From Oscillospiraceae bacterium (GTDB lineage Bacteria > Bacillota > Clostridia > Oscillospirales > Oscillospiraceae): a stretch of DNA of 64,000 bases. Shown piece by piece: positions 1 to 64,000 of the stretch. A program made the translations under genes and the position numbers. Each line of letters opens with the position of its first letter. Position 1 is the stretch's first letter. Below the pieces are notes generated by a model that ran no database searches, was not told where the DNA came from, and saw only the letters and a program-made list of their open reading frames with translations. The stretch lies in the NCBI GenBank assembly GCA_015067975.1, contig SVLK01000001.1:147513-211512 (forward strand), read 5' to 3'.

Positions 1-702
1 GGAAAGGACAATATTGCCCCCTTTGAACTGATTCCGTGGCTGCTGGGACAGTGCGCCACGCTGGCGGAGGCAAAAGAACTTTTGGAGCGGATCAATATCT
101 GGAAAGAGAACTTTTCGGCGCAGCTGCCGGCATCGCCCCTGCACTGGATCGTGGCCGACAAAACCGGTGCGCTGGTGGTGGAATCCATGGCGGAGGGGCT
201 GTATATCCATGAAAATCCGGTAGGTGTGCTGACCAATAACCCGCCTTTTTCTTTCCACCTGCACAACCTGACCCAGTACCAGTATCTCAGCCGCCATCAG
301 GTAGAGAACAGGCTCAGTGCTGCGGTGGAGCTGCCGCCGTTCAGCCGCGGCATGGGTGCCATGGGATTGCCCGGAGATCTCAGTTCCGCTTCCCGCTTTG
401 TGCGTGCGGCTTTCACTAAGCTCAACTCGGTATGTGACGGGAGTGAGATGCAGAGCATCAGCCAGTTTTTCCACATTCTTACCTCCGTGGAACAGCAGCG
501 TGGCTGTGTGCAGCTGGAGGACGGCAGCTATGAGCTGACTGTTTACTCCTGCTGCTGCAACACTGACACAGGAGTGTATTACTACACCACGTATGATAAC
601 CGTTCTCTCCATGCGGTGGATATGTACCGTGAAGACTTGGAGGGACGGGAAGTGGTAAGCTATCCGCTGCGCAAAGAAGAACATATCCAATTTCAAAACT
701 GA
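1..702 (+). CDS. Choloylglycine hydrolase / linear amide C-N hydrolase family protein (5' truncated by window)
   Basis: The reading frame is open from base 1, so only the last 233 residues are visible and the true start lies upstream. The stretch with LTNNP, a Leu/Tyr-rich LTQYQYLS segment and, further on, GLPGDLSSASRFVRAAF is the characteristic C-terminal half of the Ntn-hydrolase family that includes bile salt hydrolase and penicillin V acylase. The family's conserved Asn (in TNNP) and Arg (in SRF) are present, but the nucleophilic N-terminal Cys is outside the window. Family members hydrolyse amide bonds of conjugated bile acids, penicillin V or acyl-homoserine lactones; which substrate applies here cannot be told. 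A strong terminator follows directly, so this is the last gene of its transcript. Confidence 0.85.
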   Translation, partial: GKDNIAPFELIPWLLGQCATLAEAKELLERINIWKENFSAQLPASPLHWIVADKTGALVVESMAEGLYIHENPVGVLTNNPPFSFHLHNLTQYQYLSRHQVENRLSAAVELPPFSRGMGAMGLPGDLSSASRFVRAAFTKLNSVCDGSEMQSISQFFHILTSVEQQRGCVQLEDGSYELTVYSCCCNTDTGVYYYTTYDNRSLHAVDMYREDLEGREVVSYPLRKEEHIQFQN

Positions 703-742
703 AAGTAAACCGTCCGCTCTGCAGGTGGACGGTTTACTTTTT
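702..742 (+). terminator. Rho-independent terminator after the hydrolase gene
   Basis: Fourteen-base perfect inverted repeat (702-715 with 727-740) followed by a run of T at 738-742. It starts on the last base of the stop codon of the hydrolase gene. Confidence 0.9.
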
Positions 743-798
743 GCTATATTTGGGTAAACTCCGGGCACAAAGGTGGGTGATTTCCCACAACGGAGGTT

Positions 799-1779
799 AT
801 GATGAAACGATTATGGATTGTGCTGCTGTTATTGTTGCTGGCCGGCTGTGCCGACAGCGAAGCACCGGAAACGGTGCAGCAGGCACAGGTGCAGGAAAAG
901 GATCCTGTGATCGATACCACGGTGCAGGAGGTAAAAACCGGGCTTGCGGTGGTGGGGAATATCGCCAAAAGCATGAATGCCACGCCGGATTTTCCCGGCG
1001 CAGCGCATACGGAGGTAACATATGTGGCGCTGACTTTGGATCAGGACGGGGTGATCCGCCAATGTTGTATTGACGGTGTCAGCGCGGTGATTCCTTTTGA
1101 TGCCACCGGCGCACTGCAGGAAGAAGAGGAGGCGTTTGCCAGCAAAAACGAGTTGGGAGACGAATATGCCATGCACAAGGCTTCGGCTATTGGAAGCGAG
1201 TGGCGGGAACAGGCTGATGCCTTTGCCCGCTATGCCGTGGGACGGAAGGTAGAAGAACTGTCCCATGGCGATGTGGCGTCTTCGGTGACGATTTCCACCG
1301 ATGGGATCTTACAGGCGATTGCCATGGCGGCGGAGACGGCGGTGGTACAAGGCGCGCAGGTGGAGGATCGACTGACACTGGCGATACTGTCCCACAGTGA
1401 TGAGAGCCGCAGTGCCAGTCTGGACACAGGAGAGGATGGCTATGCGGCATTCCGCACCGATGTTGCAGCTGTCACATGGCGTGACGGCGTGGTCACCTCG
1501 TGCTTACTGGATGCGCTGGAGACTGAGGTGCCGGTGACACCGGAAGGACTGATTGGCGTGGAGCTTTCGACGGCGCAGCCGTCCTTGACGACCATCAGCC
1601 GTGCCTCACCGCTGGCAGCAAACTTCTATCCGGCGCAGGACTGGTGCCGCCGCGCAGAAAGATTTGCCGACAGCATGCTTGGCAAAAAGGTGCAGGAGTT
1701 GGAAAGCAGTGCCATTACAGTATCCGGCGGTACGCAGCAGGCGGTTTTCTATGCGCTTTTGCATAAAGCGGCACAATAG
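799..1779 (+). CDS. Putative lipoprotein with two internal repeats
   Basis: 326 residues, starting at the first of two adjacent ATG codons, with GGAGG at 792-796. Residues 1-17 form a lipoprotein signal peptide: MMKR, a run of hydrophobic residues, then LLAGC with Cys17 as the lipidated residue, so the protein should be anchored on the outer face of the membrane. The mature part holds two diverged copies of a module. Each has a beta-rich half with a DGV...C motif (GVIRQCCIDG and GVVTSCLLDA) and a helical end (EWREQADAFARYAVGRKVEEL and DWCRRAERFADSMLGKKVQEL). The arrangement is reminiscent of extracellular FMN-binding-like lipoproteins, but the flavinylation-type S/T-G-A-T/S signature was not found. 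No function is assigned. It is a single-gene unit between a terminator and the WYL regulator. Confidence 0.7.
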   Translation: MMKRLWIVLLLLLLAGCADSEAPETVQQAQVQEKDPVIDTTVQEVKTGLAVVGNIAKSMNATPDFPGAAHTEVTYVALTLDQDGVIRQCCIDGVSAVIPFDATGALQEEEEAFASKNELGDEYAMHKASAIGSEWREQADAFARYAVGRKVEELSHGDVASSVTISTDGILQAIAMAAETAVVQGAQVEDRLTLAILSHSDESRSASLDTGEDGYAAFRTDVAAVTWRDGVVTSCLLDALETEVPVTPEGLIGVELSTAQPSLTTISRASPLAANFYPAQDWCRRAERFADSMLGKKVQELESSAITVSGGTQQAVFYALLHKAAQ

Positions 1780-1791
1780 CGCTGGCGATAC

Positions 1792-1820
1792 TTCCCAAAA
1801 GCAGCTTTTTATGGTATGAT
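1792..1820 (+). promoter_or_regulatory. Candidate sigma-70 promoter for the WYL regulator
   Basis: TTCCCA (1792-1797), 17-base spacer, TATGAT (1815-1820) preceded by TGG, giving an extended -10. It lies just after the lipoprotein stop codon and 30 bases before the next start. Confidence 0.45.
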
Positions 1821-1849
1821 CGACCTATCTTCAACAGGAGGATCGTGCT

Positions 1850-2818
1850 ATGGCTGCCAAAAAGTTGAAATTGCTCTATCTTGCTCAATTCCTGTATCAG
1901 GAATCAGACGAAAACCATCCAAAAACGCTGCAGGAGATTTTGGATCATCTGGAGGCGAACGGGATCAGTGCTGAGCGGAAAAGCATCTATGGGGATATTG
2001 AACTGCTGCGGGACTTTGGCATAGACATCCAGACGACCAAGACGAAGCACTTCGGATATTATCTGGAGGATCGCGACTTCCAGCTGCCGGAGCTGAAACT
2101 GCTGATCGATGTGGTACAGGCTTCTCCGTTCCTGACAGGAAAGAAGAGCATGGAACTGATCGCCAAGCTGGAGAAACTCACCAGCCGCCACGGAGCACGG
2201 CAGCTGCGCCGGCAGGTGTATGTGATGAACCGGGTGCGCACTGTGAACGAGGCGCTTTACTATGCGGTGGACGGCATTAACACGGCCATCAATGAGAATA
2301 AAAAAATCTCTTTCCGTTACTTTGACTGGACGGTAGACGGACAGAAAGCTTATCGCCATGACGGAGCGCTGTATGTCACCGATCCGGTGGCGCTGTGCGT
2401 GGATCGGCACTACTATCTGGTAGCCTACGATGAAGCGCTGGGTGATTACCGTCACTACCGCGTAGACCGCATCAGCAACCTGACCGTGCTGGAGGAAAAG
2501 CGCTGCGCCTTGCCGGAGAATTTCGATCTGGGTGCCTATACCAAGACCATCTTTGACATGTACAACGGCCAGACGACAATGGTGCGGCTGCAGTTTGAAG
2601 AGAAACTGATCAATGTGATCATCGACCGATTCGGTGCAGATGCGCATATGCATGCCGTGGGCGAGGGCCTGCTGGAAGTTTCGGCTCCGGTGGAAGTAGG
2701 ACCCACATTCTTCGGCTGGCTGTTCCAGCTGGGCAAGCAGGCAAAGCTTCTCTCGCCGCAGCCGATAGCGGAACAGTTTACCGACTGGTGCCGCGAAACG
2801 CTGGCGCAATATGAATGA
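1850..2818 (+). CDS. WYL-domain transcriptional regulator
   Basis: 322 residues with an AGGAGG site upstream. Residues about 5-75 form a winged helix-turn-helix of the HTH_11 type (KLLYLAQFLYQES, then ERKSIYGDIELLRDFGIDI). Residues about 150-230 match a WYL domain, with YYLVAYDEALGDYRHYRVDRI covering the signature; the usual W of the WYL triad is Y here. A C-terminal extension follows. WYL proteins bind nucleic acid or small ligands through this domain and often act as repressors or activators of stress, defence or metabolic genes. No defence genes lie nearby and the target is unknown. It is transcribed alone and ends in a strong terminator. Confidence 0.85.
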   Translation: MAAKKLKLLYLAQFLYQESDENHPKTLQEILDHLEANGISAERKSIYGDIELLRDFGIDIQTTKTKHFGYYLEDRDFQLPELKLLIDVVQASPFLTGKKSMELIAKLEKLTSRHGARQLRRQVYVMNRVRTVNEALYYAVDGINTAINENKKISFRYFDWTVDGQKAYRHDGALYVTDPVALCVDRHYYLVAYDEALGDYRHYRVDRISNLTVLEEKRCALPENFDLGAYTKTIFDMYNGQTTMVRLQFEEKLINVIIDRFGADAHMHAVGEGLLEVSAPVEVGPTFFGWLFQLGKQAKLLSPQPIAEQFTDWCRETLAQYE

Positions 2819-2821
2819 AAG

Positions 2822-2851
2822 AATCCCCGACCTTAAGGTCGGGGATTTTTT
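2822..2851 (+). terminator. Rho-independent terminator after the WYL regulator
   Basis: Eleven-base perfect stem (2822-2832 with 2837-2847) closed by a TTAA loop and followed by T residues. It sits between convergent genes and may also act weakly on the minus-strand cardiolipin synthase transcript. Confidence 0.9.
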
Positions 2852-2857
2852 ATGCGG

Positions 2858-4423
2858 TTACAGCAGCGGTGCAATGGCCTTGAGGACAAAGCCGGTGAGG
2901 CGGCGACCCCATTTCTCTTTTTTTAGGGATAGGGGTGTGACAAGGCGGCATTTTTTCAGCGTCTGCTGAAAATCCTGTTCCATATCGTCGATGGCCGGTG
3001 AACCGTAAAAATAGGCAGCGCACTCAAAATGGTGATAAAGACTTCGGTAGTCCAGATTGATGGTGCCTACCACCGCCTCGCAGCCGTCGCTGACAAAGCT
3101 TTTGGCGTGGATAAATCCGGGGATGTACTCATAGATTTTCACACCCGAATCCATCAGAGAAGCGTAATGGGTTTTGGCCAGTGCATAGGGGATTTTTTTG
3201 TCAGGAATGCCCGGTACGATCAAAACTACCTCGGCACCGCGCTCGGCGGCGAACTTCAGCGCAGTTTCCATCTCGCCGTCTAAAATCAGATACGGCGTCA
3301 TGATATGCACATAATTTTCCGTGCGGTTGAGAAGATCCATGTATACCCGCTCGCCCACCATGTCCGCGTCCAGCGGGCAATCACCGTAGGGAATGACGAA
3401 ACCGGCAGAATCCTCCGGCGGAGCGATGGACAGATCCACATAAGGGGAAAAATCCTCGGTTTTGGTGTCGATGCTCCACATCTGCAGGAACATGCGGGTA
3501 AAACCGCGTACGGCTTCGCCGCGGAGCATCACGGCGGTATCCTTCCAATGGCCGAACAGATCCACGCGGTTGATATATTCGTCAGCCAGATTGACGCCGC
3601 CGGTGAAGGCTACCTGACCGTCGATCACCAGAATTTTGCGGTGGTCACGGTAATTATAATGGGTGGAGAGGAAGGGCATCAGCGGTGCGAACGCTTTGCA
3701 TTGGATGCCCATTTTTTTCAGCTGCTTATCGTAGCCGCGGGGGAGACGTCCTACCTCACAGGTGCCGTCATACATGACGCGTACTTCTACGCCTTGCGCG
3801 GCTTTGCGCTGCAGGATGTCTAATATGCTATCCCACATGTCACCTTTTTCCACAATGAAGTATTCCAGAAAGATGAAATGTTGTGCCTGTTCCAACTGCT
3901 GCAGCATCTGAGCAAATTTTGCCTCACCCGAGGGGAAGTAGGTAACAGCGGAGTTGGCATAGGCACGAAAGCCACAGCGCTGCAGATAGCGACTCAATGC
4001 TGCGGCACCGGCGCTTTGAGCGCACAAGGCCTGCGTTACGGTAGAATCTGCCGGAGGAGCATGGGCTTTATCTATGACTTGATCCAAGCGGTCGCGTAAC
4101 GCACGGTGACCAAAATCGCTTTGGGTATAGAGATATAAAAGCGCACCGAACACGGGCAGAATCATAAAAATGACCAGCCATGTGACCTTGACCGATGCAT
4201 TGGCGCGGCTGGAGATCAGCGCCAGCAGCAGTATGATGCTCAAAACAGCAGAGGCACTGACATAGTGGGTCATATACTCCCGGAAACGCAGTACCAGCAT
4301 CAGCAGCAGAGATATGTTGCCCAGCAGGATCAGAAGCACTAATCCTGTGCGGCTGAACAGCAGGCGCAACAGACTCTTTTTCTTCTTTTTCAACGGATGG
4401 TTTCTTTCGGTTTGCTGTGGCAT
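2858..4423 (-). CDS. cls: Cardiolipin synthase
   Basis: 521 residues. The ATG at 4423 is chosen because AGAAAGGA stands 8 bases upstream; a longer open frame to 4465 runs back into a hairpin. A Lys-rich N-terminus is followed by about three membrane segments (roughly residues 25-100). Then come two phospholipase D HKD motifs: HRKILVIDG near residue 261 with GGVNLADEY, and HAKSFVSDG near residue 439 with GTINLDYRS. This order and length are those of bacterial Cls, which condenses two phosphatidylglycerols into cardiolipin and glycerol at the membrane. A terminator-like hairpin sits immediately upstream of the ribosome site, so expression may depend on its own promoter or on readthrough. Confidence 0.95.
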   Translation of the reverse strand: MPQQTERNHPLKKKKKSLLRLLFSRTGLVLLILLGNISLLLMLVLRFREYMTHYVSASAVLSIILLLALISSRANASVKVTWLVIFMILPVFGALLYLYTQSDFGHRALRDRLDQVIDKAHAPPADSTVTQALCAQSAGAAALSRYLQRCGFRAYANSAVTYFPSGEAKFAQMLQQLEQAQHFIFLEYFIVEKGDMWDSILDILQRKAAQGVEVRVMYDGTCEVGRLPRGYDKQLKKMGIQCKAFAPLMPFLSTHYNYRDHRKILVIDGQVAFTGGVNLADEYINRVDLFGHWKDTAVMLRGEAVRGFTRMFLQMWSIDTKTEDFSPYVDLSIAPPEDSAGFVIPYGDCPLDADMVGERVYMDLLNRTENYVHIMTPYLILDGEMETALKFAAERGAEVVLIVPGIPDKKIPYALAKTHYASLMDSGVKIYEYIPGFIHAKSFVSDGCEAVVGTINLDYRSLYHHFECAAYFYGSPAIDDMEQDFQQTLKKCRLVTPLSLKKEKWGRRLTGFVLKAIAPLL

Positions 4424-4441
4424 GATCCGTCCTTTCTCAGT

Positions 4442-4480
4442 AAAAAAACGCGCAGGCGTTCCCATTCCGGACGCCTGCGC
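4442..4480 (-). terminator. Minus-strand terminator between the small protein and cls
   Basis: Ten-base perfect GC-rich stem (4450-4459 with 4471-4480) followed on the minus strand by seven T (4448-4442). It ends about 19 bases before the cls start codon, so the hairpin and the cls ribosome site are nearly adjacent. Confidence 0.8.
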
Positions 4481-4570
4481 TGGACATTATTTCAATAATA
4501 TAGCAGCTACGGCATCGCGCTATACATTCATATTTTATGCCTTGATGCCGAAAAAGTCAACTGCTGCCTC

Positions 4571-4795
4571 TTATACCACAGCGTCAACACAGATTTGTTG
4601 GCGACCTACCTGCACCCAATGCACCCGCACCTGCTCCTCACCGCAGCGGCTGGCACAGAAGCGATAATTGCCCATTTTGCCTTCCACCGGGACATCACCG
4701 GCTACGGCAGAGGCAAAACGGCGGATATAGTGCAGCAGCTCACGGATGACGCAATCGGGAAGGTCTTCCATCAAATAGTCGAAGAATTTATTCAT
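4571..4795 (-). CDS. Small hypothetical protein, 74 residues
   Basis: A clear ribosome site (AAAGGAG) lies about 11 bases upstream of ATG, and the gene is flanked by a long intergenic region upstream and a minus-strand terminator downstream, which supports a real gene. The sequence begins MNKFFDYLMEDLPDCVIREL, continues through a helical stretch, and then has a compact beta-like part with three Cys (CASRC and ICVD) that could bind a metal or form a disulfide. It has no signal peptide or membrane segment. The family is not recognised. A minus-strand promoter was not convincingly identified. Confidence 0.65.
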   Translation of the reverse strand: MNKFFDYLMEDLPDCVIRELLHYIRRFASAVAGDVPVEGKMGNYRFCASRCGEEQVRVHWVQVGRQQICVDAVV

Positions 4796-4948
4796 AGGAA
4801 AGTGCTCCTTTCTTTTGTTGTACTCATTCTATCAAGAGTTCTGTCCGAAAAAGCGGATAGTTGCAAAGGAAAACTTAAAGAAATCTTAAACTTTCGCCGT
4901 CTTTTTTCTTAAGGTATTTTTTTCTATACTGAAGCCCACAGAAAAAGA

Positions 4949-4977
4949 TTGACAGCGGGAGTCTTGTGTGTTAGCTT
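4949..4977 (+). promoter_or_regulatory. Promoter of the glycosyltransferase/two-component operon
   Basis: Perfect -35 TTGACA (4949-4954), 17-base spacer, TAGCTT (4972-4977) preceded by TGT as an extended -10. The -10 overlaps the left end of the long palindrome at 4975-5007. Confidence 0.6.
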
Positions 4978-5007
4978 AAGTGTACTAATTGGATTAGTAC
5001 ACTTAAG
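4975..5007. promoter_or_regulatory. 33-base palindrome, probable operator
   Basis: Two perfect 15-base arms (CTTAAGTGTACTAAT and its complement) around TGG. It covers roughly -10 to +20 of the predicted promoter and lacks a T-run, so a protein-binding operator is more likely than a terminator. It is AT-rich and could bind a dimeric repressor. Whether the downstream response regulator or an unlinked repressor binds it is unknown. Confidence 0.7.
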
Positions 5008-5046
5008 ACGTAAGGGGACGCATTCACAGGAAAAGGAGGAGACCGT

Positions 5047-6309
5047 ATGGAGACCTTACAATGGATCAATTTTACGGTAAGCGTACTGTTTCTCATCTGT
5101 TACGCCTATCAGTTTTTCTATATTCCCGTCGCGTGGCTGAAAAAGGGAAAACCCCATACCGCGGCGCGCTGCAATGACTATGCCGTGCTGATTTGTGCAC
5201 GCAACGAGGCGGCTGTGATCGGTGACCTGATTGCCAGTATCCACAACCAAACGTACGATGGGCAGAGAATTCATATTTTTGTATTGGCAGACAACTGCAG
5301 TGATGATACGGCGCTGATCGCACGGGTGGCCGGTGCTACGGTTTATGAGCGGTATAACACCGAGAAAATAGGCAAGGGTTATGCGCTGCAGACGCTGCTG
5401 CACTATCTGGAGCGGGACTATCCCGCAGGTTTTGACGGGTATTTTGTTTTTGACGCTGACAACATTCTTGCGCCGGATTATATCGAGCGCATGAACGAAA
5501 CGTTTTCCGACGGGCATTCTATCGTTACCAGCTACCGCAACAGTAAAAATTACGGCGATAACTGGATCAGCGCCGGATATGCCCTGTGGTTTTTACGGGA
5601 GAGCCGCTACCTTAACCATGCCCGATTCCTGCTGAATACCAGCTGTGCCGTATCCGGTACCGGATTTTTGTTCGGCCGGGAAGTGCTGCAGGAAATGGGG
5701 TCATGGCCGTTTCACCTGCTGACGGAGGACATCGAGTTTTCCGTGCATCACATTACCCGCGGACGCAAGGTGGCCTTCTGCCCCGGCGCGGTACTCTATG
5801 ATGAGCAGCCTACCTCTTTCCGCCAGTCGTGGCGGCAGCGGATGCGCTGGGCTAAGGGATATCTGCAGGTGTTCCGACATTACGGCAAAGACCTGCTACG
5901 GGGAATGCTGCGAGGCAATTTTGCCTGCTTTGACATGGCGATGGCCATTATGCCTGCCTTTGTACTGTCTTCTATCAGCTTCGTATGCAGCGTGACGATG
6001 ATCGTTATGGGGTTGCTTTCCGGCGGCAGTGTGACTGTGGCAGTGCAATCGGTAGCGGAACTGCTGCTGGGTATGTACGGCACGCTGTTTGTGGTGGGCG
6101 CGATCACGACCTGCAGCGAGTGGCATGCCATTCATACATCGTGGGGAAAAAAGATTCGATACATCTTTACGTTTCCGCTGTTTATGGCGACTTACATCCC
6201 GATTTCTTTGTGGGCACTGTTTTGTAAGGTGGAGTGGAAGCCCATTGAGCACCGTGTCAGCGCGGCGGAGCTTCGCCGGCGCAAGGGGAAGGAATTGCTT
6301 CCGTTTTAA
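5047..6309 (+). CDS. Membrane glycosyltransferase, GT2 family
   Basis: 420 residues with AAGGAGGAG 7 bases before ATG. An N-terminal membrane segment (about 8-28) is followed by a GT-A domain beginning AVLICARNEAAVIGD, with the nucleotide and metal-binding DAD at 136-138, the catalytic ED at 227-228 (LTEDIEF) and QRMRW at 264-268. These are the D,DxD,ED,QxxRW pattern of processive or polyprenol-dependent GT2 enzymes such as cellulose, hyaluronan and N-acetylglucosamine transferases. Three further membrane segments lie near 300-400. It probably makes or extends a surface glycan on the inner face of the membrane. It is the first gene of an operon with a DUF1287 protein and a two-component system. 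Confidence 0.85.
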   Translation: METLQWINFTVSVLFLICYAYQFFYIPVAWLKKGKPHTAARCNDYAVLICARNEAAVIGDLIASIHNQTYDGQRIHIFVLADNCSDDTALIARVAGATVYERYNTEKIGKGYALQTLLHYLERDYPAGFDGYFVFDADNILAPDYIERMNETFSDGHSIVTSYRNSKNYGDNWISAGYALWFLRESRYLNHARFLLNTSCAVSGTGFLFGREVLQEMGSWPFHLLTEDIEFSVHHITRGRKVAFCPGAVLYDEQPTSFRQSWRQRMRWAKGYLQVFRHYGKDLLRGMLRGNFACFDMAMAIMPAFVLSSISFVCSVTMIVMGLLSGGSVTVAVQSVAELLLGMYGTLFVVGAITTCSEWHAIHTSWGKKIRYIFTFPLFMATYIPISLWALFCKVEWKPIEHRVSAAELRRRKGKELLPF

Positions 6310-6337
6310 CATCGTGGTATCATAAAAGGAGGAAACC

Positions 6338-6991
6338 ATGGCTGAAAGGCAACGCAAACGAAACCGTTGGCTATGGATGCTGCCGGTGCTGCTTTGTGCC
6401 GGGGCGATGTTCCTGCCACAGCGGTATTACACGGCAGAAGAATTGGGCTTGATACGAATGGAGAGCGCGGTGGATGCTGACGAAGACGGCGTGGAGGACT
6501 GGACTGATATAGTGGCAGGTGCGCGCAGTTATATTGCGACCGCCCCCCATTACCGCAGTAAATATTACGCCGGTGGCTATCCGGACGACGGGCTGGGCGT
6601 ATGCACCGATGTGATCTGGCAGGCGTTCCGGGCTGCCGGCTATGAGTTGAAAGATCTGGTGGACAGTGATATCAGCGAAAACCGGGAAGCCTATCCTTTT
6701 ATCCAAACGCAGGACAGCAATATCGACTTTCGTCGTGTCCGTACGCTGGATACCTTTTTCCGCCGCCATGCGCAGGTGCTGACCAACGAACTGGACGACC
6801 CGCAGCAGTGGCAGGGCGGAGATATTGTGGTGTTTGACGGTGGAGAGCACATTGCCATTTGCTCCGATCGGCGCAACCGCCATGGAATTCCTTTTATTAT
6901 TCACCACGGCAACCCCATTGAAGACGCTGTGGAGCGCGACCAGATCCGCCGGCAGGAAATTACCGGACATTTCCGCTGGCAGGGGCAGTAA
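6338..6991 (+). CDS. DUF1287 family exported protein
   Basis: 217 residues, with AAAGGAGG upstream of ATG. Residues about 11-28 form an uncleaved signal or membrane anchor after a Lys/Arg-rich start. The rest matches DUF1287: YYAGGYPDDGLGVCTDVIW with Cys89, NIDFRRVRTL, WQGGDIVVFDGGEHIAI with His171, and IIHHGNPIEDAV. The conserved Cys, His and fold resemble NlpC/P60-like cysteine hydrolases, so an enzyme acting on cell-wall or surface material outside the membrane is plausible but not proven. It is 28 bases after the glycosyltransferase gene and 24 before the response regulator gene. Confidence 0.8.
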   Translation: MAERQRKRNRWLWMLPVLLCAGAMFLPQRYYTAEELGLIRMESAVDADEDGVEDWTDIVAGARSYIATAPHYRSKYYAGGYPDDGLGVCTDVIWQAFRAAGYELKDLVDSDISENREAYPFIQTQDSNIDFRRVRTLDTFFRRHAQVLTNELDDPQQWQGGDIVVFDGGEHIAICSDRRNRHGIPFIIHHGNPIEDAVERDQIRRQEITGHFRWQGQ

Positions 6992-7015
6992 ATCACTTTT
7001 CCGGGAGGTTTAGGC

Positions 7016-7708
7016 ATGTACAATATTCTTGTGTGCGATGACGAAAAGGATATCGTCTCGGCACTGACCATTTATTTGACGGCAGAGGGCTATCGGGTGT
7101 TTTCGGCTTCCAACGGTGCTGAGGCACTGGAGGTCATTGAGCGAGAGGATATCCATCTGGCACTGATGGACATCATGATGCCGGTGATGGACGGCATTAC
7201 GGCGATGACAAAACTGCGTGAGCACCACAATCTGCCGGTGATCCTGCTGACGGCCAAGGGAGAAGATACCGACAAGATTCTGGGATTGAATGTAGGCGCC
7301 GATGACTATGTGACAAAGCCGTTCAATCCGGTAGAATTGCTGGCCCGCGTGAAATCGCAGCTGCGGCGCTATCTTATGCTGGGCGGCGGCAGCGTTCGTC
7401 CCACGGCCATTACCATCGGCTCGGTGTCATTGGATGATGACGCCAAATCGGTGACGGTGGACGGAGAGGAAGCCAATCTGACGCCCATTGAATATGATAT
7501 TTTGCGCCTGTTGATGCAGAACGCCGGCAAGGTGTTCTCACCGCAGGAGATTTACCGCCGTGTCTGGCACGAGGCACCGGCTGCCGACAATCCGGTGGCG
7601 GTACATGTGCGCCATATCCGTGAGAAAATCGAAATCGATCCGGCCAATCCCCGCTACCTGAAGGTTGTATGGGGAAAAGGCTATAAGATGGATGGTGATG
7701 TACGGTGA
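7016..7708 (+). CDS. Response regulator, OmpR/PhoB family
   Basis: 230 residues with GGGAGG upstream. The receiver domain (1-120) has DDE at 8-10, the phosphorylated Asp52 in LMDIMMPVMDG, the Thr/Ser switch region LLTAKGED and the TKPFNP Lys near 101. The C-terminal 100 residues form the winged helix that binds DNA (LTPIEYDILRLLMQNAG, VAVHVRHIREKIE). The stop overlaps the GTG start of the histidine kinase, so the two are translationally coupled. The order regulator then kinase, and the sequence, resemble VanRS-like envelope-sensing systems. Likely targets include its own operon, through the palindrome at 4975, though this is inference. Confidence 0.95.
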   Translation: MYNILVCDDEKDIVSALTIYLTAEGYRVFSASNGAEALEVIEREDIHLALMDIMMPVMDGITAMTKLREHHNLPVILLTAKGEDTDKILGLNVGADDYVTKPFNPVELLARVKSQLRRYLMLGGGSVRPTAITIGSVSLDDDAKSVTVDGEEANLTPIEYDILRLLMQNAGKVFSPQEIYRRVWHEAPAADNPVAVHVRHIREKIEIDPANPRYLKVVWGKGYKMDGDVR

Positions 7709-9183
7709 AAAAGCATTTGGACAAGCTATGGGGAAAGGCGGTCACATTCGTCGGTATGACGGTGTCTGCCGTTTTGTTCTGTCTTACCTTTTTTAGTGCG
7801 TGGCTCTACTGGAACGTGGGTGCGATTTTATGCAATCTGCTCTTTTTGGTGGTGCTGCTGCCCTGCCTTTCTTTTCAGCTGCGCTCTGCCGGACACTGGG
7901 AGGGTCATGAGGGAATCTACCTGACATGGCTGGACCGGATCCCGCTGGACATTTATCTGTGTGCCGGATTGGTGGCATTTATGCTTGGTATGGAAAGTTA
8001 CGACAGCGAGATAGCATTTGTCTGCGGATTGATCACCACGGTGATGGCGGCCTTACTGGTGCCATCTGTAGCGGCGCGCGTGAAGAGCGGCACCTTATGG
8101 CGCAATACCATGCTGTGGCGTATTTATGCGTTGCTGCGACGCTATCTGGGCACCTTTTTTGCGGCGATTGTGCGTACGCTGCGCTCTATTCCGCTTCTGT
8201 GGAGTACGCTGGCAGTCCTGCTGGCATTGTCAGCCGTCGACCTGCTGTTTCTGGCGTGGGATTCCCGTATGACCACCATCAGCATCTGGACGATGGTGCG
8301 GCTGGTGGAGGTGCTGTTGATCCTCTACATGATGCTGGATATCCGGACACTGTTGCAGGGCGGGGAACAGATGGCCAAAGGTGATTTTTCCCGAAAGATA
8401 CAGGTATCGTCACTGCTGCCGGCGGTACGGCAGCACGCAGACCATCTCAACTCCATACAGGACGGTCTGCAGACAGCAGTGGAGGAGCGTACCAAGTCCG
8501 AACGGCTGAAAACGGAACTGATCACCAATGTGTCTCACGACATCAAAACGCCGCTGACCTCCATCGTCAATTATGTGGATCTTTTGAAAAAGACCGAGGT
8601 TACCGATCCAACGGCGCGGGAATATATTGATGTGCTGGAACGGCAGGCGGCGCGGCTGCGTAAACTGACGGAGGATCTGGTGGAGGCATCCAAAGCGGCC
8701 ACCGGCAATATGGCGGTGCATTTTACCTCCACCAATTTGAATGTGCTTTTGGCACAGGCCTGCGGCGAGTATGAACAGCGGCTGGCAGAAAAGCAGCTGC
8801 AGCCGGTATTGACGCTGTTGGAGGAGCCGCCGCACATTTTGGCTGACGGACAGCTGCTGTGGCGGGTGATGGATAATCTGATGAGCAATGTATGCAAATA
8901 CGCCATGCCCGGTACCAGAGTCTATCTGATCACAGAGGTACTGCAGGACAGCGCGGTGGTGACGGTAAAGAACATTTCGCAATATCCCCTTGACGTATCC
9001 GGTGAGGAACTGACGGAGCGGTTTGTTCGCGGTGACAGTTCACGATCCACGGAGGGGAGCGGGTTAGGGCTGAGCATTGCGGCCAGCCTGACGGCACTGC
9101 AGAAAGGTGAATTTTCCATCGTGGTGGACGGCGATTTGTTTAAGGCGCAGATGACATTTCCGCTGGAACAAAAAGAGATATAA
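7705..9183 (+). CDS. Membrane sensor histidine kinase
   Basis: 492 residues, starting at a GTG that shares GTGA with the regulator stop. Five or six membrane segments occupy residues about 12-210, with little extracellular sequence, so it may sense within the membrane. A short HAMP-like linker (GGEQMAKGDFSRKIQV) leads to the dimerisation domain with His278 in NVSHDIKTPLTSIVNYVDLL, then the ATPase domain with N-box DNLMSNVCKYA and G-box GSGLGLSIA. The DHp motif is that of VanS-type and related Gram-positive kinases responding to cell-envelope signals. It is the partner of the upstream regulator. A bidirectional terminator ends the operon. Confidence 0.95.
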   Translation: MKKHLDKLWGKAVTFVGMTVSAVLFCLTFFSAWLYWNVGAILCNLLFLVVLLPCLSFQLRSAGHWEGHEGIYLTWLDRIPLDIYLCAGLVAFMLGMESYDSEIAFVCGLITTVMAALLVPSVAARVKSGTLWRNTMLWRIYALLRRYLGTFFAAIVRTLRSIPLLWSTLAVLLALSAVDLLFLAWDSRMTTISIWTMVRLVEVLLILYMMLDIRTLLQGGEQMAKGDFSRKIQVSSLLPAVRQHADHLNSIQDGLQTAVEERTKSERLKTELITNVSHDIKTPLTSIVNYVDLLKKTEVTDPTAREYIDVLERQAARLRKLTEDLVEASKAATGNMAVHFTSTNLNVLLAQACGEYEQRLAEKQLQPVLTLLEEPPHILADGQLLWRVMDNLMSNVCKYAMPGTRVYLITEVLQDSAVVTVKNISQYPLDVSGEELTERFVRGDSSRSTEGSGLGLSIAASLTALQKGEFSIVVDGDLFKAQMTFPLEQKEI

Positions 9184-9215
9184 AAAAGAACGGCACAGTT
9201 GTGCCGTTCTTTTTT
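9182..9215. terminator. Bidirectional terminator between kinase and LysR genes
   Basis: Ten-base perfect stem (9188-9197 with 9200-9209), two-base apparent loop, A-run before and T-run after, so it can serve both convergent genes. Confidence 0.9.
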
Positions 9216-9236
9216 ATATCTATATATAGGAAAGTG

Positions 9237-10127
9237 TTATTCCTCGTCGGTCAACTCATAATACTGACGGACGAAATTATAGAAGAGGTCTGCGCTGGTT
9301 TTGTGGCGGGTGCGCTTATTGCGGGAGAAGAGCATGGTACGGGCGAAGAGAGGATCGGAAATATCCACATAGCGGACATCGCCCAGAATATTGGTCTCTG
9401 CCACCTGCTTGGTGGTCAGCAAAATGCCGTATTCCGCGGCCAGCATGTCTGCGCGGATGTGGAAGTCACATTCCAGTACGATATTGGGCGTAAAATTGGC
9501 CAGCTGGCACAGCGTATCAAAATAGGCGCGGTAGGAATAGCCGCGGCTCAAAGCGATAAAACGTTCGTCCTTTGCCTCGGACAGGCTGATACTGGTGCGG
9601 TTGGCAAAGGGGTGATTCTTATGTACTGCCAGACACGGCGCGGTGTTGCCGGGCAGGGGAATTGACTCAAAAGCGGGAGAATCCAGGTCGGAAGAGGGGC
9701 AGAAAATGAAATCGAAACTCTGCACGATTTCGGGGCTGCTCAGCTGCGTGGTAGTAGTCAATGTGCTGTTGATCTTGATGTCGGGATAGCGCTGCATGAA
9801 GGCGCGGAACAGCTTGGACCAAAGCACGGGACTGGCAATGGAAATGGACAGAGTGTTGGATTGTGCCTGCGCATCGGCGGAAAGCTCCTCCTGTGCCGCG
9901 GCCAGCAGGCTGAGGATCTCGTTGGCGTAACGGGCAAAAATTTTACCCGATTCTGTCAGCGAAAGAGACCGGCCGTGGGTGATGAACAGCGTGGTATCCA
10001 GTTCGCTTTCCAACCGGCGGATACTGGCGGCAATGGCCGGAGGCGAAACATAGAAGTGCTCTGCGGTGCGTGTTAAATGCAGTGTCTGCGACAGATGCAG
10101 GAAATACTCCAGCTGCAGTGTTGTCAT
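9237..10127 (-). CDS. LysR-family transcriptional regulator
   Basis: 296 residues, ATG at 10127. The N-terminal helix-turn-helix (MTTLQLEYFLHLSQTLHLTRTAEHFYVSPPAIAASIRRLESEL) is typical of LysR proteins, and the remainder is the periplasmic-binding-like effector domain (NTLSISIASPVLWSKLF, FIFCPSS, ...). LysR regulators are usually divergently transcribed from the genes they activate, and here the 328-base region upstream faces the large SDR-CoA transferase-transporter operon. It therefore probably activates that operon in response to the imported substrate or a metabolite of it. The identity of the effector is not visible. Confidence 0.95.
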   Translation of the reverse strand: MTTLQLEYFLHLSQTLHLTRTAEHFYVSPPAIAASIRRLESELDTTLFITHGRSLSLTESGKIFARYANEILSLLAAAQEELSADAQAQSNTLSISIASPVLWSKLFRAFMQRYPDIKINSTLTTTTQLSSPEIVQSFDFIFCPSSDLDSPAFESIPLPGNTAPCLAVHKNHPFANRTSISLSEAKDERFIALSRGYSYRAYFDTLCQLANFTPNIVLECDFHIRADMLAAEYGILLTTKQVAETNILGDVRYVDISDPLFARTMLFSRNKRTRHKTSADLFYNFVRQYYELTDEE

Positions 10128-10239
10128 AATGATCCCACCCTTCTAAAGGAATATTAACATTCTCTTATGTAAAAGTAAATTACAAATGCAATTTTTGTTT
10201 AACATTTTCCTCTTACATTTGGCAAACAAAAAGTTTAGG

Positions 10240-10269
10240 TTTACACAGCCGCGGCAAAAGACTATACTT
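10240..10269 (+). promoter_or_regulatory. Candidate distal promoter of the catabolic operon
   Basis: TTTACA (10240-10245), 18-base spacer, TATACT (10264-10269). It lies directly right of the second AAACAAAAAG copy, a sensible place for an activator. The transcript would carry a leader of about 180 bases. Confidence 0.55.
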
Positions 10270-10381
10270 AAAGCATGTATTTGTGCATAATAAACAAAAA
10301 GAATCTGGAAAAAATGTTAAAATAAGACAAAGAGATGCAGATTATTAAATAAAAGATTAAGAAAGTCAACGGAATATGTAA

Positions 10382-10410
10382 TTTTATTTTTTCGATACAA
10401 GCCGTATACT
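10382..10410 (+). promoter_or_regulatory. Candidate proximal promoter of the catabolic operon
   Basis: A good -10 TATACT (10405-10410) with only a poor -35 (TTTTAT, 17-base spacing), as expected of an activator-dependent promoter. It is 46 bases before the SDR start codon. Confidence 0.4.
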
Positions 10411-10455
10411 GACCCTACAGACACCTCGTGAAATGTCGAAATGGAGGGATTCGTT

Positions 10456-11193
10456 ATGGGGCGTTTAGAAAACAGAGTTGCAATTATTACCGGAGCGGCT
10501 GCCGGCATTGGTTATGCCACGGCCAAGAAATTCCTGGAAGAAGGCGCCGGTGTGGCGATCTGTGACGTATCGGAAGAAGCTGTGCAAAAAGCGGCACAGG
10601 AGCTGTCACAGTACGGCAAAGTAAAGGGCTTCAAGGTAGATATCACCGACCGTGCGGCGCTGGACGAGATGGCGGCTGCGGTGAAGGCGGAGTTCGGCAG
10701 GATCGATATTCTGATCAACAATGCCGGCATCGTGATGGATGCCCAGTTCTATAAAATGACGGAAGTGCAGTTTGACAAGGTGATCGATGTCAACCTGAAG
10801 GGTACATATAATTGCTGCCAGGCGGTGATCCCCACCATGATGGAGCAGAATTACGGACGCATCGTCAGTGCCGCTTCCGTATCCGGTTTTAACGGTGCTT
10901 TCGGCCAGAGCAACTATGCCGCTTCCAAGGCGGCCATCATGGGCATGACCCGCTGCATGGGCCGCGAACTGGGTAAGTATGGCATTACGGTGAATGCTGT
11001 AGCACCCGGATCCATCATGACAGCTATGTTTGCCGGGGTTCCCGAGGAGATCAAGCAGAAGAAGCTGAAGGATATCCCGGTGCGCCGTTTTGGTGATCCG
11101 TCCGAGGTGGCCAATGTCTATGCATTCCTGGCATCCGAGGAGGCCAGCTATGTGAACGGAACCACGCTGGTGGTTGACGGCGGCAAGAACTAA
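10456..11193 (+). CDS. SDR-family NAD(P)-dependent oxidoreductase (FabG-like)
   Basis: 245 residues from the ATG at 10456, chosen because GGAGG at 10444-10448 precedes it; an in-frame ATG 15 bases earlier lies within that site. The Rossmann motif TGAAAGIG is at 12-19, NNAG at 88-91, and the catalytic set is Ser near 138-141, Tyr154 and Lys158 in YAASK. Closest in style to 3-oxoacyl-ACP or 3-hydroxyacyl-CoA dehydrogenases of the FabG group. With a CoA-transferase and a thiolase immediately downstream, oxidation of a 3-hydroxyacyl-CoA to the 3-ketoacyl-CoA that the thiolase cleaves is the simplest reading. It is the first gene of the LysR-linked operon. Confidence 0.9.
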   Translation: MGRLENRVAIITGAAAGIGYATAKKFLEEGAGVAICDVSEEAVQKAAQELSQYGKVKGFKVDITDRAALDEMAAAVKAEFGRIDILINNAGIVMDAQFYKMTEVQFDKVIDVNLKGTYNCCQAVIPTMMEQNYGRIVSAASVSGFNGAFGQSNYAASKAAIMGMTRCMGRELGKYGITVNAVAPGSIMTAMFAGVPEEIKQKKLKDIPVRRFGDPSEVANVYAFLASEEASYVNGTTLVVDGGKN

Positions 11194-11209
11194 AGCAGGA
11201 GGCGATGAC

Positions 11210-12406
11210 GTGGATAAGCAAATTTTGTCCGGCATTACGGTGCTGGATTTGACGCGCGTATTCTGCGGTCCTTACTGCACCATGTGGCTGGGTGATATGG
11301 GCGCCAAGATCATCAAGATCGAGCAGCCCAATGTGGGTGATGATACTCGCATGTGGGGCCCTACTCAAAACGGAGCCAGCGCATTTTTTGCCAACCTGAA
11401 CCGCAATAAGTACGGCGTTACGCTGAATTTGAAATCTCCCGAAGGTAAGGAGATGTTCCTCAAGATGGTGGAACAGGCCGATGTGGTAGTGGAGAACTAC
11501 CGCCCCGGCGTCATGAAGAAGATGGGACTGAACTATGAGGAACTGCGCAAGGTGAATCCCCGGATCATCTACGCTTCAGCCTCCGGCTTCGGCACATACG
11601 GACCTTACTCCGATCAGCCCGGATACGACATTGTGGCGCAAGCTATGAGTGGTATCATGAGCCTGACAGGCCATAAGGGCGGTCCTCCTACTCGCGTAGG
11701 CTCTTCCATCGCCGATGCCAGCTCCGGTATCAATCTGGTGGTAGGTATTCTGGCGGCGCTGTATGCCAGAGAGCATACCGGCGAAGGACAGGAGATCGAG
11801 ATCGCACTGGTAGATTCTGTGGTGGGTCTGACCACCGTGGAGAATATGCGCTACTTTGCTACCGGTAAGGTGGCCGAGCGCAACGGCAACCACTACGCGC
11901 TGCTGAGCCCCTACGGTTCTTACCGCGGCAAAGATAAGGACTTTATCATCGGCTGCGGCAATCAGAAGCTGTATGAGCTGCTTTGCAACAACGTGCTCAA
12001 GCGGCCGGAACTGATCACCGATCCCCGGTTCCTGACGGTGGTGGATCGTGCGGCCAATGACGATGAGATGCAGATCGAGGTGGAGAAGTGGTCCACTACG
12101 GTGACGGCCAAGGAAGCGATTGAACTGCTGCATGCCAACGGCATCCCTGCAGGCCCGCTGAACGATACCAGCGATGTGGTGGTGGATGAGCATATTGCCG
12201 GCGCGCGTGAGATGTTCCCCGAAGTGGAGCACCCCATAGTCGGAAAGCTGAAAGGCACGGCCGTACCCATCAAGTTCTCTGATACCCCCACCACCATTCG
12301 CAAACCCTCCCCGCTGCTGGGTGAGGACAACGCCGCTATTTACGGCGAGATGCTGGGATTGGACGAGGTACAGCTGGCGCAGCTGAAGGAAAAGAAGATC
12401 ATTTGA
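11210..12406 (+). CDS. Class III CoA-transferase (CaiB/BaiF family)
   Basis: 398 residues from a GTG at 11210, with CAGGAGG 6-9 bases upstream. The sequence opens GITVLDLTRVFCGPYCTMWLGDMGAKIIKIE, the hallmark of family III CoA-transferases such as formyl-CoA transferase, CaiB and BaiF. Asp169, in SSIADASSG, falls at the position of the catalytic Asp that forms the acyl-CoA anhydride intermediate. Enzymes of this family move CoA from one acid to another without ATP, activating a carboxylic acid for further breakdown. The donor and acceptor are unknown; context suggests activation of the acid brought in by the ABC importer encoded downstream. Confidence 0.9.
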   Translation: MDKQILSGITVLDLTRVFCGPYCTMWLGDMGAKIIKIEQPNVGDDTRMWGPTQNGASAFFANLNRNKYGVTLNLKSPEGKEMFLKMVEQADVVVENYRPGVMKKMGLNYEELRKVNPRIIYASASGFGTYGPYSDQPGYDIVAQAMSGIMSLTGHKGGPPTRVGSSIADASSGINLVVGILAALYAREHTGEGQEIEIALVDSVVGLTTVENMRYFATGKVAERNGNHYALLSPYGSYRGKDKDFIIGCGNQKLYELLCNNVLKRPELITDPRFLTVVDRAANDDEMQIEVEKWSTTVTAKEAIELLHANGIPAGPLNDTSDVVVDEHIAGAREMFPEVEHPIVGKLKGTAVPIKFSDTPTTIRKPSPLLGEDNAAIYGEMLGLDEVQLAQLKEKKII

Positions 12407-12416
12407 GGTACAGACA

Positions 12417-13610
12417 ATGAAAGATGTTTATATTGTTGCAGCCTGCCGCACAGCGGTGGGCAAGATGGGCGGTGCGCTGAAGGACATTGAGGCCGATGAG
12501 CTGCTGAGCATCGTGATGAAAGACGTCATCCAACGCGCCGGCATTGACCCCGGTGAGCTGGATCAGGTGATCGTGGGTCAGGCCAAGCAGACGGCAGACG
12601 CCGCCAACATCGGCCGTGTGTCGGCTTTGCTGGCCGGCATCCCCGAGAAAGTGCCTGCTTACACCGTCATGCGCCAGTGCGGCTCCGGCATGCAGGCCAT
12701 CCAGAACGGTGTGCAGGAGATCCAGGTGGGTGAGTCCGGCATGGTGCTGGTAGGCGGTGTGGAGAGCATGACCAATGCCCCCTACTATCTGCGCGGTGCA
12801 CGTTACGGCTACAAGGCGGGCAATGCGGTATTGGTAGACCCCAACACCGAGAGCCAGCCCAGATCGCAACCCATTTCCATCTACGGCTCTTTCGGCATGG
12901 GTATCACGGCAGAAAATTTGGCGGAGATGTATCATGTGTCCCGCGAGGAGCAGGATGCCTTTGCCATGCAGAGTCAGGAACGTGCCGCGGCGGCCATCGC
13001 CGAAGGCAAGTTCAAAGATGAGATCACGCCGGTGCGCATCCCTCAGCGCAAGGGTGAAGACATTATCTTTGAAGTGGACGAACATCCCCGCGCCACCACG
13101 CTGGAGAAGCTGGCAAAGCTGAAGCCGGTATTCAAAGATGGCGGTACGGTGACGGCCGGTAACTGCAGCGGCCGCAACGACGGTTCCAGTGCACTGATTC
13201 TGGCCGATGAAGAGCATGTGAAGAAACTGGGACTCAAGCCTATGGCTAAGATTCTGGCTTGTACCAGTGCAGGCGTGGATCCGCGCATCATGGGTATTGC
13301 ACCCGCCTATTCTTCCCGCAAGGCACTGGAGCGTGCCGGCTTGAAGCAGGAAGATATCGGCCTTTGGGAGCTGAACGAAGCGTTCGCTGCCCAGAGTCTG
13401 GCAGTACTCAAGGAAATGGGACTGGATCAGGAGATCGTCAATGTCAACGGCGGTGCCATTGCCTTGGGTCATCCTCTGGGATCCTCCGGTTCGCGTATCA
13501 CCATTACGCTGCTGTATGAAATGATGCGCCGCGGTACCCGTTACGGTCTGGCCACCCTGTGCACAGCAGGCGGTCAGGGCATGTCTGCCATTTTGGAACT
13601 GTGCGAATGA
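12417..13610 (+). CDS. Acetyl-CoA C-acyltransferase (thiolase)
   Basis: 397 residues, 10 bases after the CoA-transferase gene. The three catalytic residues are visible: Cys88 in RQCGSGMQ, His352 in GGAIALGHPLGSSGSR, and Cys382 in CTAGGQGMS. Length and motifs fit the short tetrameric thiolases such as AtoB or PhaA. The enzyme either cleaves a 3-ketoacyl-CoA with CoA or condenses two acetyl-CoA. With an SDR dehydrogenase and a CoA-transferase in the same transcript the degradative direction is favoured, but butyrate or hydroxybutyrate synthesis cannot be excluded. An 80-base gap with a small TTCACA/TGTGAA inverted repeat (13623-13640) separates it from the binding-protein gene. Confidence 0.95.
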   Translation: MKDVYIVAACRTAVGKMGGALKDIEADELLSIVMKDVIQRAGIDPGELDQVIVGQAKQTADAANIGRVSALLAGIPEKVPAYTVMRQCGSGMQAIQNGVQEIQVGESGMVLVGGVESMTNAPYYLRGARYGYKAGNAVLVDPNTESQPRSQPISIYGSFGMGITAENLAEMYHVSREEQDAFAMQSQERAAAAIAEGKFKDEITPVRIPQRKGEDIIFEVDEHPRATTLEKLAKLKPVFKDGGTVTAGNCSGRNDGSSALILADEEHVKKLGLKPMAKILACTSAGVDPRIMGIAPAYSSRKALERAGLKQEDIGLWELNEAFAAQSLAVLKEMGLDQEIVNVNGGAIALGHPLGSSGSRITITLLYEMMRRGTRYGLATLCTAGGQGMSAILELCE

Positions 13611-13690
13611 TCACGGTATCTGTTCACACGCCGTTGTGAATGAAATGATACATACCCCGCAAAAAATAAAAAAGAAAGAAGGACGTATTT

Positions 13691-14878
13691 ATGAAAAAGC
13701 TGATTACCCTCTTGTTGGCACTGGCTATGATCCTGTCTCTGGTTGCCTGTGGCGCCAAGGACGACGGCGGCAAGGCTAACGCTGCCGATACCATTCTGGT
13801 TGGCTGCTACATGCCCATGACTGGCCCCACGGCTGCTGCCGGTCTGGACCAGCTGAACGGCGTGAAGATGGCCATCGATGCCGTCAACGCTGCCGGCGGT
13901 ATCAATGGCAAGCAGATCGAGCTGAAGGCCTACGATGATACCGGCACGTCTGAAGGTGCTGTGAAAGCAGCTACCCGTCTGATCGAAGAAGATGGCGTGA
14001 AGATCATCATCGGTTCTTCTACCTCCGGCAACATCCTGGCTGTTTCCTCCGTGACTGAGGCTGCCAAGGTGACCCAGGTCGGTACCGGTACCGGCGCAAC
14101 CTGGACCAACATCGGTCTGAGCTACACCTACCGTGCCACCTCCAACAGCACCCTGCCCATCTCTACCATGGCTACCCAGATCAAGGACTTCGGCTACAAG
14201 AAGGTCGCTTTGATGTCCGTTGAGTCTGAGTTTGGTCAGTCCGGCCGCGATTCCATCCTCGCTGCCTGCGAAAAGAACGGTATCGAGCTGATCGCTGACA
14301 TCAAGTTCCAGTCCAACGAGGCTGACTTCTCCGGCGCTGCTGCCAAGGCTATCGCTGCCAATCCCGAGGCTGTGATCGTTTACGGTGTTGGTTACGAAGA
14401 GGCTATGGTGACCAAGCAGCTGCGCGCCAACGGCTACAAGGGCCTGATCTTCACCACCGAAGGTGCTACCGACGCTCAGATGCTGAACACTGCCGGCGCT
14501 GCCGCTGACGGCGTTGTCTTTGCTGCTACCTATGTTGTTCCCGCCACCGCTGAGGAAGGCGCTACCGAACTGATCCGCAAGGTTCTGAAGGAGTGCGTTG
14601 ATACCTACGGTGCTATGCCTTACTGCGACCAGTTCTATCGTGGCTACGACCAGGCTTGCCTGGTGGTCGAGGCTCTGAAGAATGCTGAGGACATCAATGA
14701 CGGCGAGTCCATCATGAAGGCCTTCAAGGGCATCAAGGGCTTCGTTGGCCTGGGCGGTGAGTTCGACTTCACTGCCGGTACCGGTGACGGTCTGGCCAAC
14801 ACCTCCAAGTGGATGATCCTGGACGGCAAGATTCAGGAGTACGATAAGGCTGCTCTGGAGGCTTTCCTGGCTAAGTAA
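13691..14878 (+). CDS. ABC transporter substrate-binding lipoprotein, branched-chain amino acid (LIV/HAAT) type
   Basis: 395 residues with GAAGGA upstream. A lipoprotein signal peptide ends in LSLVACG with Cys20 lipidated. The mature protein is a Leu/Ile/Val-binding type I fold (VGCYMPMTGPTAAAGLDQLNGVKMAIDAVNAAGGINGKQIELKAYDD in overview). It supplies the two permeases and two ATPases that follow. The LIV family also carries amides, urea, aromatic acids and short organic acids, and the surrounding CoA-based catabolic genes suggest an acid rather than an amino acid. Codon choice is markedly more biased than that of its neighbours, as expected for an abundant protein. Confidence 0.95.
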   Translation: MKKLITLLLALAMILSLVACGAKDDGGKANAADTILVGCYMPMTGPTAAAGLDQLNGVKMAIDAVNAAGGINGKQIELKAYDDTGTSEGAVKAATRLIEEDGVKIIIGSSTSGNILAVSSVTEAAKVTQVGTGTGATWTNIGLSYTYRATSNSTLPISTMATQIKDFGYKKVALMSVESEFGQSGRDSILAACEKNGIELIADIKFQSNEADFSGAAAKAIAANPEAVIVYGVGYEEAMVTKQLRANGYKGLIFTTEGATDAQMLNTAGAAADGVVFAATYVVPATAEEGATELIRKVLKECVDTYGAMPYCDQFYRGYDQACLVVEALKNAEDINDGESIMKAFKGIKGFVGLGGEFDFTAGTGDGLANTSKWMILDGKIQEYDKAALEAFLAK

Positions 14879-15014
14879 AGATTTGACAGGTTTCAGACAT
14901 GTCCGATAACGAAAGACAAGTTCGATGAAGTTTATCTGAGCATTGTTGCGAAGACATACTTCACAGCAAACAGCTTGGAACTTATCGCATGTCTTGTGTC
15001 ACGGTGATACAAAC

Positions 15015-15048
15015 GGGGATGGACTTCTCCGTACAGAAGTCCATCCCC
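15015..15048 (+). other. Long GC-rich hairpin between binding-protein and permease genes
   Basis: Fourteen perfect base pairs (15015-15028 with 15035-15048) around CCGTAC, with no T-run after it. It probably protects the upstream mRNA from 3' exonucleases or gives partial termination, letting the binding protein be made in excess over the membrane parts. Confidence 0.7.
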
Positions 15049-15110
15049 CGTATCTTACCCGCTGCCTGTGGGGACGTGCGGTACTTTATTGATTGCGAGG
15101 AGACAAAAGT

Positions 15111-15992
15111 ATGGACCTTTCGTTGATTATTAAACTCGTGGTCGCTGCGCTGATGATCGGTTCGGTCTACTCTGCGCTGGGCATGAGTTACAGTTTGATT
15201 TATAAGGCGTCGGGCCTGATGAACCTGGCTATGGGCAACTTCCTGATGCTGGGTGCTTATGTGGGTTTGACCTTCTACAGTATTCTGGGCCTGAACATCG
15301 GGCTGAGCTTTGTTCTTACCTTTATCGTTATGTTTATCTTTGGCATCATTGTCCAGAGATACCTCATTGATTCGCTGCTGAAAAAAGGTGCAGCATTCTC
15401 TTACATTATTTTGCTGACTGCAGCGCTGGGTCTGGCTATGGAAAACAGTGCTATCCTGATTTGGACTCCCTATACCTTGTATTTTCCCGCTATCTTCAAT
15501 ACTGCCAGCGTGGAAATCGCCGGCGCCCATGTGGCCCCCGAGAACCTGCTGGTGCTTGGCATAGCGGTTTTCAGTTGTGTTGGTTTGTTCATCTTCCTGA
15601 ACAAGACCAAGTTTGGCACGGCAATGCGTGCCTCTGCACAGGATCAGGTTGCCGCAGGTGCGCTGGGCATCAATGTAGGACTGACCAAGGATGTGACCTG
15701 GGGTCTTGCCTCTTCGCTGGCCGGTGTTATCGGTATGGCGTTGGGTCCCGTGTACGGTGTTTACAGCACCATGGGTGCCATGATCGCCCAAAAGGCTTTC
15801 GCCGGCTCCGTGACCGGCGGCTACGGCAACATCATCGGTGCCGTGGTGGGCGGTGTGTTCTACGGTTTCCTGGAGACGTTTGTTTCTGCATTTATCACCA
15901 CTACGTATAAAGACGTTATCTCCTTCACTGTGCTGATCATCATTCTGGTGATCTCCCCCACCGGCCTTTTCAAAGAAAAGGTCATTGAATAA
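15111..15992 (+). CDS. livH: Branched-chain amino acid-type ABC transporter permease, LivH family
   Basis: 293 residues from ATG at 15111, with GCGAGGAG upstream. About eight hydrophobic segments; YSLIYKASGLMNLAMGNFLMLGAYV and the loop FGTAMRASAQDQVAAGALGIN are typical LivH signatures, the second being the contact loop for the ATPases. It forms half of the membrane channel with the LivM protein downstream. The substrate is set by the binding protein and is unknown. The gene follows a 232-base gap containing a strong hairpin. Confidence 0.95.
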   Translation: MDLSLIIKLVVAALMIGSVYSALGMSYSLIYKASGLMNLAMGNFLMLGAYVGLTFYSILGLNIGLSFVLTFIVMFIFGIIVQRYLIDSLLKKGAAFSYIILLTAALGLAMENSAILIWTPYTLYFPAIFNTASVEIAGAHVAPENLLVLGIAVFSCVGLFIFLNKTKFGTAMRASAQDQVAAGALGINVGLTKDVTWGLASSLAGVIGMALGPVYGVYSTMGAMIAQKAFAGSVTGGYGNIIGAVVGGVFYGFLETFVSAFITTTYKDVISFTVLIIILVISPTGLFKEKVIE

Positions 15993-16003
15993 GGGAGGTG
16001 GCA

Positions 16004-16999
16004 ATGATGAAAATGAAAATTAAGAATCATTTATCTTCCGTGATTTTCTGGGCGGTTCTGGCAGTGACGCTGCTGCTGTTTGCTCAGAAAAACTACTATG
16101 CGTTTATCATTGCACTGTTTGGCGTTTACGCCATCGTGGCAACGGCGCTGGATGTGCTGTTCGGCTACACCGGACAGATTTCCCTCGGTCATGCCGGCCT
16201 CTTTGCTATCGGCTCGTATGTAACGGCGCTGCTGTCGCTGAAGCTGAGCGTACCCACAGCTATTGCGCTGATTTTGGGTGCAGTTGCAGCTACGGTGGTA
16301 GGTGCACTGATTGCCATTCCCGCGTCCAAGCTGGTCAAACACTTCCTCTCGCTGCTGATGATCGCATTTGGACAGATCGTCTACCTGATCATCAACTCCT
16401 GGAGCAAGGTGACCGGCGGTAGTTTGGGCTTGATGAACATCCCCAAGCTGAACCTGTTTGGTTTCAAGTTTGACTCCTACATCAAGATCGCCATTCTGAT
16501 CTGGCTGGTGCTGGCGCTGCTGCTGGTGGTCAAGGTACGCATCATCAACTCCCGTGTGGGCAGCGCGTTCATCGCCCTGCGTGAAAACAGTGTGGCTGCC
16601 AAGGGCCTGGGCATCAACATTAAGAAGTACAAGGTCATGGCATTTGCCATCAGTGCCTTTATGACCGGCCTGGCTGGTGGTCTGTACACCTATGTGCGTG
16701 GCTTCATCAGCCCCGAGACCTTTAACGGTACGCAGTCCACATTGTTCATGACCATGCTGCTCTTCGGCGGTATCTGCACGGTGGAAGGTCCTGTGATCGG
16801 CGCTGTGGTGCTGCTGCTGGTCAAGGAAGTGTTCCAGTCGCTGGCGCTGTATCAGGGCCTGGTTTACGCCTTGTTCATGCTGATCGTTCTGTTCTTCCTG
16901 CCCAACGGCGTTGTGGGTATCTTCAAGTCTATGGGCGGTGTCGTAGCTAAGCTGAAAAAGAAGAACAAAAAGGAGGGCCAAGTCAATGCTGAAAATTGA
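16004..16999 (+). CDS. livM: Branched-chain amino acid-type ABC transporter permease, LivM family
   Basis: 331 residues from ATG at 16004; GGGAGG at 15993-15998 makes the in-frame GTG at 15998 an unlikely start, and ATG 16007 is an alternative. About nine membrane segments and the motifs LFGYTGQISLGHAGLFAIGSYV and GSAFIALRENSVAAKGLGIN, characteristic of LivM. The C-terminus is Lys-rich (KLKKKNKKEG). It pairs with LivH. The last 14 bases overlap the LivG gene. Confidence 0.95.
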   Translation: MMKMKIKNHLSSVIFWAVLAVTLLLFAQKNYYAFIIALFGVYAIVATALDVLFGYTGQISLGHAGLFAIGSYVTALLSLKLSVPTAIALILGAVAATVVGALIAIPASKLVKHFLSLLMIAFGQIVYLIINSWSKVTGGSLGLMNIPKLNLFGFKFDSYIKIAILIWLVLALLLVVKVRIINSRVGSAFIALRENSVAAKGLGINIKKYKVMAFAISAFMTGLAGGLYTYVRGFISPETFNGTQSTLFMTMLLFGGICTVEGPVIGAVVLLLVKEVFQSLALYQGLVYALFMLIVLFFLPNGVVGIFKSMGGVVAKLKKKNKKEGQVNAEN

Positions 17000-17744
17000 A
17001 AACATTACCATTAAGTTCGGCGGACTGGTGGCCAACAACAATGTCTGCACCGAAATAAAGGAAGGTCAGATTTTTGGCCTGATCGGCCCCAATGGTGCCG
17101 GCAAGACCACGCTGTTCAACATTGTCAGCGGATTCTATGCCCCTACCTCCGGTAAGGTGATCTTCAACGGCGAAGAGATTCAGGGAAAACCCTCCAATGA
17201 GATCGCTTACAAAGGTATCATGCGCACTTATCAGAACATCAACCTGTTCAAGAAAATGACCACGCTGGAGAACGTAATGGTGGGCTGTCACAGTCTGACC
17301 AACGCCACGCTGTGGGATGCCATTATCAAGAGCAAGAAATCCCAGAAGGAGCATGAGGAAGCACTGGAGAAATGCCATGAAGTGATGAAGTTCATGAACA
17401 TTGACCAGTTTGCCAACGTGAAGGCGGCCAACCTGCCCTACGGTGACCAGAGAAGACTGGAAATCGCCCGTGCGCTGGTCAGCAACCCCAAGCTGATTTT
17501 GCTGGATGAGCCTGCCGCCGGTATGAACCTGTCGGAAAAGGATGTGTTGGCTGAAACCATCCAGAAGATCCGTGACCGCGGCCATACGGTGTTCCTGGTG
17601 GAGCACCACATGAAGCTGGTGACAGCTGTGTGCGACCGAATCTGCGTGCTCAACCACGGCAACAAGATCGCAGAGGGTACGCCCGAAGAGATCCAGAATC
17701 ATCCTGAGGTAATCGCGGCCTATTTGGGCGGCGCCCAGAAGTGA
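16986..17744 (+). CDS. livG: ABC transporter ATP-binding protein, LivG family
   Basis: 252 residues, overlapping the LivM gene by 14 bases, with AAGGAGGG upstream. Walker A GPNGAGKTT near residue 36, signature region LPYGDQRRLEIARAL (a LivG variant of LSGGQ), Walker B LILLDEPAAGM, and H-loop VEHHMKLV are all intact. It energises import together with LivF. A 62-base gap with a small TTCGCAT/ATGCGAA hairpin (17760-17779) separates it from the LivF gene. Confidence 0.95.
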   Translation: MLKIENITIKFGGLVANNNVCTEIKEGQIFGLIGPNGAGKTTLFNIVSGFYAPTSGKVIFNGEEIQGKPSNEIAYKGIMRTYQNINLFKKMTTLENVMVGCHSLTNATLWDAIIKSKKSQKEHEEALEKCHEVMKFMNIDQFANVKAANLPYGDQRRLEIARALVSNPKLILLDEPAAGMNLSEKDVLAETIQKIRDRGHTVFLVEHHMKLVTAVCDRICVLNHGNKIAEGTPEEIQNHPEVIAAYLGGAQK

Positions 17745-17806
17745 CCGGGGCTGCTGCTTCGCATCTGCATATGCGAAACGGCGGTGATCCTAACAGAAAG
17801 GTATGC

Positions 17807-18538
17807 ATGACAATGAAAGACACGATTCTTGAAATCAAAGACCTGCACTTTCAATACGGTGAGATCGTGGCACTGCACGGTGTTTCGCTGACGGTCAAAG
17901 AGGGTGAGATCGTAACGCTGCTGGGCGGTAACGGCGCCGGTAAAACCACTACACTGACGGCGGTTTCCGGTATCTATCGCGGCATTACCAAGGGCGAGGT
18001 CAACTTCATGGGCGAGAGCCTGAAGGGTCTGCCTCCTCATAAAATCGCAGCCAAGGGCATTGCCCACTGCTTTGAAGGCCGCAGAGTATTTCCCCAGCTG
18101 ACCGTGCGGGAGAACCTGATGCTGGGTGCGTATCTGCGCCCCCAGAAGTCCAAGGAAGTGGCAGACGATCTGGAATATGTATTTGACCTGTTCCCTCGCC
18201 TGAGAGAGCGTGAAAAGCAGGACGGCGGTACGCTGTCCGGCGGTGAGCAGCAGATGCTGGCTGTGGGCCGTGCACTGATGCAAAAGCCCAAGCTGTTGAT
18301 GCTGGATGAGCCCAGTCTGGGCCTTGCTCCTATCATCGTAGAGGACATTTTCAAAGCCATCAAGAAGATCAATCAGGACGGTGTGCCCATCCTGCTGGTC
18401 GAGCAGAACTGCAATGTGGCGCTGGAAGTGGCGGACAGAGGTTACGTGCTGGAAACCGGCAACATCGTCATCGAAGATGTGGCCGAAAAACTCATGGAGA
18501 ACGAAGCCATCCGCAAGAGTTACATGGGTATTGAATAA
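17807..18538 (+). CDS. livF: ABC transporter ATP-binding protein, LivF family
   Basis: 243 residues from ATG at 17807 (ATG 17813 is also possible), with AGAAAGG upstream; the frame stays open further 5' but without a ribosome site. Walker A GGNGAGKTTT, signature LSGGEQQMLAVGRALM, Walker B LLMLDEPSLGLAP and H-loop VEQNCNVAL are all present. FEGRRVFPQLTVRENLMLGAY is typical of LivF. It completes the five-part importer. Confidence 0.95.
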   Translation: MTMKDTILEIKDLHFQYGEIVALHGVSLTVKEGEIVTLLGGNGAGKTTTLTAVSGIYRGITKGEVNFMGESLKGLPPHKIAAKGIAHCFEGRRVFPQLTVRENLMLGAYLRPQKSKEVADDLEYVFDLFPRLREREKQDGGTLSGGEQQMLAVGRALMQKPKLLMLDEPSLGLAPIIVEDIFKAIKKINQDGVPILLVEQNCNVALEVADRGYVLETGNIVIEDVAEKLMENEAIRKSYMGIE

Positions 18539-18567
18539 TTCGTGCGCAGAGTGTATGATTGACGAAA

Positions 18568-18597
18568 GGGAGTGGGCCGGCCCAAAGGCTCACTCCC
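18568..18597 (+). terminator. Possible weak terminator after livF
   Basis: Eleven paired bases with one G-T wobble (18568-18578 with 18587-18597), followed by TACTTT rather than a clean T-run. It may reduce rather than stop readthrough into the M81 gene. Confidence 0.45.
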
Positions 18598-18636
18598 TAC
18601 TTTCAAATGAGCGGAATTTCGAGTAGTGAGGTGCGT

Positions 18637-20142
18637 ATGAAACGTATCTATATCTGCATGTTTAAAGAAGAGAGCAACTCTTTCAGTCCCGGAATCATGG
18701 GAATGGAGGAGTTTCGAAAGAGCATCCGTACCGGCGAGGATCTGGTGCATCCTGACGGACGGGCCGGACAGACCATCCGCGCCTTTGTGGAGGTACTCAC
18801 AGAGAAGGGATATACACCGGTGGGTGGGATCGGCATGACCGCCCAGAGCGGTGGCCCTGTATCCCGGGAGGTAGTGGACTATTTCCGCGAAAATGCGCTG
18901 CAGCGGCTGCGCGAGGCGGGAGATGTGGATGGCTTACTGCTGTATTTCCACGGGGCCACCATTTCCGAGGACTCCGACGATGTCTGCGGCGATTTGCTGG
19001 AGACATTTCGAGCTGTTGTAGGACAGGAGATGCCGATTGCTGTGGCCTGCGATATGCATGCCAATGTAACAAGGAGAGTCATGGCACAGGTGGATTTCAT
19101 CTGTGGCTATATCACATATCCCCATGCCGATTTTTATGAAACCGGCCGCCGTGCGGCGCAGTTGCTGTGCCGCAAGCTGAGCGGGGAGACGTTGAAAACG
19201 GCGTGGGTCACGATCCCTATGCTGGCGCCGGCCAGCGGCTACACCACCAACGATCCGCAGCTGCACGCATTGATGCAGCGCGGGCACGAAATGGTACAGC
19301 AAGGGGAAATCAGCGATTTTACGATTTTTCAGGCGCAGCCTTGGCTGGATGTGCCGCAGATCGCCACATCGGTGGTGGTGACTGCCTGTGCGGAGCGGGC
19401 AGCGAAAGATGCGGCAGCTATGCTGGCCGCGGGAGAGTTTACCCTGCGTGAAGTGCTGCAAGGCACATCGATGATGACGCTGCGGGAAGGGATTCAGGCG
19501 GCGTTGGATAATCCGGAGGACAGGCCGGTGATTCTGGCCGACTCTGCCGACAGCAGCGGTGCAGGATCCCGCGGCGACAGCGCTGTGCCGATCGCGCAGC
19601 TGCTGCCGCACCGCAATGTGCTGCGTGCGGCGGTGACGGTGGCAGACCCTGCTGCCGTGGATAAAGCCTTTGCACTGGGCGTGGGCGGCAGAGCAGATTT
19701 CTGGCTGGGCGGCACCCTGGCGCCGCGGCTGACGCAGCCGGTGCTGGTGGAAGATGCCGTAGTGGAAAGCCTGCATGAGGGCGATTACGTAGCGGCAGGT
19801 CCGGCAGAAAAGGGAATGACATTCCATATCGGTCCGTGTGCCGTACTGCGCGCGGGTAAGATCCGGATTCTGGTGATCCGCAGTGGACAGACAGAGCGGG
19901 ATATTCAATTCTTCCGTGGATTTGGCATCGAGCCTGCCGATTGCCGTCTGGTGTGTGTCAAGGCCTGTGCGTCGTTCCGTGCCAGTTACGAGGGAGTGGC
20001 GGCGCAGATCCACACGGTGGCTACACCCGGTTCGGCCGGACATGTGTTGACGGAGCTGCCCTATACACGGTTGCCGCAGCCACTCTATCCCTTCCAGCAA
20101 ATCGACGAGAGTCATATTTCTCAGCCGGTTTGCCTGCGATAA
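18637..20142 (+). CDS. M81 family metallopeptidase (MlrC-like)
   Basis: 501 residues from ATG at 18637 with GTGAGGTG upstream. The opening YICMFKEESNSFSPGIMGMEEF, the DGLLLYFHGATISEDSDD segment with a metal-site His, and ACDMHANVT with a further His are M81 signatures; ILADSADSSGAGSRGDSA opens the C-terminal MlrC domain. Family founder MlrC degrades linearised microcystin, but most members sit in operons for small molecules and their substrates are unknown. Position between a LIV importer and a sugar-acid-like kinase suggests hydrolysis of an imported amide or peptide-like compound. That assignment is inference. Confidence 0.9.
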   Translation: MKRIYICMFKEESNSFSPGIMGMEEFRKSIRTGEDLVHPDGRAGQTIRAFVEVLTEKGYTPVGGIGMTAQSGGPVSREVVDYFRENALQRLREAGDVDGLLLYFHGATISEDSDDVCGDLLETFRAVVGQEMPIAVACDMHANVTRRVMAQVDFICGYITYPHADFYETGRRAAQLLCRKLSGETLKTAWVTIPMLAPASGYTTNDPQLHALMQRGHEMVQQGEISDFTIFQAQPWLDVPQIATSVVVTACAERAAKDAAAMLAAGEFTLREVLQGTSMMTLREGIQAALDNPEDRPVILADSADSSGAGSRGDSAVPIAQLLPHRNVLRAAVTVADPAAVDKAFALGVGGRADFWLGGTLAPRLTQPVLVEDAVVESLHEGDYVAAGPAEKGMTFHIGPCAVLRAGKIRILVIRSGQTERDIQFFRGFGIEPADCRLVCVKACASFRASYEGVAAQIHTVATPGSAGHVLTELPYTRLPQPLYPFQQIDESHISQPVCLR

Positions 20143-20160
20143 ACGAAAGGAGCAGATCCT

Positions 20161-21645
20161 ATGCGGTATATTCTTGCCTTTGATGTGGGCACGACTGCCG
20201 TCAAGGCGATTTTGATCAACTGTGAAACAAAAGAGATGCGCAGTGCCGGAGCGCCCTGCGAGCTGACGCAGCTTCATCCCGGCTGGGCGGAGCAGGACGC
20301 CGACCAGATGTGGAATGCAGTATGTCAGGCGTCCCGCGCCTGTGTGGCGGCAGACGATGTGGATGTTTCCGAAATTGGCGGCATCGTGATCAGTGCGCCG
20401 TGGAAACATGTGATCGCGCTGAATGAAAACGGAGAACCTATCCGTAAGAGCATTATCTGGATGGACGGACGCGCCATTGAGCAGGCAAAGCGGCTCAATG
20501 AAACGATGGGACGCTTTGTAGAGCATGCGCAGGGTTACTGGACGCGGCTGATGTGGCTGAAAGAGAACGAACCGGAGGTATGGGCGCAGGCGAAACATAT
20601 CGTTGGCATCAATGACTATTTCAAGTACCGTGCCACCGGAAATCTGTGTACGGAGTGTTCCGATGACTTTATCCATTCGCCCAATGCGAAACTGCAGCAG
20701 CTGTATGACGAGGTGCTGGAAAAGGTGGGACTGGCGGAGGACAAGGACAAGTTCCCGCCCTGCATTGCCTGCACCGATTGTGCCGGTTATCTGACGCAAG
20801 AGGGGGCGGCACAGCTGGGACTGCGGCCGGGAATGCCTATGTTCGGCGGATTTGGTGATCTGCCGGCAGTATATCTGGGCAGCGGCTGCCGCGCCGAAGG
20901 CACAGCGCACATCTATTTGGGCACGTCTTCGTGGTTTGGTGAACTGTTGAGCGACCGGATTGACAATTACAGCAGTTCCTGGTTTACGGCGGATGACAAA
21001 AATCAAGGGGCGTTGTTTGGCCTGACCACCGGCGGCCGTGCCTATGAGTGGGTGATCAACCGCTTTTACAAAGAGGAAAGAGAGCGGCTGGGTGATGGGA
21101 TTTATGCCCTGCTGGACCGTGAAATGGCGCAGGTGGCGCCGGGATGCGATGGGCTGATCGTGACCCATTGGCTCAACGGTGAGCCGCCACCGCTGGCTAA
21201 AAACGCCAAGTCGGTGTTTTTCAACGTAACGGAGCAGCATCAGCGGCAGCATTTTGTCCGTGCCATGCTGGAGAGTATCTGCTATTCCCACCGCCGCTCA
21301 CTGGAAAAGTATATCGCGCAACATGGCTGCCCGCCCAAGCAGATCAGCGTGGTAGGCGGCGGAGCATGCAGCGATGTGTGGATGCAGATGATGGCTGACA
21401 TACTGAAAATGCCTGTTCGCGTGCCGGACAATCCCCGCTATGTGGGCACGATGGGATCTTACTACTGCGCGCTGATCGGCTTGGGGCTGAAGCAGGATTT
21501 TTCCGATTTGAGCCGGCAGGACGGCGGGAAGATTTTTACGCCCAATGCGGCCAACGCAGAAGTCTATGACAAAATGTTCGGCATCTACATGGATCTCTAT
21601 CCTGCGCTGAAGAATTTGTACGACCGCTTGAACGGTGTGTATTAA
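20161..21645 (+). CDS. FGGY-family carbohydrate kinase
   Basis: 494 residues with AAAGGAG upstream. The N-terminal ATPase lobe starts ILAFDVGTTAVKAILINCE, the family phosphate-1 motif. IIWMDGRA and the HPGWAEQDADQMW segment resemble xylulokinase and gluconate kinase. The C-terminal lobe contains VVGGGACSDVWMQMMADIL, the adenosine motif. The enzyme should phosphorylate a sugar, polyol or sugar acid with ATP in the cytoplasm. It lies 19 bases after the M81 gene and 14 before the LarA-like gene. A substrate such as a sugar acid would be consistent with a hydroxy-acid epimerase next door. Confidence 0.92.
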   Translation: MRYILAFDVGTTAVKAILINCETKEMRSAGAPCELTQLHPGWAEQDADQMWNAVCQASRACVAADDVDVSEIGGIVISAPWKHVIALNENGEPIRKSIIWMDGRAIEQAKRLNETMGRFVEHAQGYWTRLMWLKENEPEVWAQAKHIVGINDYFKYRATGNLCTECSDDFIHSPNAKLQQLYDEVLEKVGLAEDKDKFPPCIACTDCAGYLTQEGAAQLGLRPGMPMFGGFGDLPAVYLGSGCRAEGTAHIYLGTSSWFGELLSDRIDNYSSSWFTADDKNQGALFGLTTGGRAYEWVINRFYKEERERLGDGIYALLDREMAQVAPGCDGLIVTHWLNGEPPPLAKNAKSVFFNVTEQHQRQHFVRAMLESICYSHRRSLEKYIAQHGCPPKQISVVGGGACSDVWMQMMADILKMPVRVPDNPRYVGTMGSYYCALIGLGLKQDFSDLSRQDGGKIFTPNAANAEVYDKMFGIYMDLYPALKNLYDRLNGVY

Positions 21646-21658
21646 GGGGGGAATCGCC

Positions 21659-22915
21659 ATGAAACTGGAATTTGGATACGGAAACGGAATACAGAGCGTA
21701 GAAGTGCCGGAAAAGAATCTGCTGGCGGTACTGGAGTCCAATCCTGTTGCTCATGAACGGCGTGGAGCAGATGCGGTGCGCTATGCATTGGATCATCCCA
21801 TCGGTGCGCCGCGGCTGTGCGAGATCGTCCGTCCGGGACAGACGGTGGCAGTGGTCACCAGCGATATCTCCCGTCCGCTGCCCAGCTATGATGTGCTGCC
21901 GGCGGTGCTGGATGAACTGTATGCCGGCGGGATCCTGAAAGAAGATATCACCGTGGTGCTGGCGTTGGGATCACACCGTAAGCATACGGAGGAGGAAAAA
22001 CGCAAGCTGGTAGGGGAGCGCTGCTATACCGAGGTGCGCTGCGTGGACAGCGATGTGGACGACTGCGTGCACATGGGCGTGACAAAGGCCGGTACGCCGG
22101 TGGATATCACCCGCTGCGTTGCCGAGGCAGATGTGCGTGTGTGTTTGGGCAATATCGAGTTTCACTACTTTGCAGGTTATTCCGGCGGCGCCAAGGCCAT
22201 TATGCCCGGTGTATCCACACCGGCAGCCATCCAGCAGAACCACCGCATGATGGTGTCCAATGATGCCTGTGCCGGCAAGCTGGAAGGGAATCCAGTCCGG
22301 GCAGATATCGAGGAGGCCGGTGAGATCTGCGGGATCGACTATATCGTCAACGCGGTGCTGGATGAGCATAAGCATATTGTTTACGCGGTGGCCGGTGATG
22401 TGACGCAGGCACACCGCGTGGGCTGCGCGTATCTGGATAAGATGTACCGCAAGAAACTGACGCAGCGGGCAGACATTGTGCTGGTGTCGCAGGGGGGTGC
22501 ACCCAAGGACGCCAATCTCTATCAGGTGCAAAAGGCACTGGACAACGCCAAGCACGCCGTGCGTGATGGCGGTACCATCATTTTGATGGGTGCCTGCCCG
22601 GAGGGATTAGGCAGCAAAAAATTCGAACAATGGTTGACAAGTGCACCCACAGCCCATAGTATGGTGGATAGGATCTCGCAGCAGTTTGAACTGGGCGGCC
22701 ACAAGGCTGCGGCCATTGGTATGGTGCTGGACCGCGCCAATATCGACCTTATCAGCGAGATGGACGATGCGTTTGTGCGCAGCATTTTCCTCAATCCCCA
22801 GCCGTCGGCGCAGGCGGCATTTGATGCGGCTATGGAGAAGTACGGGGCAGACGCTACCGTGATCGCCATGCCCTACGGCGGCGCGACGCTGCCTTATCTG
22901 GAAAAGAGCAAGTAA
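21659..22915 (+). CDS. LarA-like nickel-pincer hydroxy-acid racemase/epimerase (DUF2088)
   Basis: 418 residues from ATG at 21659 with AAGGGGGG upstream. The residues used by lactate racemase LarA are all seen: Asp69 and Arg72 in TSDISRPLP, His106/His109 in GSHRKHTEEE, His169 in GNIEFHYF, Lys179 in GYSGGAKAIMPG, and His195 in IQQNHRM. The spacing His169-Lys179-His195 equals that of LarA (174-184-200). In LarA the Lys carries the nickel-pincer cofactor. Members interconvert D- and L-forms of lactate, malate and other 2-hydroxy acids, or epimerise sugar acids. No larB, larC or larE cofactor genes are in the window, so the cofactor must come from elsewhere. Confidence 0.9.
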   Translation: MKLEFGYGNGIQSVEVPEKNLLAVLESNPVAHERRGADAVRYALDHPIGAPRLCEIVRPGQTVAVVTSDISRPLPSYDVLPAVLDELYAGGILKEDITVVLALGSHRKHTEEEKRKLVGERCYTEVRCVDSDVDDCVHMGVTKAGTPVDITRCVAEADVRVCLGNIEFHYFAGYSGGAKAIMPGVSTPAAIQQNHRMMVSNDACAGKLEGNPVRADIEEAGEICGIDYIVNAVLDEHKHIVYAVAGDVTQAHRVGCAYLDKMYRKKLTQRADIVLVSQGGAPKDANLYQVQKALDNAKHAVRDGGTIILMGACPEGLGSKKFEQWLTSAPTAHSMVDRISQQFELGGHKAAAIGMVLDRANIDLISEMDDAFVRSIFLNPQPSAQAAFDAAMEKYGADATVIAMPYGGATLPYLEKSK

Positions 22916-22933
22916 TACAGGGAGGTATATACA

Positions 22934-24106
22934 ATGGATTACGCAAAAGAATCTCTGCGTCTGCACAATGAATGGAAGGGCAAGATCGAAGTGGTCTGTA
23001 CGGTACCGTGCAAGACCAAGGATGATTTGTCTTTGGCTTACACCCCCGGTGTGGCTCAGCCTTGTCTGGAGATACAGAAAGACGTGGACAAGTCCTATGA
23101 TCTGACCCGTCGCCACAACCTGTGCGCCGTGATCACCGACGGCAGCGCTGTGCTGGGACTGGGCGATATCGGGCCTGAGGCCGGTATGCCCGTCATGGAG
23201 GGCAAATGCGCGCTGTTCAAGGCGTTCGGCGATGTGGATGCGTTCCCTCTGTGCATCAAGAGCAAAGATGTAGACGAGTTCGTGAATGCGGTGTATCTGG
23301 TGTCCGGCTCTTTCGGCGGCGTAAATCTGGAGGATATCTCCGCACCCCGCTGCTTTGAGATCGAGCGCAAGCTGAAGGAAAAGTGTGATATTCCCATCTT
23401 CCACGATGACCAGCACGGTACGGCTGTTATTACGCTGGCAGGATTGCAGAATGCACTGAAGGTGGTGGGAAAGAAGAAGGAAGAGGTAAAGATCGTTACC
23501 TCCGGTGCCGGCGCTGCCGCCATTGCTATCGTGAAGCTGCTGCTGAGCGCAGGCTTTAAGAACATCACCATGTGTGACCGCAGCGGTGCCATCTATGCCG
23601 GCCGCGAGGGCCTGAACTGGATCAAGGAAGAGATGGCACAGGTGACCAACCCTGAAAAGAAGCAGGGCAGCCTTGCCGACGTGATCGTGGGTGCTGACGT
23701 GTTTATCGGCGTTTCCGCGCCCGGTACGCTGACCACGGAGATGGTAAAGACCATGAACCGTGATGCTATCGTGTTCGCCTGCGCCAACCCCACGCCGGAG
23801 ATCTTCCCGGCCGATGCCAAGGCCGGCGGCGCCAAGGTGGTGTCTACCGGACGCAGCGACTTCCCCAACCAGATCAACAACGTGCTGGCATTTCCCGGCA
23901 TTTTCCGCGGTACATTTGATGTGCGTGCCAGCGACATCAATGAGGAGATGAAGATGGCTGCTGCACAGGCGTTGGCGGATCTGATCTCTGAGGAAGAACT
24001 GAACGAGGATTACATCATCCCCGCAGCTTTCGATCCCCGTGTAGGTCCTGCGGTAGCCGCTGCCGTGGCAGAAGCTGCCCGTAAGACCGGCGTGGCAAGA
24101 ATATAA
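22934..24106 (+). CDS. NAD(P)-dependent malic enzyme
   Basis: 390 residues with GGGAGG upstream. LAYTPGVAQPCLEI supplies the catalytic Tyr, MEGKCALFKAFGDVDAFPLC the catalytic Lys region, IFHDDQHGTAVITLAGL the metal-binding Asp residues, and VTSGAGAAAIAIVKLLL the nucleotide-binding loop. The length matches the short bacterial malic enzymes, without a phosphotransacetylase extension. It converts L-malate to pyruvate and carbon dioxide. Being last in the operon and directly after a hydroxy-acid racemase, it may use malate generated by the pathway. Confidence 0.93.
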   Translation: MDYAKESLRLHNEWKGKIEVVCTVPCKTKDDLSLAYTPGVAQPCLEIQKDVDKSYDLTRRHNLCAVITDGSAVLGLGDIGPEAGMPVMEGKCALFKAFGDVDAFPLCIKSKDVDEFVNAVYLVSGSFGGVNLEDISAPRCFEIERKLKEKCDIPIFHDDQHGTAVITLAGLQNALKVVGKKKEEVKIVTSGAGAAAIAIVKLLLSAGFKNITMCDRSGAIYAGREGLNWIKEEMAQVTNPEKKQGSLADVIVGADVFIGVSAPGTLTTEMVKTMNRDAIVFACANPTPEIFPADAKAGGAKVVSTGRSDFPNQINNVLAFPGIFRGTFDVRASDINEEMKMAAAQALADLISEEELNEDYIIPAAFDPRVGPAVAAAVAEAARKTGVARI

Positions 24107-24114
24107 AGGTAAAC

Positions 24115-24146
24115 AAAAAACGATCCGCAGCTGCGGATCGTTTTTT
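24115..24146. terminator. Perfect 32-base palindromic terminator
   Basis: A fully self-complementary sequence: A6, ten bases, their complement, T6. It lies between convergent malic enzyme and polysaccharide deacetylase genes and should work in both directions. Confidence 0.95.
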
Positions 24147-24149
24147 GCG

Positions 24150-24935
24150 TCAGTTGCTGTTCTCTTCACAGGCGAACTGTCTGCCTGTGTGGTCGATAGT
24201 GTAGTTTTCAGTGTAGATCAACTGTGAGATGGGGATGACAGTATAGCCGTCGCGGATCAGACATTCCAACACCGTGGGCAGTGCTTCCGGAGTATGTAGT
24301 GCGGCATTATGGAATAACACGATGCTGCCCGGTTGCACCTTGCCGGTCACCCGCTTGCAGATGGTATCGGCATCGTAGTCCTTCCAGTCCAGACTGTCCA
24401 CATCCCACTGTACCGGCTCCATGCCCATAGAGCGGATGGCAGAGATTACATGGTCGTCATATTCGCCATAGGGACAGCGGATCAAGGTAGGAGTAACACC
24501 GGTAACGGCAGCGATCTTTTCATTGCAGGCGGTAACATCGGCGATGATCTCCTCTGTGGTAAGGGAGTTATAGTGATCGTGACGGTTAGAATGGTTCATT
24601 ACCTCGTGTCCTGCGTCAGAGAGCGCTTTGACGGATTCCGGATATTTATCGACCCAGTCACCTACCACGAAAAAGGTGGTTTTGACATTGTACTTTGCCA
24701 GCGTATCAATGAGAAGCTGTGTGTCCTCATTGCCCCATGCGGCGTCAAAAGAAATAGAACACAGCTTTTGCGCCCGTTCCACCGAGTAGATGGGCAGCTG
24801 CCGCTCTGAAGCGGAGGTGGTGACAAATGTGGGATAAGCTACAGCATAGAAAATGGCGGCAGATAGAACCAACGCAGTCAGAACCGCCAAGTGGCGGCGG
24901 CGCAGCAGCAGAATGTGGGGAGAGAAATGGCGCAT
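24150..24935 (-). CDS. Polysaccharide deacetylase family protein
   Basis: 261 residues from ATG at 24935 (AGGA about 7 bases upstream; the open frame continues 5' but through the terminator of the next gene). A Lys/Arg-rich start and one membrane segment (about residues 15-35) anchor it outside. The NodB domain has SISFDAAWGNEDT, where the first Asp of the usual FDDG is followed by AAWG, HSNRHDHYN with two metal His, RCPYGEYDD, and LFHNAALHT. The FDAAWG variant is typical of PdaB-like sporulation deacetylases and their relatives. It likely removes acetyl groups from peptidoglycan or another N-acetylated glycan. Confidence 0.9.
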   Translation of the reverse strand: MRHFSPHILLLRRRHLAVLTALVLSAAIFYAVAYPTFVTTSASERQLPIYSVERAQKLCSISFDAAWGNEDTQLLIDTLAKYNVKTTFFVVGDWVDKYPESVKALSDAGHEVMNHSNRHDHYNSLTTEEIIADVTACNEKIAAVTGVTPTLIRCPYGEYDDHVISAIRSMGMEPVQWDVDSLDWKDYDADTICKRVTGKVQPGSIVLFHNAALHTPEALPTVLECLIRDGYTVIPISQLIYTENYTIDHTGRQFACEENSN

Positions 24936-24993
24936 ACAGGAGTCCTGCCTTTCTTTTTTGCTCCATTTATATGTATCTATAACCAAGAATATG

Positions 24994-25029
24994 AAAAAGC
25001 CGCACCTTGCCATCGACAAGGTGCGGCTT
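24994..25029 (-). terminator. Minus-strand terminator after the XRE regulator
   Basis: Thirteen-base perfect stem (24997-25009 with 25017-25029) with a T-run on the minus strand at 24998-24994. It separates the regulator from the deacetylase gene. Confidence 0.9.
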
Positions 25030-25041
25030 GAGTTTCGCTGT

Positions 25042-25422
25042 TTATTTTTTGCTGTCAGCTGAAACGTTGACGCTGGGCATATCGTAAACATCTTCGTGGG
25101 GCGCGGATAATTCCGTGCAGCGGGCATATTCTACCTGCAGAACAGAAGAAATCGTATGGCGTCCGTAATCATCCAGCTGGGCATACTGATTGACCAGCTT
25201 CTGGGTTTCTTCGGTCAGATAAAAAGATGCGTCTTCACTAAGGGCTTTGATGCCCAGTGTTTGGCAGATTTGTACGACCGTATCAAAAGAAGAGCCGCCA
25301 ATACCGTTATGCAGGGCGCTGTTGATCGTAGACAGCGGGATATTGACAGCAAAGGCAAACTGCCGCACGCTCTTATACTGCCGCGCGATTTCCGTGCGAA
25401 CAATTTTGGTTAGATTATCCAT
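25042..25422 (-). CDS. XRE/Cro-type DNA-binding protein
   Basis: 126 residues from ATG at 25422, which has AAGAGGG 8 bases upstream; the ATG two codons earlier is too close to that site. Residues about 10-65 form a Cro/C1 helix-turn-helix (RQFAFAVNIPLSTINSALHNG, then FDTVVQICQTLGI). The C-terminal half (LTEETQKLVNQYAQLDDYGRHTISSVLQVEYARC) resembles the tail seen in many Firmicutes XRE regulators, without a peptidase or phage motif. The target is unknown. It is a single gene with a terminator. Confidence 0.88.
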   Translation of the reverse strand: MDNLTKIVRTEIARQYKSVRQFAFAVNIPLSTINSALHNGIGGSSFDTVVQICQTLGIKALSEDASFYLTEETQKLVNQYAQLDDYGRHTISSVLQVEYARCTELSAPHEDVYDMPSVNVSADSKK

Positions 25423-25627
25423 AAACATACCCTCTTTATAAATCCTGCGTATTTATCATGGTACGCCCATCCCGAACGGAACACATTATAGCACGAATGG
25501 AAAAAATCTCCAAGTCCAAATTTGAAAATTTCAAAAAATTTAACTTTTATCGTAAACGGAGAAAAAAATGGGGTCGAAATTAGTCAGTTTTACCGGAAAA
25601 TTTTGGAAATGAAGGGAAGGAGCAACT

Positions 25628-25693
25628 ATGCTTTCGGAGATACGGAAATACATTGGCGAAAATAAACTTCCCATTGGGAGGTGTTTGTGGTAA
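25628..25693 (+). CDS. Possible 21-codon upstream ORF (leader peptide) before the YihY gene
   Basis: ATG at 25628 has a strong ribosome site (GGGAAGGAG) better placed than that of the main gene. It encodes MLSEIRKYIGENKLPIGRCLW and stops with TAA at 25691-25693, one base before the ATG of the YihY gene; the GGGAGG that serves that gene lies inside the small frame. This layout suggests translational coupling. The peptide itself has no recognised family. Confidence 0.5.
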   Translation: MLSEIRKYIGENKLPIGRCLW

Positions 25694-25694
25694 A

Positions 25695-26549
25695 ATGAAG
25701 CAGAATAATCGAAAGATTCTTACCGATGGCGGCGTGTGGAAAACCGCACGGCAGTTGCTGCGCCGCTATCAGCGGCACGGGGTGGGCCGCAGCAGCGCAG
25801 CGTTGACTTACTATCTGGTGTTTGCTGCGTTTCCACTGCTGGTTTTTTTCAGCGCGTTGCTGGGTGCGCTGGAAGTGGATGAGGAAAGTGTGCTGCGGTT
25901 GTTTGCATCACTTTTACCACAGGATGTGGAGCGGGTCGTGCGCAGCTATCTTTCGTATGTGACGGTTCACTACAGCCGCCGACTTTTGTGGTTCAGCCTG
26001 ATCTTTTCCGTGTGGTTTCCTATGCGAGCAACGGACTGTCTGCTTGCGGCTATGCGCCGTGCGTTTGGCACAGTAGAGATGCGCAGGACACTGCGCCATC
26101 GTGTGCATACGGTGCTGTTCACTGTGTGGCTGGTGGTCACATGGAGTGCGGCCATGGTGCTGATGACGGTAGGCAGGCGGGCACTGGAAGTTTTGGCCGG
26201 AGTACTGCACCTGCCGGCGGGATTTGCCGACTTGTGGAATTATCTGCGCTTTTTCCTGCTGGGATTGGTAATGTTTGCCGCGCTGGCGGTACTGTATATG
26301 CTGGCGTTGGGCAAGCGGCAGCCGCTGCGGAAAGTAGCCGCCGGTGTGATGGCATCGCTGGTGGCGTGGATGGTATTGTCTGCGGCGTTTTCTTATTATG
26401 TGGAGCATGTGGCACAATACACGCAGCTATATGGGTCTATTGCGACAGTTGTGGTGACATTGCTGTGGCTGTATATGAGCAGTGCGGTACTGATTATGGG
26501 CGCGGAACTGAATGCAGTCCTGCGGCGAAAATACCGTACTGCGGTGTGA
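25695..26549 (+). CDS. YihY/virulence factor BrkB family membrane protein
   Basis: 284 residues. The ATG at 25695 is 13 bases after GGGAGG and directly after the stop of a short upstream frame; an in-frame TTG at 25653 is a less likely start. Motifs RRYQRHGVGRSSAALTYYLVFAAFPLLVFFSALLG and LLWLYMSSAVLIMGAELNAVL are characteristic of the family, which has about six membrane segments. Once called ribonuclease BN, the family is now regarded as an uncharacterised integral membrane protein, possibly a transporter. It is followed 46 bases later by the TrkA gene. Confidence 0.92.
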   Translation: MKQNNRKILTDGGVWKTARQLLRRYQRHGVGRSSAALTYYLVFAAFPLLVFFSALLGALEVDEESVLRLFASLLPQDVERVVRSYLSYVTVHYSRRLLWFSLIFSVWFPMRATDCLLAAMRRAFGTVEMRRTLRHRVHTVLFTVWLVVTWSAAMVLMTVGRRALEVLAGVLHLPAGFADLWNYLRFFLLGLVMFAALAVLYMLALGKRQPLRKVAAGVMASLVAWMVLSAAFSYYVEHVAQYTQLYGSIATVVVTLLWLYMSSAVLIMGAELNAVLRRKYRTAV

Positions 26550-26595
26550 CAACAGATCAGATCGGTCAAAGAGGGGCCGAAGGAGGAACACGGGT

Positions 26596-27957
26596 ATGAA
26601 AATTATCATTGTGGGCAACGGTAAAGTGGGCTATGCTATTGCCAGTCAGCTGGCGATGGAAGATCATGATGTAGTTATGGTAGACGCGGCTGCTTCTGCA
26701 CTGCAGAAGGCGGACAGCGCGCTGGATATCATGTGTGTGGAGGGTAACGGTGCCAGCATCAGCGTGCTGAAGAGCGCCGGTGTAGCAGATGCGGATCTGG
26801 TGATTGCTGTGACCAACGGCGATGAGACCAATCTGGTTTGCTGCCTGATCGCCAAGAAACTGGGTGCCAAACACACGATTGCCCGCGTGCGCAATACCGA
26901 TTATCGACGCGATGCGGATATGCTGAAGCGGGAGATCGGGCTGGACATGGTAATCAATCCGGACTTGGCGGCGGCCCGCGAAATTGCCCGGATCCTCAGT
27001 TTCCCGGCAGCCTTCTCCGTAGAGCCGTTTGCCCGCGGACGCATTGATATGATCGGATTCCTTGTTTCTTCCAAGGATGCCCTTGCCGGTGTACCCCTCA
27101 GCGAGTTTAACAGCAAACGAATTGCCGAGGTGCTGTTCTGTGCTGCGGAGCATGACGGAGAATATGTGATCCCCGACGGTCACTTTGTACCTCAACCGGG
27201 TGACCGGATGTACATGGTAGGCGCCAAGCACGAAGTGCGCAAAATGCTTAAGGGTATGGGCCGGCCGCTGCAGAAGGTCAAGGATGTCTCCATTTTAGGC
27301 GGCAGCCGCATTGCTATGTATCTGACGTGGGAACTGCGCCGCATCAATGCCGGCGTACGGATCGTGGAGATGCAGCATGAGGACTGTCTGATTCTGGCCG
27401 ATGAATTGCCCGGTGCCATGATCATTGAAGGTGACGGTACAGACCGTGAACTGATCCAAAGCGAAGGCATTTTCGACGTGGATGCTTTTGTGGCTCTGAC
27501 AGGCCGCGACGAGGAAAACCTGCTGATGGCGCTGACGGCGCAGCATGCGGGCGTGCCTAAGGTGGTGGCGAAGATGAACCGGCCCAATTACATGGAACTG
27601 GTGCACGATACAGGCATCGACAGCATCATCAGTCCCAAGAATATCGTGGCCAACCAGATTACCAGCTATGTGCGCGCTTTGGCCAATTCCGAAGGCAGCG
27701 CCGTGGAAAGCCTGTACCGTCTGCTGGACGGCTCAGTAGAGGCGCTGGAGTTCAGTGTTACCGGTAAGAGCCGAGAGATGCTGCACATTCCGCTGAAGGA
27801 TCTGAAACTGCGCAAAGGCGTGCTGCTGGCCGCCATTGTGCGCGATAACGAAACAATCATACCCGGTGGTATGACCTGCATTGAAGAAGGAGACCATGTG
27901 GTCGTGGTTACACGCATTACAGGGTTGGATGACCTGACCGATATTCTGGCTAAGTAA
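26596..27957 (+). CDS. trkA: Trk potassium uptake system regulatory protein TrkA
   Basis: 453 residues from ATG at 26596 with AAGGAGGA upstream. Two tandem RCK units are present, each a Rossmann NAD-binding domain (IIIVGNGKVGYAIASQL near residue 2 and VSILGGSRIAMYLTWEL near residue 230) plus a TrkA-C domain. Such duplicated TrkA proteins gate TrkH or KtrB potassium channels in response to NAD(H) or nucleotides. The channel subunit is not in the window. The gene ends before a strong terminator. Confidence 0.95.
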   Translation: MKIIIVGNGKVGYAIASQLAMEDHDVVMVDAAASALQKADSALDIMCVEGNGASISVLKSAGVADADLVIAVTNGDETNLVCCLIAKKLGAKHTIARVRNTDYRRDADMLKREIGLDMVINPDLAAAREIARILSFPAAFSVEPFARGRIDMIGFLVSSKDALAGVPLSEFNSKRIAEVLFCAAEHDGEYVIPDGHFVPQPGDRMYMVGAKHEVRKMLKGMGRPLQKVKDVSILGGSRIAMYLTWELRRINAGVRIVEMQHEDCLILADELPGAMIIEGDGTDRELIQSEGIFDVDAFVALTGRDEENLLMALTAQHAGVPKVVAKMNRPNYMELVHDTGIDSIISPKNIVANQITSYVRALANSEGSAVESLYRLLDGSVEALEFSVTGKSREMLHIPLKDLKLRKGVLLAAIVRDNETIIPGGMTCIEEGDHVVVVTRITGLDDLTDILAK

Positions 27958-27970
27958 ATAAAAACAGCAG

Positions 27971-28008
27971 CCCCGCCGTTCCCATTGGGAAAGGCGGGGT
28001 TTACTTTT
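27971..28008 (+). terminator. Terminator after trkA
   Basis: CCCCGCC (27971-27977) pairs with GGCGGGG (27993-27999), and an inner TTCCC/GGGAA extends the stem past one mismatch; T-rich sequence follows. The tail overlaps the -35 of the next promoter. Confidence 0.88.
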
Positions 28009-28028
28009 GGTCAGAAAGCGGATAGAAT
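28000..28028 (+). promoter_or_regulatory. Promoter of the M29 aminopeptidase gene
   Basis: TTTACT (28000-28005), 17-base spacer, TAGAAT (28023-28028). The -35 lies in the T-rich tail of the preceding terminator. Confidence 0.65.
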
Positions 28029-28060
28029 AAAGAAAAACACGGGAAAGTGAGGATGTCGTT

Positions 28061-29287
28061 ATGGAAGCAAAACTGCGTGAATATGCGGCACTTTTAATAA
28101 AGGTAGGTTTGAACGTGCAGAAGGGGCAGACACTGGTAATCTCCTCGCCGGTGGAGTGCGCGCCTTTTGCCCGGATGTGTGCCTCGGCGGCCTATGACGT
28201 GGGCTGCCGTGAAGTGGTAATGAACTGGCACGATGATGTGATGGCGCGGGAAAAGTATCTGCGGGCAGATAGTGAGATTTTCGATGAAGTTCCTCAATGG
28301 CGTCGCCACTTTTTCAATGACTATGCCAATGCCGGTGCGGCGTATCTTGCCATTGCGGCGGAAGATCCGGAGAATTTCAAGGGTGTGGATCCTGATCGAC
28401 TGGTACGCGCTCAGCGCGCCAGCGGAAAGGCACTGAAAGACTTTTACCGCCTGCAGATGAGCAGCGGTTTTCCCTGGTGCATTGCATCTATTCCTATTCC
28501 CAGCTGGGCGACGCGTGTATTCCCCGAGGTATCGGCGGCAGAGGCAGTTGAAAAACTGTGGGATGCCATTTTCTACACCATGCGCATCAACGGTGACGGC
28601 CAGAGTGCGCAGCGTTGGCAGGAGCATATTGACCGTTTGGCTGAACGCAAGGAAAAGATGAATGCGCTGCGTTTCAAAACACTGCATTACACCAACAGTC
28701 TCGGCACAGATCTGACGGTGGAACTGCCGGAAGGACACATCTGGGAGAGCGGCGACGATGTGACGCAATCCGGCCAGACCTTTGTGGCCAATATGCCAAC
28801 GGAAGAACTGTTCACAGCACCGCTGCGCAGCGGTATCAATGGCGTGGTTTACGCAGCTATGCCGTTGGTCAATGACGGTAACATCATTGACGGATTCCAC
28901 TTTGTGGTAAAAGACGGAAAAATCGTAGAGGCACATGCAGAAAAGGGCGAGGAATTCTTAAAGGCGGCCATCAGCATTGACGAAGGCGCCTGCTATTTCG
29001 GTGAGGTGGCACTGGTACCCTACGACAGTCCGATTTCCAACATGAATCTGCTGTTCTACAACACGCTGTTTGACGAAAACGCTGCATGCCACATGGCGTT
29101 TGGCGAGGCCTATCCCTGCATTGAAGGCGGACGGGATATGGACAAAGAGCAGCTGAAAGAGAAGGGACTCAACGATTCGGATGCCCATGTGGACTTTATG
29201 ATCGGAACAAAAGACCTGAAGATCATCGGCACGACCTGGAGCGGCGAGGAGATCCCTGTGTTTCTGGACGGCAATTTTGCAATTTAA
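28061..29287 (+). CDS. M29 family (thermophilic) aminopeptidase
   Basis: 408 residues. Family features include the KVGLNVQKGQTLVI opening and the C-terminal metal site with Glu residues in GEVALVPYDSPIS and HMAFGEAYPCIEGG, followed by SDAHVDFMIG and the usual IIGTTWSGEEIPVFLDGNFAI ending. These are dinuclear metal, cytoplasmic aminopeptidases with broad specificity. It forms a single-gene unit with its own promoter and a terminator shared with the next minus-strand gene. Confidence 0.93.
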   Translation: MEAKLREYAALLIKVGLNVQKGQTLVISSPVECAPFARMCASAAYDVGCREVVMNWHDDVMAREKYLRADSEIFDEVPQWRRHFFNDYANAGAAYLAIAAEDPENFKGVDPDRLVRAQRASGKALKDFYRLQMSSGFPWCIASIPIPSWATRVFPEVSAAEAVEKLWDAIFYTMRINGDGQSAQRWQEHIDRLAERKEKMNALRFKTLHYTNSLGTDLTVELPEGHIWESGDDVTQSGQTFVANMPTEELFTAPLRSGINGVVYAAMPLVNDGNIIDGFHFVVKDGKIVEAHAEKGEEFLKAAISIDEGACYFGEVALVPYDSPISNMNLLFYNTLFDENAACHMAFGEAYPCIEGGRDMDKEQLKEKGLNDSDAHVDFMIGTKDLKIIGTTWSGEEIPVFLDGNFAI

Positions 29288-29291
29288 AAGA

Positions 29292-29323
29292 AGAAAGGCG
29301 GCTGCTGCGGCAGCCGCCTTTCT
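29292..29323. terminator. Bidirectional terminator between convergent genes
   Basis: Fourteen-base perfect stem (29292-29305 with 29310-29323), TGCG loop, T-rich on both exits. Its right arm overlaps the first two bases of the stop codon of the minus-strand gene. Confidence 0.85.
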
Positions 29324-29984
29324 ATTGGGGCAGAAACGGCCCTGTTTCTTCGTTATACGGTACGCAGAAGGTAGGGATACCCTCCAGGGCAGGGGCAATG
29401 GTGCGCATCGAAAAGAAAAAATGCAGACCATCATCTGCCAGATAGAACTGCTGCGGCCGGAAATGACGCCGCAGTTTTTTTCGCCACAGGGGATCATATG
29501 CGGCAATGCCTTGCGCCTCCTGTTGGCGGATCTGCTGCTCCGCCTCGCCCAACAGCAAGGAACGCCATGGTGTGTGGGGCGGAAAGCACTCGGCCACAGT
29601 AACAGGCAGAATGCGCTGCAGATCCCATATATCGGCACGGCGGATGAGCGTGCGTTGCTGTGCACCGGTGAGAATAGTATCTGTGTAAAGACTGAGCAGG
29701 TGATCTTTTTGAAGCGTAATCGTGCTTTGCAGCGATGCGTGCCACTGGGGAAGCGGTGCTGCATTGAGCAAAGCCTGTCGGTAGAGCTGTTGTGCCTGCG
29801 GAAATATGCTGTAGCGACACCAACTTTCAAAAGCAGCGGCGCAGGCCTGATAATATCGGTTGAACCGGCGGGCATGGCGACCGGTGATCTGCGGAAGCTG
29901 GGCATCGACACGCAGCAAGGGAAGACCGTCTTCACAGAAGGAAACATCTGTCAGCGTCGGACAGAGCGAAACGGTATCGGACAC
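29322..29984 (-). CDS. DUF3298/RsiV-like domain protein
   Basis: 220 residues, starting at a GTG with a strong AAGGAGG 8 bases upstream; the frame is open for another 108 codons 5' but without coding character or a better ribosome site. The C-terminal third, LAAY-style AYDPLWRKKLRRHFRPQQFYLADDGLHFFFSMRTIAP and PYNEETGPFL, matches the DUF3298 domain of RsiV, the lysozyme-sensing anti-sigma factor. There is no N-terminal anti-sigma or membrane part, so this is a soluble DUF3298 protein and not a full RsiV. Many Clostridia carry such proteins and their role is unknown. Confidence 0.75.
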   Translation of the reverse strand: MSDTVSLCPTLTDVSFCEDGLPLLRVDAQLPQITGRHARRFNRYYQACAAAFESWCRYSIFPQAQQLYRQALLNAAPLPQWHASLQSTITLQKDHLLSLYTDTILTGAQQRTLIRRADIWDLQRILPVTVAECFPPHTPWRSLLLGEAEQQIRQQEAQGIAAYDPLWRKKLRRHFRPQQFYLADDGLHFFFSMRTIAPALEGIPTFCVPYNEETGPFLPQ

Positions 29985-30050
29985 GAGAAAACCTCCTTTC
30001 CTGTGAGTATATGCACCGATAAAAAGGAGTTGCAAATTTTGAAAAAACGG

Positions 30051-30079
30051 TTTACTTTCACAAAATAAAGTGGTAAAAT
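30051..30079 (+). promoter_or_regulatory. Promoter of the yerC operon
   Basis: TTTACT (30051-30056), exact 17-base spacer, TAAAAT (30074-30079), 63 bases before the start codon. Confidence 0.7.
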
Positions 30080-30142
30080 ATGAAAGCGAAAATGTAAAGA
30101 CATCCCAAACTCGACGATACAGTTGAAGATGGAGGTAATCAT

Positions 30143-30457
30143 ATGGCAAGAGTAGCAAAGTCAAAGATCGCGAAGAAGGCAAAGACAGACCGTTTGTACC
30201 GTGCGATTCTGACGCTGAAAACGGAAGAGGAGTGCTATAACTTTTTCCAGGATTTGTGCACCATTTCTGAGCTGCGCTCCATGGAGCAGCGCTACGAGGT
30301 GGCAACACTGCTGGATGAAGGCATGATCTATAGCGAGATCCTCAAGGAGACCGGTGCATCCAGCGCCACCATCAGCCGTGTCAACCGCTCACTGCTCAAC
30401 GGTGCAGGCGGCTATGAATGCGTACTGGAGCGCATGAAGGAGAAAAGCGAAGAATGA
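30143..30457 (+). CDS. YerC/YecD family TrpR-like DNA-binding protein
   Basis: 104 residues with GGAGG upstream. The TrpR-like fold is clear from LYRAILTLKTEEECYNFFQDLCTISELRSMEQRYEVA and the helix-turn-helix IYSEILKETGASSATISRVNRSL. Family members are small dimeric putative repressors, widespread in Firmicutes, with no settled ligand. A basic N-terminal tail (KSKIAKKAK) may contact DNA. The stop overlaps the start of the methyltransferase gene by four bases (ATGA), so the two are coupled. Confidence 0.9.
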   Translation: MARVAKSKIAKKAKTDRLYRAILTLKTEEECYNFFQDLCTISELRSMEQRYEVATLLDEGMIYSEILKETGASSATISRVNRSLLNGAGGYECVLERMKEKSEE

Positions 30458-31194
30458 GCTGCTATGATGCGCTGGCCGGTACCTACGATGCACTGACCGG
30501 CGATGTGGAATATGAAAAACGGGCAGACTATTTGGAAAAGCTGTTTGCGCGCAGTCGGATCGACGTAAAAACGGTGTTGGATCTGGCCTGTGGCACGGGC
30601 ACGATGACATGGATCCTGACCGGCCGTGGTTATGAGATGATCGGTGTAGACGCTTCGGAAGAGATGCTGGCTGCAGCGATGGAGAAGAGCGGCAGCGTAG
30701 AGGGCGTGGCACCTATTTTTCTGCATCAATCCATGCCGGAACTGGATTTGTACGGTACGGTAGATGCGGCCATCTGCTGTTTGGACAGCTTGAACTATCT
30801 AACCAGACCCAAGGACGTACAGCGCACGTTTGAACGTTTGCGCTTGTTCATTGCGCCCGGTGGTGTGCTGATTTTTGACATCAATACGGTGGAGAAGCTG
30901 CGCGCTTTGGACGGACAGGTCTTTTTAGATGAGACGGAGGACACTTATTGCGTGTGGCGTCCGGAGTATCATCGCGGCCTGTGCACCTATTATATGGACC
31001 TGTTTCAACTGCAAAATGACGGCAGCTGGGAGCGCACACTGGAGATCCACAAAGAGCGTGCCTATACGGTGGAGGAGCTGACCGGATGGCTGCAGCAAGC
31101 AGGCTTTGGTGAGATCCGCACTTACGGCGATATGAAGATGCGCCGTCCCGCTGCAGGCGAGCAGCGCATTTATTTTTCCTGTGTGAGGTTGTAA
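30454..31194 (+). CDS. Class I SAM-dependent methyltransferase
   Basis: 246 residues from the ATG that overlaps the yerC stop. Motif I VLDLACGTGTMTWIL near residue 40 and the acidic end of strand 2 (IGVDASEEML) form the SAM pocket; AICCLDSLNYLTRP is motif IV. This type, with a YDALAGTYDALTGDVEYEKRADYL opening, is common in Clostridia next to yerC and hslO and has no known substrate. Some relatives methylate small molecules or tRNA. Three bases separate it from the next gene. Confidence 0.9.
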   Translation: MSCYDALAGTYDALTGDVEYEKRADYLEKLFARSRIDVKTVLDLACGTGTMTWILTGRGYEMIGVDASEEMLAAAMEKSGSVEGVAPIFLHQSMPELDLYGTVDAAICCLDSLNYLTRPKDVQRTFERLRLFIAPGGVLIFDINTVEKLRALDGQVFLDETEDTYCVWRPEYHRGLCTYYMDLFQLQNDGSWERTLEIHKERAYTVEELTGWLQQAGFGEIRTYGDMKMRRPAAGEQRIYFSCVRL

Positions 31195-31196
31195 GA

Positions 31197-31520
31197 ATGA
31201 CGTATCAAGGATTCTGGGGCATGACGGTGATGACTCTGGTGCTGCTGGGTCATGGCCTTTTTGTGCTGAGAAAAAACATAAAAGGGAAGGAATTGATTGA
31301 GATTCCCCCCAAAGTAAAGATGTTTTTTGGTATTTTGGGCGGTTTATGTGCTGCGAGTTTTATTGCGGGCGTAGTGATGATCCTGTGCAGTGTGGCGTCT
31401 GAGACGGTACATGTGGCCGGTCTTGTGATGCTGGGTATGGGCTTTGTGGTGAACAACCAAGTGCGTAAGTTTGCACCGCTGCTGGTGAAACAGGAGGAAG
31501 AGGAAGAAATCCATGAGTGA
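31197..31520 (+). CDS. Small membrane protein of unknown function
   Basis: 107 residues. Three hydrophobic segments are evident (about 7-23, 43-64 and 71-86), with a Lys-rich cytoplasmic loop after the first and an acidic C-terminus (KQEEEEEIHE). It starts 2 bases after the methyltransferase stop and overlaps the hslO gene by 8 bases, so it belongs to this operon. The family is not recognised. Confidence 0.8.
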   Translation: MTYQGFWGMTVMTLVLLGHGLFVLRKNIKGKELIEIPPKVKMFFGILGGLCAASFIAGVVMILCSVASETVHVAGLVMLGMGFVVNNQVRKFAPLLVKQEEEEEIHE

Positions 31521-32400
31521 TCGTATTGTAAGAGCTATTTCCAGCGACGGCTTTGTAAAGGCTGCCGCTGTATCCAGCCGCGAATTGACAGAACGGGCAC
31601 GCCAGATCCACCAGACACTGCCGGTAGGTACGGCGGCGCTGGGCCGTACGCTGGCGGCGGCATCCATGATGGGCAATGCGCTGAAAGGACAGGGCGCCAG
31701 TGTGACGCTGCAGATCAAGGGCGGCGGGCCGTTGGGCACGGTACTGGCCGTTTCCGACACGGACGGCAATGTGCGCGGCTATGTGACCAATCCTGCCGTA
31801 GATATTCCGCTGCGTACCGATGGAAAACTGGATGTAGGCGGCGCTGTGGGCAATGAGGGTACGATCACGGTGATCAAGGATCTGCAGATGAAAGAACCCT
31901 ATGTGGGAACGATTGACTTGCTGGGCGGCGAAATTGCCGAGGACGTGGCGGCCTATTTCGTGGAGTCTGAGCAGATCCCCACCGCTTGCGGCCTCGGTGT
32001 GCTGGTGGAACGTGATCAGAGTGTGCGTGCAGCTGGCGGTTATCTGATCCAGCTGCTGCCCGGTGCTGACGAGGATACCATTATTAAGGTAGAGGGCGGC
32101 ATTATGGCAGCCGGGAATGTGTCGACCCTATTGGATGCTGATCCTGATCCGGAGAATCTGCTGCGTACGGTGATGTCCGACTTCGACATTCGTATTCTGG
32201 AGAGTTCCCCTATTGAGTATAAGTGCTATTGCAGCCGCGAACGTGTGGAGCGGGCGCTGATCTCGCTGGGTACGGCGGAACTGGAGAATATTCTGCGTGA
32301 GCAGGGAAGCTGTCAGCTGACCTGCCAATTCTGCGATGCAGTATATGACTTTTCTGCCGAGGAACTGCAGAAGTTAATCGATGGCTTGCAGAAAAAGTGA
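31513..32400 (+). CDS. hslO: Hsp33 redox-regulated chaperone
   Basis: 295 residues. The N-terminal core starts DRIVRAISSDGFVKAAAVSSRELTERARQ, and the C-terminal redox switch has the zinc ligands CYC in EYKCYCSRER and CxxC in CQLTCQFC. In the reduced state zinc keeps Hsp33 inactive; oxidative unfolding releases it to hold aggregating proteins. It is the last gene of the yerC operon; no clean terminator follows before the tRNA promoter. Confidence 0.95.
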   Translation: MSDRIVRAISSDGFVKAAAVSSRELTERARQIHQTLPVGTAALGRTLAAASMMGNALKGQGASVTLQIKGGGPLGTVLAVSDTDGNVRGYVTNPAVDIPLRTDGKLDVGGAVGNEGTITVIKDLQMKEPYVGTIDLLGGEIAEDVAAYFVESEQIPTACGLGVLVERDQSVRAAGGYLIQLLPGADEDTIIKVEGGIMAAGNVSTLLDADPDPENLLRTVMSDFDIRILESSPIEYKCYCSRERVERALISLGTAELENILREQGSCQLTCQFCDAVYDFSAEELQKLIDGLQKK

Positions 32401-32446
32401 CGAAAGACAAGCCAAGAAAAAACTTGAAAAAAATCAAAATTTACTG

Positions 32447-32475
32447 TTGACAGGCGTGCTCTAATTTAGTATACT
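32447..32475 (+). promoter_or_regulatory. Promoter of the tRNA cluster
   Basis: TTGACA (32447-32452), 17-base spacer, TATACT (32470-32475), nearly consensus. A CCTTGCCG/CGGCAAGG hairpin (32479-32504) begins at the expected transcription start and ends just before the first tRNA, probably guiding 5' processing. Confidence 0.85.
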
Positions 32476-32506
32476 TATCCTTGCCGTTCGCGAGAGCGGC
32501 AAGGAC

Positions 32507-32583
32507 GGGAGCATAGCTCAGCTGGTTAGAGCACCTGCCTTACAAGCAGGGGGTCACTGGTTCGAGTCCAGTTGTTCCCACCA
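32507..32583 (+). tRNA. tRNA-Val (anticodon TAC)
   Basis: Acceptor GGGAGCA/TGTTCCC with one G-T pair, D-loop AGCTCAGCTGGTTAGAGC, anticodon loop CTTACAA, T-loop GGTTCGAGTCC, CCA encoded. First of five tRNAs in one transcript. Confidence 0.95.
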
Positions 32584-32588
32584 CATTT

Positions 32589-32665
32589 GGCCGAGTAGTT
32601 CAGTTGGTTAGAACGCCAGCCTGTCACGCTGGAGGTCGAGGGTTCGAGCCCCTTCTCGGTCGCCA
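32589..32665 (+). tRNA. tRNA-Asp (anticodon GTC)
   Basis: Acceptor GGCCGAG/CTCGGTC, anticodon loop CTGTCAC, T-loop GGTTCGAGCC, CCA encoded. Five bases after tRNA-Val. Confidence 0.95.
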
Positions 32666-32669
32666 ATAT

Positions 32670-32745
<76 letters not shown>

Positions 32746-32748
32746 CTT

Positions 32749-32824
32749 GCGGGCGTAGCTCATCTGGTAGAGCGCGACCTTGCCAAGGTCGAGGTAGCGA
32801 GTTCGAGCCTCGTCGCCCGCTCCA
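32749..32824 (+). tRNA. tRNA-Gly (anticodon GCC)
   Basis: Acceptor GCGGGCG/CGCCCGC, anticodon loop TTGCCAA, T-loop AGTTCGAGCCT, CCA encoded. Confidence 0.95.
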
Positions 32825-32830
32825 GAAAAA

Positions 32831-32860
32831 TGAGAACCGGAGCGAAAGCTCCGTTTCTCA
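32831..32860. other. GAAA-capped hairpin between tRNA-Gly and tRNA-Cys
   Basis: Six plus six base pairs around one C/T mismatch, closed by a GAAA tetraloop. On the plus strand it lacks a T-run (TATATGG follows), so it may be a leaky terminator or an RNase processing signal; on the minus strand it is followed by T5. Confidence 0.6.
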
Positions 32861-32865
32861 TATAT

Positions 32866-32940
32866 GGTGACATAGCCAAGTGGTAAGGCAAGGGTCTGCA
32901 AAACCCTCATTCCCCGGTTCAAATCCGGGTGTCACCTCCA
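32866..32940 (+). tRNA. tRNA-Cys (anticodon GCA)
   Basis: Acceptor GGTGACA/TGTCACC, anticodon loop CTGCAAA, T-loop GGTTCAAATCC, CCA encoded. Set apart from the other four by a 41-base spacer with a hairpin. Confidence 0.95.
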
Positions 32941-32941
32941 G

Positions 32942-32976
32942 AAAAATCCCGAATGCGAAAGCATTCGGGATTTTTT
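32942..32976 (+). terminator. Terminator of the tRNA cluster
   Basis: Fifteen-base perfect stem (32942-32956 with 32961-32975), GAAA loop, six T at the end. Confidence 0.95.
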
Positions 32977-33016
32977 GCACCTAACGAAAAAATTTTCTTC
33001 TTTTGATGATAAACGG

Positions 33017-33045
33017 TTGGCATCCCGGTTTTTTCGCGGTAGAAT
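33017..33045 (+). promoter_or_regulatory. Promoter of the sensor kinase/sigma-54 activator operon
   Basis: TTGGCA (33017-33022), 17-base spacer, TAGAAT (33040-33045), 73 bases before the start codon. The GG-GC spacing does not fit a sigma-54 promoter. Confidence 0.65.
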
Positions 33046-33117
33046 ATAAGAAATAATTTGTCGAAGACACGCGACGAACAGAAAGAATATCGGAGCGTCC
33101 GGGGAAGGGAGGGGCTT

Positions 33118-35142
33118 ATGCGAAAAAGAGTGATCTGCCTGCTGGCGGTGTTACTGCTGGCATTATCGGTGCTACCGGTGGAGCGGGCACAGGCGATCCC
33201 TACCCGTATCCGGGTGGCGTTTAACACGCATCAGGCACCATATCATTTCGTGGATGAGCGGGGCGATGTAGTGGGTCTGCATATTGACATGTTGGAGCAC
33301 ATTGCCCAGCGTGTTGGCTACGAGCTGGAATATTATCCCATGGAAACCAGCACAGACTGTCAGAATGCCATCAACGAAGGCGAAGTGGATCTGGTGCTGA
33401 ACATTTCCACCAGACTGGAGAATAAGGCCTGGATCACGGAGACCCTGTCCGATGAGGCGATCTGCATCGTGACGCGGAACACGCCGGAGAATGCAGAAGG
33501 GAATGTTCGCGGCGACGCTGTTGTGCAGCTGGCGACCATTACACCGGCTATTTCCACCCAGATTTCTCCGGCGAAAACCTTTGCCGTATCCAGCCAGCGG
33601 AAGGTGGTGGAATTTTTGCTCTCCGGCAAAGCGGATACGGCCGTGGTGCTGAAAGAGAGCGCCCTCTATTACATCTCCGGTACGGAGCATGAAGAGGACT
33701 ATGTCATTTCCAACAACTATGTGGGAACGCTGGCCTTTGCGCTGCAGGTGGTGGAGAACGACTATCAGCTGCTGCAGACCATGGATAGAGAGATTGCCCG
33801 ATTGCGAACATCAGATACTTACGGTGAGCTCCGGGAGAAATGGAAGCAGAGCGATGCGGAGGAACAGAATCTGATCCGCATGCGCTGGATGGTTTTGGTC
33901 TTGATTGCTGCGGTCATGGTGGTGGGTTTGTATGCCATCATCATGTCCAATGTCCGTCGGGCGTTGCGTAAGCAGGTGGACAAGCAGACGCTGGCGCTGC
34001 AAAACGCCAACCAGGAGATCCGCCGCCACATGGAGCAGCTGGAGGCGGAGAGCGATATGCGTAACCGCATGATCCGCTATTCCCATCTGGCCATGGTGCT
34101 CTTTGATGAGACCGGTCATATTATGCTCAGCAACGATAGTGCAGCTTCTCTGGCCCAAAAATGGGGAGGAGAGGGAAAACTGGATCGACAGGAGATCAAT
34201 CGAACCCCGGTGTTCGGCGAGATCCTCCGTTCCTGTGATACCCAGAGCCTGTTCCGCGATCAAAGCAGCGGCATGGAAGGTGTGCAGACCATCATGCTCA
34301 AGCGGGGCGAGAAGCAATACCGGTACCGCTACAGTCTGCAGCGGATCTTCAAGGCGGGGAAAGTCTGGGCTGTGCTGCTGGTGGTGGAGGACATCACCGA
34401 CGAGGAAGCCCGGAGAAATGCCCAATTTGAGGAAGAAAAGACCCGCAGTCTCAACCAGGTGGTGGCGGGCATTGCCCATGAAATCAAGAATCCGTTGACT
34501 TCCATCAAAACCTTCGTGGAGGTACTGCGGGATGCTGACTCTGATCCCCAGTTTATGGAAGACTTTGTTAACTATGTTCCTGCGGAAGTGGAGCGCATCA
34601 ATCGACTGGTAGAAAGCCTGATCAGCTATGCTAAGCCCGCTCGCGGTGCCAGGGAACTTGTTGATTTGAGCGAGGTGGCGCGGGAGATCTACTTCTTCGC
34701 CCAAAATTCCAACCAGAACAAGCGAATCGTGATTCAGGAATCCATCGACGACGGGCACGAAATTGTGGGTAACCGGGATCAGATCCGGCAGATCCTGATC
34801 AATATTGTTATTAATGGTATGGAGTCCATGGCAGAAAAGCTGTCCGGCCTGCCGGAGGACGCGCTACTGACGCTGACCCTTTCCCTGCGTAAGGGAGGAC
34901 GCGGCAGTCTAATCAGTATTCGCGACGAGGGCATGGGTATGTCGCCGGAGGCTATTGAACAGTGCCTCAATCCGTTCTTCACCACCAAGCGAACGGGTAC
35001 CGGTCTGGGACTGACACTGTCAAAGCAGTTTGCGCAGGATAATAATGGGGAGCTGACCATTACCAGTAAAGTTGGTGTCTATACAGAAGTGCAAATCGAA
35101 TTCGGGAGGGATGAACATGAAACCGAAAATTCTGATCGTTGA
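33118..35142 (+). CDS. Sensor histidine kinase with extracellular SBP_bac_3 and PAS-like domains
   Basis: 674 residues from ATG at 33118 (GGGAGGGG upstream). A signal peptide (about 1-25, ending AQA) leads to an extracellular type II solute-binding domain of the glutamine/arginine-binding family (IRVAFNTHQAPYHFVDERGDVVGLHIDMLEHIA overview). A membrane segment lies at about 260-280, followed by a coiled linker, a PAS-like domain (SHLAMVLFDETGHIMLSNDSAASL), the DHp domain with His454 in AGIAHEIKNPLTSIKTFVEVLR, and an ATPase domain with TGTGLGLTLSKQFAQ. It likely senses an amino acid or similar ligand outside the cell and phosphorylates the NtrC-type regulator whose gene overlaps it by 26 bases. 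Confidence 0.92.
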   Translation: MRKRVICLLAVLLLALSVLPVERAQAIPTRIRVAFNTHQAPYHFVDERGDVVGLHIDMLEHIAQRVGYELEYYPMETSTDCQNAINEGEVDLVLNISTRLENKAWITETLSDEAICIVTRNTPENAEGNVRGDAVVQLATITPAISTQISPAKTFAVSSQRKVVEFLLSGKADTAVVLKESALYYISGTEHEEDYVISNNYVGTLAFALQVVENDYQLLQTMDREIARLRTSDTYGELREKWKQSDAEEQNLIRMRWMVLVLIAAVMVVGLYAIIMSNVRRALRKQVDKQTLALQNANQEIRRHMEQLEAESDMRNRMIRYSHLAMVLFDETGHIMLSNDSAASLAQKWGGEGKLDRQEINRTPVFGEILRSCDTQSLFRDQSSGMEGVQTIMLKRGEKQYRYRYSLQRIFKAGKVWAVLLVVEDITDEEARRNAQFEEEKTRSLNQVVAGIAHEIKNPLTSIKTFVEVLRDADSDPQFMEDFVNYVPAEVERINRLVESLISYAKPARGARELVDLSEVAREIYFFAQNSNQNKRIVIQESIDDGHEIVGNRDQIRQILINIVINGMESMAEKLSGLPEDALLTLTLSLRKGGRGSLISIRDEGMGMSPEAIEQCLNPFFTTKRTGTGLGLTLSKQFAQDNNGELTITSKVGVYTEVQIEFGRDEHETENSDR

Positions 35143-36478
35143 TGACGAAGCCGGTATTTGTGTTTCACTGAAATACGGTCTGTCGAAAGACTATGATGTT
35201 GTTTCCGTCATGTCTGCCAGAGCGGCATTGGAGGAAATGGATAAGCGGGACTATCAGTTGGTGTTGCTGGATATGTTTCTGGGGCGGGATGATGGTCTGG
35301 CGCTGCTGCAAGAGATCAAACTGCGCAATCCCCAGACTATCGTCATCGTGATGACGGCCCATGGCAGCATCCGCTCCTCGGTGGATGCCATGAAAAAAGG
35401 TGCATTCACCTATATTACCAAACCGCTGGATTTGGAAGAACTGAACATCTTTATCCAGCAAGGTCTGAACTACCGCACTCTGAACGAGAAAGTTGCCTAC
35501 CTTAGCGAGGAGCTGCAGGACCGATACCAGTACGGCGGCATGATCGGCAAGAGTCCGGCCATGGTGCAGGTCTACGATCTGGTGGAGCGGCTGAAAATGC
35601 TGGACACGTCGGTGCTGATTACCGGCGAGAGCGGTACCGGCAAGGAACTGGTTGCCCGGGCGATACACTTTATGGGTGAGCGCAAGGACGAGAGCTTTAT
35701 TGAGGTGAACTGTGCCGCCATTCCGGAAAGCCTGCTGGAGATGGAGTTCTTCGGCTACAAGCGGGGCGCCTTCACCGGTGCCATCGTCGACAAAAAGGGC
35801 AAATTTGAAGCGGCAGATAAGGGTACGCTGTTCTTTGATGAGATTGGCGATATGCCCATGTCTTTGCAGGGTAAGCTGCTGCGTGTGCTGCAGGAAAAGC
35901 ATTTTACACCGCTGGGCAGCAATGAAAGCAGGAGCGTAGATGTCCGCGTGGTGGCGGCCACCAACCGAGATTTGTGGCAAATGGTACAGGATGGTACTTT
36001 CCGCCAGGATCTGTATTACCGCTTGAATGTGGTCAATATCAACCTGCCGCCGCTGCGCGAGCGCAAGCAGGATGTCCCACTGCTGATCAGCCATTTCCTC
36101 ACCCAGATCAACCGCGAGCAGGGGCGGGATATCCGCGGTGCCACCAGGGAGGTGGAGCGCATTCTGCTAACCTATGACTATCCCGGCAATGTGCGCGAGC
36201 TAAAAAATATCGTGGAGTTTGCAGCGATCATGTGCACCGGTGATCACGTGCAGCCGGAAGACCTGCCCCAGTGGCTGCTGAAAGCCGTTGGAACGGCACA
36301 GGAATCCCACTTTGTGCCAGCGGACGAACCTAAAACGCTCTATGAGATTGAGAAACGGGCCATTCTGGAGGTGCTGTATAAAAACGGAGAAAACCAAAGC
36401 CGCACTGCCACGGAACTGGGCATCAGCCGCAGCGGACTGTTGGTAAAGCTGAAAGAATACGGTTACCAGAAAAAGTGA
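35117..36478 (+). CDS. Sigma-54-dependent response regulator, NtrC family
   Basis: 453 residues from ATG at 35117 with GGGAGGG upstream. The receiver domain carries DDE at 9-11 and Asp52 in LLDMFLG. The AAA+ domain has Walker A GESGTGKE near 170, the sigma-54 contact loop GAFTGA at 217-222, and Walker B GTLFFDEIGDMP. The C-terminal Fis-type helix-turn-helix reads NQSRTATELGISRSGLLVKLKEYG. All parts needed to open sigma-54 promoters are intact. The natural target is the binding-protein gene 195 bases downstream, yet its visible promoter looks sigma-70-like, so the regulon may lie elsewhere. Confidence 0.95.
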   Translation: MKPKILIVDDEAGICVSLKYGLSKDYDVVSVMSARAALEEMDKRDYQLVLLDMFLGRDDGLALLQEIKLRNPQTIVIVMTAHGSIRSSVDAMKKGAFTYITKPLDLEELNIFIQQGLNYRTLNEKVAYLSEELQDRYQYGGMIGKSPAMVQVYDLVERLKMLDTSVLITGESGTGKELVARAIHFMGERKDESFIEVNCAAIPESLLEMEFFGYKRGAFTGAIVDKKGKFEAADKGTLFFDEIGDMPMSLQGKLLRVLQEKHFTPLGSNESRSVDVRVVAATNRDLWQMVQDGTFRQDLYYRLNVVNINLPPLRERKQDVPLLISHFLTQINREQGRDIRGATREVERILLTYDYPGNVRELKNIVEFAAIMCTGDHVQPEDLPQWLLKAVGTAQESHFVPADEPKTLYEIEKRAILEVLYKNGENQSRTATELGISRSGLLVKLKEYGYQKK

Positions 36479-36528
36479 AAACAGGAACAAAAAGTGCACA
36501 GATTATAAAAATGACAAAAATGACCAAA

Positions 36529-36553
36529 TTTTGTGCAGCTAAAGTTCACAAAA
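36529..36553. promoter_or_regulatory. TTTTGTG/CACAAAA inverted repeat, candidate activator site
   Basis: Seven-base arms (36529-36535 and 36547-36553) with 11 bases between; a related AAAAAGTGCACA lies at 36489-36500. They sit 45-110 bases upstream of the predicted promoter of the binding-protein gene, a usual distance for an NtrC-type activator. Confidence 0.4.
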
Positions 36554-36596
36554 AAGAGGATTTGTTTTATGCAATTCGCAGAAAAAACCTCGAATA

Positions 36597-36626
36597 TTGA
36601 CACGTAAAGAGAGAAAAGAGTATCAT
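36597..36626 (+). promoter_or_regulatory. Promoter of the oligopeptide-type binding protein gene
   Basis: Perfect TTGACA (36597-36602), 18-base spacer, TATCAT (36621-36626), 47 bases before the start codon. Confidence 0.65.
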
Positions 36627-36672
36627 AGAAATAACTATCCTAAGCTGGAAAAATAAGAAAAGGAGAAAGAAC

Positions 36673-38217
36673 ATGAAAAAGGTAATCTCTCTGCTTCTCG
36701 CCCTGATCATGGTCCTGTCTCTGGTCGCTTGCGGCGGCAAGACTGACGACGGTGGCAAGGATCCCAGCGGCGACCCCGTCATTCAGGATCGTCTGGTTAT
36801 TGCCAACGGCAATATGCTCAGCATTCTGGATCCCCAGAACAACAACGACCTGTGGTGCGGCCATACCTACAGCATGACCCACGACAAGCTGGTGGAATTC
36901 GACTACCAGAACAACAAGCTGGTGCCCGAGCTGGCTACTGAGTGGAGCTTTGATGCTGACTCCCTAACCTACACCTTCAAGCTGCGTGACGACGTCACCT
37001 TCCACAATGGTGAAAAGTTCACCGCTCAGGATGTTATCTACACCTATGAGCGTGGTATGGGCTTCTCTTTCCAGCAGACCAGACTGAAGTACATCGATAA
37101 GATGGAAGCTGACGGTGACTACACCCTGAAGATCACCTTGAACAGCCCCGCTGCTGAGTTCCTGGAGGGCCTGGCTTCTCCCAACTTGGGCATCCTGAAC
37201 AAGAAGGCCATTGAGGCCGACGCTGAAAAGGGCGGCATGGTTGGTACCGGCCCCTTCGTCTTCAAGTTCGAGAACTTCAAGCCCGATGAGTCCGTGGTTC
37301 TGACCCGTAACGACAGTTACTGGGGCGAGGCTCCCAAGTCCAAGGAGATCGAGTATCGTAAGATCGCTGAGGCCGGTGCCCGCGTGATCGGTCTGCAGAC
37401 CGGCGAAATCGACATCTGCCTGGAAGTCCCTGCTGTTGAAGCTCCCAATATTGCTGACTATGAGGGCGTCGAGCTGATTCAGCAGCCCTCCTCCAAGCTG
37501 CTGTACATGGCTATGAACATGGGCGAGAAGGGCCCCGACTTCTTCAAGGATGAGCGCGTTCGTAAGGCTCTGAACTATGCCACCAACACGGAAGACATTA
37601 TCATCGCTATGACCGAAGGTTATGCTTCTCCCGCTCAGGGCTGCATTGCTCCCACCATGTTCGGTCACGATCCCAACGTTGCTACCTATGAGTACGATCT
37701 GGAGAAGGCCAAGGCTCTGCTGAAGGAAGCTGGCTACGATGAGAACAACAAGCTGCAGATCGAGTTCATCTACAAGGCTGGCGTTATGGCTGGTTTCTAT
37801 GAGATCCTGCAGGCCCAGTGGGCTCTGGCCAACGTTGACCTGGTGCTGAAGAGCGAAGACTCCACCACCACCGTCGAGCTGCTGGCCGGCAAGGCTTACC
37901 ACATCTATCAGACCCAGTGGAACTGGTCCACCACCTGCGCCGGTTTGGATAACCTGTGGAACTCCACCGCTGGTAACAACCGCTCTCTGACCAACGATCC
38001 CGAGCTGGATAAGATGCTGGCTGATGTCTGCTCCGAGATGGACAATGACAAGCGTGCTGAGAAGATCGGCAAGATCGGCGATTATCTGAGCGCATACGGC
38101 GCTATGATCCCCCTGTACATCGATACTCTGCTGACCGGTGTTGGCTCCAACGTCGATGGTCTGGTTCTGAACTTCAACCAGGTTCACGAGTTCGCCTATG
38201 CTTACGTCACCGAATAA
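36673..38217 (+). CDS. ABC transporter substrate-binding lipoprotein, oligopeptide/nickel (SBP_bac_5) type
   Basis: 514 residues with AAAGGAGAAAG upstream. Signal peptide MKKVISLLLALIMVLSLVAC with Cys20 lipidated, almost the same as that of the LIV-type binding protein at 13691. The mature part is a DppA/OppA-like fold: TDDxV-style LVPELATEWSFD, YTFKLRDDVTFHNGEKFTAQDVIYTYERG and GTGPFVFKFENFKPDESVVLTRNDSYWG. Codon bias is strong, implying high expression. No permease or ATPase genes follow, so it must work with a transporter encoded elsewhere or act in sensing for the adjacent kinase. A perfect 18-base hairpin follows. Confidence 0.93.
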   Translation: MKKVISLLLALIMVLSLVACGGKTDDGGKDPSGDPVIQDRLVIANGNMLSILDPQNNNDLWCGHTYSMTHDKLVEFDYQNNKLVPELATEWSFDADSLTYTFKLRDDVTFHNGEKFTAQDVIYTYERGMGFSFQQTRLKYIDKMEADGDYTLKITLNSPAAEFLEGLASPNLGILNKKAIEADAEKGGMVGTGPFVFKFENFKPDESVVLTRNDSYWGEAPKSKEIEYRKIAEAGARVIGLQTGEIDICLEVPAVEAPNIADYEGVELIQQPSSKLLYMAMNMGEKGPDFFKDERVRKALNYATNTEDIIIAMTEGYASPAQGCIAPTMFGHDPNVATYEYDLEKAKALLKEAGYDENNKLQIEFIYKAGVMAGFYEILQAQWALANVDLVLKSEDSTTTVELLAGKAYHIYQTQWNWSTTCAGLDNLWNSTAGNNRSLTNDPELDKMLADVCSEMDNDKRAEKIGKIGDYLSAYGAMIPLYIDTLLTGVGSNVDGLVLNFNQVHEFAYAYVTE

Positions 38218-38263
38218 TCGCTGAAATCTTTTCTCCCTTCTGCAAATTAGTGCCGTTAGGCGA

Positions 38264-38303
38264 AACATAAACCCCAAAGCTGTAAAGCTTTGGGGTTTAT
38301 GTT
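38264..38303 (+). terminator. Long hairpin terminator after the binding protein gene
   Basis: Eighteen perfect base pairs (38264-38281 with 38286-38303) around GTAA. The 3' arm is T-rich (TTTGGGGTTTATGTT) but no separate T-run follows. Confidence 0.75.
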
Positions 38304-38364
38304 GGCTATGAAAGAAATATTGCAGAGAAATGCGACATATAAACTGGTATGCGCAGAATCTGTA

Positions 38365-38373
38365 TGGTATAAT
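38365..38373 (+). promoter_or_regulatory. Extended -10 promoter of the GHKL kinase gene
   Basis: TGG directly before a perfect TATAAT (38368-38373); the -35 region is poor. It lies 30 bases before the start codon. Confidence 0.6.
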
Positions 38374-38402
38374 TAAAAAATATCGAAAGGAGGGACAAAC
38401 CA

Positions 38403-39698
38403 ATGGATGTACTGACGATGCTGAGTGTGATCAATTACGCTTTAGTGCTGCTCTATGGTTTGTTCCTCAGCGTGCACATTTCAGGTGGATGGAGTGATAA
38501 TCAGGCAAAGAAACTGGTATATCTTCTTTGTCCGCTCTTTTTCCTGCTGCAAGGGCTTTGTTGGCTGCTGTGGGGCATTGATGTTACAAGACGGATCTAC
38601 CCCTTGGTCATCCATCTGCCGTTGGTGCTGACGTTGATGCTTGTGCTGAAAAAGAAATTTGGTGTGGCCCTGGTTAGTGTTTGCACCGCATATCTCTGCT
38701 GCCAGCTTCCGCGCTGGGTCAAGCTCTTGATCATAGGAATAGGCGGGTCCGCTTTGACGGGAGAAATCGGCTATATGTTGGCGATCTTCTTGGCGTTTTG
38801 GTTGCTGTGGCGCTATTTTGTTCGTATTGCGCACGATGCTATGACCTATTCCCGGCAGAACTTGGTGCTGTTTGGCAGCCTGCCCTGTGTGTATTATGTG
38901 TTTGACTACGCTACTGTCATTTACTCCAATGCACTATACATGGGGATCCCGGCCTTGACGGAATTCTTCCCTACGGCGATTATCCTTTTCTATGTGCTGT
39001 TTCTTGTGGCGTATCATGCGCAAACGCAGCGACGGATGCAGGCGGAACTGCAGAGTTCTGTGCTGGAAAGAGAATTGAAACAGTCCGGCACAGAACTGGA
39101 AGCACTACGTCATATGGAAACGCAGACCGCCATCTACCAGCACGATATGCGCCACCATTTAACAGCGATCAGTGGCTTTTTGTCAGTTGGAGACACACAA
39201 CAGGCGCAGCAGTACATTCAAAAAGTGCAGTCCGATGTGGAGACAATAACACCCAAGCGGTTTTGCGAGAACGAATTGATCAATTTGCTTTGCTCTTCCT
39301 TTTTGACAAAAGCGGAGCGCAATCAGGTGCGCTTGAGCGTCAATGCAAAGATCCCGAAGAGCATTACAATATCCGATACGGAGCTTTGCTCGTTGCTGTC
39401 CAATGCACTGGAAAATGCGCTGCATGCTGCCCAACAGATGGAGGAGCAGGAACGCTGGGTGGAACTCTACTGCGGCATGAAACGAAACAATTTGCTGATA
39501 GAGGTAAAAAATCCCTATGGAGGCGTTGTTGAGATGCAGGATGGAGTGCCTGTCTCCCGACAGGCAGGACACGGTTATGGCTGCAGAAGTATCCTTGCCA
39601 TTGCCCAGCAGCATCATGGACACTGCTCGTTCGAGGCAAGAGGTGGACTCTTTACGCTGCAGGTGATCTTGCCGATGCGTACAGATATGAAAATATAG
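38403..39698 (+). CDS. GHKL-domain sensor histidine kinase (AgrC/CitA-like)
   Basis: 431 residues with AAAGGAGGG upstream. Six or seven membrane segments fill residues about 5-205. The cytoplasmic part has a short helical dimerisation region with the probable phosphoacceptor His in YQHDMRHHLTAISGFL near residue 250, and an ATPase domain with LLSNALENALHAA and GYGCRSILAIAQQHHG, typical of the GHKL group that includes AgrC. No LytTR-type or other response regulator is adjacent, so it is an orphan in this window. An AEC-family carrier gene follows 11 bases later and is probably co-transcribed. Confidence 0.88.
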   Translation: MDVLTMLSVINYALVLLYGLFLSVHISGGWSDNQAKKLVYLLCPLFFLLQGLCWLLWGIDVTRRIYPLVIHLPLVLTLMLVLKKKFGVALVSVCTAYLCCQLPRWVKLLIIGIGGSALTGEIGYMLAIFLAFWLLWRYFVRIAHDAMTYSRQNLVLFGSLPCVYYVFDYATVIYSNALYMGIPALTEFFPTAIILFYVLFLVAYHAQTQRRMQAELQSSVLERELKQSGTELEALRHMETQTAIYQHDMRHHLTAISGFLSVGDTQQAQQYIQKVQSDVETITPKRFCENELINLLCSSFLTKAERNQVRLSVNAKIPKSITISDTELCSLLSNALENALHAAQQMEEQERWVELYCGMKRNNLLIEVKNPYGGVVEMQDGVPVSRQAGHGYGCRSILAIAQQHHGHCSFEARGGLFTLQVILPMRTDMKI

Positions 39699-39709
39699 GA
39701 GAAGCGGGA

Positions 39710-40732
39710 ATGTCTACGGAAATTCTGACAACGGCGTTGGGCGCAGTGCTGCCGATTGTGCTGTTGATCTTGTTGGGGTATTTACTGAGGCGCAGCGGTT
39801 TTTTCACAGAAAGCTTTTTGTTGATCGGCAATAAGCTGGTATTTCGCGTCTGCTTACCGGCGATGCTGTTTGTCAATGTGTATGGGATCGGGTCTTTCGC
39901 ACAGATCCGGTGGGATATCGTGATATACTGTGTGGGCGTAACACTGCTGATTTTCTTTTTGGGCTTGGCGATGGCTATGGCAGTGACCCCCATCCCGCAG
40001 CGGCGCAGTGTGCTGCTGCAGTGTGCGTTTCGCAGTAATTTTGCGATCATTGGGCTTTCACTGTCAGCGTCACTGGGGGGTGATGCGGCAGTGGCACTGG
40101 CATCGGTGCTGTCGGCAGTGAGCATCCCGGTGTTCAATGTGCTGGCAGTTATTGCGCTGAGCACATTCAGCGGTGAGGGAACAGTGAAACCCAGCATCAA
40201 GAAAATCGTGACGGACATTGCAAAAAATCCGCTGATCATTGGTGTAGCGTTGGGAGCGGTGTGCATTGTACTGCGGGAGATGCAGCTGATACAATGGGGA
40301 AAACTGCTTTTTTCATTGAAACGGGATCTCCCTTCGGTTTTCAGCGTGCTGACCAGCTTGAAATCGGTTACTACTCCCTTTGCGCTTCTGGTATTGGGTG
40401 GGCAGTTCCAGTTCTCGGCGGTAAAGGGACTGCTGAAAGAGCTTGTGACGGGTACGGTGTGGCGCACGCTGATTGCACCGTTGATCGGCGTAGGTGGTGC
40501 GTGGTTGCTGAGCACGTATACACCGCTGCTGCATTGCGGCAGCGAGGAGTATCCGGCACTGGTGGCCTTGTTCGGCTCACCGCTGGCGGTTTCCTGTGCG
40601 GTCATGACCCGGGAGATGAAAGGCGATGAACAACTGGCAACGCAGCTGGTGGTCTGGTCCAGCGTGATATCCATTGTAACACTTTTCCTGATCGTGTGCC
40701 TGATGATGCACTGGGGTTTGCTGAGTGTATAA
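39710..40732 (+). CDS. AEC (auxin efflux carrier) family transporter
   Basis: 340 residues with AGAAGCGGGA upstream. Ten hydrophobic segments in two halves; GYLLRRSGFFTESFLLIGNKLVFRVCLPAMLFVNV and FRSNFAIIGLSLSASLGGDAA are typical of bacterial AEC proteins. Known bacterial members carry malate, malonate or other organic acids, or export amino-acid-like compounds. It sits between the orphan GHKL kinase and the serine dehydratase genes, behind a terminator, which may hint at control of carboxylate or amino-acid flow. Substrate not assignable. Confidence 0.88.
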   Translation: MSTEILTTALGAVLPIVLLILLGYLLRRSGFFTESFLLIGNKLVFRVCLPAMLFVNVYGIGSFAQIRWDIVIYCVGVTLLIFFLGLAMAMAVTPIPQRRSVLLQCAFRSNFAIIGLSLSASLGGDAAVALASVLSAVSIPVFNVLAVIALSTFSGEGTVKPSIKKIVTDIAKNPLIIGVALGAVCIVLREMQLIQWGKLLFSLKRDLPSVFSVLTSLKSVTTPFALLVLGGQFQFSAVKGLLKELVTGTVWRTLIAPLIGVGGAWLLSTYTPLLHCGSEEYPALVALFGSPLAVSCAVMTREMKGDEQLATQLVVWSSVISIVTLFLIVCLMMHWGLLSV

Positions 40733-40739
40733 CGTAATC

Positions 40740-40771
40740 AAAGTCCGGTTGGAAACAATCGGACTTTTTCT
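40740..40771 (+). terminator. Terminator after the AEC carrier gene
   Basis: Twelve-base stem with one G-T wobble (40740-40751 with 40756-40767), GAAA loop, T-rich tail. Confidence 0.88.
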
Positions 40772-40866
40772 TTTCCCCAAATGGGGCAGACTATTTGACA
40801 GAAAAAAGTGAATGTGGGATAATGCGGGTGGATTCATCCTGTGATTTCCGGAAGGAGACGCGTTAT

Positions 40867-41538
40867 ATGGATATTTTTGATATTTTAGGACCCATTATGG
40901 TCGGCCCCTCCAGCTCTCATACGGCCGGTGCAGCGCGTATCGGCTATATGGCGCGTGCACTTTTGGGGGAGCAGCCTGTGAAAGCCCGGATCCATCTTCA
41001 CGGATCTTTCGCCGAAACCGGTGCGGGACATGGCACTGACCGGGCGCTGGTAGGCGGCTTGCTGGGTATGAAGCCGGACGATCTGCGCATTCCTGCGGCG
41101 TTTGAAGTGGCAGAAGAAGCAGGGATGGAGTATACCATTGATGTTGTTGATCTGCGGGAGGCCCATCCCAATACAGCTGTGGTAGAAGTATGGGATAAAA
41201 CCGGACGCCGATTGCAGATGCAGGCGTCATCTTTGGGTGGTGGGCGGATTATGGTCAACCAACTGGACGGAATCACTGTTAGTTTTACCGGCAATTATAA
41301 TACACTGCTGATTCGTAATCAGGATGCTTATGGTGCCGTTGCGGCGGTGACGGGACAGCTGAGCCGGATGCGCATCAATGTGGCCAATATGAGTCTTTGC
41401 CGCCATAAGCGGGGAGGCGATGCGCTGATGGTGATCGAAACGGATCAGCATCTGCGTCCGCTGCAGGTGGATACGCTGCGCCGGCTGAACAGTATTTTAT
41501 CCGTAACGTATTACGATAAGGAGGACGACGATGCTTGA
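40867..41538 (+). CDS. sdaAB: L-serine ammonia-lyase, iron-sulfur-dependent, beta subunit
   Basis: 223 residues from ATG at 40867 with GGAAGGAG upstream. The opening DIFDILGPIMVGPSSSHTAGAARIG is diagnostic, and the C-terminal part (LLIRNQDAYGAVAAVTGQLSRMRINVANMSLCRHKRGGDALMVIE overview) is an ACT domain. With the alpha subunit it forms the two-chain enzyme that deaminates L-serine to pyruvate and ammonia, the usual arrangement in Gram-positive anaerobes. Overlaps sdaAA by 8 bases. Confidence 0.95.
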   Translation: MDIFDILGPIMVGPSSSHTAGAARIGYMARALLGEQPVKARIHLHGSFAETGAGHGTDRALVGGLLGMKPDDLRIPAAFEVAEEAGMEYTIDVVDLREAHPNTAVVEVWDKTGRRLQMQASSLGGGRIMVNQLDGITVSFTGNYNTLLIRNQDAYGAVAAVTGQLSRMRINVANMSLCRHKRGGDALMVIETDQHLRPLQVDTLRRLNSILSVTYYDKEDDDA

Positions 41539-42400
41539 TTCGATGCAAGGGATCATTACCAACAGCGAAGAAACAGGAAAGCCCTTCTGGGAAGTGATAC
41601 TGGAAGAGGACATGACCGAGCGACAGGTAAGTCGTCAGCAATCCATGACAAAGATGTTGTCGGTGTGGCAGGCAATGGAAGAGGCGGCCGACAGTTATAC
41701 CGGTTCGCGGCGTAGTGTCAGCGGTCTGGTCGGCGGTGACGGACTGAAAATGCGGCAGTACAACCGGAAAGGCAAGAATCTTTCCGGAGATTATATGGGA
41801 GAAGTGATCGCGCAGGCGCTGAGCATGGCAGAATCCAATGCCTGCATGCGGCGCATTGTTGCAGCCCCTACGGCAGGTGCCTGCGGCGTATTACCCGCCG
41901 TGTTGCTGCCGCTGTGCCATCGGGAAAAGCTGAGCCAGCAGCAGATTTTGGAAGCGCTGTATGTGGCCAGCGGGATCGGCGCGGTGATTGCGCACCGGGC
42001 CTCGATTTCCGGTGCAGCCGGCGGCTGTCAGGCGGAGATCGGCAGTGCTTCTGCTATGGCGGCCGGCGCACTGGTAGCTTTGCGCGGCGGTGATGGGCGA
42101 AAGATCGGTCATGCAGTGGCCATGACGCTGAAGAATCTGATGGGCCTTGTTTGCGATCCGGTGGCGGGTTTGGTGGAAGTGCCCTGCGTCAAGCGCAATG
42201 TGATCGGCGCGATGAACGCTGTCAGCGCTGCGGATATGGCGCTGGCGGGGATCGAGAGCCGTATTCCAGTGGATGAGGTGATCGATGCTATGGGCGATGT
42301 GGGCCGCCGCATGCCGGTGGAAATGCGCGAAACGGCGTTGGGTGGCTTGGCAGCTACGCCTACGGGACAAGCTGTGAAAGAGAAACTGATGAAGCAATAA
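41531..42400 (+). CDS. sdaAA: L-serine ammonia-lyase, iron-sulfur-dependent, alpha subunit
   Basis: 289 residues. Conserved Cys residues for the [4Fe-4S] cluster are in APTAGACGVLPAV, GAAGGCQAEIGSASAMAAG and VCDPVAGLVEVPCVKRN. This is the catalytic chain in which the cluster acts as Lewis acid on serine. Product pyruvate enters central metabolism. Its gene is coupled to sdaAB by overlap and is followed 15 bases later by the DUF2156-GNAT fusion gene, probably in the same transcript. Confidence 0.95.
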   Translation: MLDSMQGIITNSEETGKPFWEVILEEDMTERQVSRQQSMTKMLSVWQAMEEAADSYTGSRRSVSGLVGGDGLKMRQYNRKGKNLSGDYMGEVIAQALSMAESNACMRRIVAAPTAGACGVLPAVLLPLCHREKLSQQQILEALYVASGIGAVIAHRASISGAAGGCQAEIGSASAMAAGALVALRGGDGRKIGHAVAMTLKNLMGLVCDPVAGLVEVPCVKRNVIGAMNAVSAADMALAGIESRIPVDEVIDAMGDVGRRMPVEMRETALGGLAATPTGQAVKEKLMKQ

Positions 42401-42415
42401 ACAACGAGGAAACCT

Positions 42416-43816
42416 ATGCTGAAATTTCAATTTATTACGCCGGAAACGGCGGATACTGTCCGGAAGTATTATGAAAACTGCGACTATCATCTGTGCGAAT
42501 ATTCGTTGGGTGTAAAGTTGATGTGGCGCGAGTGGCTGCATGCCGAGTTTGCTGAAGCAGCCGGCTGTCTGATCGTCAAGAGCTGCACCAAAGGACATTG
42601 CCAGTTCGACTATCCGATCCCCGGACCGGAGGGTGACGTGGAAGAAGCACTGCATTTGATTGAACAGTGGTGTACGGAAAACGGGATCCGGTTGTGCTTT
42701 TTTCCCATTCCGGAGGAGAAGGCATGGCAGCTGGTGAGCCGCTACCCCTATTTATCCATGAGTAATGAGCGCACATGGAAAGACTACCTTTACCATGCAG
42801 AGGATTTGGCTAATTTTGCCGGACGGAAATACAGCGGACAGCGCAACCATATCAATAAATTCCGCAAGAACTATCCTGACGCACAGTTTGTGGAACTGAC
42901 GGCGGCAGACCATGCACTGATCGGGCAATTCTGGCAGGACTATGCGTTGGAATTTCGCAAGCAGGATAACGATATGGCCCGCAAAGAGCTGTCTCACGCG
43001 CAGGAGATGTTCGCCTCACTGGACAGAGGCTGGTACTGCGCCGGTGGGCTGTTGGTGGATGGTCGGTTGGTAGCAGTAAGCTTGGGCGAGCGATGCGGTG
43101 ATACACTGCAGGTGCACATTGAAAAGGCGCTCTATTCCCACGCGGGAGCTTATCCTACTATAGTGCAGGCATTTGCCCAACATTTTGGCGGCAATGTGCG
43201 CTGGCTCAATCGGGAGGATGATGCCTGTGACAAGGGGCTGCGTACCTCCAAGCTGCAGTACTTGCCGGCGTCACTGGCGGGAAAGGTGAAGCTGGAGATC
43301 GAGACGCAGCTGGACAATCTGCAGGCGATCCCTACCTTGAAAACAGAGCGCCTGACGCTGGACGGACTGCGGGAAGAAGATCAGGATGCCTATAATCGGC
43401 TATGTTTGGACGATGACCGTAATCGCTGGTGGGGCTATGATTACCGCAAGGATCTGCATGGCGAACTGACAGAGGACTATTTTCTGGATGTGGCATGGCA
43501 GGACTTTATGTTCCGCCGCGCGGTAAATTTTGCCGTTCGTTTGGATGGCAAGTGCATTGGTGAAGTAGTGCTCTACAATCTGGACTGGCGCGGTGGCGCG
43601 GAGCTGGGTGCACGCATCGCTCCGGAATATGCAGGACGAGGTTACGGCGCGGAGGCATTTGCTGCGGTGGCAGAGTGGGCGCTCTACAAACTGATGCTGG
43701 AACGGGTGGTGGCTAAGTGCTACAAGGAAAATGCGGCATCCTACAAGATGCTCTCCTCTTGCATGCGGAAGACAGGCGAAGACGACACTTTTTACCACTT
43801 CGAAAAGTTAGTTTGA
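42416..43816 (+). CDS. DUF2156 (phosphatidylglycerol lysyltransferase-like) and GNAT fusion protein
   Basis: 466 residues with an ACGAGGAA ribosome site. Residues about 1-300 are a DUF2156 domain, itself a tandem GNAT fold: YHLCEYSLGVKLMWREWL, DYLYHAEDLANFAGRKYSGQRNHINKFRKNYPD, and the C-terminal VRWLNREDDACDKGLRTSKLQYLPA, which resembles the catalytic end of MprF-type aminoacyl transferases. Residues about 305-466 are a separate acetyltransferase of the RimJ type (TERLTLDGLREEDQDAYNRL, ARIAPEYAGRGYGAEAF as the acetyl-CoA loop). It is soluble, unlike MprF. A role in acylating a peptide, lipid or tRNA-derived amino acid is possible; no function is proven. Confidence 0.85.
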   Translation: MLKFQFITPETADTVRKYYENCDYHLCEYSLGVKLMWREWLHAEFAEAAGCLIVKSCTKGHCQFDYPIPGPEGDVEEALHLIEQWCTENGIRLCFFPIPEEKAWQLVSRYPYLSMSNERTWKDYLYHAEDLANFAGRKYSGQRNHINKFRKNYPDAQFVELTAADHALIGQFWQDYALEFRKQDNDMARKELSHAQEMFASLDRGWYCAGGLLVDGRLVAVSLGERCGDTLQVHIEKALYSHAGAYPTIVQAFAQHFGGNVRWLNREDDACDKGLRTSKLQYLPASLAGKVKLEIETQLDNLQAIPTLKTERLTLDGLREEDQDAYNRLCLDDDRNRWWGYDYRKDLHGELTEDYFLDVAWQDFMFRRAVNFAVRLDGKCIGEVVLYNLDWRGGAELGARIAPEYAGRGYGAEAFAAVAEWALYKLMLERVVAKCYKENAASYKMLSSCMRKTGEDDTFYHFEKLV

Positions 43817-43840
43817 ACGTTGAAATATCCGTTATCCCCC

Positions 43841-43869
43841 TTGACTTTTTTGACAAGAAGTGATATTTT
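43841..43869 (+). promoter_or_regulatory. Candidate promoter of the glp operon
   Basis: TTGACT (43841-43846), 17-base spacer, TATTTT (43864-43869). An overlapping TTGACA (43850-43855) with TGCAAT (43873-43878) is an alternative. Either gives a leader of about 95-105 bases ahead of the first glp gene. Confidence 0.5.
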
Positions 43870-43905
43870 TACTGCAATAGAACATAGATGCAATGAGAGT
43901 TTGAG

Positions 43906-43958
43906 TCATGCAAAAACGGAACGGAAGATCTCCGCTCCTGTTTTTGCATGATTTTTTT
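43906..43958 (+). promoter_or_regulatory. Leader terminator, probable GlpP antitermination target
   Basis: Arms 43906-43925 and 43931-43951 pair over 19 bases (12, then 3, then 4, with one mismatch and one bulged T), loop AGATC, then T7 at 43952-43958. It is a complete intrinsic terminator lying between the glp promoter and the ribosome site, not merely after the previous gene. A GlpP-family antiterminator is encoded at the end of the same cluster. Confidence 0.75.
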
Positions 43959-43975
43959 GTGGGAGGAGAAACGGA

Positions 43976-45409
43976 ATGTATGATGTAGTGATCATCGGCG
44001 GCGGCGTAGTGGGTTGTGCCACTGCCAGAGAGCTGAGCCGCTACCAGCTAAAAACATGTCTGGTAGAGCGAGAAGAGGATGTCTGCACCGGCACTTCCAA
44101 GGCAAACAGTGCCATTGTGCATGCAGGTTTTGACGCCCTGCCCGGTTCGCTGAAGGCACGCTTTAATGTGGAGGGAAGCCGCATGATGGAGCAGCTGTGC
44201 CATGATCTGGATGTGTCCTACAACCGCTGCGGTTCTCTGGTGCTGTGTTTTGACGAGCAGGATATCTCCAAGCTGGAGCTGTTGCGTCAGCGCGGGGTAG
44301 AGAACGGCGTGGAAGGACTGGAAATCATCGGCAGAGAGAAGTTGCATGCTATGGAACCGGCGCTGTCTCCGGAGGCGGCAGCGGCTCTGTATGCTCCCAC
44401 CGGCGCGATTATCTGCCCCTTCGGTCTGACTTACGCGCTGGCAGAAAATGCTGCGGCCAACGGCGTGGAGTTCCGCTTTGACACCTGCGTGGAGCGCGTG
44501 GAGCGCGTGCAGAATGGCTTTGCTGTACATACCAATACCGGCGTGATCTATAGCCGCACGGTGGTCAATGCAGCCGGTGTATACGCCGATGATCTGCACA
44601 ATCAGCTATGCGCCAACAAGATTACCATCGTGCCCCGCCGCGGTGAGTATTGCCTGCTGGACCGCAAGGATGGTCATTTAGTCGGCCACACCATTTTCCA
44701 ACTGCCCGGTGCGCTGGGCAAGGGTGTGCTGGTATCGCCTACGGTGCACGGCAATCTGATCATTGGCCCTACGGCGGCCGATCAGGAGAGTCGCGAGAGC
44801 ACGGCGACTACGGCGGAGGGGCTGGCCGCTGCCACGGCTATGGCAGGACGCAGCGTAGCTAACCTGCCCATGCGCGACGTGATCACCAGTTTCGCCGGTC
44901 TGCGCGCTCGCATTACCGAGGGTGCTGACGACTTTGTCATTGGTGAGAGTTCCGATGGTTTTTTCGAGGCGGCCGGTATCGAATCGCCCGGGCTGACCTC
45001 GGCTCCTGCTATTGGCTGCTATTTGGCTGCTTTGGTGGCAAAAAAGTTGGATGCAGAAGAAAAAAGCAACTTTGTTGCTGTGCGCCGCGGCATTGCACCG
45101 GTGAAAGATATGCCTTTTGAAGAGCGAAAGGCACTAGTCGAACAGGATGCTGCCTATGGACAGATCATCTGCCGCTGTGAACAGATCACCGAGGGCGAAA
45201 TTGTGGAAGCGATCCATCGCGGTGCCCGCTCGCTGGACGGCGTAAAGCGCCGTGTTCGTGCCGGAATGGGGCGTTGTCAAGGTGGATTCTGTGCGCCCCG
45301 CGTGATGGAGATTCTGGCACGGGAACTGGGCGAAGCGTATACGAAACTGACCAAGAGCGGTGGTGAGAGCCGTTTGCTGACCGGCGAGACCAAGGAGGTG
45401 CAGGAATGA
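43976..45409 (+). CDS. glpA: FAD-dependent glycerol-3-phosphate dehydrogenase-type oxidoreductase (GlpA-like)
   Basis: 477 residues with GGGAGGAG upstream. The N-terminal FAD site is VVIIGGGVVGCATARELS; the DAO-type domain continues to about residue 360 (TGTSKANSAIVHAGFDALPGSLKARF). A C-terminal BFD-like [2Fe-2S] domain has IICRCEQIT and GMGRCQGGFCAPR, giving four Cys in a C-x-C...C-x4-C pattern. This is the GlpA architecture found in anaerobes, where the three-part complex oxidises glycerol 3-phosphate to dihydroxyacetone phosphate. Some homologues are annotated as hydroxyglutarate oxidase, but the neighbours and GlpP support the glycerol role. Overlaps the next gene by four bases. Confidence 0.9.
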   Translation: MYDVVIIGGGVVGCATARELSRYQLKTCLVEREEDVCTGTSKANSAIVHAGFDALPGSLKARFNVEGSRMMEQLCHDLDVSYNRCGSLVLCFDEQDISKLELLRQRGVENGVEGLEIIGREKLHAMEPALSPEAAAALYAPTGAIICPFGLTYALAENAAANGVEFRFDTCVERVERVQNGFAVHTNTGVIYSRTVVNAAGVYADDLHNQLCANKITIVPRRGEYCLLDRKDGHLVGHTIFQLPGALGKGVLVSPTVHGNLIIGPTAADQESRESTATTAEGLAAATAMAGRSVANLPMRDVITSFAGLRARITEGADDFVIGESSDGFFEAAGIESPGLTSAPAIGCYLAALVAKKLDAEEKSNFVAVRRGIAPVKDMPFEERKALVEQDAAYGQIICRCEQITEGEIVEAIHRGARSLDGVKRRVRAGMGRCQGGFCAPRVMEILARELGEAYTKLTKSGGESRLLTGETKEVQE

Positions 45410-46671
45410 TGCGTGAAGTACAACTGGCCATCATCGGCGGCGGTCCGGCCGGACTTGCTGCGGCTGTTGCTGCCTATGACAAAGGCGTGCGCGACATTGT
45501 GATTATTGAACGTGACGGGGAGCTGGGCGGTATTCTCAACCAGTGCATCCACGCAGGTTTCGGCCTGCACACCTTTGGGCAGGAATTATCCGGTCCTGAA
45601 TATGCGGCGCGTTTCATTCAGCAGGTCAAAGAGCGAGAGATCCCCTGCATGCTCAATACCATGGTGCTGGATTTCTCCGAGGAGAAGATTCTGACAACTA
45701 CCAGCCGCGCTGATGGCTTGCAGCAGATGAAGGCGCAGGCGGTCATTCTGGCCATGGGTTGCCGCGAACGGCCTCGTGGCGCGCTGAATATTCCCGGTAC
45801 ACGGCCGGCAGGCGTTTGGTCTGCCGGTACGGCACAGCGCCTTGTGAACATGGAGGGCATGATGCCCGGCCGGGAAGTGGTGATTTTGGGAAGTGGTGAT
45901 ATCGGCCTCATTATGGCGCGCCGCATGACCATGGAAGGTGCCAAGGTCAAGGCGGTGGCTGAGGTACTGCCCTATTCCGGCGGACTCAAGCGCAACATTG
46001 TGCAGTGCCTGGAGGACTTTGACATCCCGTTGCTGCTGAGCCATACGGTGGTGGAGATTCATGGAAAGAAGCGGCTGGAGGGGGTCACTTTGGCTCGGGT
46101 GGACGAGCAGCGCTGCCCTGTGGCCGGAACGGAGCAGTACATTTCTTGTGACACTTTGTTGCTGTCTGTAGGGTTGCTGCCTGAAAACGAGCTGTCGGTG
46201 CAGGCTGGTGTGCAGCTCAGCGGCATTACCGGTGGCCCTGTGGTGGGCGATGATTTGTCCACTTCTGTGGACGGCGTTTTTGCCTGCGGCAATGTGCTGC
46301 ATGTACATGATTTGGTGGACTTTGTATCCCAGGAAGCGGCGCAGGCCGGTGAGAGTGCGGCGAGGTATCTGCAGCGGGGAAATGCTTGCGGCCCAAAGAT
46401 CCAACTGCGTGCCGTAAACGGCGTGCGTTACACGGTACCCAGTTACATTGACCGCGATCATATGGCTGAGAGCGTTACGGTGCGTTTTCGCGTAGGACAC
46501 CCTTATCGGGATGCGGCTATTGGCGTCTATGCCGGCGAGCGGTTATTGCGTCGGATTCCTAAACGGGTACTGGCACCCGGTGAAATGGAAAAAGTGGTGC
46601 TGCGCCGTGCGGATCTTCCGGAAGATATCAATACGGTGACATTCTGCGTAGAGGAGGGCAACAGCAAATGA
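45406..46671 (+). CDS. FAD/NAD(P)-binding oxidoreductase, GlpB-position subunit
   Basis: 421 residues; two ATG codons at 45406 and 45409, the first overlapping the GlpA-like stop. FAD site LAIIGGGPAGLAAAVAAYD, NAD site VVILGSGDIGLIMARRM, and the closing VFACGNVLHVHDLVDFVSQEA with GDDLSTSVDG mark a pyridine nucleotide-disulfide oxidoreductase-type fold. No CxxxxC redox disulfide is seen. In Clostridia this gene always follows the GlpA-like gene and probably passes electrons to NAD or to the following DUF1667 protein. Overlaps the DUF1667 gene by four bases. Confidence 0.88.
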   Translation: MMREVQLAIIGGGPAGLAAAVAAYDKGVRDIVIIERDGELGGILNQCIHAGFGLHTFGQELSGPEYAARFIQQVKEREIPCMLNTMVLDFSEEKILTTTSRADGLQQMKAQAVILAMGCRERPRGALNIPGTRPAGVWSAGTAQRLVNMEGMMPGREVVILGSGDIGLIMARRMTMEGAKVKAVAEVLPYSGGLKRNIVQCLEDFDIPLLLSHTVVEIHGKKRLEGVTLARVDEQRCPVAGTEQYISCDTLLLSVGLLPENELSVQAGVQLSGITGGPVVGDDLSTSVDGVFACGNVLHVHDLVDFVSQEAAQAGESAARYLQRGNACGPKIQLRAVNGVRYTVPSYIDRDHMAESVTVRFRVGHPYRDAAIGVYAGERLLRRIPKRVLAPGEMEKVVLRRADLPEDINTVTFCVEEGNSK

Positions 46672-47033
46672 ATGAGAGAATCCTGACCTGCATTGGATGC
46701 CCTCTTGGCTGCCTGCTGACGGCAACGCTGGAAAATGGTGCAGTGACAAACGTGCAGGGCAATACCTGCAAGCGCGGCGACGACTATGCTCGCAAGGAGT
46801 GCACCACGCCAGAGCGCATGGTGACAGGCACAATACGCGTACGAAACGGCAGTGCGCCGGTGGTTTCCGTACGGACGAGTGTACCTGTACCCAAGCATAA
46901 GGTGATGGAAGTGGCAGCTGTCATGTCGGACACTGTAATCGATGCACCGATTGTGTTGGGCGATGTGGTACTTGCCGATATTGCTGACACCGGTACTGCC
47001 CTGATCGCTACGAGGAATGTGACAGAAAAGTAA
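46668..47033 (+). CDS. DUF1667 protein, small Cys-rich partner of the glp dehydrogenase
   Basis: 121 residues. The N-terminus ILTCIGCPLGCLLTA followed by GNTCKRGDDYARKEC gives a CxxCxxxC...C set typical of a [4Fe-4S] or metal site. The rest matches DUF1667 (PKHKVMEVAAVMSDTVIDAPIVLGDVVL). The family is known mainly by its position as third gene of GlpA-like/GlpB-like clusters in anaerobes and is presumed an electron-transfer subunit. ATG overlaps the previous stop by four bases. Confidence 0.9.
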   Translation: MNERILTCIGCPLGCLLTATLENGAVTNVQGNTCKRGDDYARKECTTPERMVTGTIRVRNGSAPVVSVRTSVPVPKHKVMEVAAVMSDTVIDAPIVLGDVVLADIADTGTALIATRNVTEK

Positions 47034-47045
47034 ATGATGATTGCA

Positions 47046-47087
47046 AAAAACCACCTGTTCGTGTTACCATACGAACAAGTGGTTTTT
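47046..47087 (+). promoter_or_regulatory. Hairpin upstream of glpP
   Basis: AAAAACCACCTGTTCGT (47046-47062) pairs with 47071-47087 over 16 of 17 positions. The 3' arm ends T5 but no extra T-run follows. It shares the surrounding TTGTGGGAGG with the leader at 43957-43967 and lies directly before the glpP ribosome site, so it may be a second GlpP target or an attenuating terminator. Confidence 0.55.
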
Positions 47088-47105
47088 GTTGTGGGAGGTT
47101 AGGAG

Positions 47106-47669
47106 ATGGCGCACGCTTTGATTCGCTTGATGGAAGAGACACCGGTGGTGCCGGCGCTGAAAGATGCGGCACAGATACAGGAGTGTGTCGCTTGTCCCGG
47201 TCGCATTGTGTTCGTGCTGTGTGGAGATATTCTCGGTATTGAGGCCTTAATCCGGCAGCTGCATGATGCAGGCAAAAAAGCTGTGATTCATGCAGATCTG
47301 GTTTACGGTCTTGCCCAAAAGGAAATAGCAGCTGACTACTTATGTCGATGTGGTGCCGACGGAATTATCTCTACGCGCCCCCATATTGTTCGCCGCGGAA
47401 AGGAACTGGGGATGCTGTCGGTACTGCGGGTATTTGTCATTGATTCCAAAGCACTCAGCAATTTGAAAAGCGAGGTGGAAACAGGCCGACCGGACATGGT
47501 GGAGGTATTGCCCGGTACGATTTTTTCTGCTATCGGCAAATTGAGCACACAGTTGCGGACTCCGCTGATTGCGGGTGGATTGCTGGAGAGTAAGCGGGAT
47601 GTGATGGCTGCCTTGCGTGCCGGAGCACTTTGTGTTTCCAGCAGCAATCGGGAGCTGTGGACCATTTAA
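47106..47669 (+). CDS. glpP: Glycerol-3-phosphate-responsive antiterminator GlpP
   Basis: 187 residues with GGGAGG 8 bases upstream; length matches Bacillus GlpP (192). The TIM-barrel-like pattern is clear: VFVLCGDILGIEALIRQLHDAGKKAVIHADLVYGL, ADGIISTRPHIVRRGKELGML, VLRVFVIDSKALSNL, MVEVLPGTIFSAI and TPLIAGGLLESKRDV. GlpP binds glycerol 3-phosphate and then the leader RNA of glp genes to let polymerase read past a terminator. The hairpins at 43906 and 47046 fit this role. A strong terminator ends the operon. Confidence 0.93.
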   Translation: MAHALIRLMEETPVVPALKDAAQIQECVACPGRIVFVLCGDILGIEALIRQLHDAGKKAVIHADLVYGLAQKEIAADYLCRCGADGIISTRPHIVRRGKELGMLSVLRVFVIDSKALSNLKSEVETGRPDMVEVLPGTIFSAIGKLSTQLRTPLIAGGLLESKRDVMAALRAGALCVSSSNRELWTI

Positions 47670-47700
47670 TAGCAACAAATATCAATTAAGTCCCTAAAAG

Positions 47701-47739
47701 AACAGGTCGTCTGCAAAAATGCAGACGACCTGTTTTTTT
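47701..47739 (+). terminator. Terminator after glpP
   Basis: Fourteen-base perfect stem (47701-47714 with 47721-47734) with loop AAAAAT and T7. Confidence 0.95.
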
Positions 47740-47824
47740 AGGGAATGATTAAGAATAAGGAAACCTGTTGTCAGGAAAGAGAAAGCAAAAAACGGAATGC
47801 CTAAAGCATTCCTCTAAAAGGAAC

Positions 47825-47853
47825 TTGCATTATAATAGGTATCAATGTAAAAT
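47825..47853 (+). promoter_or_regulatory. Promoter of the surface-glycan cluster
   Basis: TTGCAT (47825-47830), exact 17-base spacer, TAAAAT (47848-47853). The spacer starts with TATAAT. A small GGAATGC/GCATTCC hairpin (47794-47812) lies just upstream. The leader is about 70 bases. Confidence 0.6.
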
Positions 47854-47928
47854 GATATTTGTATAATTGCGAGTAGCTATGCTTACCTGAAAATAAGGAT
47901 AATTTCGGCGGAAAAAGAGGGATTCTTT

Positions 47929-49164
47929 ATGGAAGTAAAAGCTTTTGAAAAAAAAGTGTGGTTGTCGTCTCCTACTATGCATGGAGACGAGCTGAAATAT
48001 GTGACGGAAGCCTATGAAACCAACTGGATGTCTACCGTTGGAAAGAATATTAATGAAGTAGAACGTATTGTCTGTGAAAAGATCGGATGCAAATATGCGG
48101 TAGCGTTGTCGGCTGGTACGGCGGCGCTGCATTTGGCCATGAAATTGGCCGGAGTCAAACCCGGCGATAAGGTGTTTTGCACGGATATGACCTTTGATGC
48201 TACGGTGAATCCTGTGGTATATGAGGGCGGTGTTCCGGTATTCATTGACTGCGAACGCGAGACATGGAACATGGATCCGGAGGCGCTGGAAAAGGCCTTT
48301 GAGCTGTATCCGGAGGTAAAGGTAGTCGTGGTGGCCAACCTGTACGGTGTGCCTGCCAAGCTGGATGAGATCCGTGCCATCTGCGATGTCCATGGGGCTG
48401 TGCTGGTGGAGGATGCCGCCGAGTCCATGGGAGCTACTTATAAGGGAGTCCAGACCGGCACGTTCGGTGCTTATAATGCCATTTCCTTTAACGGAAATAA
48501 AATCATCACCGGCTCGTCCGGTGGTATGCTGCTGACCGATCATCTGGAGGCGGCCAACAAGACCCGCAAGTGGTCTACGCAGAGCCGTGAAAATGCACCG
48601 TGGTATCAGCACGAGGAATTGGGCTACAATTATCGTATGAGCAATGTGATTGCCGGTGTGGTTTGTGGACAATTGCCCTATCTGGAAGAACACATTGCAC
48701 AGAAAAAAGCCATTTACATGCGCTATAAAGAGGCGTTTAAAGATCTGCCGGTGACTATGAATCCTTATATGGAAGATATCATGGAACCCAACTTCTGGCT
48801 GTCCTGCCTGCTGATCGACGAAGACGCCATGTGCAAACAGGTGCGCAGCGAGACCGAGGCGCTGTATGTGAAAGAGCCGGGGAAGACTTGCCCCACGGAG
48901 ATTTTGGAAAAATTGACGGCGATCAATGCAGAAGGCCGTCCCATTTGGAAGCCTATGCACATGCAGCCTATCTACCGTATGAATCCGTTTGTTACGGCCG
49001 AGGGCAATGGTCGATGCCGCAGCGATGCCTACATTGACAACGGAAAAACTTTGAATGTGGGTGCGGATATTTTCCACCGCGGATTGTGCCTGCCCAGCGA
49101 CAACAAGATGACTGTGGAAGAGCAGAATGTTATTATCGAAGTAATCAAGGGGTGCTTTGCCTGA
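47929..49164 (+). CDS. DegT/DnrJ/EryC1-type sugar aminotransferase
   Basis: 411 residues, somewhat longer than the usual 370-390. The PLP fold is shown by LSAGTAALHLAMKLAGVKPGDKVFCTDMTFDATVN, the Asp in VLVEDAAESMGATYKG, and the Schiff-base Lys in ISFNGNKIITGSSGGM. LGYNYRMSNVIAGVVCGQL is also typical. Members transfer an amino group from glutamate to a nucleotide keto-sugar; the FNGNKI form is that of PglE-type and perosamine-type C4 aminotransferases. No 4,6-dehydratase to make the keto substrate is in the window. First gene of the glycan cluster and fused by overlap (TGATG) to the initiating transferase gene. Confidence 0.9.
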   Translation: MEVKAFEKKVWLSSPTMHGDELKYVTEAYETNWMSTVGKNINEVERIVCEKIGCKYAVALSAGTAALHLAMKLAGVKPGDKVFCTDMTFDATVNPVVYEGGVPVFIDCERETWNMDPEALEKAFELYPEVKVVVVANLYGVPAKLDEIRAICDVHGAVLVEDAAESMGATYKGVQTGTFGAYNAISFNGNKIITGSSGGMLLTDHLEAANKTRKWSTQSRENAPWYQHEELGYNYRMSNVIAGVVCGQLPYLEEHIAQKKAIYMRYKEAFKDLPVTMNPYMEDIMEPNFWLSCLLIDEDAMCKQVRSETEALYVKEPGKTCPTEILEKLTAINAEGRPIWKPMHMQPIYRMNPFVTAEGNGRCRSDAYIDNGKTLNVGADIFHRGLCLPSDNKMTVEEQNVIIEVIKGCFA

Positions 49165-49784
49165 TGTATCGGAATGTAATCAAACGGTTTTTGGATATTG
49201 TTCTTTCGGCGTGTGGCTTGGTAGTATTGGCCATCCCCATGCTGATAATTGCGGTTTTGGTCCGTGTCAAACTGGGAAGCCCAGTGATTTTTCAACAGGA
49301 ACGCCCCGGAAAGAACGAAAAGATATTCAAAATATATAAATTCCGGTCTATGACGGACGAAAGAGATGAGAACGGAGAATTGCTTCCCGATACGGTGAGA
49401 CTGACACGATTTGGAAAGATTCTTCGCTCTACAAGCTTGGATGAACTGCCGGAATTGATTAATATTCTCAAGGGAGATATGAGCATTGTAGGTCCCCGAC
49501 CGCTGGCCGTGGTGTATCTGCCCTATTATACGAAAGAAGAACGCAGACGGCATGACGTAAGACCTGGCTTGACTGGACTTGCGCAAGTAAACGGCAGAAA
49601 TGTCCTAACTTGGGAAGAAAAATTTGCCTATGACATTGAGTATGTAGAGAATATCAGTCTGAAAAGAGATGTTCAAATTATTCTGCAAACTGTAAAAAAA
49701 GTGGTTTTCAGAGAGGGTATTGGACAAGCGGAAGCTGCACCGGTAAGCCTGCATATTGAACGGGCGGGGAAGGAGAACATATGA
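49164..49784 (+). CDS. Initiating sugar-phosphate transferase (PglC-like)
   Basis: 206 residues from ATG at 49164, whose A is the last base of the preceding stop; AAGGGG lies 10 bases upstream. One N-terminal hydrophobic segment (KRFLDIVLSACGLVVLAIPMLIIAVLV) forms the re-entrant helix of monotopic enzymes. The catalytic core has QERPGKNEKIFKIYKFRSM, DELPELINILKGDMSIVGPRPL, and RPGLTGLAQVNGRN. It moves a sugar 1-phosphate from a UDP-sugar to undecaprenyl phosphate, the first step of glycan assembly. Size equals the minimal PglC class rather than the larger WbaP class. Preceded by a PglE-like gene. Confidence 0.92.
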   Translation: MYRNVIKRFLDIVLSACGLVVLAIPMLIIAVLVRVKLGSPVIFQQERPGKNEKIFKIYKFRSMTDERDENGELLPDTVRLTRFGKILRSTSLDELPELINILKGDMSIVGPRPLAVVYLPYYTKEERRRHDVRPGLTGLAQVNGRNVLTWEEKFAYDIEYVENISLKRDVQIILQTVKKVVFREGIGQAEAAPVSLHIERAGKENI

Positions 49785-50350
49785 ATATTTACGGACAAAA
49801 AGTAATGTTGCGTGCTATGGAACCGCAGGACATGGAGATGCTTCGGGGAATGGTGAATGATCCTGATATTGAGCGGATGGTTGGCGGATGGAGTTTTCCC
49901 ATTTCTCAGTATGAACAGATGAAGTGGTATGAGCGCGTGGTTGGGGACAATAAGAATCTCCGCTTTATTATCGAAACGCTGGATACCCACGAGGCTATCG
50001 GCATGATCAATCTGGTGGACATCGACTGGAAAAATCGCAAAGGATTTCATGGTATCAAGCTCAAGAGCGATGCACCAAAAGGACAGGGGTACGCCAAAGA
50101 CGCTGTGATGGCATTGGAGTGGTATGCCTTTGAGGAACTGCAGCTGAACCGGTTGGACGGAAGCTGCATTGAATACAATATTCCTTCCCAGAAACTATAC
50201 GAGAAATGCGGCGTTAAGGTGGAGGGAATCCAGCGCAAGGCAGTTTACCGCAACGGACAGTACTATGATGTACAGTACACCGGTGTTTTGCGCGAGGACT
50301 ATTTTGAAGCAAAAGAAAAAATGGGTTGGAAACCATATGGGCAGAAATGA
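49781..50350 (+). CDS. GNAT N-acetyltransferase (RimJ/PseH-like)
   Basis: 189 residues, overlapping the transferase gene by four bases. The fold runs GQKVMLRAMEPQDMEMLRGMVNDPDIERMV, then IGMINLVDIDWKNRKGFHGIKL, then GQGYAKDAVMALEWYAFEELQLNRL as acetyl-CoA loop, and NIPSQKLYEKCGVKVEGIQRKAVYRNGQYYDV. Within glycan clusters such proteins acetylate the amino group installed by an aminotransferase, as PseH does. Together with the two upstream genes it would give an N-acetylated amino sugar on undecaprenyl phosphate. The exact sugar is unknown. Confidence 0.85.
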   Translation: MNIYGQKVMLRAMEPQDMEMLRGMVNDPDIERMVGGWSFPISQYEQMKWYERVVGDNKNLRFIIETLDTHEAIGMINLVDIDWKNRKGFHGIKLKSDAPKGQGYAKDAVMALEWYAFEELQLNRLDGSCIEYNIPSQKLYEKCGVKVEGIQRKAVYRNGQYYDVQYTGVLREDYFEAKEKMGWKPYGQK

Positions 50351-51317
50351 GATAGGCAGCGAATTCTGGGAAATTCCTGTAAAAAAAGAAAATAACGGAT
50401 ATTTTCCGGAGCACACAGCCTGGTTTCTTTCGGGACGCTGTGCCCTGCAGTCGATCATTGCTGATTGGGGCGGGAAATCTGTGGCATTGCCTTCTTGGCT
50501 GTGCGAGAGCATGATTCGGCCGTTTCTGGACGCAGGTGTGAATGTGGAATTCTATTCAGCGTTTGCACCTGTGGAAAATCTGAAAACAGATGCCGTTTTG
50601 GTTATGGACTACTTTGGTTATATCCGGCAGCAGGAACTGCCCGGATACCGTGGAACAGTGATCCGGGATATTACGCACTCTGTATTTGCAAAAAACCACA
50701 CAGATGCCGACTATTATTTCGGCAGTCTGCGTAAATGGGCCGGCTTTTGGACGGGCGGCTTTGCCTGGACGGCGGACGGTCGAGAACTGCCTGCCGAACA
50801 GGGAGACGACCGCGGCTATGCGTTGCTGCGCCAACAGGCGATGGAGGCCAAGCGCGCCTATATGGCCGGTGAAAAAGAAGATAAGGATTTTTTGCAGACC
50901 TTTGCTGCAGCGGAAGAGTTACTGGAACAGTCCGGCGCGCTGGGCGCAGAGGAAAGAGATATCCAATTGGCCGGAGTGTTGGATATTGACGGGATGAAGC
51001 TGCGCCGAAGAGGAAATGCTGCCTGTTTGCTGAGAGAACTGGCGGATATTGCGGTATTCCCGCAGCTGCAGGCGGAAGATTGTCCGCTGTTTGTGCCTAT
51101 CCGAGTTCCGGAAGACCTGCGTGACGGCTTGCGCAGGGAATTGATCCAACAGGAGATTTACTGCCCGGTGCACTGGCCGTTGTCCGCCGACCACAAGATC
51201 AGGGAAGAAGATAAGGCAATTTATCAGCAGGAATTGAGCTTGATATGTGACCAGCGCTATACAGTGCAGGATATGAAGCGCATTGCTCGTGTGGTCAATG
51301 AGTTTAGAAAGAGGTAA
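50337..51317 (+). CDS. PLP-dependent aminotransferase-fold protein, unassigned
   Basis: 326 residues from ATG at 50337, overlapping the acetyltransferase gene by 14 bases; the ribosome site is weak, suggesting coupling. HTAWFLSGRCALQSIIADWGGKSVALPSWLCESMIRPFLDAGVNVEFY resembles the cofactor-binding start of DegT-like enzymes, and YYFGSLRKWAGFWTGGFAW aligns with the Lys-containing strand of PLP enzymes (SLRKW...GG). The protein is short, and the central Asp motif reads VLVMDYFGYI. It may be a true aminotransferase or a related enzyme with changed chemistry. Next to a FemAB-like gene, with 6 bases between. Confidence 0.65.
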   Translation: MGRNEIGSEFWEIPVKKENNGYFPEHTAWFLSGRCALQSIIADWGGKSVALPSWLCESMIRPFLDAGVNVEFYSAFAPVENLKTDAVLVMDYFGYIRQQELPGYRGTVIRDITHSVFAKNHTDADYYFGSLRKWAGFWTGGFAWTADGRELPAEQGDDRGYALLRQQAMEAKRAYMAGEKEDKDFLQTFAAAEELLEQSGALGAEERDIQLAGVLDIDGMKLRRRGNAACLLRELADIAVFPQLQAEDCPLFVPIRVPEDLRDGLRRELIQQEIYCPVHWPLSADHKIREEDKAIYQQELSLICDQRYTVQDMKRIARVVNEFRKR

Positions 51318-51323
51318 ACAAAT

Positions 51324-52364
51324 ATGCTGATGGTGTACTCTGTAGAACAAACCGCGCAGTGGGATGCGGCGGTGCGCTCTATGGCTTCCTATGATGTATA
51401 TTATCTGAGCGGCTATGTGAAGGCGTTTCAAATCCACGGTGATGGCGAGCCGTTGCTGTTTTACTATGAAGGAGACGGCTTGCGGGGAATCAACGTGGTG
51501 ATGAAGCGGGACATTGCCAAAGCACCTCAGTTTGCCGGCAAACTGGAGGAAGGACGTTGGTTCGATCTGGCAACTCCCTACGGTTACGGAGGCTGGTTAC
51601 TGGAAGGAGACGGGGACAGCACAGCCTTATATGCCGCATATGAAGCGTGGTGCAACGAGCACGCGATTGTCAGTGAGTTTGTCCGGTTTCATCCGGTGCT
51701 GAAAAACCATATTTTTGCGCAGGAAGCATATGAGGTAATTGCGCTGGGCAATACCATCGCTATGGACCTTACGTCTAATGAGACCATCTGGACAAATATC
51801 ATCAGCAAAAACCGGAATATGATCCGCAAGGCACAGAAAAACAACATCCGAATCTGCCACGGCAGCAACAAAGAACTCTATCAGGTGTTCCGAGAGATCT
51901 ACAATGCCACTATGGATAAGGATCATGCTACGGATTACTATTATTTTGCGCCGGATTTTTACGAGAGTGTGCGCTGTGATCTGCCGGAAAATGCAGAAAT
52001 ATTTTATGCGCAGATGGAGGATGGCACGATCATCGCGGCCTCTATTATGCTGAGTGCCAATGGTTATATGAACTACCATCTTTCCGGGTCCCGCAGAGAC
52101 TATCAGCATTTGGCACCGACGAATCTGCTGTTGTACGAAGCGGCTTTGTGGGGCTGTGCTAATGGATGCCGCTCTTTGCATCTGGGCGGTGGCGTAGGTT
52201 CCGGAGAAGATAGTTTGTATAAATTTAAAAGAGCCTTTTATCGGGAAGAACCTCTTCGCTATCATATTGGCAAGAAGATTTTTTCGCAAGAAAAGTATCA
52301 GGAACTGGTGGAAATGCGAACAGATTTGCCGGAAAGCGGCTTTTTCCCGCGATATAGAGCATAA
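51324..52364 (+). CDS. FemAB/GNAT-like acyl- or aminoacyltransferase
   Basis: 346 residues with AAAGAGG upstream. The double-GNAT FemAB pattern is visible: YDVYYLSGYVKAFQIHGDGEPLLFYYEGD, FDLATPYGYGGWLLEG, SEFVRFHPVLKNH, IWTNIISKNRNMIRKAQKNNIRI, and AASIMLSANGYMNYHLSGSRRDYQHLAPTNLLLYEAALW. Relatives attach amino acids from tRNA to peptidoglycan precursors, or act in exopolysaccharide clusters on amino sugars. In this cluster it probably decorates the lipid-linked glycan with an acyl or aminoacyl group. Confidence 0.85.
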   Translation: MLMVYSVEQTAQWDAAVRSMASYDVYYLSGYVKAFQIHGDGEPLLFYYEGDGLRGINVVMKRDIAKAPQFAGKLEEGRWFDLATPYGYGGWLLEGDGDSTALYAAYEAWCNEHAIVSEFVRFHPVLKNHIFAQEAYEVIALGNTIAMDLTSNETIWTNIISKNRNMIRKAQKNNIRICHGSNKELYQVFREIYNATMDKDHATDYYYFAPDFYESVRCDLPENAEIFYAQMEDGTIIAASIMLSANGYMNYHLSGSRRDYQHLAPTNLLLYEAALWGCANGCRSLHLGGGVGSGEDSLYKFKRAFYREEPLRYHIGKKIFSQEKYQELVEMRTDLPESGFFPRYRA

Positions 52365-52375
52365 GGGAGAAATAT

Positions 52376-53566
52376 ATGGACATCGTTATTTTGGCTAATT
52401 TTTGCGGCGACATGAGCGGGAAAGGAAACGGACGGTTTCTTTATCTGGCGGAAATGTTGGCAAAAGAGCATGACGTGGAGATCGTCACCAGCGATTTCGA
52501 CCACGGAGAAAAGGCTTACCGCCCTCCGATGAGGGATGGACTGCGCTACCGTGTAACGATGCTCCATGAAAGTGGTTACCCTAAAAATGTATGCTTGCAG
52601 CGTTTTGCCAGCCACTATACATGGGGAAAAAACGTAAAGAAATATTTGCAGCAGCGGAAGAAACCAGATGTGATCTATTGCGCGGTTCCTTCGCTGACAG
52701 GCCCGATGGAAGCTGCAAAGTACTGTCGGAAAAACGGAGTGCGTTTTGTAGTAGATGTACAGGACTTGTGGCCGGAAGCCTTTAAAATGGTGCTCAATAT
52801 CCCCGTTATCAGCGATATTGCTTTTGCACCGCTGCAGTGGATGGCCGACAAAGTGTATGCTACCGCTGACGGCGTGGCTGCGGTGTCCCGTACTTATGTG
52901 GATCGGGTGCTGCGGGTGAACCGGAAATGTACCTCCGGTGTCTGCGTGTTCTTAGGTACCCGACTGGAAGACTTTGATGCTCACGCGGCGGCTAATCCTG
53001 TGGACCGCAAGGAAGAAAAGAAACTGTGGCTGGGCTATTGCGGTACGCTGGGTACCAGCTACGATTTGATTACCGTGTTTGATGCTTTGGATCTGCTTCG
53101 CCAACAGGGACATGCTTTGCCGGAGTTTGTGGTCATGGGTGACGGCCCCCGCAAAGCGGAATTTGAAGCGTATGCCCAAGAAAAGCAATTGCCTGTACAC
53201 TTTACCGGAAGATTGAATTATGATGTGATGTGCGGTTGGATCAGAGCCTGCGATATGGTGGTCAACCCGATTATTGGATCCTCTGCGGCCAGCATTATCA
53301 ATAAACATGCCGACTATGCGGCTTGCGGACGGCCGGTGCTGAACACCCAAACCAGCCCGGAATACCGCGATTTGGTGGACACGTACGATATGGGTTTCAA
53401 CTGCCGCAGCGAGGAACCGGCAGATTTGGCGCAGAAACTGCAGCAGCTGATGGATGATCCGGCCCTGCGAGAGCGCATGGGGCGCGGTGCGCGTACCTGT
53501 GCCGAAGAAAGATTTGACAGAAAGACCAGCTATGAATCGCTGGTGAATTTGATCGTGGGCGAATAA
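52376..53566 (+). CDS. Glycosyltransferase, GT4 family (WbuB-like)
   Basis: 396 residues with AAGGGAGAA upstream. GT-B fold with FCGDMSGKGNGRFLYLAEML at the acceptor loop, VVDVQDLWPEAFKMV, GTLGTSYDLITVFDALDLLRQQG opening the nucleotide-binding half, and NPIIGSSAASIINKHADYAACGRPVLNTQTSPEYRDLV supplying the donor site. The DVQDLWPEA motif is typical of the WbuB group acting on undecaprenyl-linked N-acetylamino sugars. It adds the second or a later sugar. Confidence 0.9.
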   Translation: MDIVILANFCGDMSGKGNGRFLYLAEMLAKEHDVEIVTSDFDHGEKAYRPPMRDGLRYRVTMLHESGYPKNVCLQRFASHYTWGKNVKKYLQQRKKPDVIYCAVPSLTGPMEAAKYCRKNGVRFVVDVQDLWPEAFKMVLNIPVISDIAFAPLQWMADKVYATADGVAAVSRTYVDRVLRVNRKCTSGVCVFLGTRLEDFDAHAAANPVDRKEEKKLWLGYCGTLGTSYDLITVFDALDLLRQQGHALPEFVVMGDGPRKAEFEAYAQEKQLPVHFTGRLNYDVMCGWIRACDMVVNPIIGSSAASIINKHADYAACGRPVLNTQTSPEYRDLVDTYDMGFNCRSEEPADLAQKLQQLMDDPALRERMGRGARTCAEERFDRKTSYESLVNLIVGE

Positions 53567-53605
53567 TGCCACGAAATGGGAAGGCTACGAAAGAAGGAAC
53601 GATAG

Positions 53606-54733
53606 ATGCAATTTATTGATTTGAAAGTGCAGTATCGTGTGCTAAAAGATGAAATTGACTCCAATATTCAGGCGGTGCTGGAGACTGGACAGTTTATCAG
53701 CGGCCCGCAGGTGAAAGAACTGGAGCAGCAGCTGGCAGCGTATGTGGGACGCAAGCATTGCATCAGCTGCGCTAACGGTACAGATGCGCTGCAAGTGGCT
53801 TATATGATCGCCGGTGTGGGCGAGGGTGACGCTGTGTTCTGCCCGGATATGACCTTTATTTCTTCTACAGAGCCGGCCAAGATGTTTGGTGCAGCATCTG
53901 TATTCTGTGACATTACTCCGGACACTTATACAATTTGCTCAGAGAGTCTGGAACGCCAGATCAAGGCCGTGCTGGCCGAGGGGAAACTGACGCCTAAGGC
54001 CGTTGTCGCCGTGGACATTTTGGGCAATCCCTGTGATTATGATGCCATCATTCCCGTTTGCGAAAAATATGGCCTGTTTTTGATTGAGGACGGTGCTCAG
54101 AGTTTTGGCGCCTCCTATAAAGGTAAGAAATGTTGTGCGTTTGGCCAGATAGCGACGACATCTTTCTTCCCGGCCAAGCCTTTGGGTTGCTACGGTGACG
54201 GCGGTGCTATTTTTACCGACGATGATGATATTGCTGATCTGTGCCGATCCATTTGCGTGCATGGCAAAGGCCCCGGCGGTAAATATGACAATATTCGCGT
54301 GGGTATGAACTCTCGTCTGGATACGTTACAGGCTGCCATTTTGCTGCCTAAGTTTAAGGCTTTGGCAGAGTATGAAGTGGATGCCCGTCAGACGGTGGCC
54401 GGTCGCTATAACGATGCTTTTGCCGGTAAGTGTGTGACACCTTTCGTGATGGACGGCTGCATCAGTGTGTGGGCGCAGTATGCGGCGCTGGCTGCTGATA
54501 CGCAGCAACGTGACGCGGTCATTGCGCACCTGAAGGAAAAGAAAATCCCCAACATGATCTACTATCCTACGCCGCAGCATGCGCTGCCCGTTTTCAAAAA
54601 CGAGCCTGCTTACGGTGAGGAATTCAAAAACGCTACAGACTACTGTTCCCGAACTTTCTCTCTGCCGATGCATCCCTATCTGGAGGCAGAGGAACAGCAG
54701 TTGGTAATCGACGCAGTGCTGGAGGTACTGTAA
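53606..54733 (+). CDS. wbpE: DegT-family aminotransferase, WbpE/WlbC type
   Basis: 375 residues with GAAAGAAGGAA upstream. MQFIDLKVQYRVLKDEIDSNIQAVLETGQFISGPQVKELEQQLAAYVGRKHCISCANGTDALQVAYM is very close in pattern to the C3 aminotransferases of UDP-2-acetamido-3-keto-glucuronate; the Asp lies in FLIEDGAQSFGASYKG and the Schiff-base Lys in SFFPAKPLGCYGDGGAIFT. It would convert the 3-keto product of the WbpB-like enzyme to UDP-2-acetamido-3-amino-2,3-dideoxyglucuronate. The dehydrogenases needed (WbpA- and WbpB-like) are in the same cluster. Confidence 0.85.
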   Translation: MQFIDLKVQYRVLKDEIDSNIQAVLETGQFISGPQVKELEQQLAAYVGRKHCISCANGTDALQVAYMIAGVGEGDAVFCPDMTFISSTEPAKMFGAASVFCDITPDTYTICSESLERQIKAVLAEGKLTPKAVVAVDILGNPCDYDAIIPVCEKYGLFLIEDGAQSFGASYKGKKCCAFGQIATTSFFPAKPLGCYGDGGAIFTDDDDIADLCRSICVHGKGPGGKYDNIRVGMNSRLDTLQAAILLPKFKALAEYEVDARQTVAGRYNDAFAGKCVTPFVMDGCISVWAQYAALAADTQQRDAVIAHLKEKKIPNMIYYPTPQHALPVFKNEPAYGEEFKNATDYCSRTFSLPMHPYLEAEEQQLVIDAVLEVL

Positions 54734-54755
54734 TCAAAGGAAAGGCGGAAATCGT

Positions 54756-55664
54756 ATGAAACTGAGCGAATTGTTGCCGGCCTATTTGCCGCAATATGCT
54801 TTTTCGCTGCAAAATGAACAGGAGTTTGAAACTCTGGGGTTGATTATTTCACCGCTTGAAACGCCGTTTTGCACATTTGTGGATGGAGAAAAGTCCATTA
54901 AAGATGTGTCCGACCATGTTTCCATGGTAATTACCACCGAGGAATTGGCCCCGAAACTGCTGACGGAAGACCGCGGTGTGTGCATTGTGGATGCCCCGCG
55001 CATTGTATATTTCCGCCTGCATAACGTCCTTTCTGCGCAGGAACTGTACGCCAGAAAAAAAGAAAAGACGGTGGTGGGTGCCAATTGTATGATCCATCCC
55101 ACTGCCATCATTGCCGATAGTAATGTGGTCATTGGTGACAATGTGATCATCGAGGAATATGCGGTGATCCGCGAAAATGTGACGATTGGCGACAATACTA
55201 TCATTCGTGCGGGTGTCAAACTGGGTTTCCCTGATTTTGAGTTTAAAAAAGAGGATGGGAAACTGTTTGGTGTGGAGCATTGCGGCGGTGTGGTGATTGG
55301 CAAAGAGGTGGAAATATTGCCAAATACTTGCATCAACAAGGCACTCTATCCTTGGGATGACACAGTAGTAGGTGACTACTGCAAGATCGATATGCTTGTG
55401 CAGATTTCCCACGCGGTGAAGATCGGTGCCGGCAGCATGATTGTTGGTCTGTCCGGCATCGGTGGACGCACGGAAATTGGAAAAAACTGTTGGGTGGGTT
55501 ACGGCTGCACAGTACGCAACGGAATTCACGTAGGTGATAATTCCCGCATCAATATGGGCGCTGTGGTCTCCCGCGATGTGGAGGACGGACAGGCAGTTAC
55601 GGGTAATTTTGCCATTGATCACGAAGTGTTTATGAAAAATTTGAAAAAGTCCATTAAGGGGTGA
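54756..55664 (+). CDS. LpxD-like left-handed beta-helix N-acyltransferase
   Basis: 302 residues with AAAGGCGG upstream. The N-terminal 105 residues resemble the uridine-binding LpxD domain. From about residue 110 a hexapeptide-repeat helix follows (IHPTAIIADSNVVIGDNVIIEEYAVIRENVTIGDN), with HCGGVVIG, QISHAVKIGAGSMIVGLSGIGGRTEIG near the catalytic His. Canonical WbpD enzymes for the 3-amino group are only about 190 residues; this is LpxD-sized. It may place an acetyl or a longer acyl chain on the 3-amino of the WbpE product. LPS genes are otherwise absent here. Confidence 0.85.
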   Translation: MKLSELLPAYLPQYAFSLQNEQEFETLGLIISPLETPFCTFVDGEKSIKDVSDHVSMVITTEELAPKLLTEDRGVCIVDAPRIVYFRLHNVLSAQELYARKKEKTVVGANCMIHPTAIIADSNVVIGDNVIIEEYAVIRENVTIGDNTIIRAGVKLGFPDFEFKKEDGKLFGVEHCGGVVIGKEVEILPNTCINKALYPWDDTVVGDYCKIDMLVQISHAVKIGAGSMIVGLSGIGGRTEIGKNCWVGYGCTVRNGIHVGDNSRINMGAVVSRDVEDGQAVTGNFAIDHEVFMKNLKKSIKG

Positions 55665-55669
55665 AGCGT

Positions 55670-56989
55670 ATGTCCATGAAACAGGAGCTGATTAAAAAAA
55701 TCGAAAACAAGACGCTGACCATGGGCGTTTGCGGACTGGGTTACGTGGGTCTGCCTTTGGCAGTGGACAAGGCGAAGCATGGATTCAAAACCGTCGGCTT
55801 TGATGTGCAGGCAGCAAAAGTGGATATGGTCAATGCCGGTCAGAATTATATCGGCGATGTGGTGGATGCCGATCTTCAGGAACTGGTCAGCAGCGGCATG
55901 CTCAGTGCTACTACGGACTTTTCCAAGGTTTGTGATGTAGACTTCATCGCCATCTGCGTTCCCACACCTCTGGATGCCCATCAGCAGCCCGACATCAGCT
56001 ACGTGAAGAACTCTACCATCGAGATCGCCAAGCACCTGACCAAGGGAACGATGGTGGTGCTGGAGTCTACTTCCTATCCCGGCACCACGGAAGAACTGCT
56101 GAAACCGATTCTGGAAGAAGGCAGCGGTCTGAAGTGCGGCGAGGACTTTTATCTGGGTTTCTCTCCTGAACGTGTTGACCCGGGTAACCTGATTTACAAG
56201 ACCAGCAACACGCCCAAGGTGGTAGGTGCTATCGGCAAAGACGCTGCCGAAGTCATCTCTATGGTCTACTCTGCGATTCTGGACAGCGATGTACACACGG
56301 TATCCTGTCCCGCTGTGGCAGAAATGGAAAAGATTCTCGAGAACACCTACCGTAACATTAATATCGGCTTGGTGAATGAATTGGCCATTTTGTGCCACAA
56401 GATGGGCATTAACATTTGGGAAGTCATCGATGCTGCCAAGACGAAACCCTATGGTTTCCAGGCATTCTATCCCGGCCCAGGCCTGGGTGGCCACTGCATC
56501 CCGCTGGATCCCTATTACTTGAGCTGGAAGGCACGTGAATTCGGCTTCCACACTTCCATGATCGAAGCCTCTATGATGATCAACGACCGTATGCCTGAAT
56601 ATACGGTGGAGCGTGCCGGCAAGATCCTCAACCGCTATAAGAAGGCTCTCAACGGTGCTAAGGTGTTGGTGCTGGGCGTTGCCTATAAGCAGGATATCGA
56701 CGACTATCGTGAGAGCCCCGCTGTTCATGTGATAGAAGAATTCCATAAGACCGGCGCAAATGTGGATTTCTATGATCCCTTTATTCCCAAGTACCGTAAC
56801 AAAGGCGTATGGTATGGCGGTCTGGCGGAGATCAATCCCGAGGTTTTGCGTCAGTATGATCTGATTTGCATTACCACAGCACATACGCCTGTGGACTATG
56901 AAATGGTGGCAAATGTGGGCGTTCCTGTGTTTGACTGCAAGAATGTGACGCAGAATGTTGTCAACAAAGAGAATATTGAGGTGCTGTAA
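55670..56989 (+). CDS. wbpA: UDP-N-acetylglucosamine 6-dehydrogenase (WbpA-like)
   Basis: 439 residues from ATG at 55670, with AAGGGG 8 bases upstream. NAD site VCGLGYVGLPLAVDKAKHGFKTVGFDV, PEXV-type FSPERVDPGN, the catalytic Cys in GPGLGGHCIPLDPYYLSWKA, and VLGVAYKQDIDDYRESPAV. The sequence is of the group that oxidises UDP-GlcNAc (or UDP-ManNAc) twice to the uronic acid, not the UDP-glucose group. First step of the proposed diamino-uronate pathway. Confidence 0.9.
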   Translation: MSMKQELIKKIENKTLTMGVCGLGYVGLPLAVDKAKHGFKTVGFDVQAAKVDMVNAGQNYIGDVVDADLQELVSSGMLSATTDFSKVCDVDFIAICVPTPLDAHQQPDISYVKNSTIEIAKHLTKGTMVVLESTSYPGTTEELLKPILEEGSGLKCGEDFYLGFSPERVDPGNLIYKTSNTPKVVGAIGKDAAEVISMVYSAILDSDVHTVSCPAVAEMEKILENTYRNINIGLVNELAILCHKMGINIWEVIDAAKTKPYGFQAFYPGPGLGGHCIPLDPYYLSWKAREFGFHTSMIEASMMINDRMPEYTVERAGKILNRYKKALNGAKVLVLGVAYKQDIDDYRESPAVHVIEEFHKTGANVDFYDPFIPKYRNKGVWYGGLAEINPEVLRQYDLICITTAHTPVDYEMVANVGVPVFDCKNVTQNVVNKENIEVL

Positions 56990-58105
56990 ATGAAGAAAGT
57001 CTGCCATGTGACCAGCGTACATCCGCCGGAAGACGGACGAATCTTTCGTAAGGAATGCGTTTCTTTGGCAAACGCGGGATACGATGTGTCTTTGGTGCAG
57101 CAGGGTGGCAGCTATGAAAAAGACGGCGTGCATATCGTTGGTGTGGGTGCGATTCCTGCCAGCCGGAAAGAGCGCATGTTCCGCTTTTCTAAAAAGGTTT
57201 ATGAAACAGCCCTGAATGTAGATGCGGACATTTACCATCTGCATGATCCGGAACTGCTGCTGTATGCGCTGAAACTGAAGCGCAAAGGGAAAAAAGTGAT
57301 TTTTGATAGCCACGAGCGTTATACGGAGCTGTTTGCCATCAAGGGCTATCTGCCTCGTTGGTGCAGAGGCTTGATTGCCTTTGCCTACGGCACGCTGGAG
57401 CGTTATGTACTGCGGCGGATCGACGGATTGGTTTTTCCCTGCCTGCTGCAGGGGAAGAATCCCATGGAAGGCATGTGCCCTCATATTGCAATTGTCAATA
57501 ATGTGGCGCTGCTGAACGAAATGTATGATCACTATGACCCAAATCTGGAAAAGTATGAAAGAAGTATCTGCTATCTAGGTGGACTGAACCATGATCGCGG
57601 TATTACCCACATTGTGAAAACAGCGGCGGCAGCGGACTGCACAGCGTATCTGGGCGGTAATTTTGACAGCAGGGCATATCAGACGCAGCTGGAGAGCATG
57701 GAGGAGTACAGCCATGTGAAGTATCTGGGGGTGCTGGATCGCCAACAGGCCCGAGAACTGCTGATGCACTGCCGGATCGGCATGGCAAACCTGCTGAATG
57801 TAAGCCAGTACAACCGCTATGACAATATGCCCACCAAGGTATACGAATACATGGCCTTGGGCCTGCCGGTTATCTTGTCCCGTGCTCCGTATAACGAAAA
57901 AATGATGCAGCAGTACCAGTTTGGTGTGTGTGTGGATCCGGAGAATGTAGAAGAGATGGCGGCGGTGATCCGTTATTTGCTGGAACATCCGGAAGAGATG
58001 CGGCGTATGGGCGAAAATGGCCGCCGTGCGGTGAAGGAAGAGTTCAACTGGGGCGTAGAAGAAAAGAAACTCTTTGCACTCTACGAGGAAATACTGAAGG
58101 ACTAA
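56990..58105 (+). CDS. Glycosyltransferase, GT4 family
   Basis: 371 residues, starting directly after the wbpA stop. VCHVTSVHPPEDGRIFRKECVSLANAGYDVSLVQ and DADIYHLHDPELLLYALKLKRKGKKVIFDSHERYTE are typical of a GT4 subgroup found in O-antigen-like clusters; KVYEYMALGLPVILSRAP forms the donor-binding end. Probably transfers the uronic-acid sugar made by the adjacent enzymes, though this is by proximity only. Confidence 0.9.
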   Translation: MKKVCHVTSVHPPEDGRIFRKECVSLANAGYDVSLVQQGGSYEKDGVHIVGVGAIPASRKERMFRFSKKVYETALNVDADIYHLHDPELLLYALKLKRKGKKVIFDSHERYTELFAIKGYLPRWCRGLIAFAYGTLERYVLRRIDGLVFPCLLQGKNPMEGMCPHIAIVNNVALLNEMYDHYDPNLEKYERSICYLGGLNHDRGITHIVKTAAAADCTAYLGGNFDSRAYQTQLESMEEYSHVKYLGVLDRQQARELLMHCRIGMANLLNVSQYNRYDNMPTKVYEYMALGLPVILSRAPYNEKMMQQYQFGVCVDPENVEEMAAVIRYLLEHPEEMRRMGENGRRAVKEEFNWGVEEKKLFALYEEILKD

Positions 58106-58115
58106 GGAGAATGTC

Positions 58116-59192
58116 ATGAATTATGCGCTGATCGGTTGTGGCCGTATTGCAACCAACCATATAAAGGCAGCTATCAATAATAAGCTGAATATCGTGGCGG
58201 TATGTGACGTGCTGCCGGAGGCAATGGAAGTGCTGCTGGCCAAGCATGGGCTGGAGAATGACGCATCCATCAAGCGCTATACTGATTATAAGCAGATGAT
58301 CGCGGAGAATGACATCACGTTGGCCAGTATTGCTACGCAGAGCGGTATTCATGCCGAGATTGCGTTGTGCTGTATTGACAACGGCATCAATGTCATTATC
58401 GAAAAACCCATGGCAATGAGCATTGACGACGCTGAGGAGATCATTCGCCGCAGCGATGCCAAGGGTGTGAAAGTTTCTGCCTGCCACCAGAACCGGTTCA
58501 ATATTGCCGTTCAGGAGCTGCGCCGCGCTGTGGAAGCCGGCCGCTTTGGACGGTTGTCTCACGGTTCTATTCATGTGCGCTGGAATCGCAACGAAGGTTA
58601 CTATACGCAGGCTCCTTGGCGTGGCACTTGGGCGCAGGATGGAGGCTGCCTGATGAACCAGTGCATTCACGGAATTGATCTGCTGCGCTGGATGATGGGC
58701 GATGAGGTGGATGAGATTTACGGCGTAACGCTGCAGCAGTTCCATGACTATCTGGAATGTGAAGATGTGGGCATGGCAGTGGTGAAGTTCAGGAACGGTG
58801 CAGTTGGAACGATTGAAGGAACTACCAATGTCTATCCTAAGAATCTGGAAGAGACGTTGTATATGTTTGGCGAAAACGGTACTGTCAAAATTGGCGGAAC
58901 TTCCACTAACAATATTGACGTTTGGGACTTTGCCGACGAAGGCGAAAAGGATCAGAAGAATAAAGGACTTCAGGAGCAGACCTCCAATGTGTATGGCAAC
59001 GGCCACACCAGTTTGTTTGCCGACATGATGGATGCCATTGTAAATGACCGTAAGCCTTATGTGGATGCTGTAGCAGGACGTAATGCGTTGGAAATGATTC
59101 TCGCCATTTACCAGTCTGCCGCTACCGGCAAGCCGGTAAAGCTGCCGCTCTCTGGTGTTGCATCTACTGATTTTACCGGGCGGTTCGGATAA
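58116..59192 (+). CDS. wbpB: UDP-2-acetamido-glucuronate 3-dehydrogenase (WbpB/WlbA-like), Gfo/Idh/MocA family
   Basis: 358 residues, 10 bases after the GT gene. NAD site YALIGCGRIATNHIKAAINN, catalytic Lys in IIEKPMAMSIDDAEEI, SACHQNRFN, and DGGCLMNQCIHGIDLLRWMMGDEVDEIYG follow the WlbA pattern closely, including the C-terminal sheet. It oxidises C3 of UDP-GlcNAcA to the ketone used by the WbpE-like aminotransferase. Recognition as WbpB/WlbA rests on motif similarity and the full set of partner genes. Confidence 0.85.
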   Translation: MNYALIGCGRIATNHIKAAINNKLNIVAVCDVLPEAMEVLLAKHGLENDASIKRYTDYKQMIAENDITLASIATQSGIHAEIALCCIDNGINVIIEKPMAMSIDDAEEIIRRSDAKGVKVSACHQNRFNIAVQELRRAVEAGRFGRLSHGSIHVRWNRNEGYYTQAPWRGTWAQDGGCLMNQCIHGIDLLRWMMGDEVDEIYGVTLQQFHDYLECEDVGMAVVKFRNGAVGTIEGTTNVYPKNLEETLYMFGENGTVKIGGTSTNNIDVWDFADEGEKDQKNKGLQEQTSNVYGNGHTSLFADMMDAIVNDRKPYVDAVAGRNALEMILAIYQSAATGKPVKLPLSGVASTDFTGRFG

Positions 59193-59701
59193 AAGAGAGG
59201 TTTTTTGTAAACATGATATGGCAAATCGCGCAGGGGAAGAACAAAAAGGTTCTTTGGCTGAAGCATGGATTTTTTTGCGCACCTTTGTCTTTTTTGCGCT
59301 TCCTGCAGCTGTGATTTATATGAACTGCGCGCTGTTCAATTGCAATCCGTTCCGCTATGGCCGCAATTTCGGCTATTTGAACTACATGACTTTGCATATA
59401 CGCTGATGCCTTTACTGATGGAATTGTTGGCGTGCTTTGCAGACAAAGAGCCATTGGGAATGCCTTTGTTCCGGAAAAAATTCTGCACCGGCAGGTGATC
59501 CGCGGCATTATGATTGCCTGCTGCCGGATTACTGCCATCGCTTCGGCGACTCGTGGTGCCTATGTGTGTCTGGCTTTCTTTTGTGCGGTTTTGCTCTGTG
59601 CCCTTGACTATGGCTTGGCCATTCCGCTGAAATTTACAGAAAAGAGCGAGCGCAGAAAATAAACGATGTGGCTGTAAAGCATCTTACATAGAGGAGATCG
59701 T
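59193..59701 (+). pseudogene. Degraded membrane-protein gene
   Basis: This 509-base gap has no intact gene but keeps coding character split over three frames. Frame one from ATG 59218 reads MANRAGEEQKGSLAEAWIFL, a membrane segment, and NPFRYGRNFGYLNYM, then stops at 59404. Frame two continues from about 59385 as DFAYTLMPLLMELLACFADKEPLG up to 59498. Frame three carries RGAYVCLAFFCAVLLCALDYGLAIPLKF and stops at 59662. Two frameshifts would rejoin these into one protein of about 150 residues with several membrane segments. Sequencing error is possible. The original function is not recognised; it is too short for a polymerase. Confidence 0.5.
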
Positions 59702-61213
59702 ATGCTAAAGCTGAAAAACAACAAATTATTCAAGTCCATTTTCTCTGTGACAGGTGTGATCCTCCTATCAAAACTATTGGGCTTTGCCAAGCAAATGGTG
59801 GCGGCTAATGTGTTTGGCGCTACTATTGAAACGGATGTCATTTATCTGGCCGAGGGATTCATCGGAAACATCAAATATCTGCTGGTACAAACGGTGCTGA
59901 CCTCTTTTGTGGCGGTGTACTTGAATGCACAACACAAAGATGAGGCGCATGCACGGGGGTTTGCTGCAGATTTAGGCAAAGTGCTGACGGTAATTGCCGG
60001 TTCGCTTGCCCTGCTGGTAATGCTGTTTGCTCCGCAGATTGCAGGCATTATTGCGCCGTCCTACGTGGATGAAGTGCGCTTGCAGCTGGCAGGCTATTTA
60101 CGCTTATTTGCTCCGGCATTGATGTGTTTTGTGTGGCTGTCTGTGTCGCATGGCTTACTTAGCGCCAATAAGCGGTTTATTCCCGGTGAACTGGAAGGAT
60201 TAAACCAAAGTGTGATTTTGATTGCGCTGGTACTTCTGCTGGGAGGCCGTCTTGGCCCACAGGTTCTGGCTCTGGCTTTTGTGACTTATGTGCTGTGGAA
60301 CACAGTGTTTATGGGACTTTGTTCCCGTCGCTACTGGGGTAAGGGAGAAGGAAATCCGTTCCATAATCCTCATGTGAGAAGTTTGATGAAAATGGCGGGG
60401 CCCCTGCTCTTGGGATACTCCATGGTTTACGTGAACGAAACCGTGGGTAAGATCCTGGTTTCCGGCTTAGAAGCCGGAACGGTAACTGCCATGAGCTATG
60501 CATCGGTGCTGTCTAATCTGGTGGCTACCTTTGTGGTTTCTTTCTGCTCGATTCTGTTCCCGTATATTACAACCCATATTACAAAGGGGGAGGATCGGCA
60601 GGCTGCTGATATGGTTTCCAAGTCTGTACTGCTGTTGGTGATGGTGTTTCTTCCTATCAGCGTACTAACGGTAATTTGTGCTGAGGACATCGTAACGATC
60701 GTATATGGCCACGGCGCGTTTACCAGAGAAAATGTGCGCATTGCAGCGGCTGCGCTTTCCGGCTATGCTGTGATGTTTGCGCCGCTGGTGCTTAGTGAAC
60801 TGTTCAGCCGTTTTCAGTACGGTTACCAGAATTCGAAAACGCCGATGATCAACAGCACCATTGGCATAGGTGTCAACATTGCGCTCAGCTTGGTGTTGTG
60901 CCCTTATTATGGTGTTATGGGTGTGGCCTTTGCCAGCAGTATGTCGACGATTATTTGCGGTGTGCTGAATGTGATTACGGCCTGCAGATGTAACTCGTTT
61001 TTCCGCATTAAACCGTTGCTTAAAACCGTTCCGTGGTATGTTGTCGGCGGCTGTGTATGCGCGCTGGCGGCTTTCTGGAGCTTGAAAACGTTTACCATCA
61101 ACTCTGTGCTGATTCGCTTTGTTGTGACAGTTCTTTGCGGCGGTGGTGCCTATCTGCTGACAATGAGCCCACTGCTATACAGAATTCTTCGCAAGAAAAA
61201 AGCGGCAGAATAA
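59702..61213 (+). CDS. murJ: MurJ/MviN-type lipid-linked glycan flippase
   Basis: 503 residues with AGAGGAG upstream. About fourteen membrane segments; FSVTGVILLSKLLGFAKQMVAANVFGA at the start and the central GPLLLGYSMVYVNETVGKILVSGLEAGTVTAMSYAS are MurJ signatures of the MOP exporter group. MurJ flips lipid II; family members within glycan clusters may flip the undecaprenyl-linked repeat unit instead. Location at the end of this cluster suggests the second role, so the symbol marks family, not proven substrate. Confidence 0.88.
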   Translation: MLKLKNNKLFKSIFSVTGVILLSKLLGFAKQMVAANVFGATIETDVIYLAEGFIGNIKYLLVQTVLTSFVAVYLNAQHKDEAHARGFAADLGKVLTVIAGSLALLVMLFAPQIAGIIAPSYVDEVRLQLAGYLRLFAPALMCFVWLSVSHGLLSANKRFIPGELEGLNQSVILIALVLLLGGRLGPQVLALAFVTYVLWNTVFMGLCSRRYWGKGEGNPFHNPHVRSLMKMAGPLLLGYSMVYVNETVGKILVSGLEAGTVTAMSYASVLSNLVATFVVSFCSILFPYITTHITKGEDRQAADMVSKSVLLLVMVFLPISVLTVICAEDIVTIVYGHGAFTRENVRIAAAALSGYAVMFAPLVLSELFSRFQYGYQNSKTPMINSTIGIGVNIALSLVLCPYYGVMGVAFASSMSTIICGVLNVITACRCNSFFRIKPLLKTVPWYVVGGCVCALAAFWSLKTFTINSVLIRFVVTVLCGGGAYLLTMSPLLYRILRKKKAAE

Positions 61214-61245
61214 GAAATGCAGCACGTTTATCTGTCATTCTTGTA

Positions 61246-61281
61246 AAACGTCCAGAGGAGATACTCCTTTGGGCGTTTTTG
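61246..61281 (+). terminator. Terminator after the flippase gene
   Basis: Stem of about 16 pairs with G-T wobbles (61246-61260 with 61264-61278), loop ATA, T5 tail. It closes the glycan cluster. Confidence 0.8.
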
Positions 61282-61331
61282 CATAATAACGTCTTGGGCG
61301 CTCCATACTAATGAAAAGGAGGCGGGCGCAG

Positions 61332-62738
61332 ATGGCAATGAAAAGTTTTGATGAGACTGTAAAGATGACGGATGAACAACTCGGTGTAGGACGCAGTTTT
61401 GATATAGTTGGCCGCGACTTGCGCATTGGTGACAGAAGAGCCAGACTTTGGGTAGTCAATGGCTATGCAGCAGATGCTATGATAGAAAGAATGGTTGCTA
61501 CCTGGATCCCCATTCAAACTTTGAAAACTGTACCGGATTTACAGGCTTTTTTGGAACGATACGTCAGCACGGGTGATGCCAAAACGGAAACCGATTGGGA
61601 TAAAGCGATAACGGCAGTGTTTTCAGGGAAAACGTTACTTGTAATTGAAGGTTATCATGGAGGACTGCTGCTGGAGGCGAAGCAGTTTCCTCTACGTTCT
61701 GTAGAAGAGCCGGATACCAGTAAAGTTCTGCGAGGCAGTCATGATGGATTTGTAGAGAATATTATGAAAAACGCCGCGTTGCTGCGCCGGAGGATTCGCA
61801 GTCCGCAGCTGACCTTGGAGCGGCTGACAGCGGGCGAACGATCGAAAACAGATATTGCCCTGTGTTATATGGACGGTGAGGCTGATCCGGCACTGGTGGA
61901 GGAACTGCGCCAGAAAATCAACGCGATCGATGTGCGCTCTCTTGCTATGAGTCAAGAGAGCTTGGCGGAAGCGATTTCTCCCAGACAGTGGTACAGCCCG
62001 TTTCCCAAAGTGCGCTATACGGAACGGCCGGATGTAGCGACAGCCTGCTTGATGGAGGGGGATGTGCTGGTGATGGTGGACAACACGCCGGCGGTGATGA
62101 TCCTGCCCACCACATTCTTTCGTTTTGCAGAAGAGATCAATGACTACTATTTTCCGCCGCTGGTAGGCACTTATTTGCAGATGGTGCGCATAGTGGTATT
62201 GGTGATGACGGTATTCATTACGCCGCTGTGGTATCTGCTGGTGAAGGACGCCACGCGGCTGCATGCGGATTTGCACTTTCTGCTGATACAAGATGAGTAC
62301 TATGTTCCGCTGATTGTCCAGCTGTTGCTGGTGGAACTGATCATAGATCTGTTAAAACTGGCGTCGCTGAATACGCCCAGTGCGCTGAGCAGTTCGTTCA
62401 GTATGCTGGGCGCGCTGATACTCGGCGACTTCGCTGTGAAATCTCGCTGGTTGGTACCAGAAGTGCTGGTGTATATGGCATTCGTAGCCATTGCCAACTA
62501 CGCTCAGCCCAGTTATGAGATGGGCTACGCTTTTAAGCTTTGCCGCATGGCGCTGCTGGTACTGATATGGGCACTGGACATTTGGGGGTTTGTGCTTGGT
62601 GTTGTGGGAATACTGCTGCTGGTAGGTACGACGAAACCTCTGGTGGGGAAAGGCTACCTGTATCCGTTGATCCCATTTAACGCCAAAGATATGAAGGCGC
62701 TGCTGCACCGCCGTCCCATCAGTCGAGAAAATACGTGA
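61332..62738 (+). CDS. GerA-family spore germination protein (SpoVAF-like)
   Basis: 468 residues from ATG at 61332 (AAAAGGAGG 9 bases upstream). An N-terminal soluble domain with LVIEGYHGGLLLEAKQFPLRSVEEPDTSKVLRGSHDGFVENIMKNAALLRRRI is the GerA core signature, followed by about five membrane segments from near residue 290 and a cytoplasmic tail. GerA proteins form nutrient-gated ion channels in the spore inner membrane; SpoVAF is a relative made in the forespore. No GerB or GerC partners are nearby, which favours the SpoVAF type. It implies the organism forms spores. Confidence 0.88.
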   Translation: MAMKSFDETVKMTDEQLGVGRSFDIVGRDLRIGDRRARLWVVNGYAADAMIERMVATWIPIQTLKTVPDLQAFLERYVSTGDAKTETDWDKAITAVFSGKTLLVIEGYHGGLLLEAKQFPLRSVEEPDTSKVLRGSHDGFVENIMKNAALLRRRIRSPQLTLERLTAGERSKTDIALCYMDGEADPALVEELRQKINAIDVRSLAMSQESLAEAISPRQWYSPFPKVRYTERPDVATACLMEGDVLVMVDNTPAVMILPTTFFRFAEEINDYYFPPLVGTYLQMVRIVVLVMTVFITPLWYLLVKDATRLHADLHFLLIQDEYYVPLIVQLLLVELIIDLLKLASLNTPSALSSSFSMLGALILGDFAVKSRWLVPEVLVYMAFVAIANYAQPSYEMGYAFKLCRMALLVLIWALDIWGFVLGVVGILLLVGTTKPLVGKGYLYPLIPFNAKDMKALLHRRPISRENT

Positions 62739-62760
62739 AAAGTGTAATTAATCCGGTAGA

Positions 62761-62797
62761 ACAACGCCGCTCTGCTTGCCAAGCAGAGCGGCGTTGT
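62761..62797 (+). terminator. Terminator after the GerA-family gene
   Basis: Seventeen-base perfect stem (62761-62777 with 62781-62797) with a 3-base loop; the tail is GGTATACTT rather than T-rich because it merges with the next promoter. Confidence 0.75.
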
Positions 62798-62805
62798 GGT
62801 ATACT
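62776..62805 (+). promoter_or_regulatory. Promoter of the HAD/MFS genes, overlapping a terminator
   Basis: TTGCCA (62776-62781), 18-base spacer, TATACT (62800-62805). The -35 is the loop region of the terminator hairpin. Expected start near 62812, leaving the ATG at 62820 without a ribosome site. Confidence 0.6.
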
Positions 62806-62840
62806 TAGGCTGTATTTTTATGAGCAAAGGGGAGAATCCG

Positions 62841-63641
62841 GTGGCAGAACTGAAAGAAAAACGGCTGTTTTTGCTGGATATGGACGGTACGATTTATTTG
62901 AGTGATCGCCTGTTCGACAGAGTGCCGGAGTTTCTCAAATTTGTGAAAGGCATCGGCGGTCGGTGCTTATTTTTGACAAACAATTCCTCCCGCGGCGTGG
63001 AGGGTTATATAGAAAAAATGCACCGATTTGGCATCGAAACTACCCGGGAGGATTTTCTCACCTCGGTAGATGCTACGATTGCTTATTTGAAGCAACAACT
63101 GCCGGGAAAAAAGTGTTATGTGTTTGGCACCCACTCTTTCTATAGCCAGCTGCAGGACGCGGAAATTTGTGTGACTGACCGGTTGGAAGATGATGTTGAT
63201 GTGCTGCTGTGCGGATTTGATACGGAGCTGACGTTCCAAAAGCTGGAGGACGCTTGTATCTTGCTGCGCCGCGGCGTGGATTTTGTAGCTACCAATCCCG
63301 ACTGGGTGTGCCCTACGTGGTACGGCAGTGTACCGGATTGCGGCAGTGTGTGCGAAATGCTCTACCGCGCCACCGGTAAACGCCCGAAAGTGATCGGTAA
63401 ACCTCAGCCGGAGATGGTCTATCTGGCGTTGCAGCGCACCGGGTTTACTCCGGAACAAGCAGTGATGGTGGGCGACCGGCTTTACACCGATATTGCCTGC
63501 GGTGTCAACGCCGGGATCGACACCGTGTTCGTGTTGTCCGGTGAAGGGACCCGGGCGGACATCGAAACATATCAGGTTTACCCTACATGGGTGATGGATC
63601 ATATCAGCGAACTATATCGCAAATTGGAGGAAAATGTATGA
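62841..63641 (+). CDS. HAD-IIA family phosphatase (NagD/AraL-like)
   Basis: 266 residues from a GTG at 62841 with AAAGGGGAG upstream. HAD motifs in order: FLLDMDGTIYLSDRLF (nucleophile Asp), LFLTNNSSRG, the cap, KVIGKPQPEMV (Lys) and VMVGDRLYTDIACGVNAGIDT. This is the NagD-like subclass, acting on nucleotide or sugar phosphates in the cytoplasm. Its stop overlaps the start of the MFS gene by four bases, so phosphatase and transporter are co-expressed and may handle one sugar. Confidence 0.92.
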   Translation: MAELKEKRLFLLDMDGTIYLSDRLFDRVPEFLKFVKGIGGRCLFLTNNSSRGVEGYIEKMHRFGIETTREDFLTSVDATIAYLKQQLPGKKCYVFGTHSFYSQLQDAEICVTDRLEDDVDVLLCGFDTELTFQKLEDACILLRRGVDFVATNPDWVCPTWYGSVPDCGSVCEMLYRATGKRPKVIGKPQPEMVYLALQRTGFTPEQAVMVGDRLYTDIACGVNAGIDTVFVLSGEGTRADIETYQVYPTWVMDHISELYRKLEENV

Positions 63642-64000
63642 GACTCAATTATAAGCGGACGATTCTGGTGGGCTTTGCTTTCTTCCTGATCAGTGCCTTC
63701 TGGCAGGCCTATGACAACTCCATTCCTATGATCCTGACCAATAAGTTTGGTATGTCCCAGACTTGGTCGGGTATCATCATGGCCATGGATAATGTGCTGG
63801 CTCTGTTTATGCTGCCGCTGTTTGGCGCTATTTCCGACAAACACAACGGCAAGCGCGGACGCCGTACACCTTTTATCGTGGTGGGTACGCTGCTGGCCGC
63901 TGTGTCGTTGATTGCGCTGAGCTTTGTGGATAATGCGCAGCTGAAGAACATTTCTGCCGTGTCCCGGATCGACGATCCTGCAGCGCTGGAGGTCATCTAT
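63638..64000 (+). CDS. MFS transporter, 3' end beyond window
   Basis: 121 residues visible, in frame at the window edge. ATG overlaps the phosphatase stop, with GGAGG 7 bases upstream. FFLISAFWQAYDNSIPMILTNKFGM is the first membrane segment, then SGIIMAMDNVLALFMLPLFGAISDKHNGKRGRRTPFIVVGT has the MFS loop 2-3 motif. The pattern, especially SDKHNGKRGRRTPFIV, resembles the SLC45-like/GPH-like sugar transporters of Firmicutes. Substrate not assignable from this part. Confidence 0.85.
   Translation, partial: MRLNYKRTILVGFAFFLISAFWQAYDNSIPMILTNKFGMSQTWSGIIMAMDNVLALFMLPLFGAISDKHNGKRGRRTPFIVVGTLLAAVSLIALSFVDNAQLKNISAVSRIDDPAALEVIY

Follow-up and report, generated by a model that had tools for sequence, protein, structure and literature searches.

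Twelve plus-strand genes at positions 10456-24106 of the window (the whole 64,000-nt stretch that was analysed), flanked on one side by a divergently oriented LysR gene and on the other by a strong terminator, appear to form a LysR-controlled catabolic operon built from exchangeable modules, its likely substrate being a hexulosonate or deoxy sugar acid (perhaps with an amide link), a reading to which we give about even chances. The families of the individual parts are known, and their combination is unusual. A sequence-only reading of this DNA had placed twelve same-strand genes between LysR and the terminator, and every gene it named was recovered where it had been put. It had also proposed uptake followed by two branches; the uptake of an organic acid or sugar acid and the CoA branch are retained here, while the kinase/epimerase branch is given up. 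At least three enzyme modules are present, and in two sister operons a like importer is accompanied by tagaturonate epimerase and transketolase. What had looked like one large unrecognised pathway is a mosaic whose modules recur in other operons of the same genome and across families.

Organization of the operon

All 13 reading frames are open (Table 1). The intergenic gaps are 16 bp (SDR/CoA-transferase), 10 bp (CoA-transferase/thiolase), 80 bp (thiolase/LivK), 232 bp (LivK/LivH), 11 bp (LivH/LivM), -14 bp (LivM/LivG), 65 bp (LivG/LivF; 68 bp to the ATG at 17813), 98 bp (LivF/M81), 18 bp (M81/FGGY), 16 bp (FGGY/LarA-type) and 18 bp (LarA-type/malic enzyme). For LivF, the domain search listed a start at 17810, one codon upstream of the ATG. 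The regulator reached the cut-off of none of its best 25 NCBIfam models.

Table 1. Positions of the genes and RNA structures discussed in the text.
Feature	Position	Strand	Evidence
LysR-family regulator, divergent from operon	9237-10127	-	PF03466 88 bits, PF00126 59 bits
FabG-like short-chain dehydrogenase (SDR)	10456-11193	+	PF13561 239 bits; YAASK active site
Class III (CaiB/BaiF) CoA-transferase	11210-12406	+	PF02515 427 bits; catalytic Asp168
Thiolase (acetyl-CoA C-acyltransferase)	12417-13610	+	TIGR01930 469 bits, cut-off 240.6; Cys88, His352, Cys382
LIV/HAAT-type solute-binding lipoprotein (LivK)	13691-14878	+	PF13458 194 bits
Strong 14-pair hairpin, LivK/LivH gap	15015-15048	+	-30 kcal/mol, z -6.8 (fold of 15005-15065)
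LivH-type permease	15111-15992	+	PF02653 98 bits
LivM-type permease	16004-16999	+	PF02653 128 bits
LivG-type ATPase	16986-17744	+	PF00005 and PF12399
LivF-type ATPase	17813-18538	+	PF00005 108 bits; start from gene call
12-pair hairpin, LivF/M81 junction	18567-18598	+	z -3.3 (fold of 18535-18640), 1/200 shuffles as good
M81 (MlrC-type) zinc amidohydrolase/peptidase	18637-20142	+	PF07364 248 bits, PF07171 135 bits
FGGY carbohydrate kinase, M81-linked subfamily	20161-21645	+	PF00370 and PF02782
Nickel-pincer malate racemase, LarAH6/Mar2 family (LarA-type)	21662-22915	+	NF052593 554.4 bits, cut-off 500
Malic enzyme, second copy in genome	22934-24106	+	PF00390 and PF03949
Terminator, common to operon and convergent deacetylase gene	24113-24148	+	16-pair palindromic stem, z -5.4

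The scan assigned the terminator to the minus strand; its plus-strand T-run pairs with the A-run, and when it was folded as plus-strand RNA, its z-score was equalled by none of 200 shuffles. Since neither terminator-like sites (17 versus 13.0 +/- 3.4 in shuffles) nor promoter-like sites (12 versus 11.0 +/- 2.9) exceeded chance over the whole scan, the support for this terminator comes from its own stem. Gene order, gaps and terminator fit a single operon under putative LysR control. However, hairpins occupy the LivK/LivH and LivF/M81 junctions, and either of them may split the transcript of the twelve genes; the first is perhaps an attenuator or mRNA stabiliser. A good plus-strand T-run was looked for after each of the two, and none was found.

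The stretch could instead hold two or three adjacent unrelated units, mostly with their own promoters, one combining a 3-hydroxy-acid CoA pathway with the LIV importer and another running from M81 through FGGY and LarA to malic enzyme; we consider this possible but rather doubtful. Both hairpins and the two widest gaps do coincide with module borders (232 bp with 15015-15048, 98 bp with 18567-18598), and every module is found elsewhere without the others. Nevertheless, the sole convincing terminator is the one at the operon end, and the closest relative found of the importer, in genome G455, is joined to malic enzyme and LarA, thereby linking the very modules that flank the hairpin at 18567-18598.

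The CoA module

The SDR narrowly misses the FabG model NF004198 (294.1 bits, cut-off 296) and is read as a putative beta-hydroxyacyl-CoA dehydrogenase acting with the two genes that follow. The CoA-transferase possesses both the CoA_transf_3 domain and the catalytic Asp of class III enzymes; it reached none of the equivalog cut-offs for oxalate, formyl, mesaconate, glutarate or carnitine enzymes (best 325.8 bits versus 522). The Asp had been reported as residue 169; the residue is indeed there, and numbering the protein from its start at 11210 makes it 168. The difference is one of numbering, Asp169 being the number used for formyl-CoA transferase.

Besides the window's own, the CaiB search gave 25 matches, for 13 of which the neighbourhoods were taken and for six read gene by gene. 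An SDR or thiolase hit near CaiB came from just one of these 13, which is a second operon of the window's genome. Three of these relatives (L176-L178) adjoin genes that look, by eye, LeuC/LeuD-like and lyase-like, and so point to a different pathway.

A predicted malate racemase and malic enzyme

By sequence, the LarA-type protein is assigned as a malate racemase. Its best solved match is Mar2 (6d6z, E 1.5e-121), and the alignment preserves the NPN and catalytic residues (HK, Arg, His, Lys), including the His-Lys pair at the substrate position (His/Gln-Lys), which PMC11770544 assigns to malate racemases; the residues were compared with those listed there and in PMC7583248. According to PMC7583248, malic enzyme among the neighbours hints at a malate racemase, and the reaction of Mar2 is consistent with its context; in the window a malic enzyme starts 18 bp after the racemase gene (the genome's other copy, C42:37610-38710, is 57% identical). 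The two genes read as a pair that would convert D-malate to L-malate and then to pyruvate, and a malate racemase feeding malic enzyme would provide a concrete role for a puzzling gene. LarA had earlier been proposed as an epimerase working with the FGGY kinase; the NCBIfam score (554 bits against a cut-off of 500), the residues and the neighbouring malic enzyme, its partner, speak against a sugar-acid epimerase. Compared with Mar2 (LarAH6) of Thermoanaerobacterium thermosaccharolyticum (PMC7583248), the protein belongs to the same LarA subfamily with the same key residues, whereas its gene is joined to a LIV importer, a CoA module, M81 and FGGY, and a search of the assembly, which is 84% complete, turned up no genes for NPN synthesis.

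In that assembly, LarC had no match, and LarB and LarE had matches below the cut-off only, an absence that is provisional; a racemase deprived of its nickel-pincer cofactor would have no activity. This raises the thought of a decaying or partly non-functional operon, a recently acquired island with an orphan LarA, which we regard as very improbable. Apart from the missing LarB, LarC and LarE, it would account for an SDR unmatched at E <= 1e-60 among 31 congeners and for a lone 70-bp copy of the larA start (94%) at C38:44606-44674. It sits poorly with 13 open frames out of 13 and with intact residues wherever these were checked (SDR, CaiB, thiolase, malic enzyme, LarA and M81). Moreover, LarC is missing from five of the 18 other genomes searched (LarA at E <= 1e-90), among them the 99%-complete G503, which carries the closest LarA, so that its absence here does not imply decay.

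Neighbourhoods were fetched for 20 of the 25 LarA matches outside the window's genome, several of them on short contigs, and malic enzyme was seen in at least four; the true numbers of such neighbours may be higher. Around the LarA genes of highest identity (four genes, 70-71%, one genus), the 20 kb fetched contained no malic enzyme, M81 or FGGY.

Recurrence of the modules

The full neighbourhood was not met in the samples queried with the M81 protein, the SDR and the importer's binding protein, and no fetched neighbourhood was complete; parts of it do recur in other families. The samples behind the M81-FGGY pair and the LIV-LarA-malic enzyme set comprised 196 to 391 genomes. Conservation beyond close strains, which had been suggested as a test, thus fails for the full set, the SDR being matched at E <= 1e-60 in none of the 31 congeners searched.

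One partial match is in G455, a genome of another family, where an operon (L140) runs LacI, LivKHMGF, UxaE (tagaturonate epimerase, 641 bits), Zn-dehydrogenase, GAPDH-like, PGK-like, split transketolase, malic enzyme and LarA. Identity to the window is 39-69% for the importer parts, 67% for malic enzyme and 54% for LarA. The G455 operon, however, has LacI where the window has LysR, and a transketolase plus GAPDH/PGK route where the window has the CoA module, M81 and FGGY. No GAPDH-like or PGK-like genes of the G455 type were found in 352 kb of the window's genome (C38, C31, C42).

That genome contains a second LIV operon (C42:58-77k, L174), which begins with LivK, CaiB, LivHMGF, two thiolases, CaiB, SDR and a third thiolase, and continues with two 3HCDH genes, Zn-dehydrogenase, UxaE (543 bits) and a split transketolase. 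Relative to the window, the ATPases are 45-50% identical, the binding protein 35% over 172 residues, the second CaiB 52%, SDR 42% and the thiolases 30-39%. Unlike the window operon, this one has UxaE, transketolase, 3HCDH and Zn-dehydrogenase, and it lacks M81, FGGY, LarA and malic enzyme in the stretch. With the UxaE hexuronate pathway of Thermotoga (PMC3750489), both sister operons (G455 and C42:58-77k) share a UxaE family enzyme, which is absent from the window operon.

Other Clostridia have operons for inositol use with transketolase (an IolD/IolE-transketolase-LarA set) in which a malate racemase gene is likewise present, a hint of a malate branch there. No transketolase/malate branch of inositol breakdown was found in the open-licence literature, and the part of PMC12130570 that was accessible does not describe one. 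In Clostridia, the breakdown of inositol and hexulosonate may use transketolase and lead by way of malate semialdehyde and D-malate to pyruvate; if true, this would go some way to account for malate racemases being the largest group in the LarA superfamily, as PMC11770544 states.

M81 hydrolase and FGGY kinase

The M81 protein has the DUF1485 and MlrC_C domains and the zinc ligands Glu/His/Asp/His/His of this metallopeptidase family (Glu12, His105, Asp139, His141 and His163, unvarying across 26 aligned sequences), which are also those given for the MlrC microcystinase (PDB 7ylq) in PMC12474180. Unlike that enzyme, it scores only 148 bits against the MlrC model (cut-off 999) and adjoins a kinase in place of the MlrA/B linkage. 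It is a predicted peptidase; another amide could be its target.

The kinase met no equivalog cut-off (XylB model 240 bits versus 380), and neither models nor solved structures assigned it a specificity. It is 35-57% identical to five related FGGY kinases, four of which adjoin an M81 gene and one of which shares a contig with another M81, and 25% identical to the FGGY protein at C38:33590. Adjacent same-strand M81 and FGGY genes occur in the window, at C38:73-76k of the same genome, and in G363, G621 and G455. In a tree of 26 M81 rows (five from the window's genome and 21 of 34 other frames), all five FGGY-paired rows fall inside one supported clade of 11 rows, compared with none of the 15 other rows (Fisher p 0.007). 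The 13 frames left out of the tree had no FGGY match at tblastn E <= 1e-15, a search that a very distant FGGY could escape; 33 M81 neighbourhoods were fetched, the partial matches G514 and G355 being left out. The poorly understood M81 hydrolases are now tied to a kinase subfamily. At E <= 1e-60, the M81 query matched four further genomes of 338 in a phylum sample (30-32% identical). The 70-bp larA-start copy mentioned above stands isolated beside a second M81 gene.

Uptake and a proposed pathway

All five parts of a LIV/HAAT importer are present (binding protein, two permeases, two ATPases). Relatives of the binding protein at E <= 1e-50 were found in at least two of 391 class genomes (the window's own and G455), with up to four candidates scored per genome; more relatives may exist. 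Its Glu257 aligns with an acidic residue in 4n0q (Glu) and 4nqr (Asp), whereas 4obb has Asn there and both 4jb0 and 3uk0 have His; the Glu recurs in the G455 relative. We take this to be the position that meets the amino group in LIV-type binding proteins. Together with the hairpins, the likeness of Glu257 to an amino-acid-type relative speaks against a sugar-acid mosaic, as an amino compound would fit better than a plain sugar acid. The reading is further weakened by the missing LarB, LarC and LarE, by the low count of malic enzyme near other LarA genes, by the lack of G455-type GAPDH-like and PGK-like genes in the 352 kb examined and of a visible malate-producing enzyme in the operon, and by the M81 genes that come after oligopeptide-type importers.

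An alternative is an amino-acid or peptide-like conjugate: the importer would take up an amino-acid amide, M81 would cut it and the remainder would process the acid part. This seems unlikely to us. Glu257 is indeed common to 4n0q, of the Leu/Ile/Val-binding type, and G455; two of the five M81 genes in the window's genome come after oligopeptide-type importers (C38:12-19k and 38-46k; SBP_bac_5, OppC_N, oligo_HPY); and, out of 494 plasmids with a match, the three annotated plasmids viewed place M81 next to an importer that has two permeases and two ATPases (two plasmids) or next to amino-acid genes (one). The operon is nonetheless devoid of any deaminase, aminotransferase or ammonia-handling gene, and sugar acids are favoured by the FGGY kinase and by the UxaE and transketolase genes that the linked operons carry.

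For the modular sugar-acid operon, the analysis shows the gene families, the sequence-based assignment of the malate racemase and the recurrence of the modules, whereas we infer the reactions, their order, the LysR control and the substrate class. The importer would bring in the substrate, whose likeliest class is hexulosonates or deoxy sugar acids, perhaps with an amide link. A 3-hydroxy acid would be activated by CaiB through CoA transfer, its beta-hydroxyl oxidised by the FabG-like SDR, and the product cleaved by thiolase with CoA to acetyl-CoA and a shorter acyl-CoA. M81 may release a sugar or polyol part for phosphorylation by its own FGGY kinase, and malate racemase would turn D-malate into L-malate, from which malic enzyme would yield pyruvate, CO2 and reduced nicotinamide. 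No malate-producing enzyme is visible in the window operon. One quite speculative way of joining these steps, to which we attach little weight, is beta-oxidation of a 2-deoxy sugar acid (a 3-hydroxy acid): CoA loading, oxidation at C3, and thiolysis to acetyl-CoA and a four-carbon hydroxyacyl-CoA. CaiB would pass the CoA of this product to the next substrate, and the D-malate so released would be taken up by the racemase and then by malic enzyme. If true, this would be a CoA-based counterpart of the putative transketolase/GAPDH-like/PGK-like malate route of G455 and the clostridial inositol operons.

Organisation of the operon

The window operon is a mosaic: its enzyme families are known, one part, a malate racemase with malic enzyme, has a well-supported assignment, and its M81-kinase pair is a recurrent module. 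ORF and profile checks bore out the gene list and coordinates of the sequence-only reading: twelve genes, for a FabG-like short-chain dehydrogenase (SDR), a class III CoA-transferase (CaiB), thiolase, the LivKHMGF importer, M81, FGGY, LarA and malic enzyme, are separated by gaps of at most 232 bp and lie between a LysR gene, read divergently, and a terminator with a 16-pair stem. They are likely read as one transcript. Two internal hairpins, found by folding against shuffled sequences, both sit at module borders; neither is followed 3' by a good T-run on the + strand, so their role may be to trim the message or make it more stable instead of ending it, possibly as attenuators or message-stabilising elements. 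The operon as first described is real; what was partly misread is the LarA-like gene, placed in a kinase/epimerase branch and here assigned as a predicted malate racemase beside malic enzyme.

Features of the window and of related loci (C38, C42, other stretches of the same genome; G455, another sampled genome; L numbers, fetched neighbourhoods)
Feature	Location	Strand	Remarks
Operon	window 10456-24106	+	
Hairpin	window 15015-15048	+	binding protein/permease gap; z -6.8
Hairpin	window 18567-18598	+	last importer gene/M81 gap; z -3.3, 1/200 shuffles equally good
larA start	window 21655-21724		ribosome site and first codons
SBP_bac_5 oligopeptide-type binding protein	window 36673-38217		
Copy of larA start	C38:44606-44674		70 bp, 94% identical
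FGGY-M81 pair and neighbours	C38:73-79k		DeoR regulator, transaldolase-like gene, SDR, Zn-dehydrogenase
M81 genes after oligopeptide-type importers	C38:12-19k, 38-46k		
Second malic enzyme	C42:37610-38710		
Second LIV operon	C42:58-77k		LIV importer, two CaiB, SDR, three thiolases, two 3HCDH, Zn-dehydrogenase, UxaE, split transketolase
Second LIV operon plus its extension, up to contig end	C42:58-84k		as above, then Fe-alcohol dehydrogenase, CoA-transferase, HpaB-family, acyl-CoA dehydrogenase, ETF
G455 operon			LacI, LivKHMGF, UxaE, Zn-dehydrogenase, GAPDH-like, PGK-like, split transketolase, malic enzyme, LarA
LarA loci with GAPDH-like and PGK-like genes	L125, L131, L136, L137, L139, L140		
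Close M81 relative (49%)	L082 5503-11073		genome G667; after DeoR, DAO-type FAD protein, pyridine-nucleotide oxidoreductase, DUF1667 protein

A predicted malate racemase and its malic enzyme

The window LarA scores 554.4 bits on the curated model of LarAH6 nickel-dependent malate racemases (cut-off 500), and its closest solved structure is Mar2 (6d6z; E 1.5e-121). Residues for cofactor binding and catalysis and the His-Lys of the malate group, as named in excerpts of PMC7583248 and PMC11770544, are kept in an alignment with Mar2. Malic enzyme starts 18 bp 3' of the LarA gene; excerpts of PMC7583248 say that an adjoining malic enzyme hints at malate racemase, and describe the Mar2 reaction as consistent with its context. 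Score, residues and adjoining gene together make it a well-supported prediction that the pair would convert D-malate to L-malate and then to pyruvate. Because the genome holds a second malic enzyme elsewhere (57% identical), the window copy looks dedicated.

Cofactor supply counts against the malate-racemase reading. According to excerpts of PMC11770544, the nickel-pincer cofactor requires LarB, LarE and LarC; in the source genome (84% complete assembly) LarC had no match, and LarB and LarE gave weak matches below cut-off. As a control, 20 other genomes were searched, and 14 of them have LarC. LarA was found in 18 of these 20 at E <= 1e-90, 13 with LarC and five (G503, G519, G451, G504, G444) without; G503, which is 99% complete, holds the closest LarA (71% identical to the window's). 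LarA without LarC is therefore not rare in the sampled genomes. Also against this reading, malic enzyme, M81 and FGGY are all missing from the 20 kb fetched around the four closest LarA genes (L120-L123, one genus; 70-71% identical), and in L120 and L122, read gene by gene, the neighbours look unrelated.

Related operons and a possible malate branch in other Clostridia

The complete gene set occurs in none of the fetched neighbourhoods, although individual modules recur elsewhere. No SDR match at E <= 1e-60 was found in 31 congeners and 28 other relatives searched. The G455 operon resembles that of the window in its LIV importer (LivKHMGF 39, 52, 46, 58 and 69% identical) and malic enzyme (67%). 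Its LarA is 54% identical and reaches 601 bits with the malate-racemase model, and its UxaE (tagaturonate epimerase) scores 641 bits. The second LIV operon of the source genome shares CaiB (52%) and SDR (42%) with the window and has a UxaE of 543 bits; its extension may be read as a 4-hydroxybutyrate/butyrate gene set (0 of 3 genes tested scored above an NCBIfam cut-off). Jointly, the window and C42 operons hold the importer and enzymes of G455, minus the GAPDH-like and PGK-like genes; neither of these occurs on C38, C31 or C42, stretches covering part of the source genome.

Twenty LarA neighbourhoods were fetched from 25 matches, several on short contigs. GAPDH-like and PGK-like genes occur in 6/20 and malic enzyme in 4/20, all within those six (Fisher p 0.003); the remaining 14, several of them short contigs, have neither. 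Split transketolase is present in five of the six. L125 and L136 both have IolD (872 and 911 bits against a cut-off of 715) and IolE (419 and 441 bits against 290), and tblastn places an IolD in L139; proteins resembling IolB, tested in L125 and L139, fell below cut-off. In L125 the GAPDH-like product scores as type II GAPDH (399 bits against a cut-off of 185). These neighbourhoods suggest that inositol or hexulosonate breakdown in other Clostridia has a malate branch, in which 5-keto-2-deoxygluconate or a similar acid would pass through transketolase to malate semialdehyde, malyl phosphate, and malate plus ATP, followed by racemisation and formation of pyruvate. No published account of a transketolase/malate branch of inositol breakdown was found in the open-licence literature.

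Importer ligand and proposed mechanism

With at most four candidates scored per genome, a relative of the binding protein at E <= 1e-50 occurs in just 2 of 391 class genomes, the source and G455. Glu257 of the window's binding protein aligns with Glu in 4n0q, Asp in 4nqr, Asn in 4obb (close kin of 4nqr) and His in 4jb0 and 3uk0; the equivalent is Glu in the G455 protein and is lost in the C42 paralogue. We take this position in LIV-type proteins to contact the amino group. Glu257 thus favours a ligand that carries amino or amide nitrogen, and it is chiefly on this ground that an amide-linked substrate is kept as an option.

The mechanism that we infer, in all its reactions, would begin with uptake by the LIV importer, after which M81 would cut the amide and FGGY phosphorylate the sugar part. 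The acid part would undergo CoA loading, oxidation of a 3-hydroxyl and thiolysis; a profile search of the operon found neither enoyl-CoA hydratase nor acyl-CoA dehydrogenase, so a 3-hydroxy acid is the expected starting point of the CoA module. D-malate, arising from the amide/sugar route, the CoA route or the sister operon, would then be racemised and decarboxylated.

The M81-kinase module

M81 is uncommon, being found in 27 of 391 class genomes including the source, with at most two per other genome, and the source carries five. In the family sample the window M81 was matched in 6 of 300 genomes including the source, G062 having four matches, two of them partial. Excerpts of PMC12474180 give the zinc ligands of the microcystinase MlrC as Glu56, His150, Asp184, His186 and His208; by alignment their window counterparts are Glu12, His105, Asp139, His141 and His163, invariant across 26 aligned sequences.

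FGGY and M81 are same-strand neighbours at five loci, in the order FGGY-M81 in L070 (G363), L071 (G621), L077 (G455) and C38:73-76k, and M81-FGGY in the window; the three outside the source genome come from 33 M81 neighbourhoods fetched. All five paired M81 fall in one 11-row clade (support 100/100), against 0/15 other tree rows (Fisher p 0.007). The paired state does not form one clade and requires at least four changes, so M81 and FGGY came together, or parted, at least twice. The five source-genome M81 are scattered through the 11-row clade, which suggests several acquisitions and not recent duplication. The kinases of the five pairs, with one on the contig of another source-genome M81, are 32-57% identical to one another but 23-27% identical to the unpaired FGGY at C38:33590, where no M81 adjoins.

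The surroundings vary. A lactate-racemase-type LarA (614 bits, cut-off 460) comes after the pair in L070, and two other source-genome M81 follow oligopeptide-type importers. Plasmid records with an M81 match number 494; in the three annotated neighbourhoods viewed, M81 adjoins a five-part importer, apparently of oligopeptide type from its layout, in Phyllobacterium and Halorussus, and an amino-acid-type binding protein with ornithine cyclodeaminase in Microvirga. Given this variety, M81 is best seen as a putative amide hydrolase of varied substrates.

The DAO/oxidoreductase/DUF1667 set of L082 recalls anaerobic glycerol-3-phosphate dehydrogenase. The C38 copy of the larA start stands alone, the remainder of larA being absent there, a short way 5' of the M81 gene at 45036. 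The SBP_bac_5 protein of the window is 83% identical to one at C38:38969, in an importer-M81 operon.
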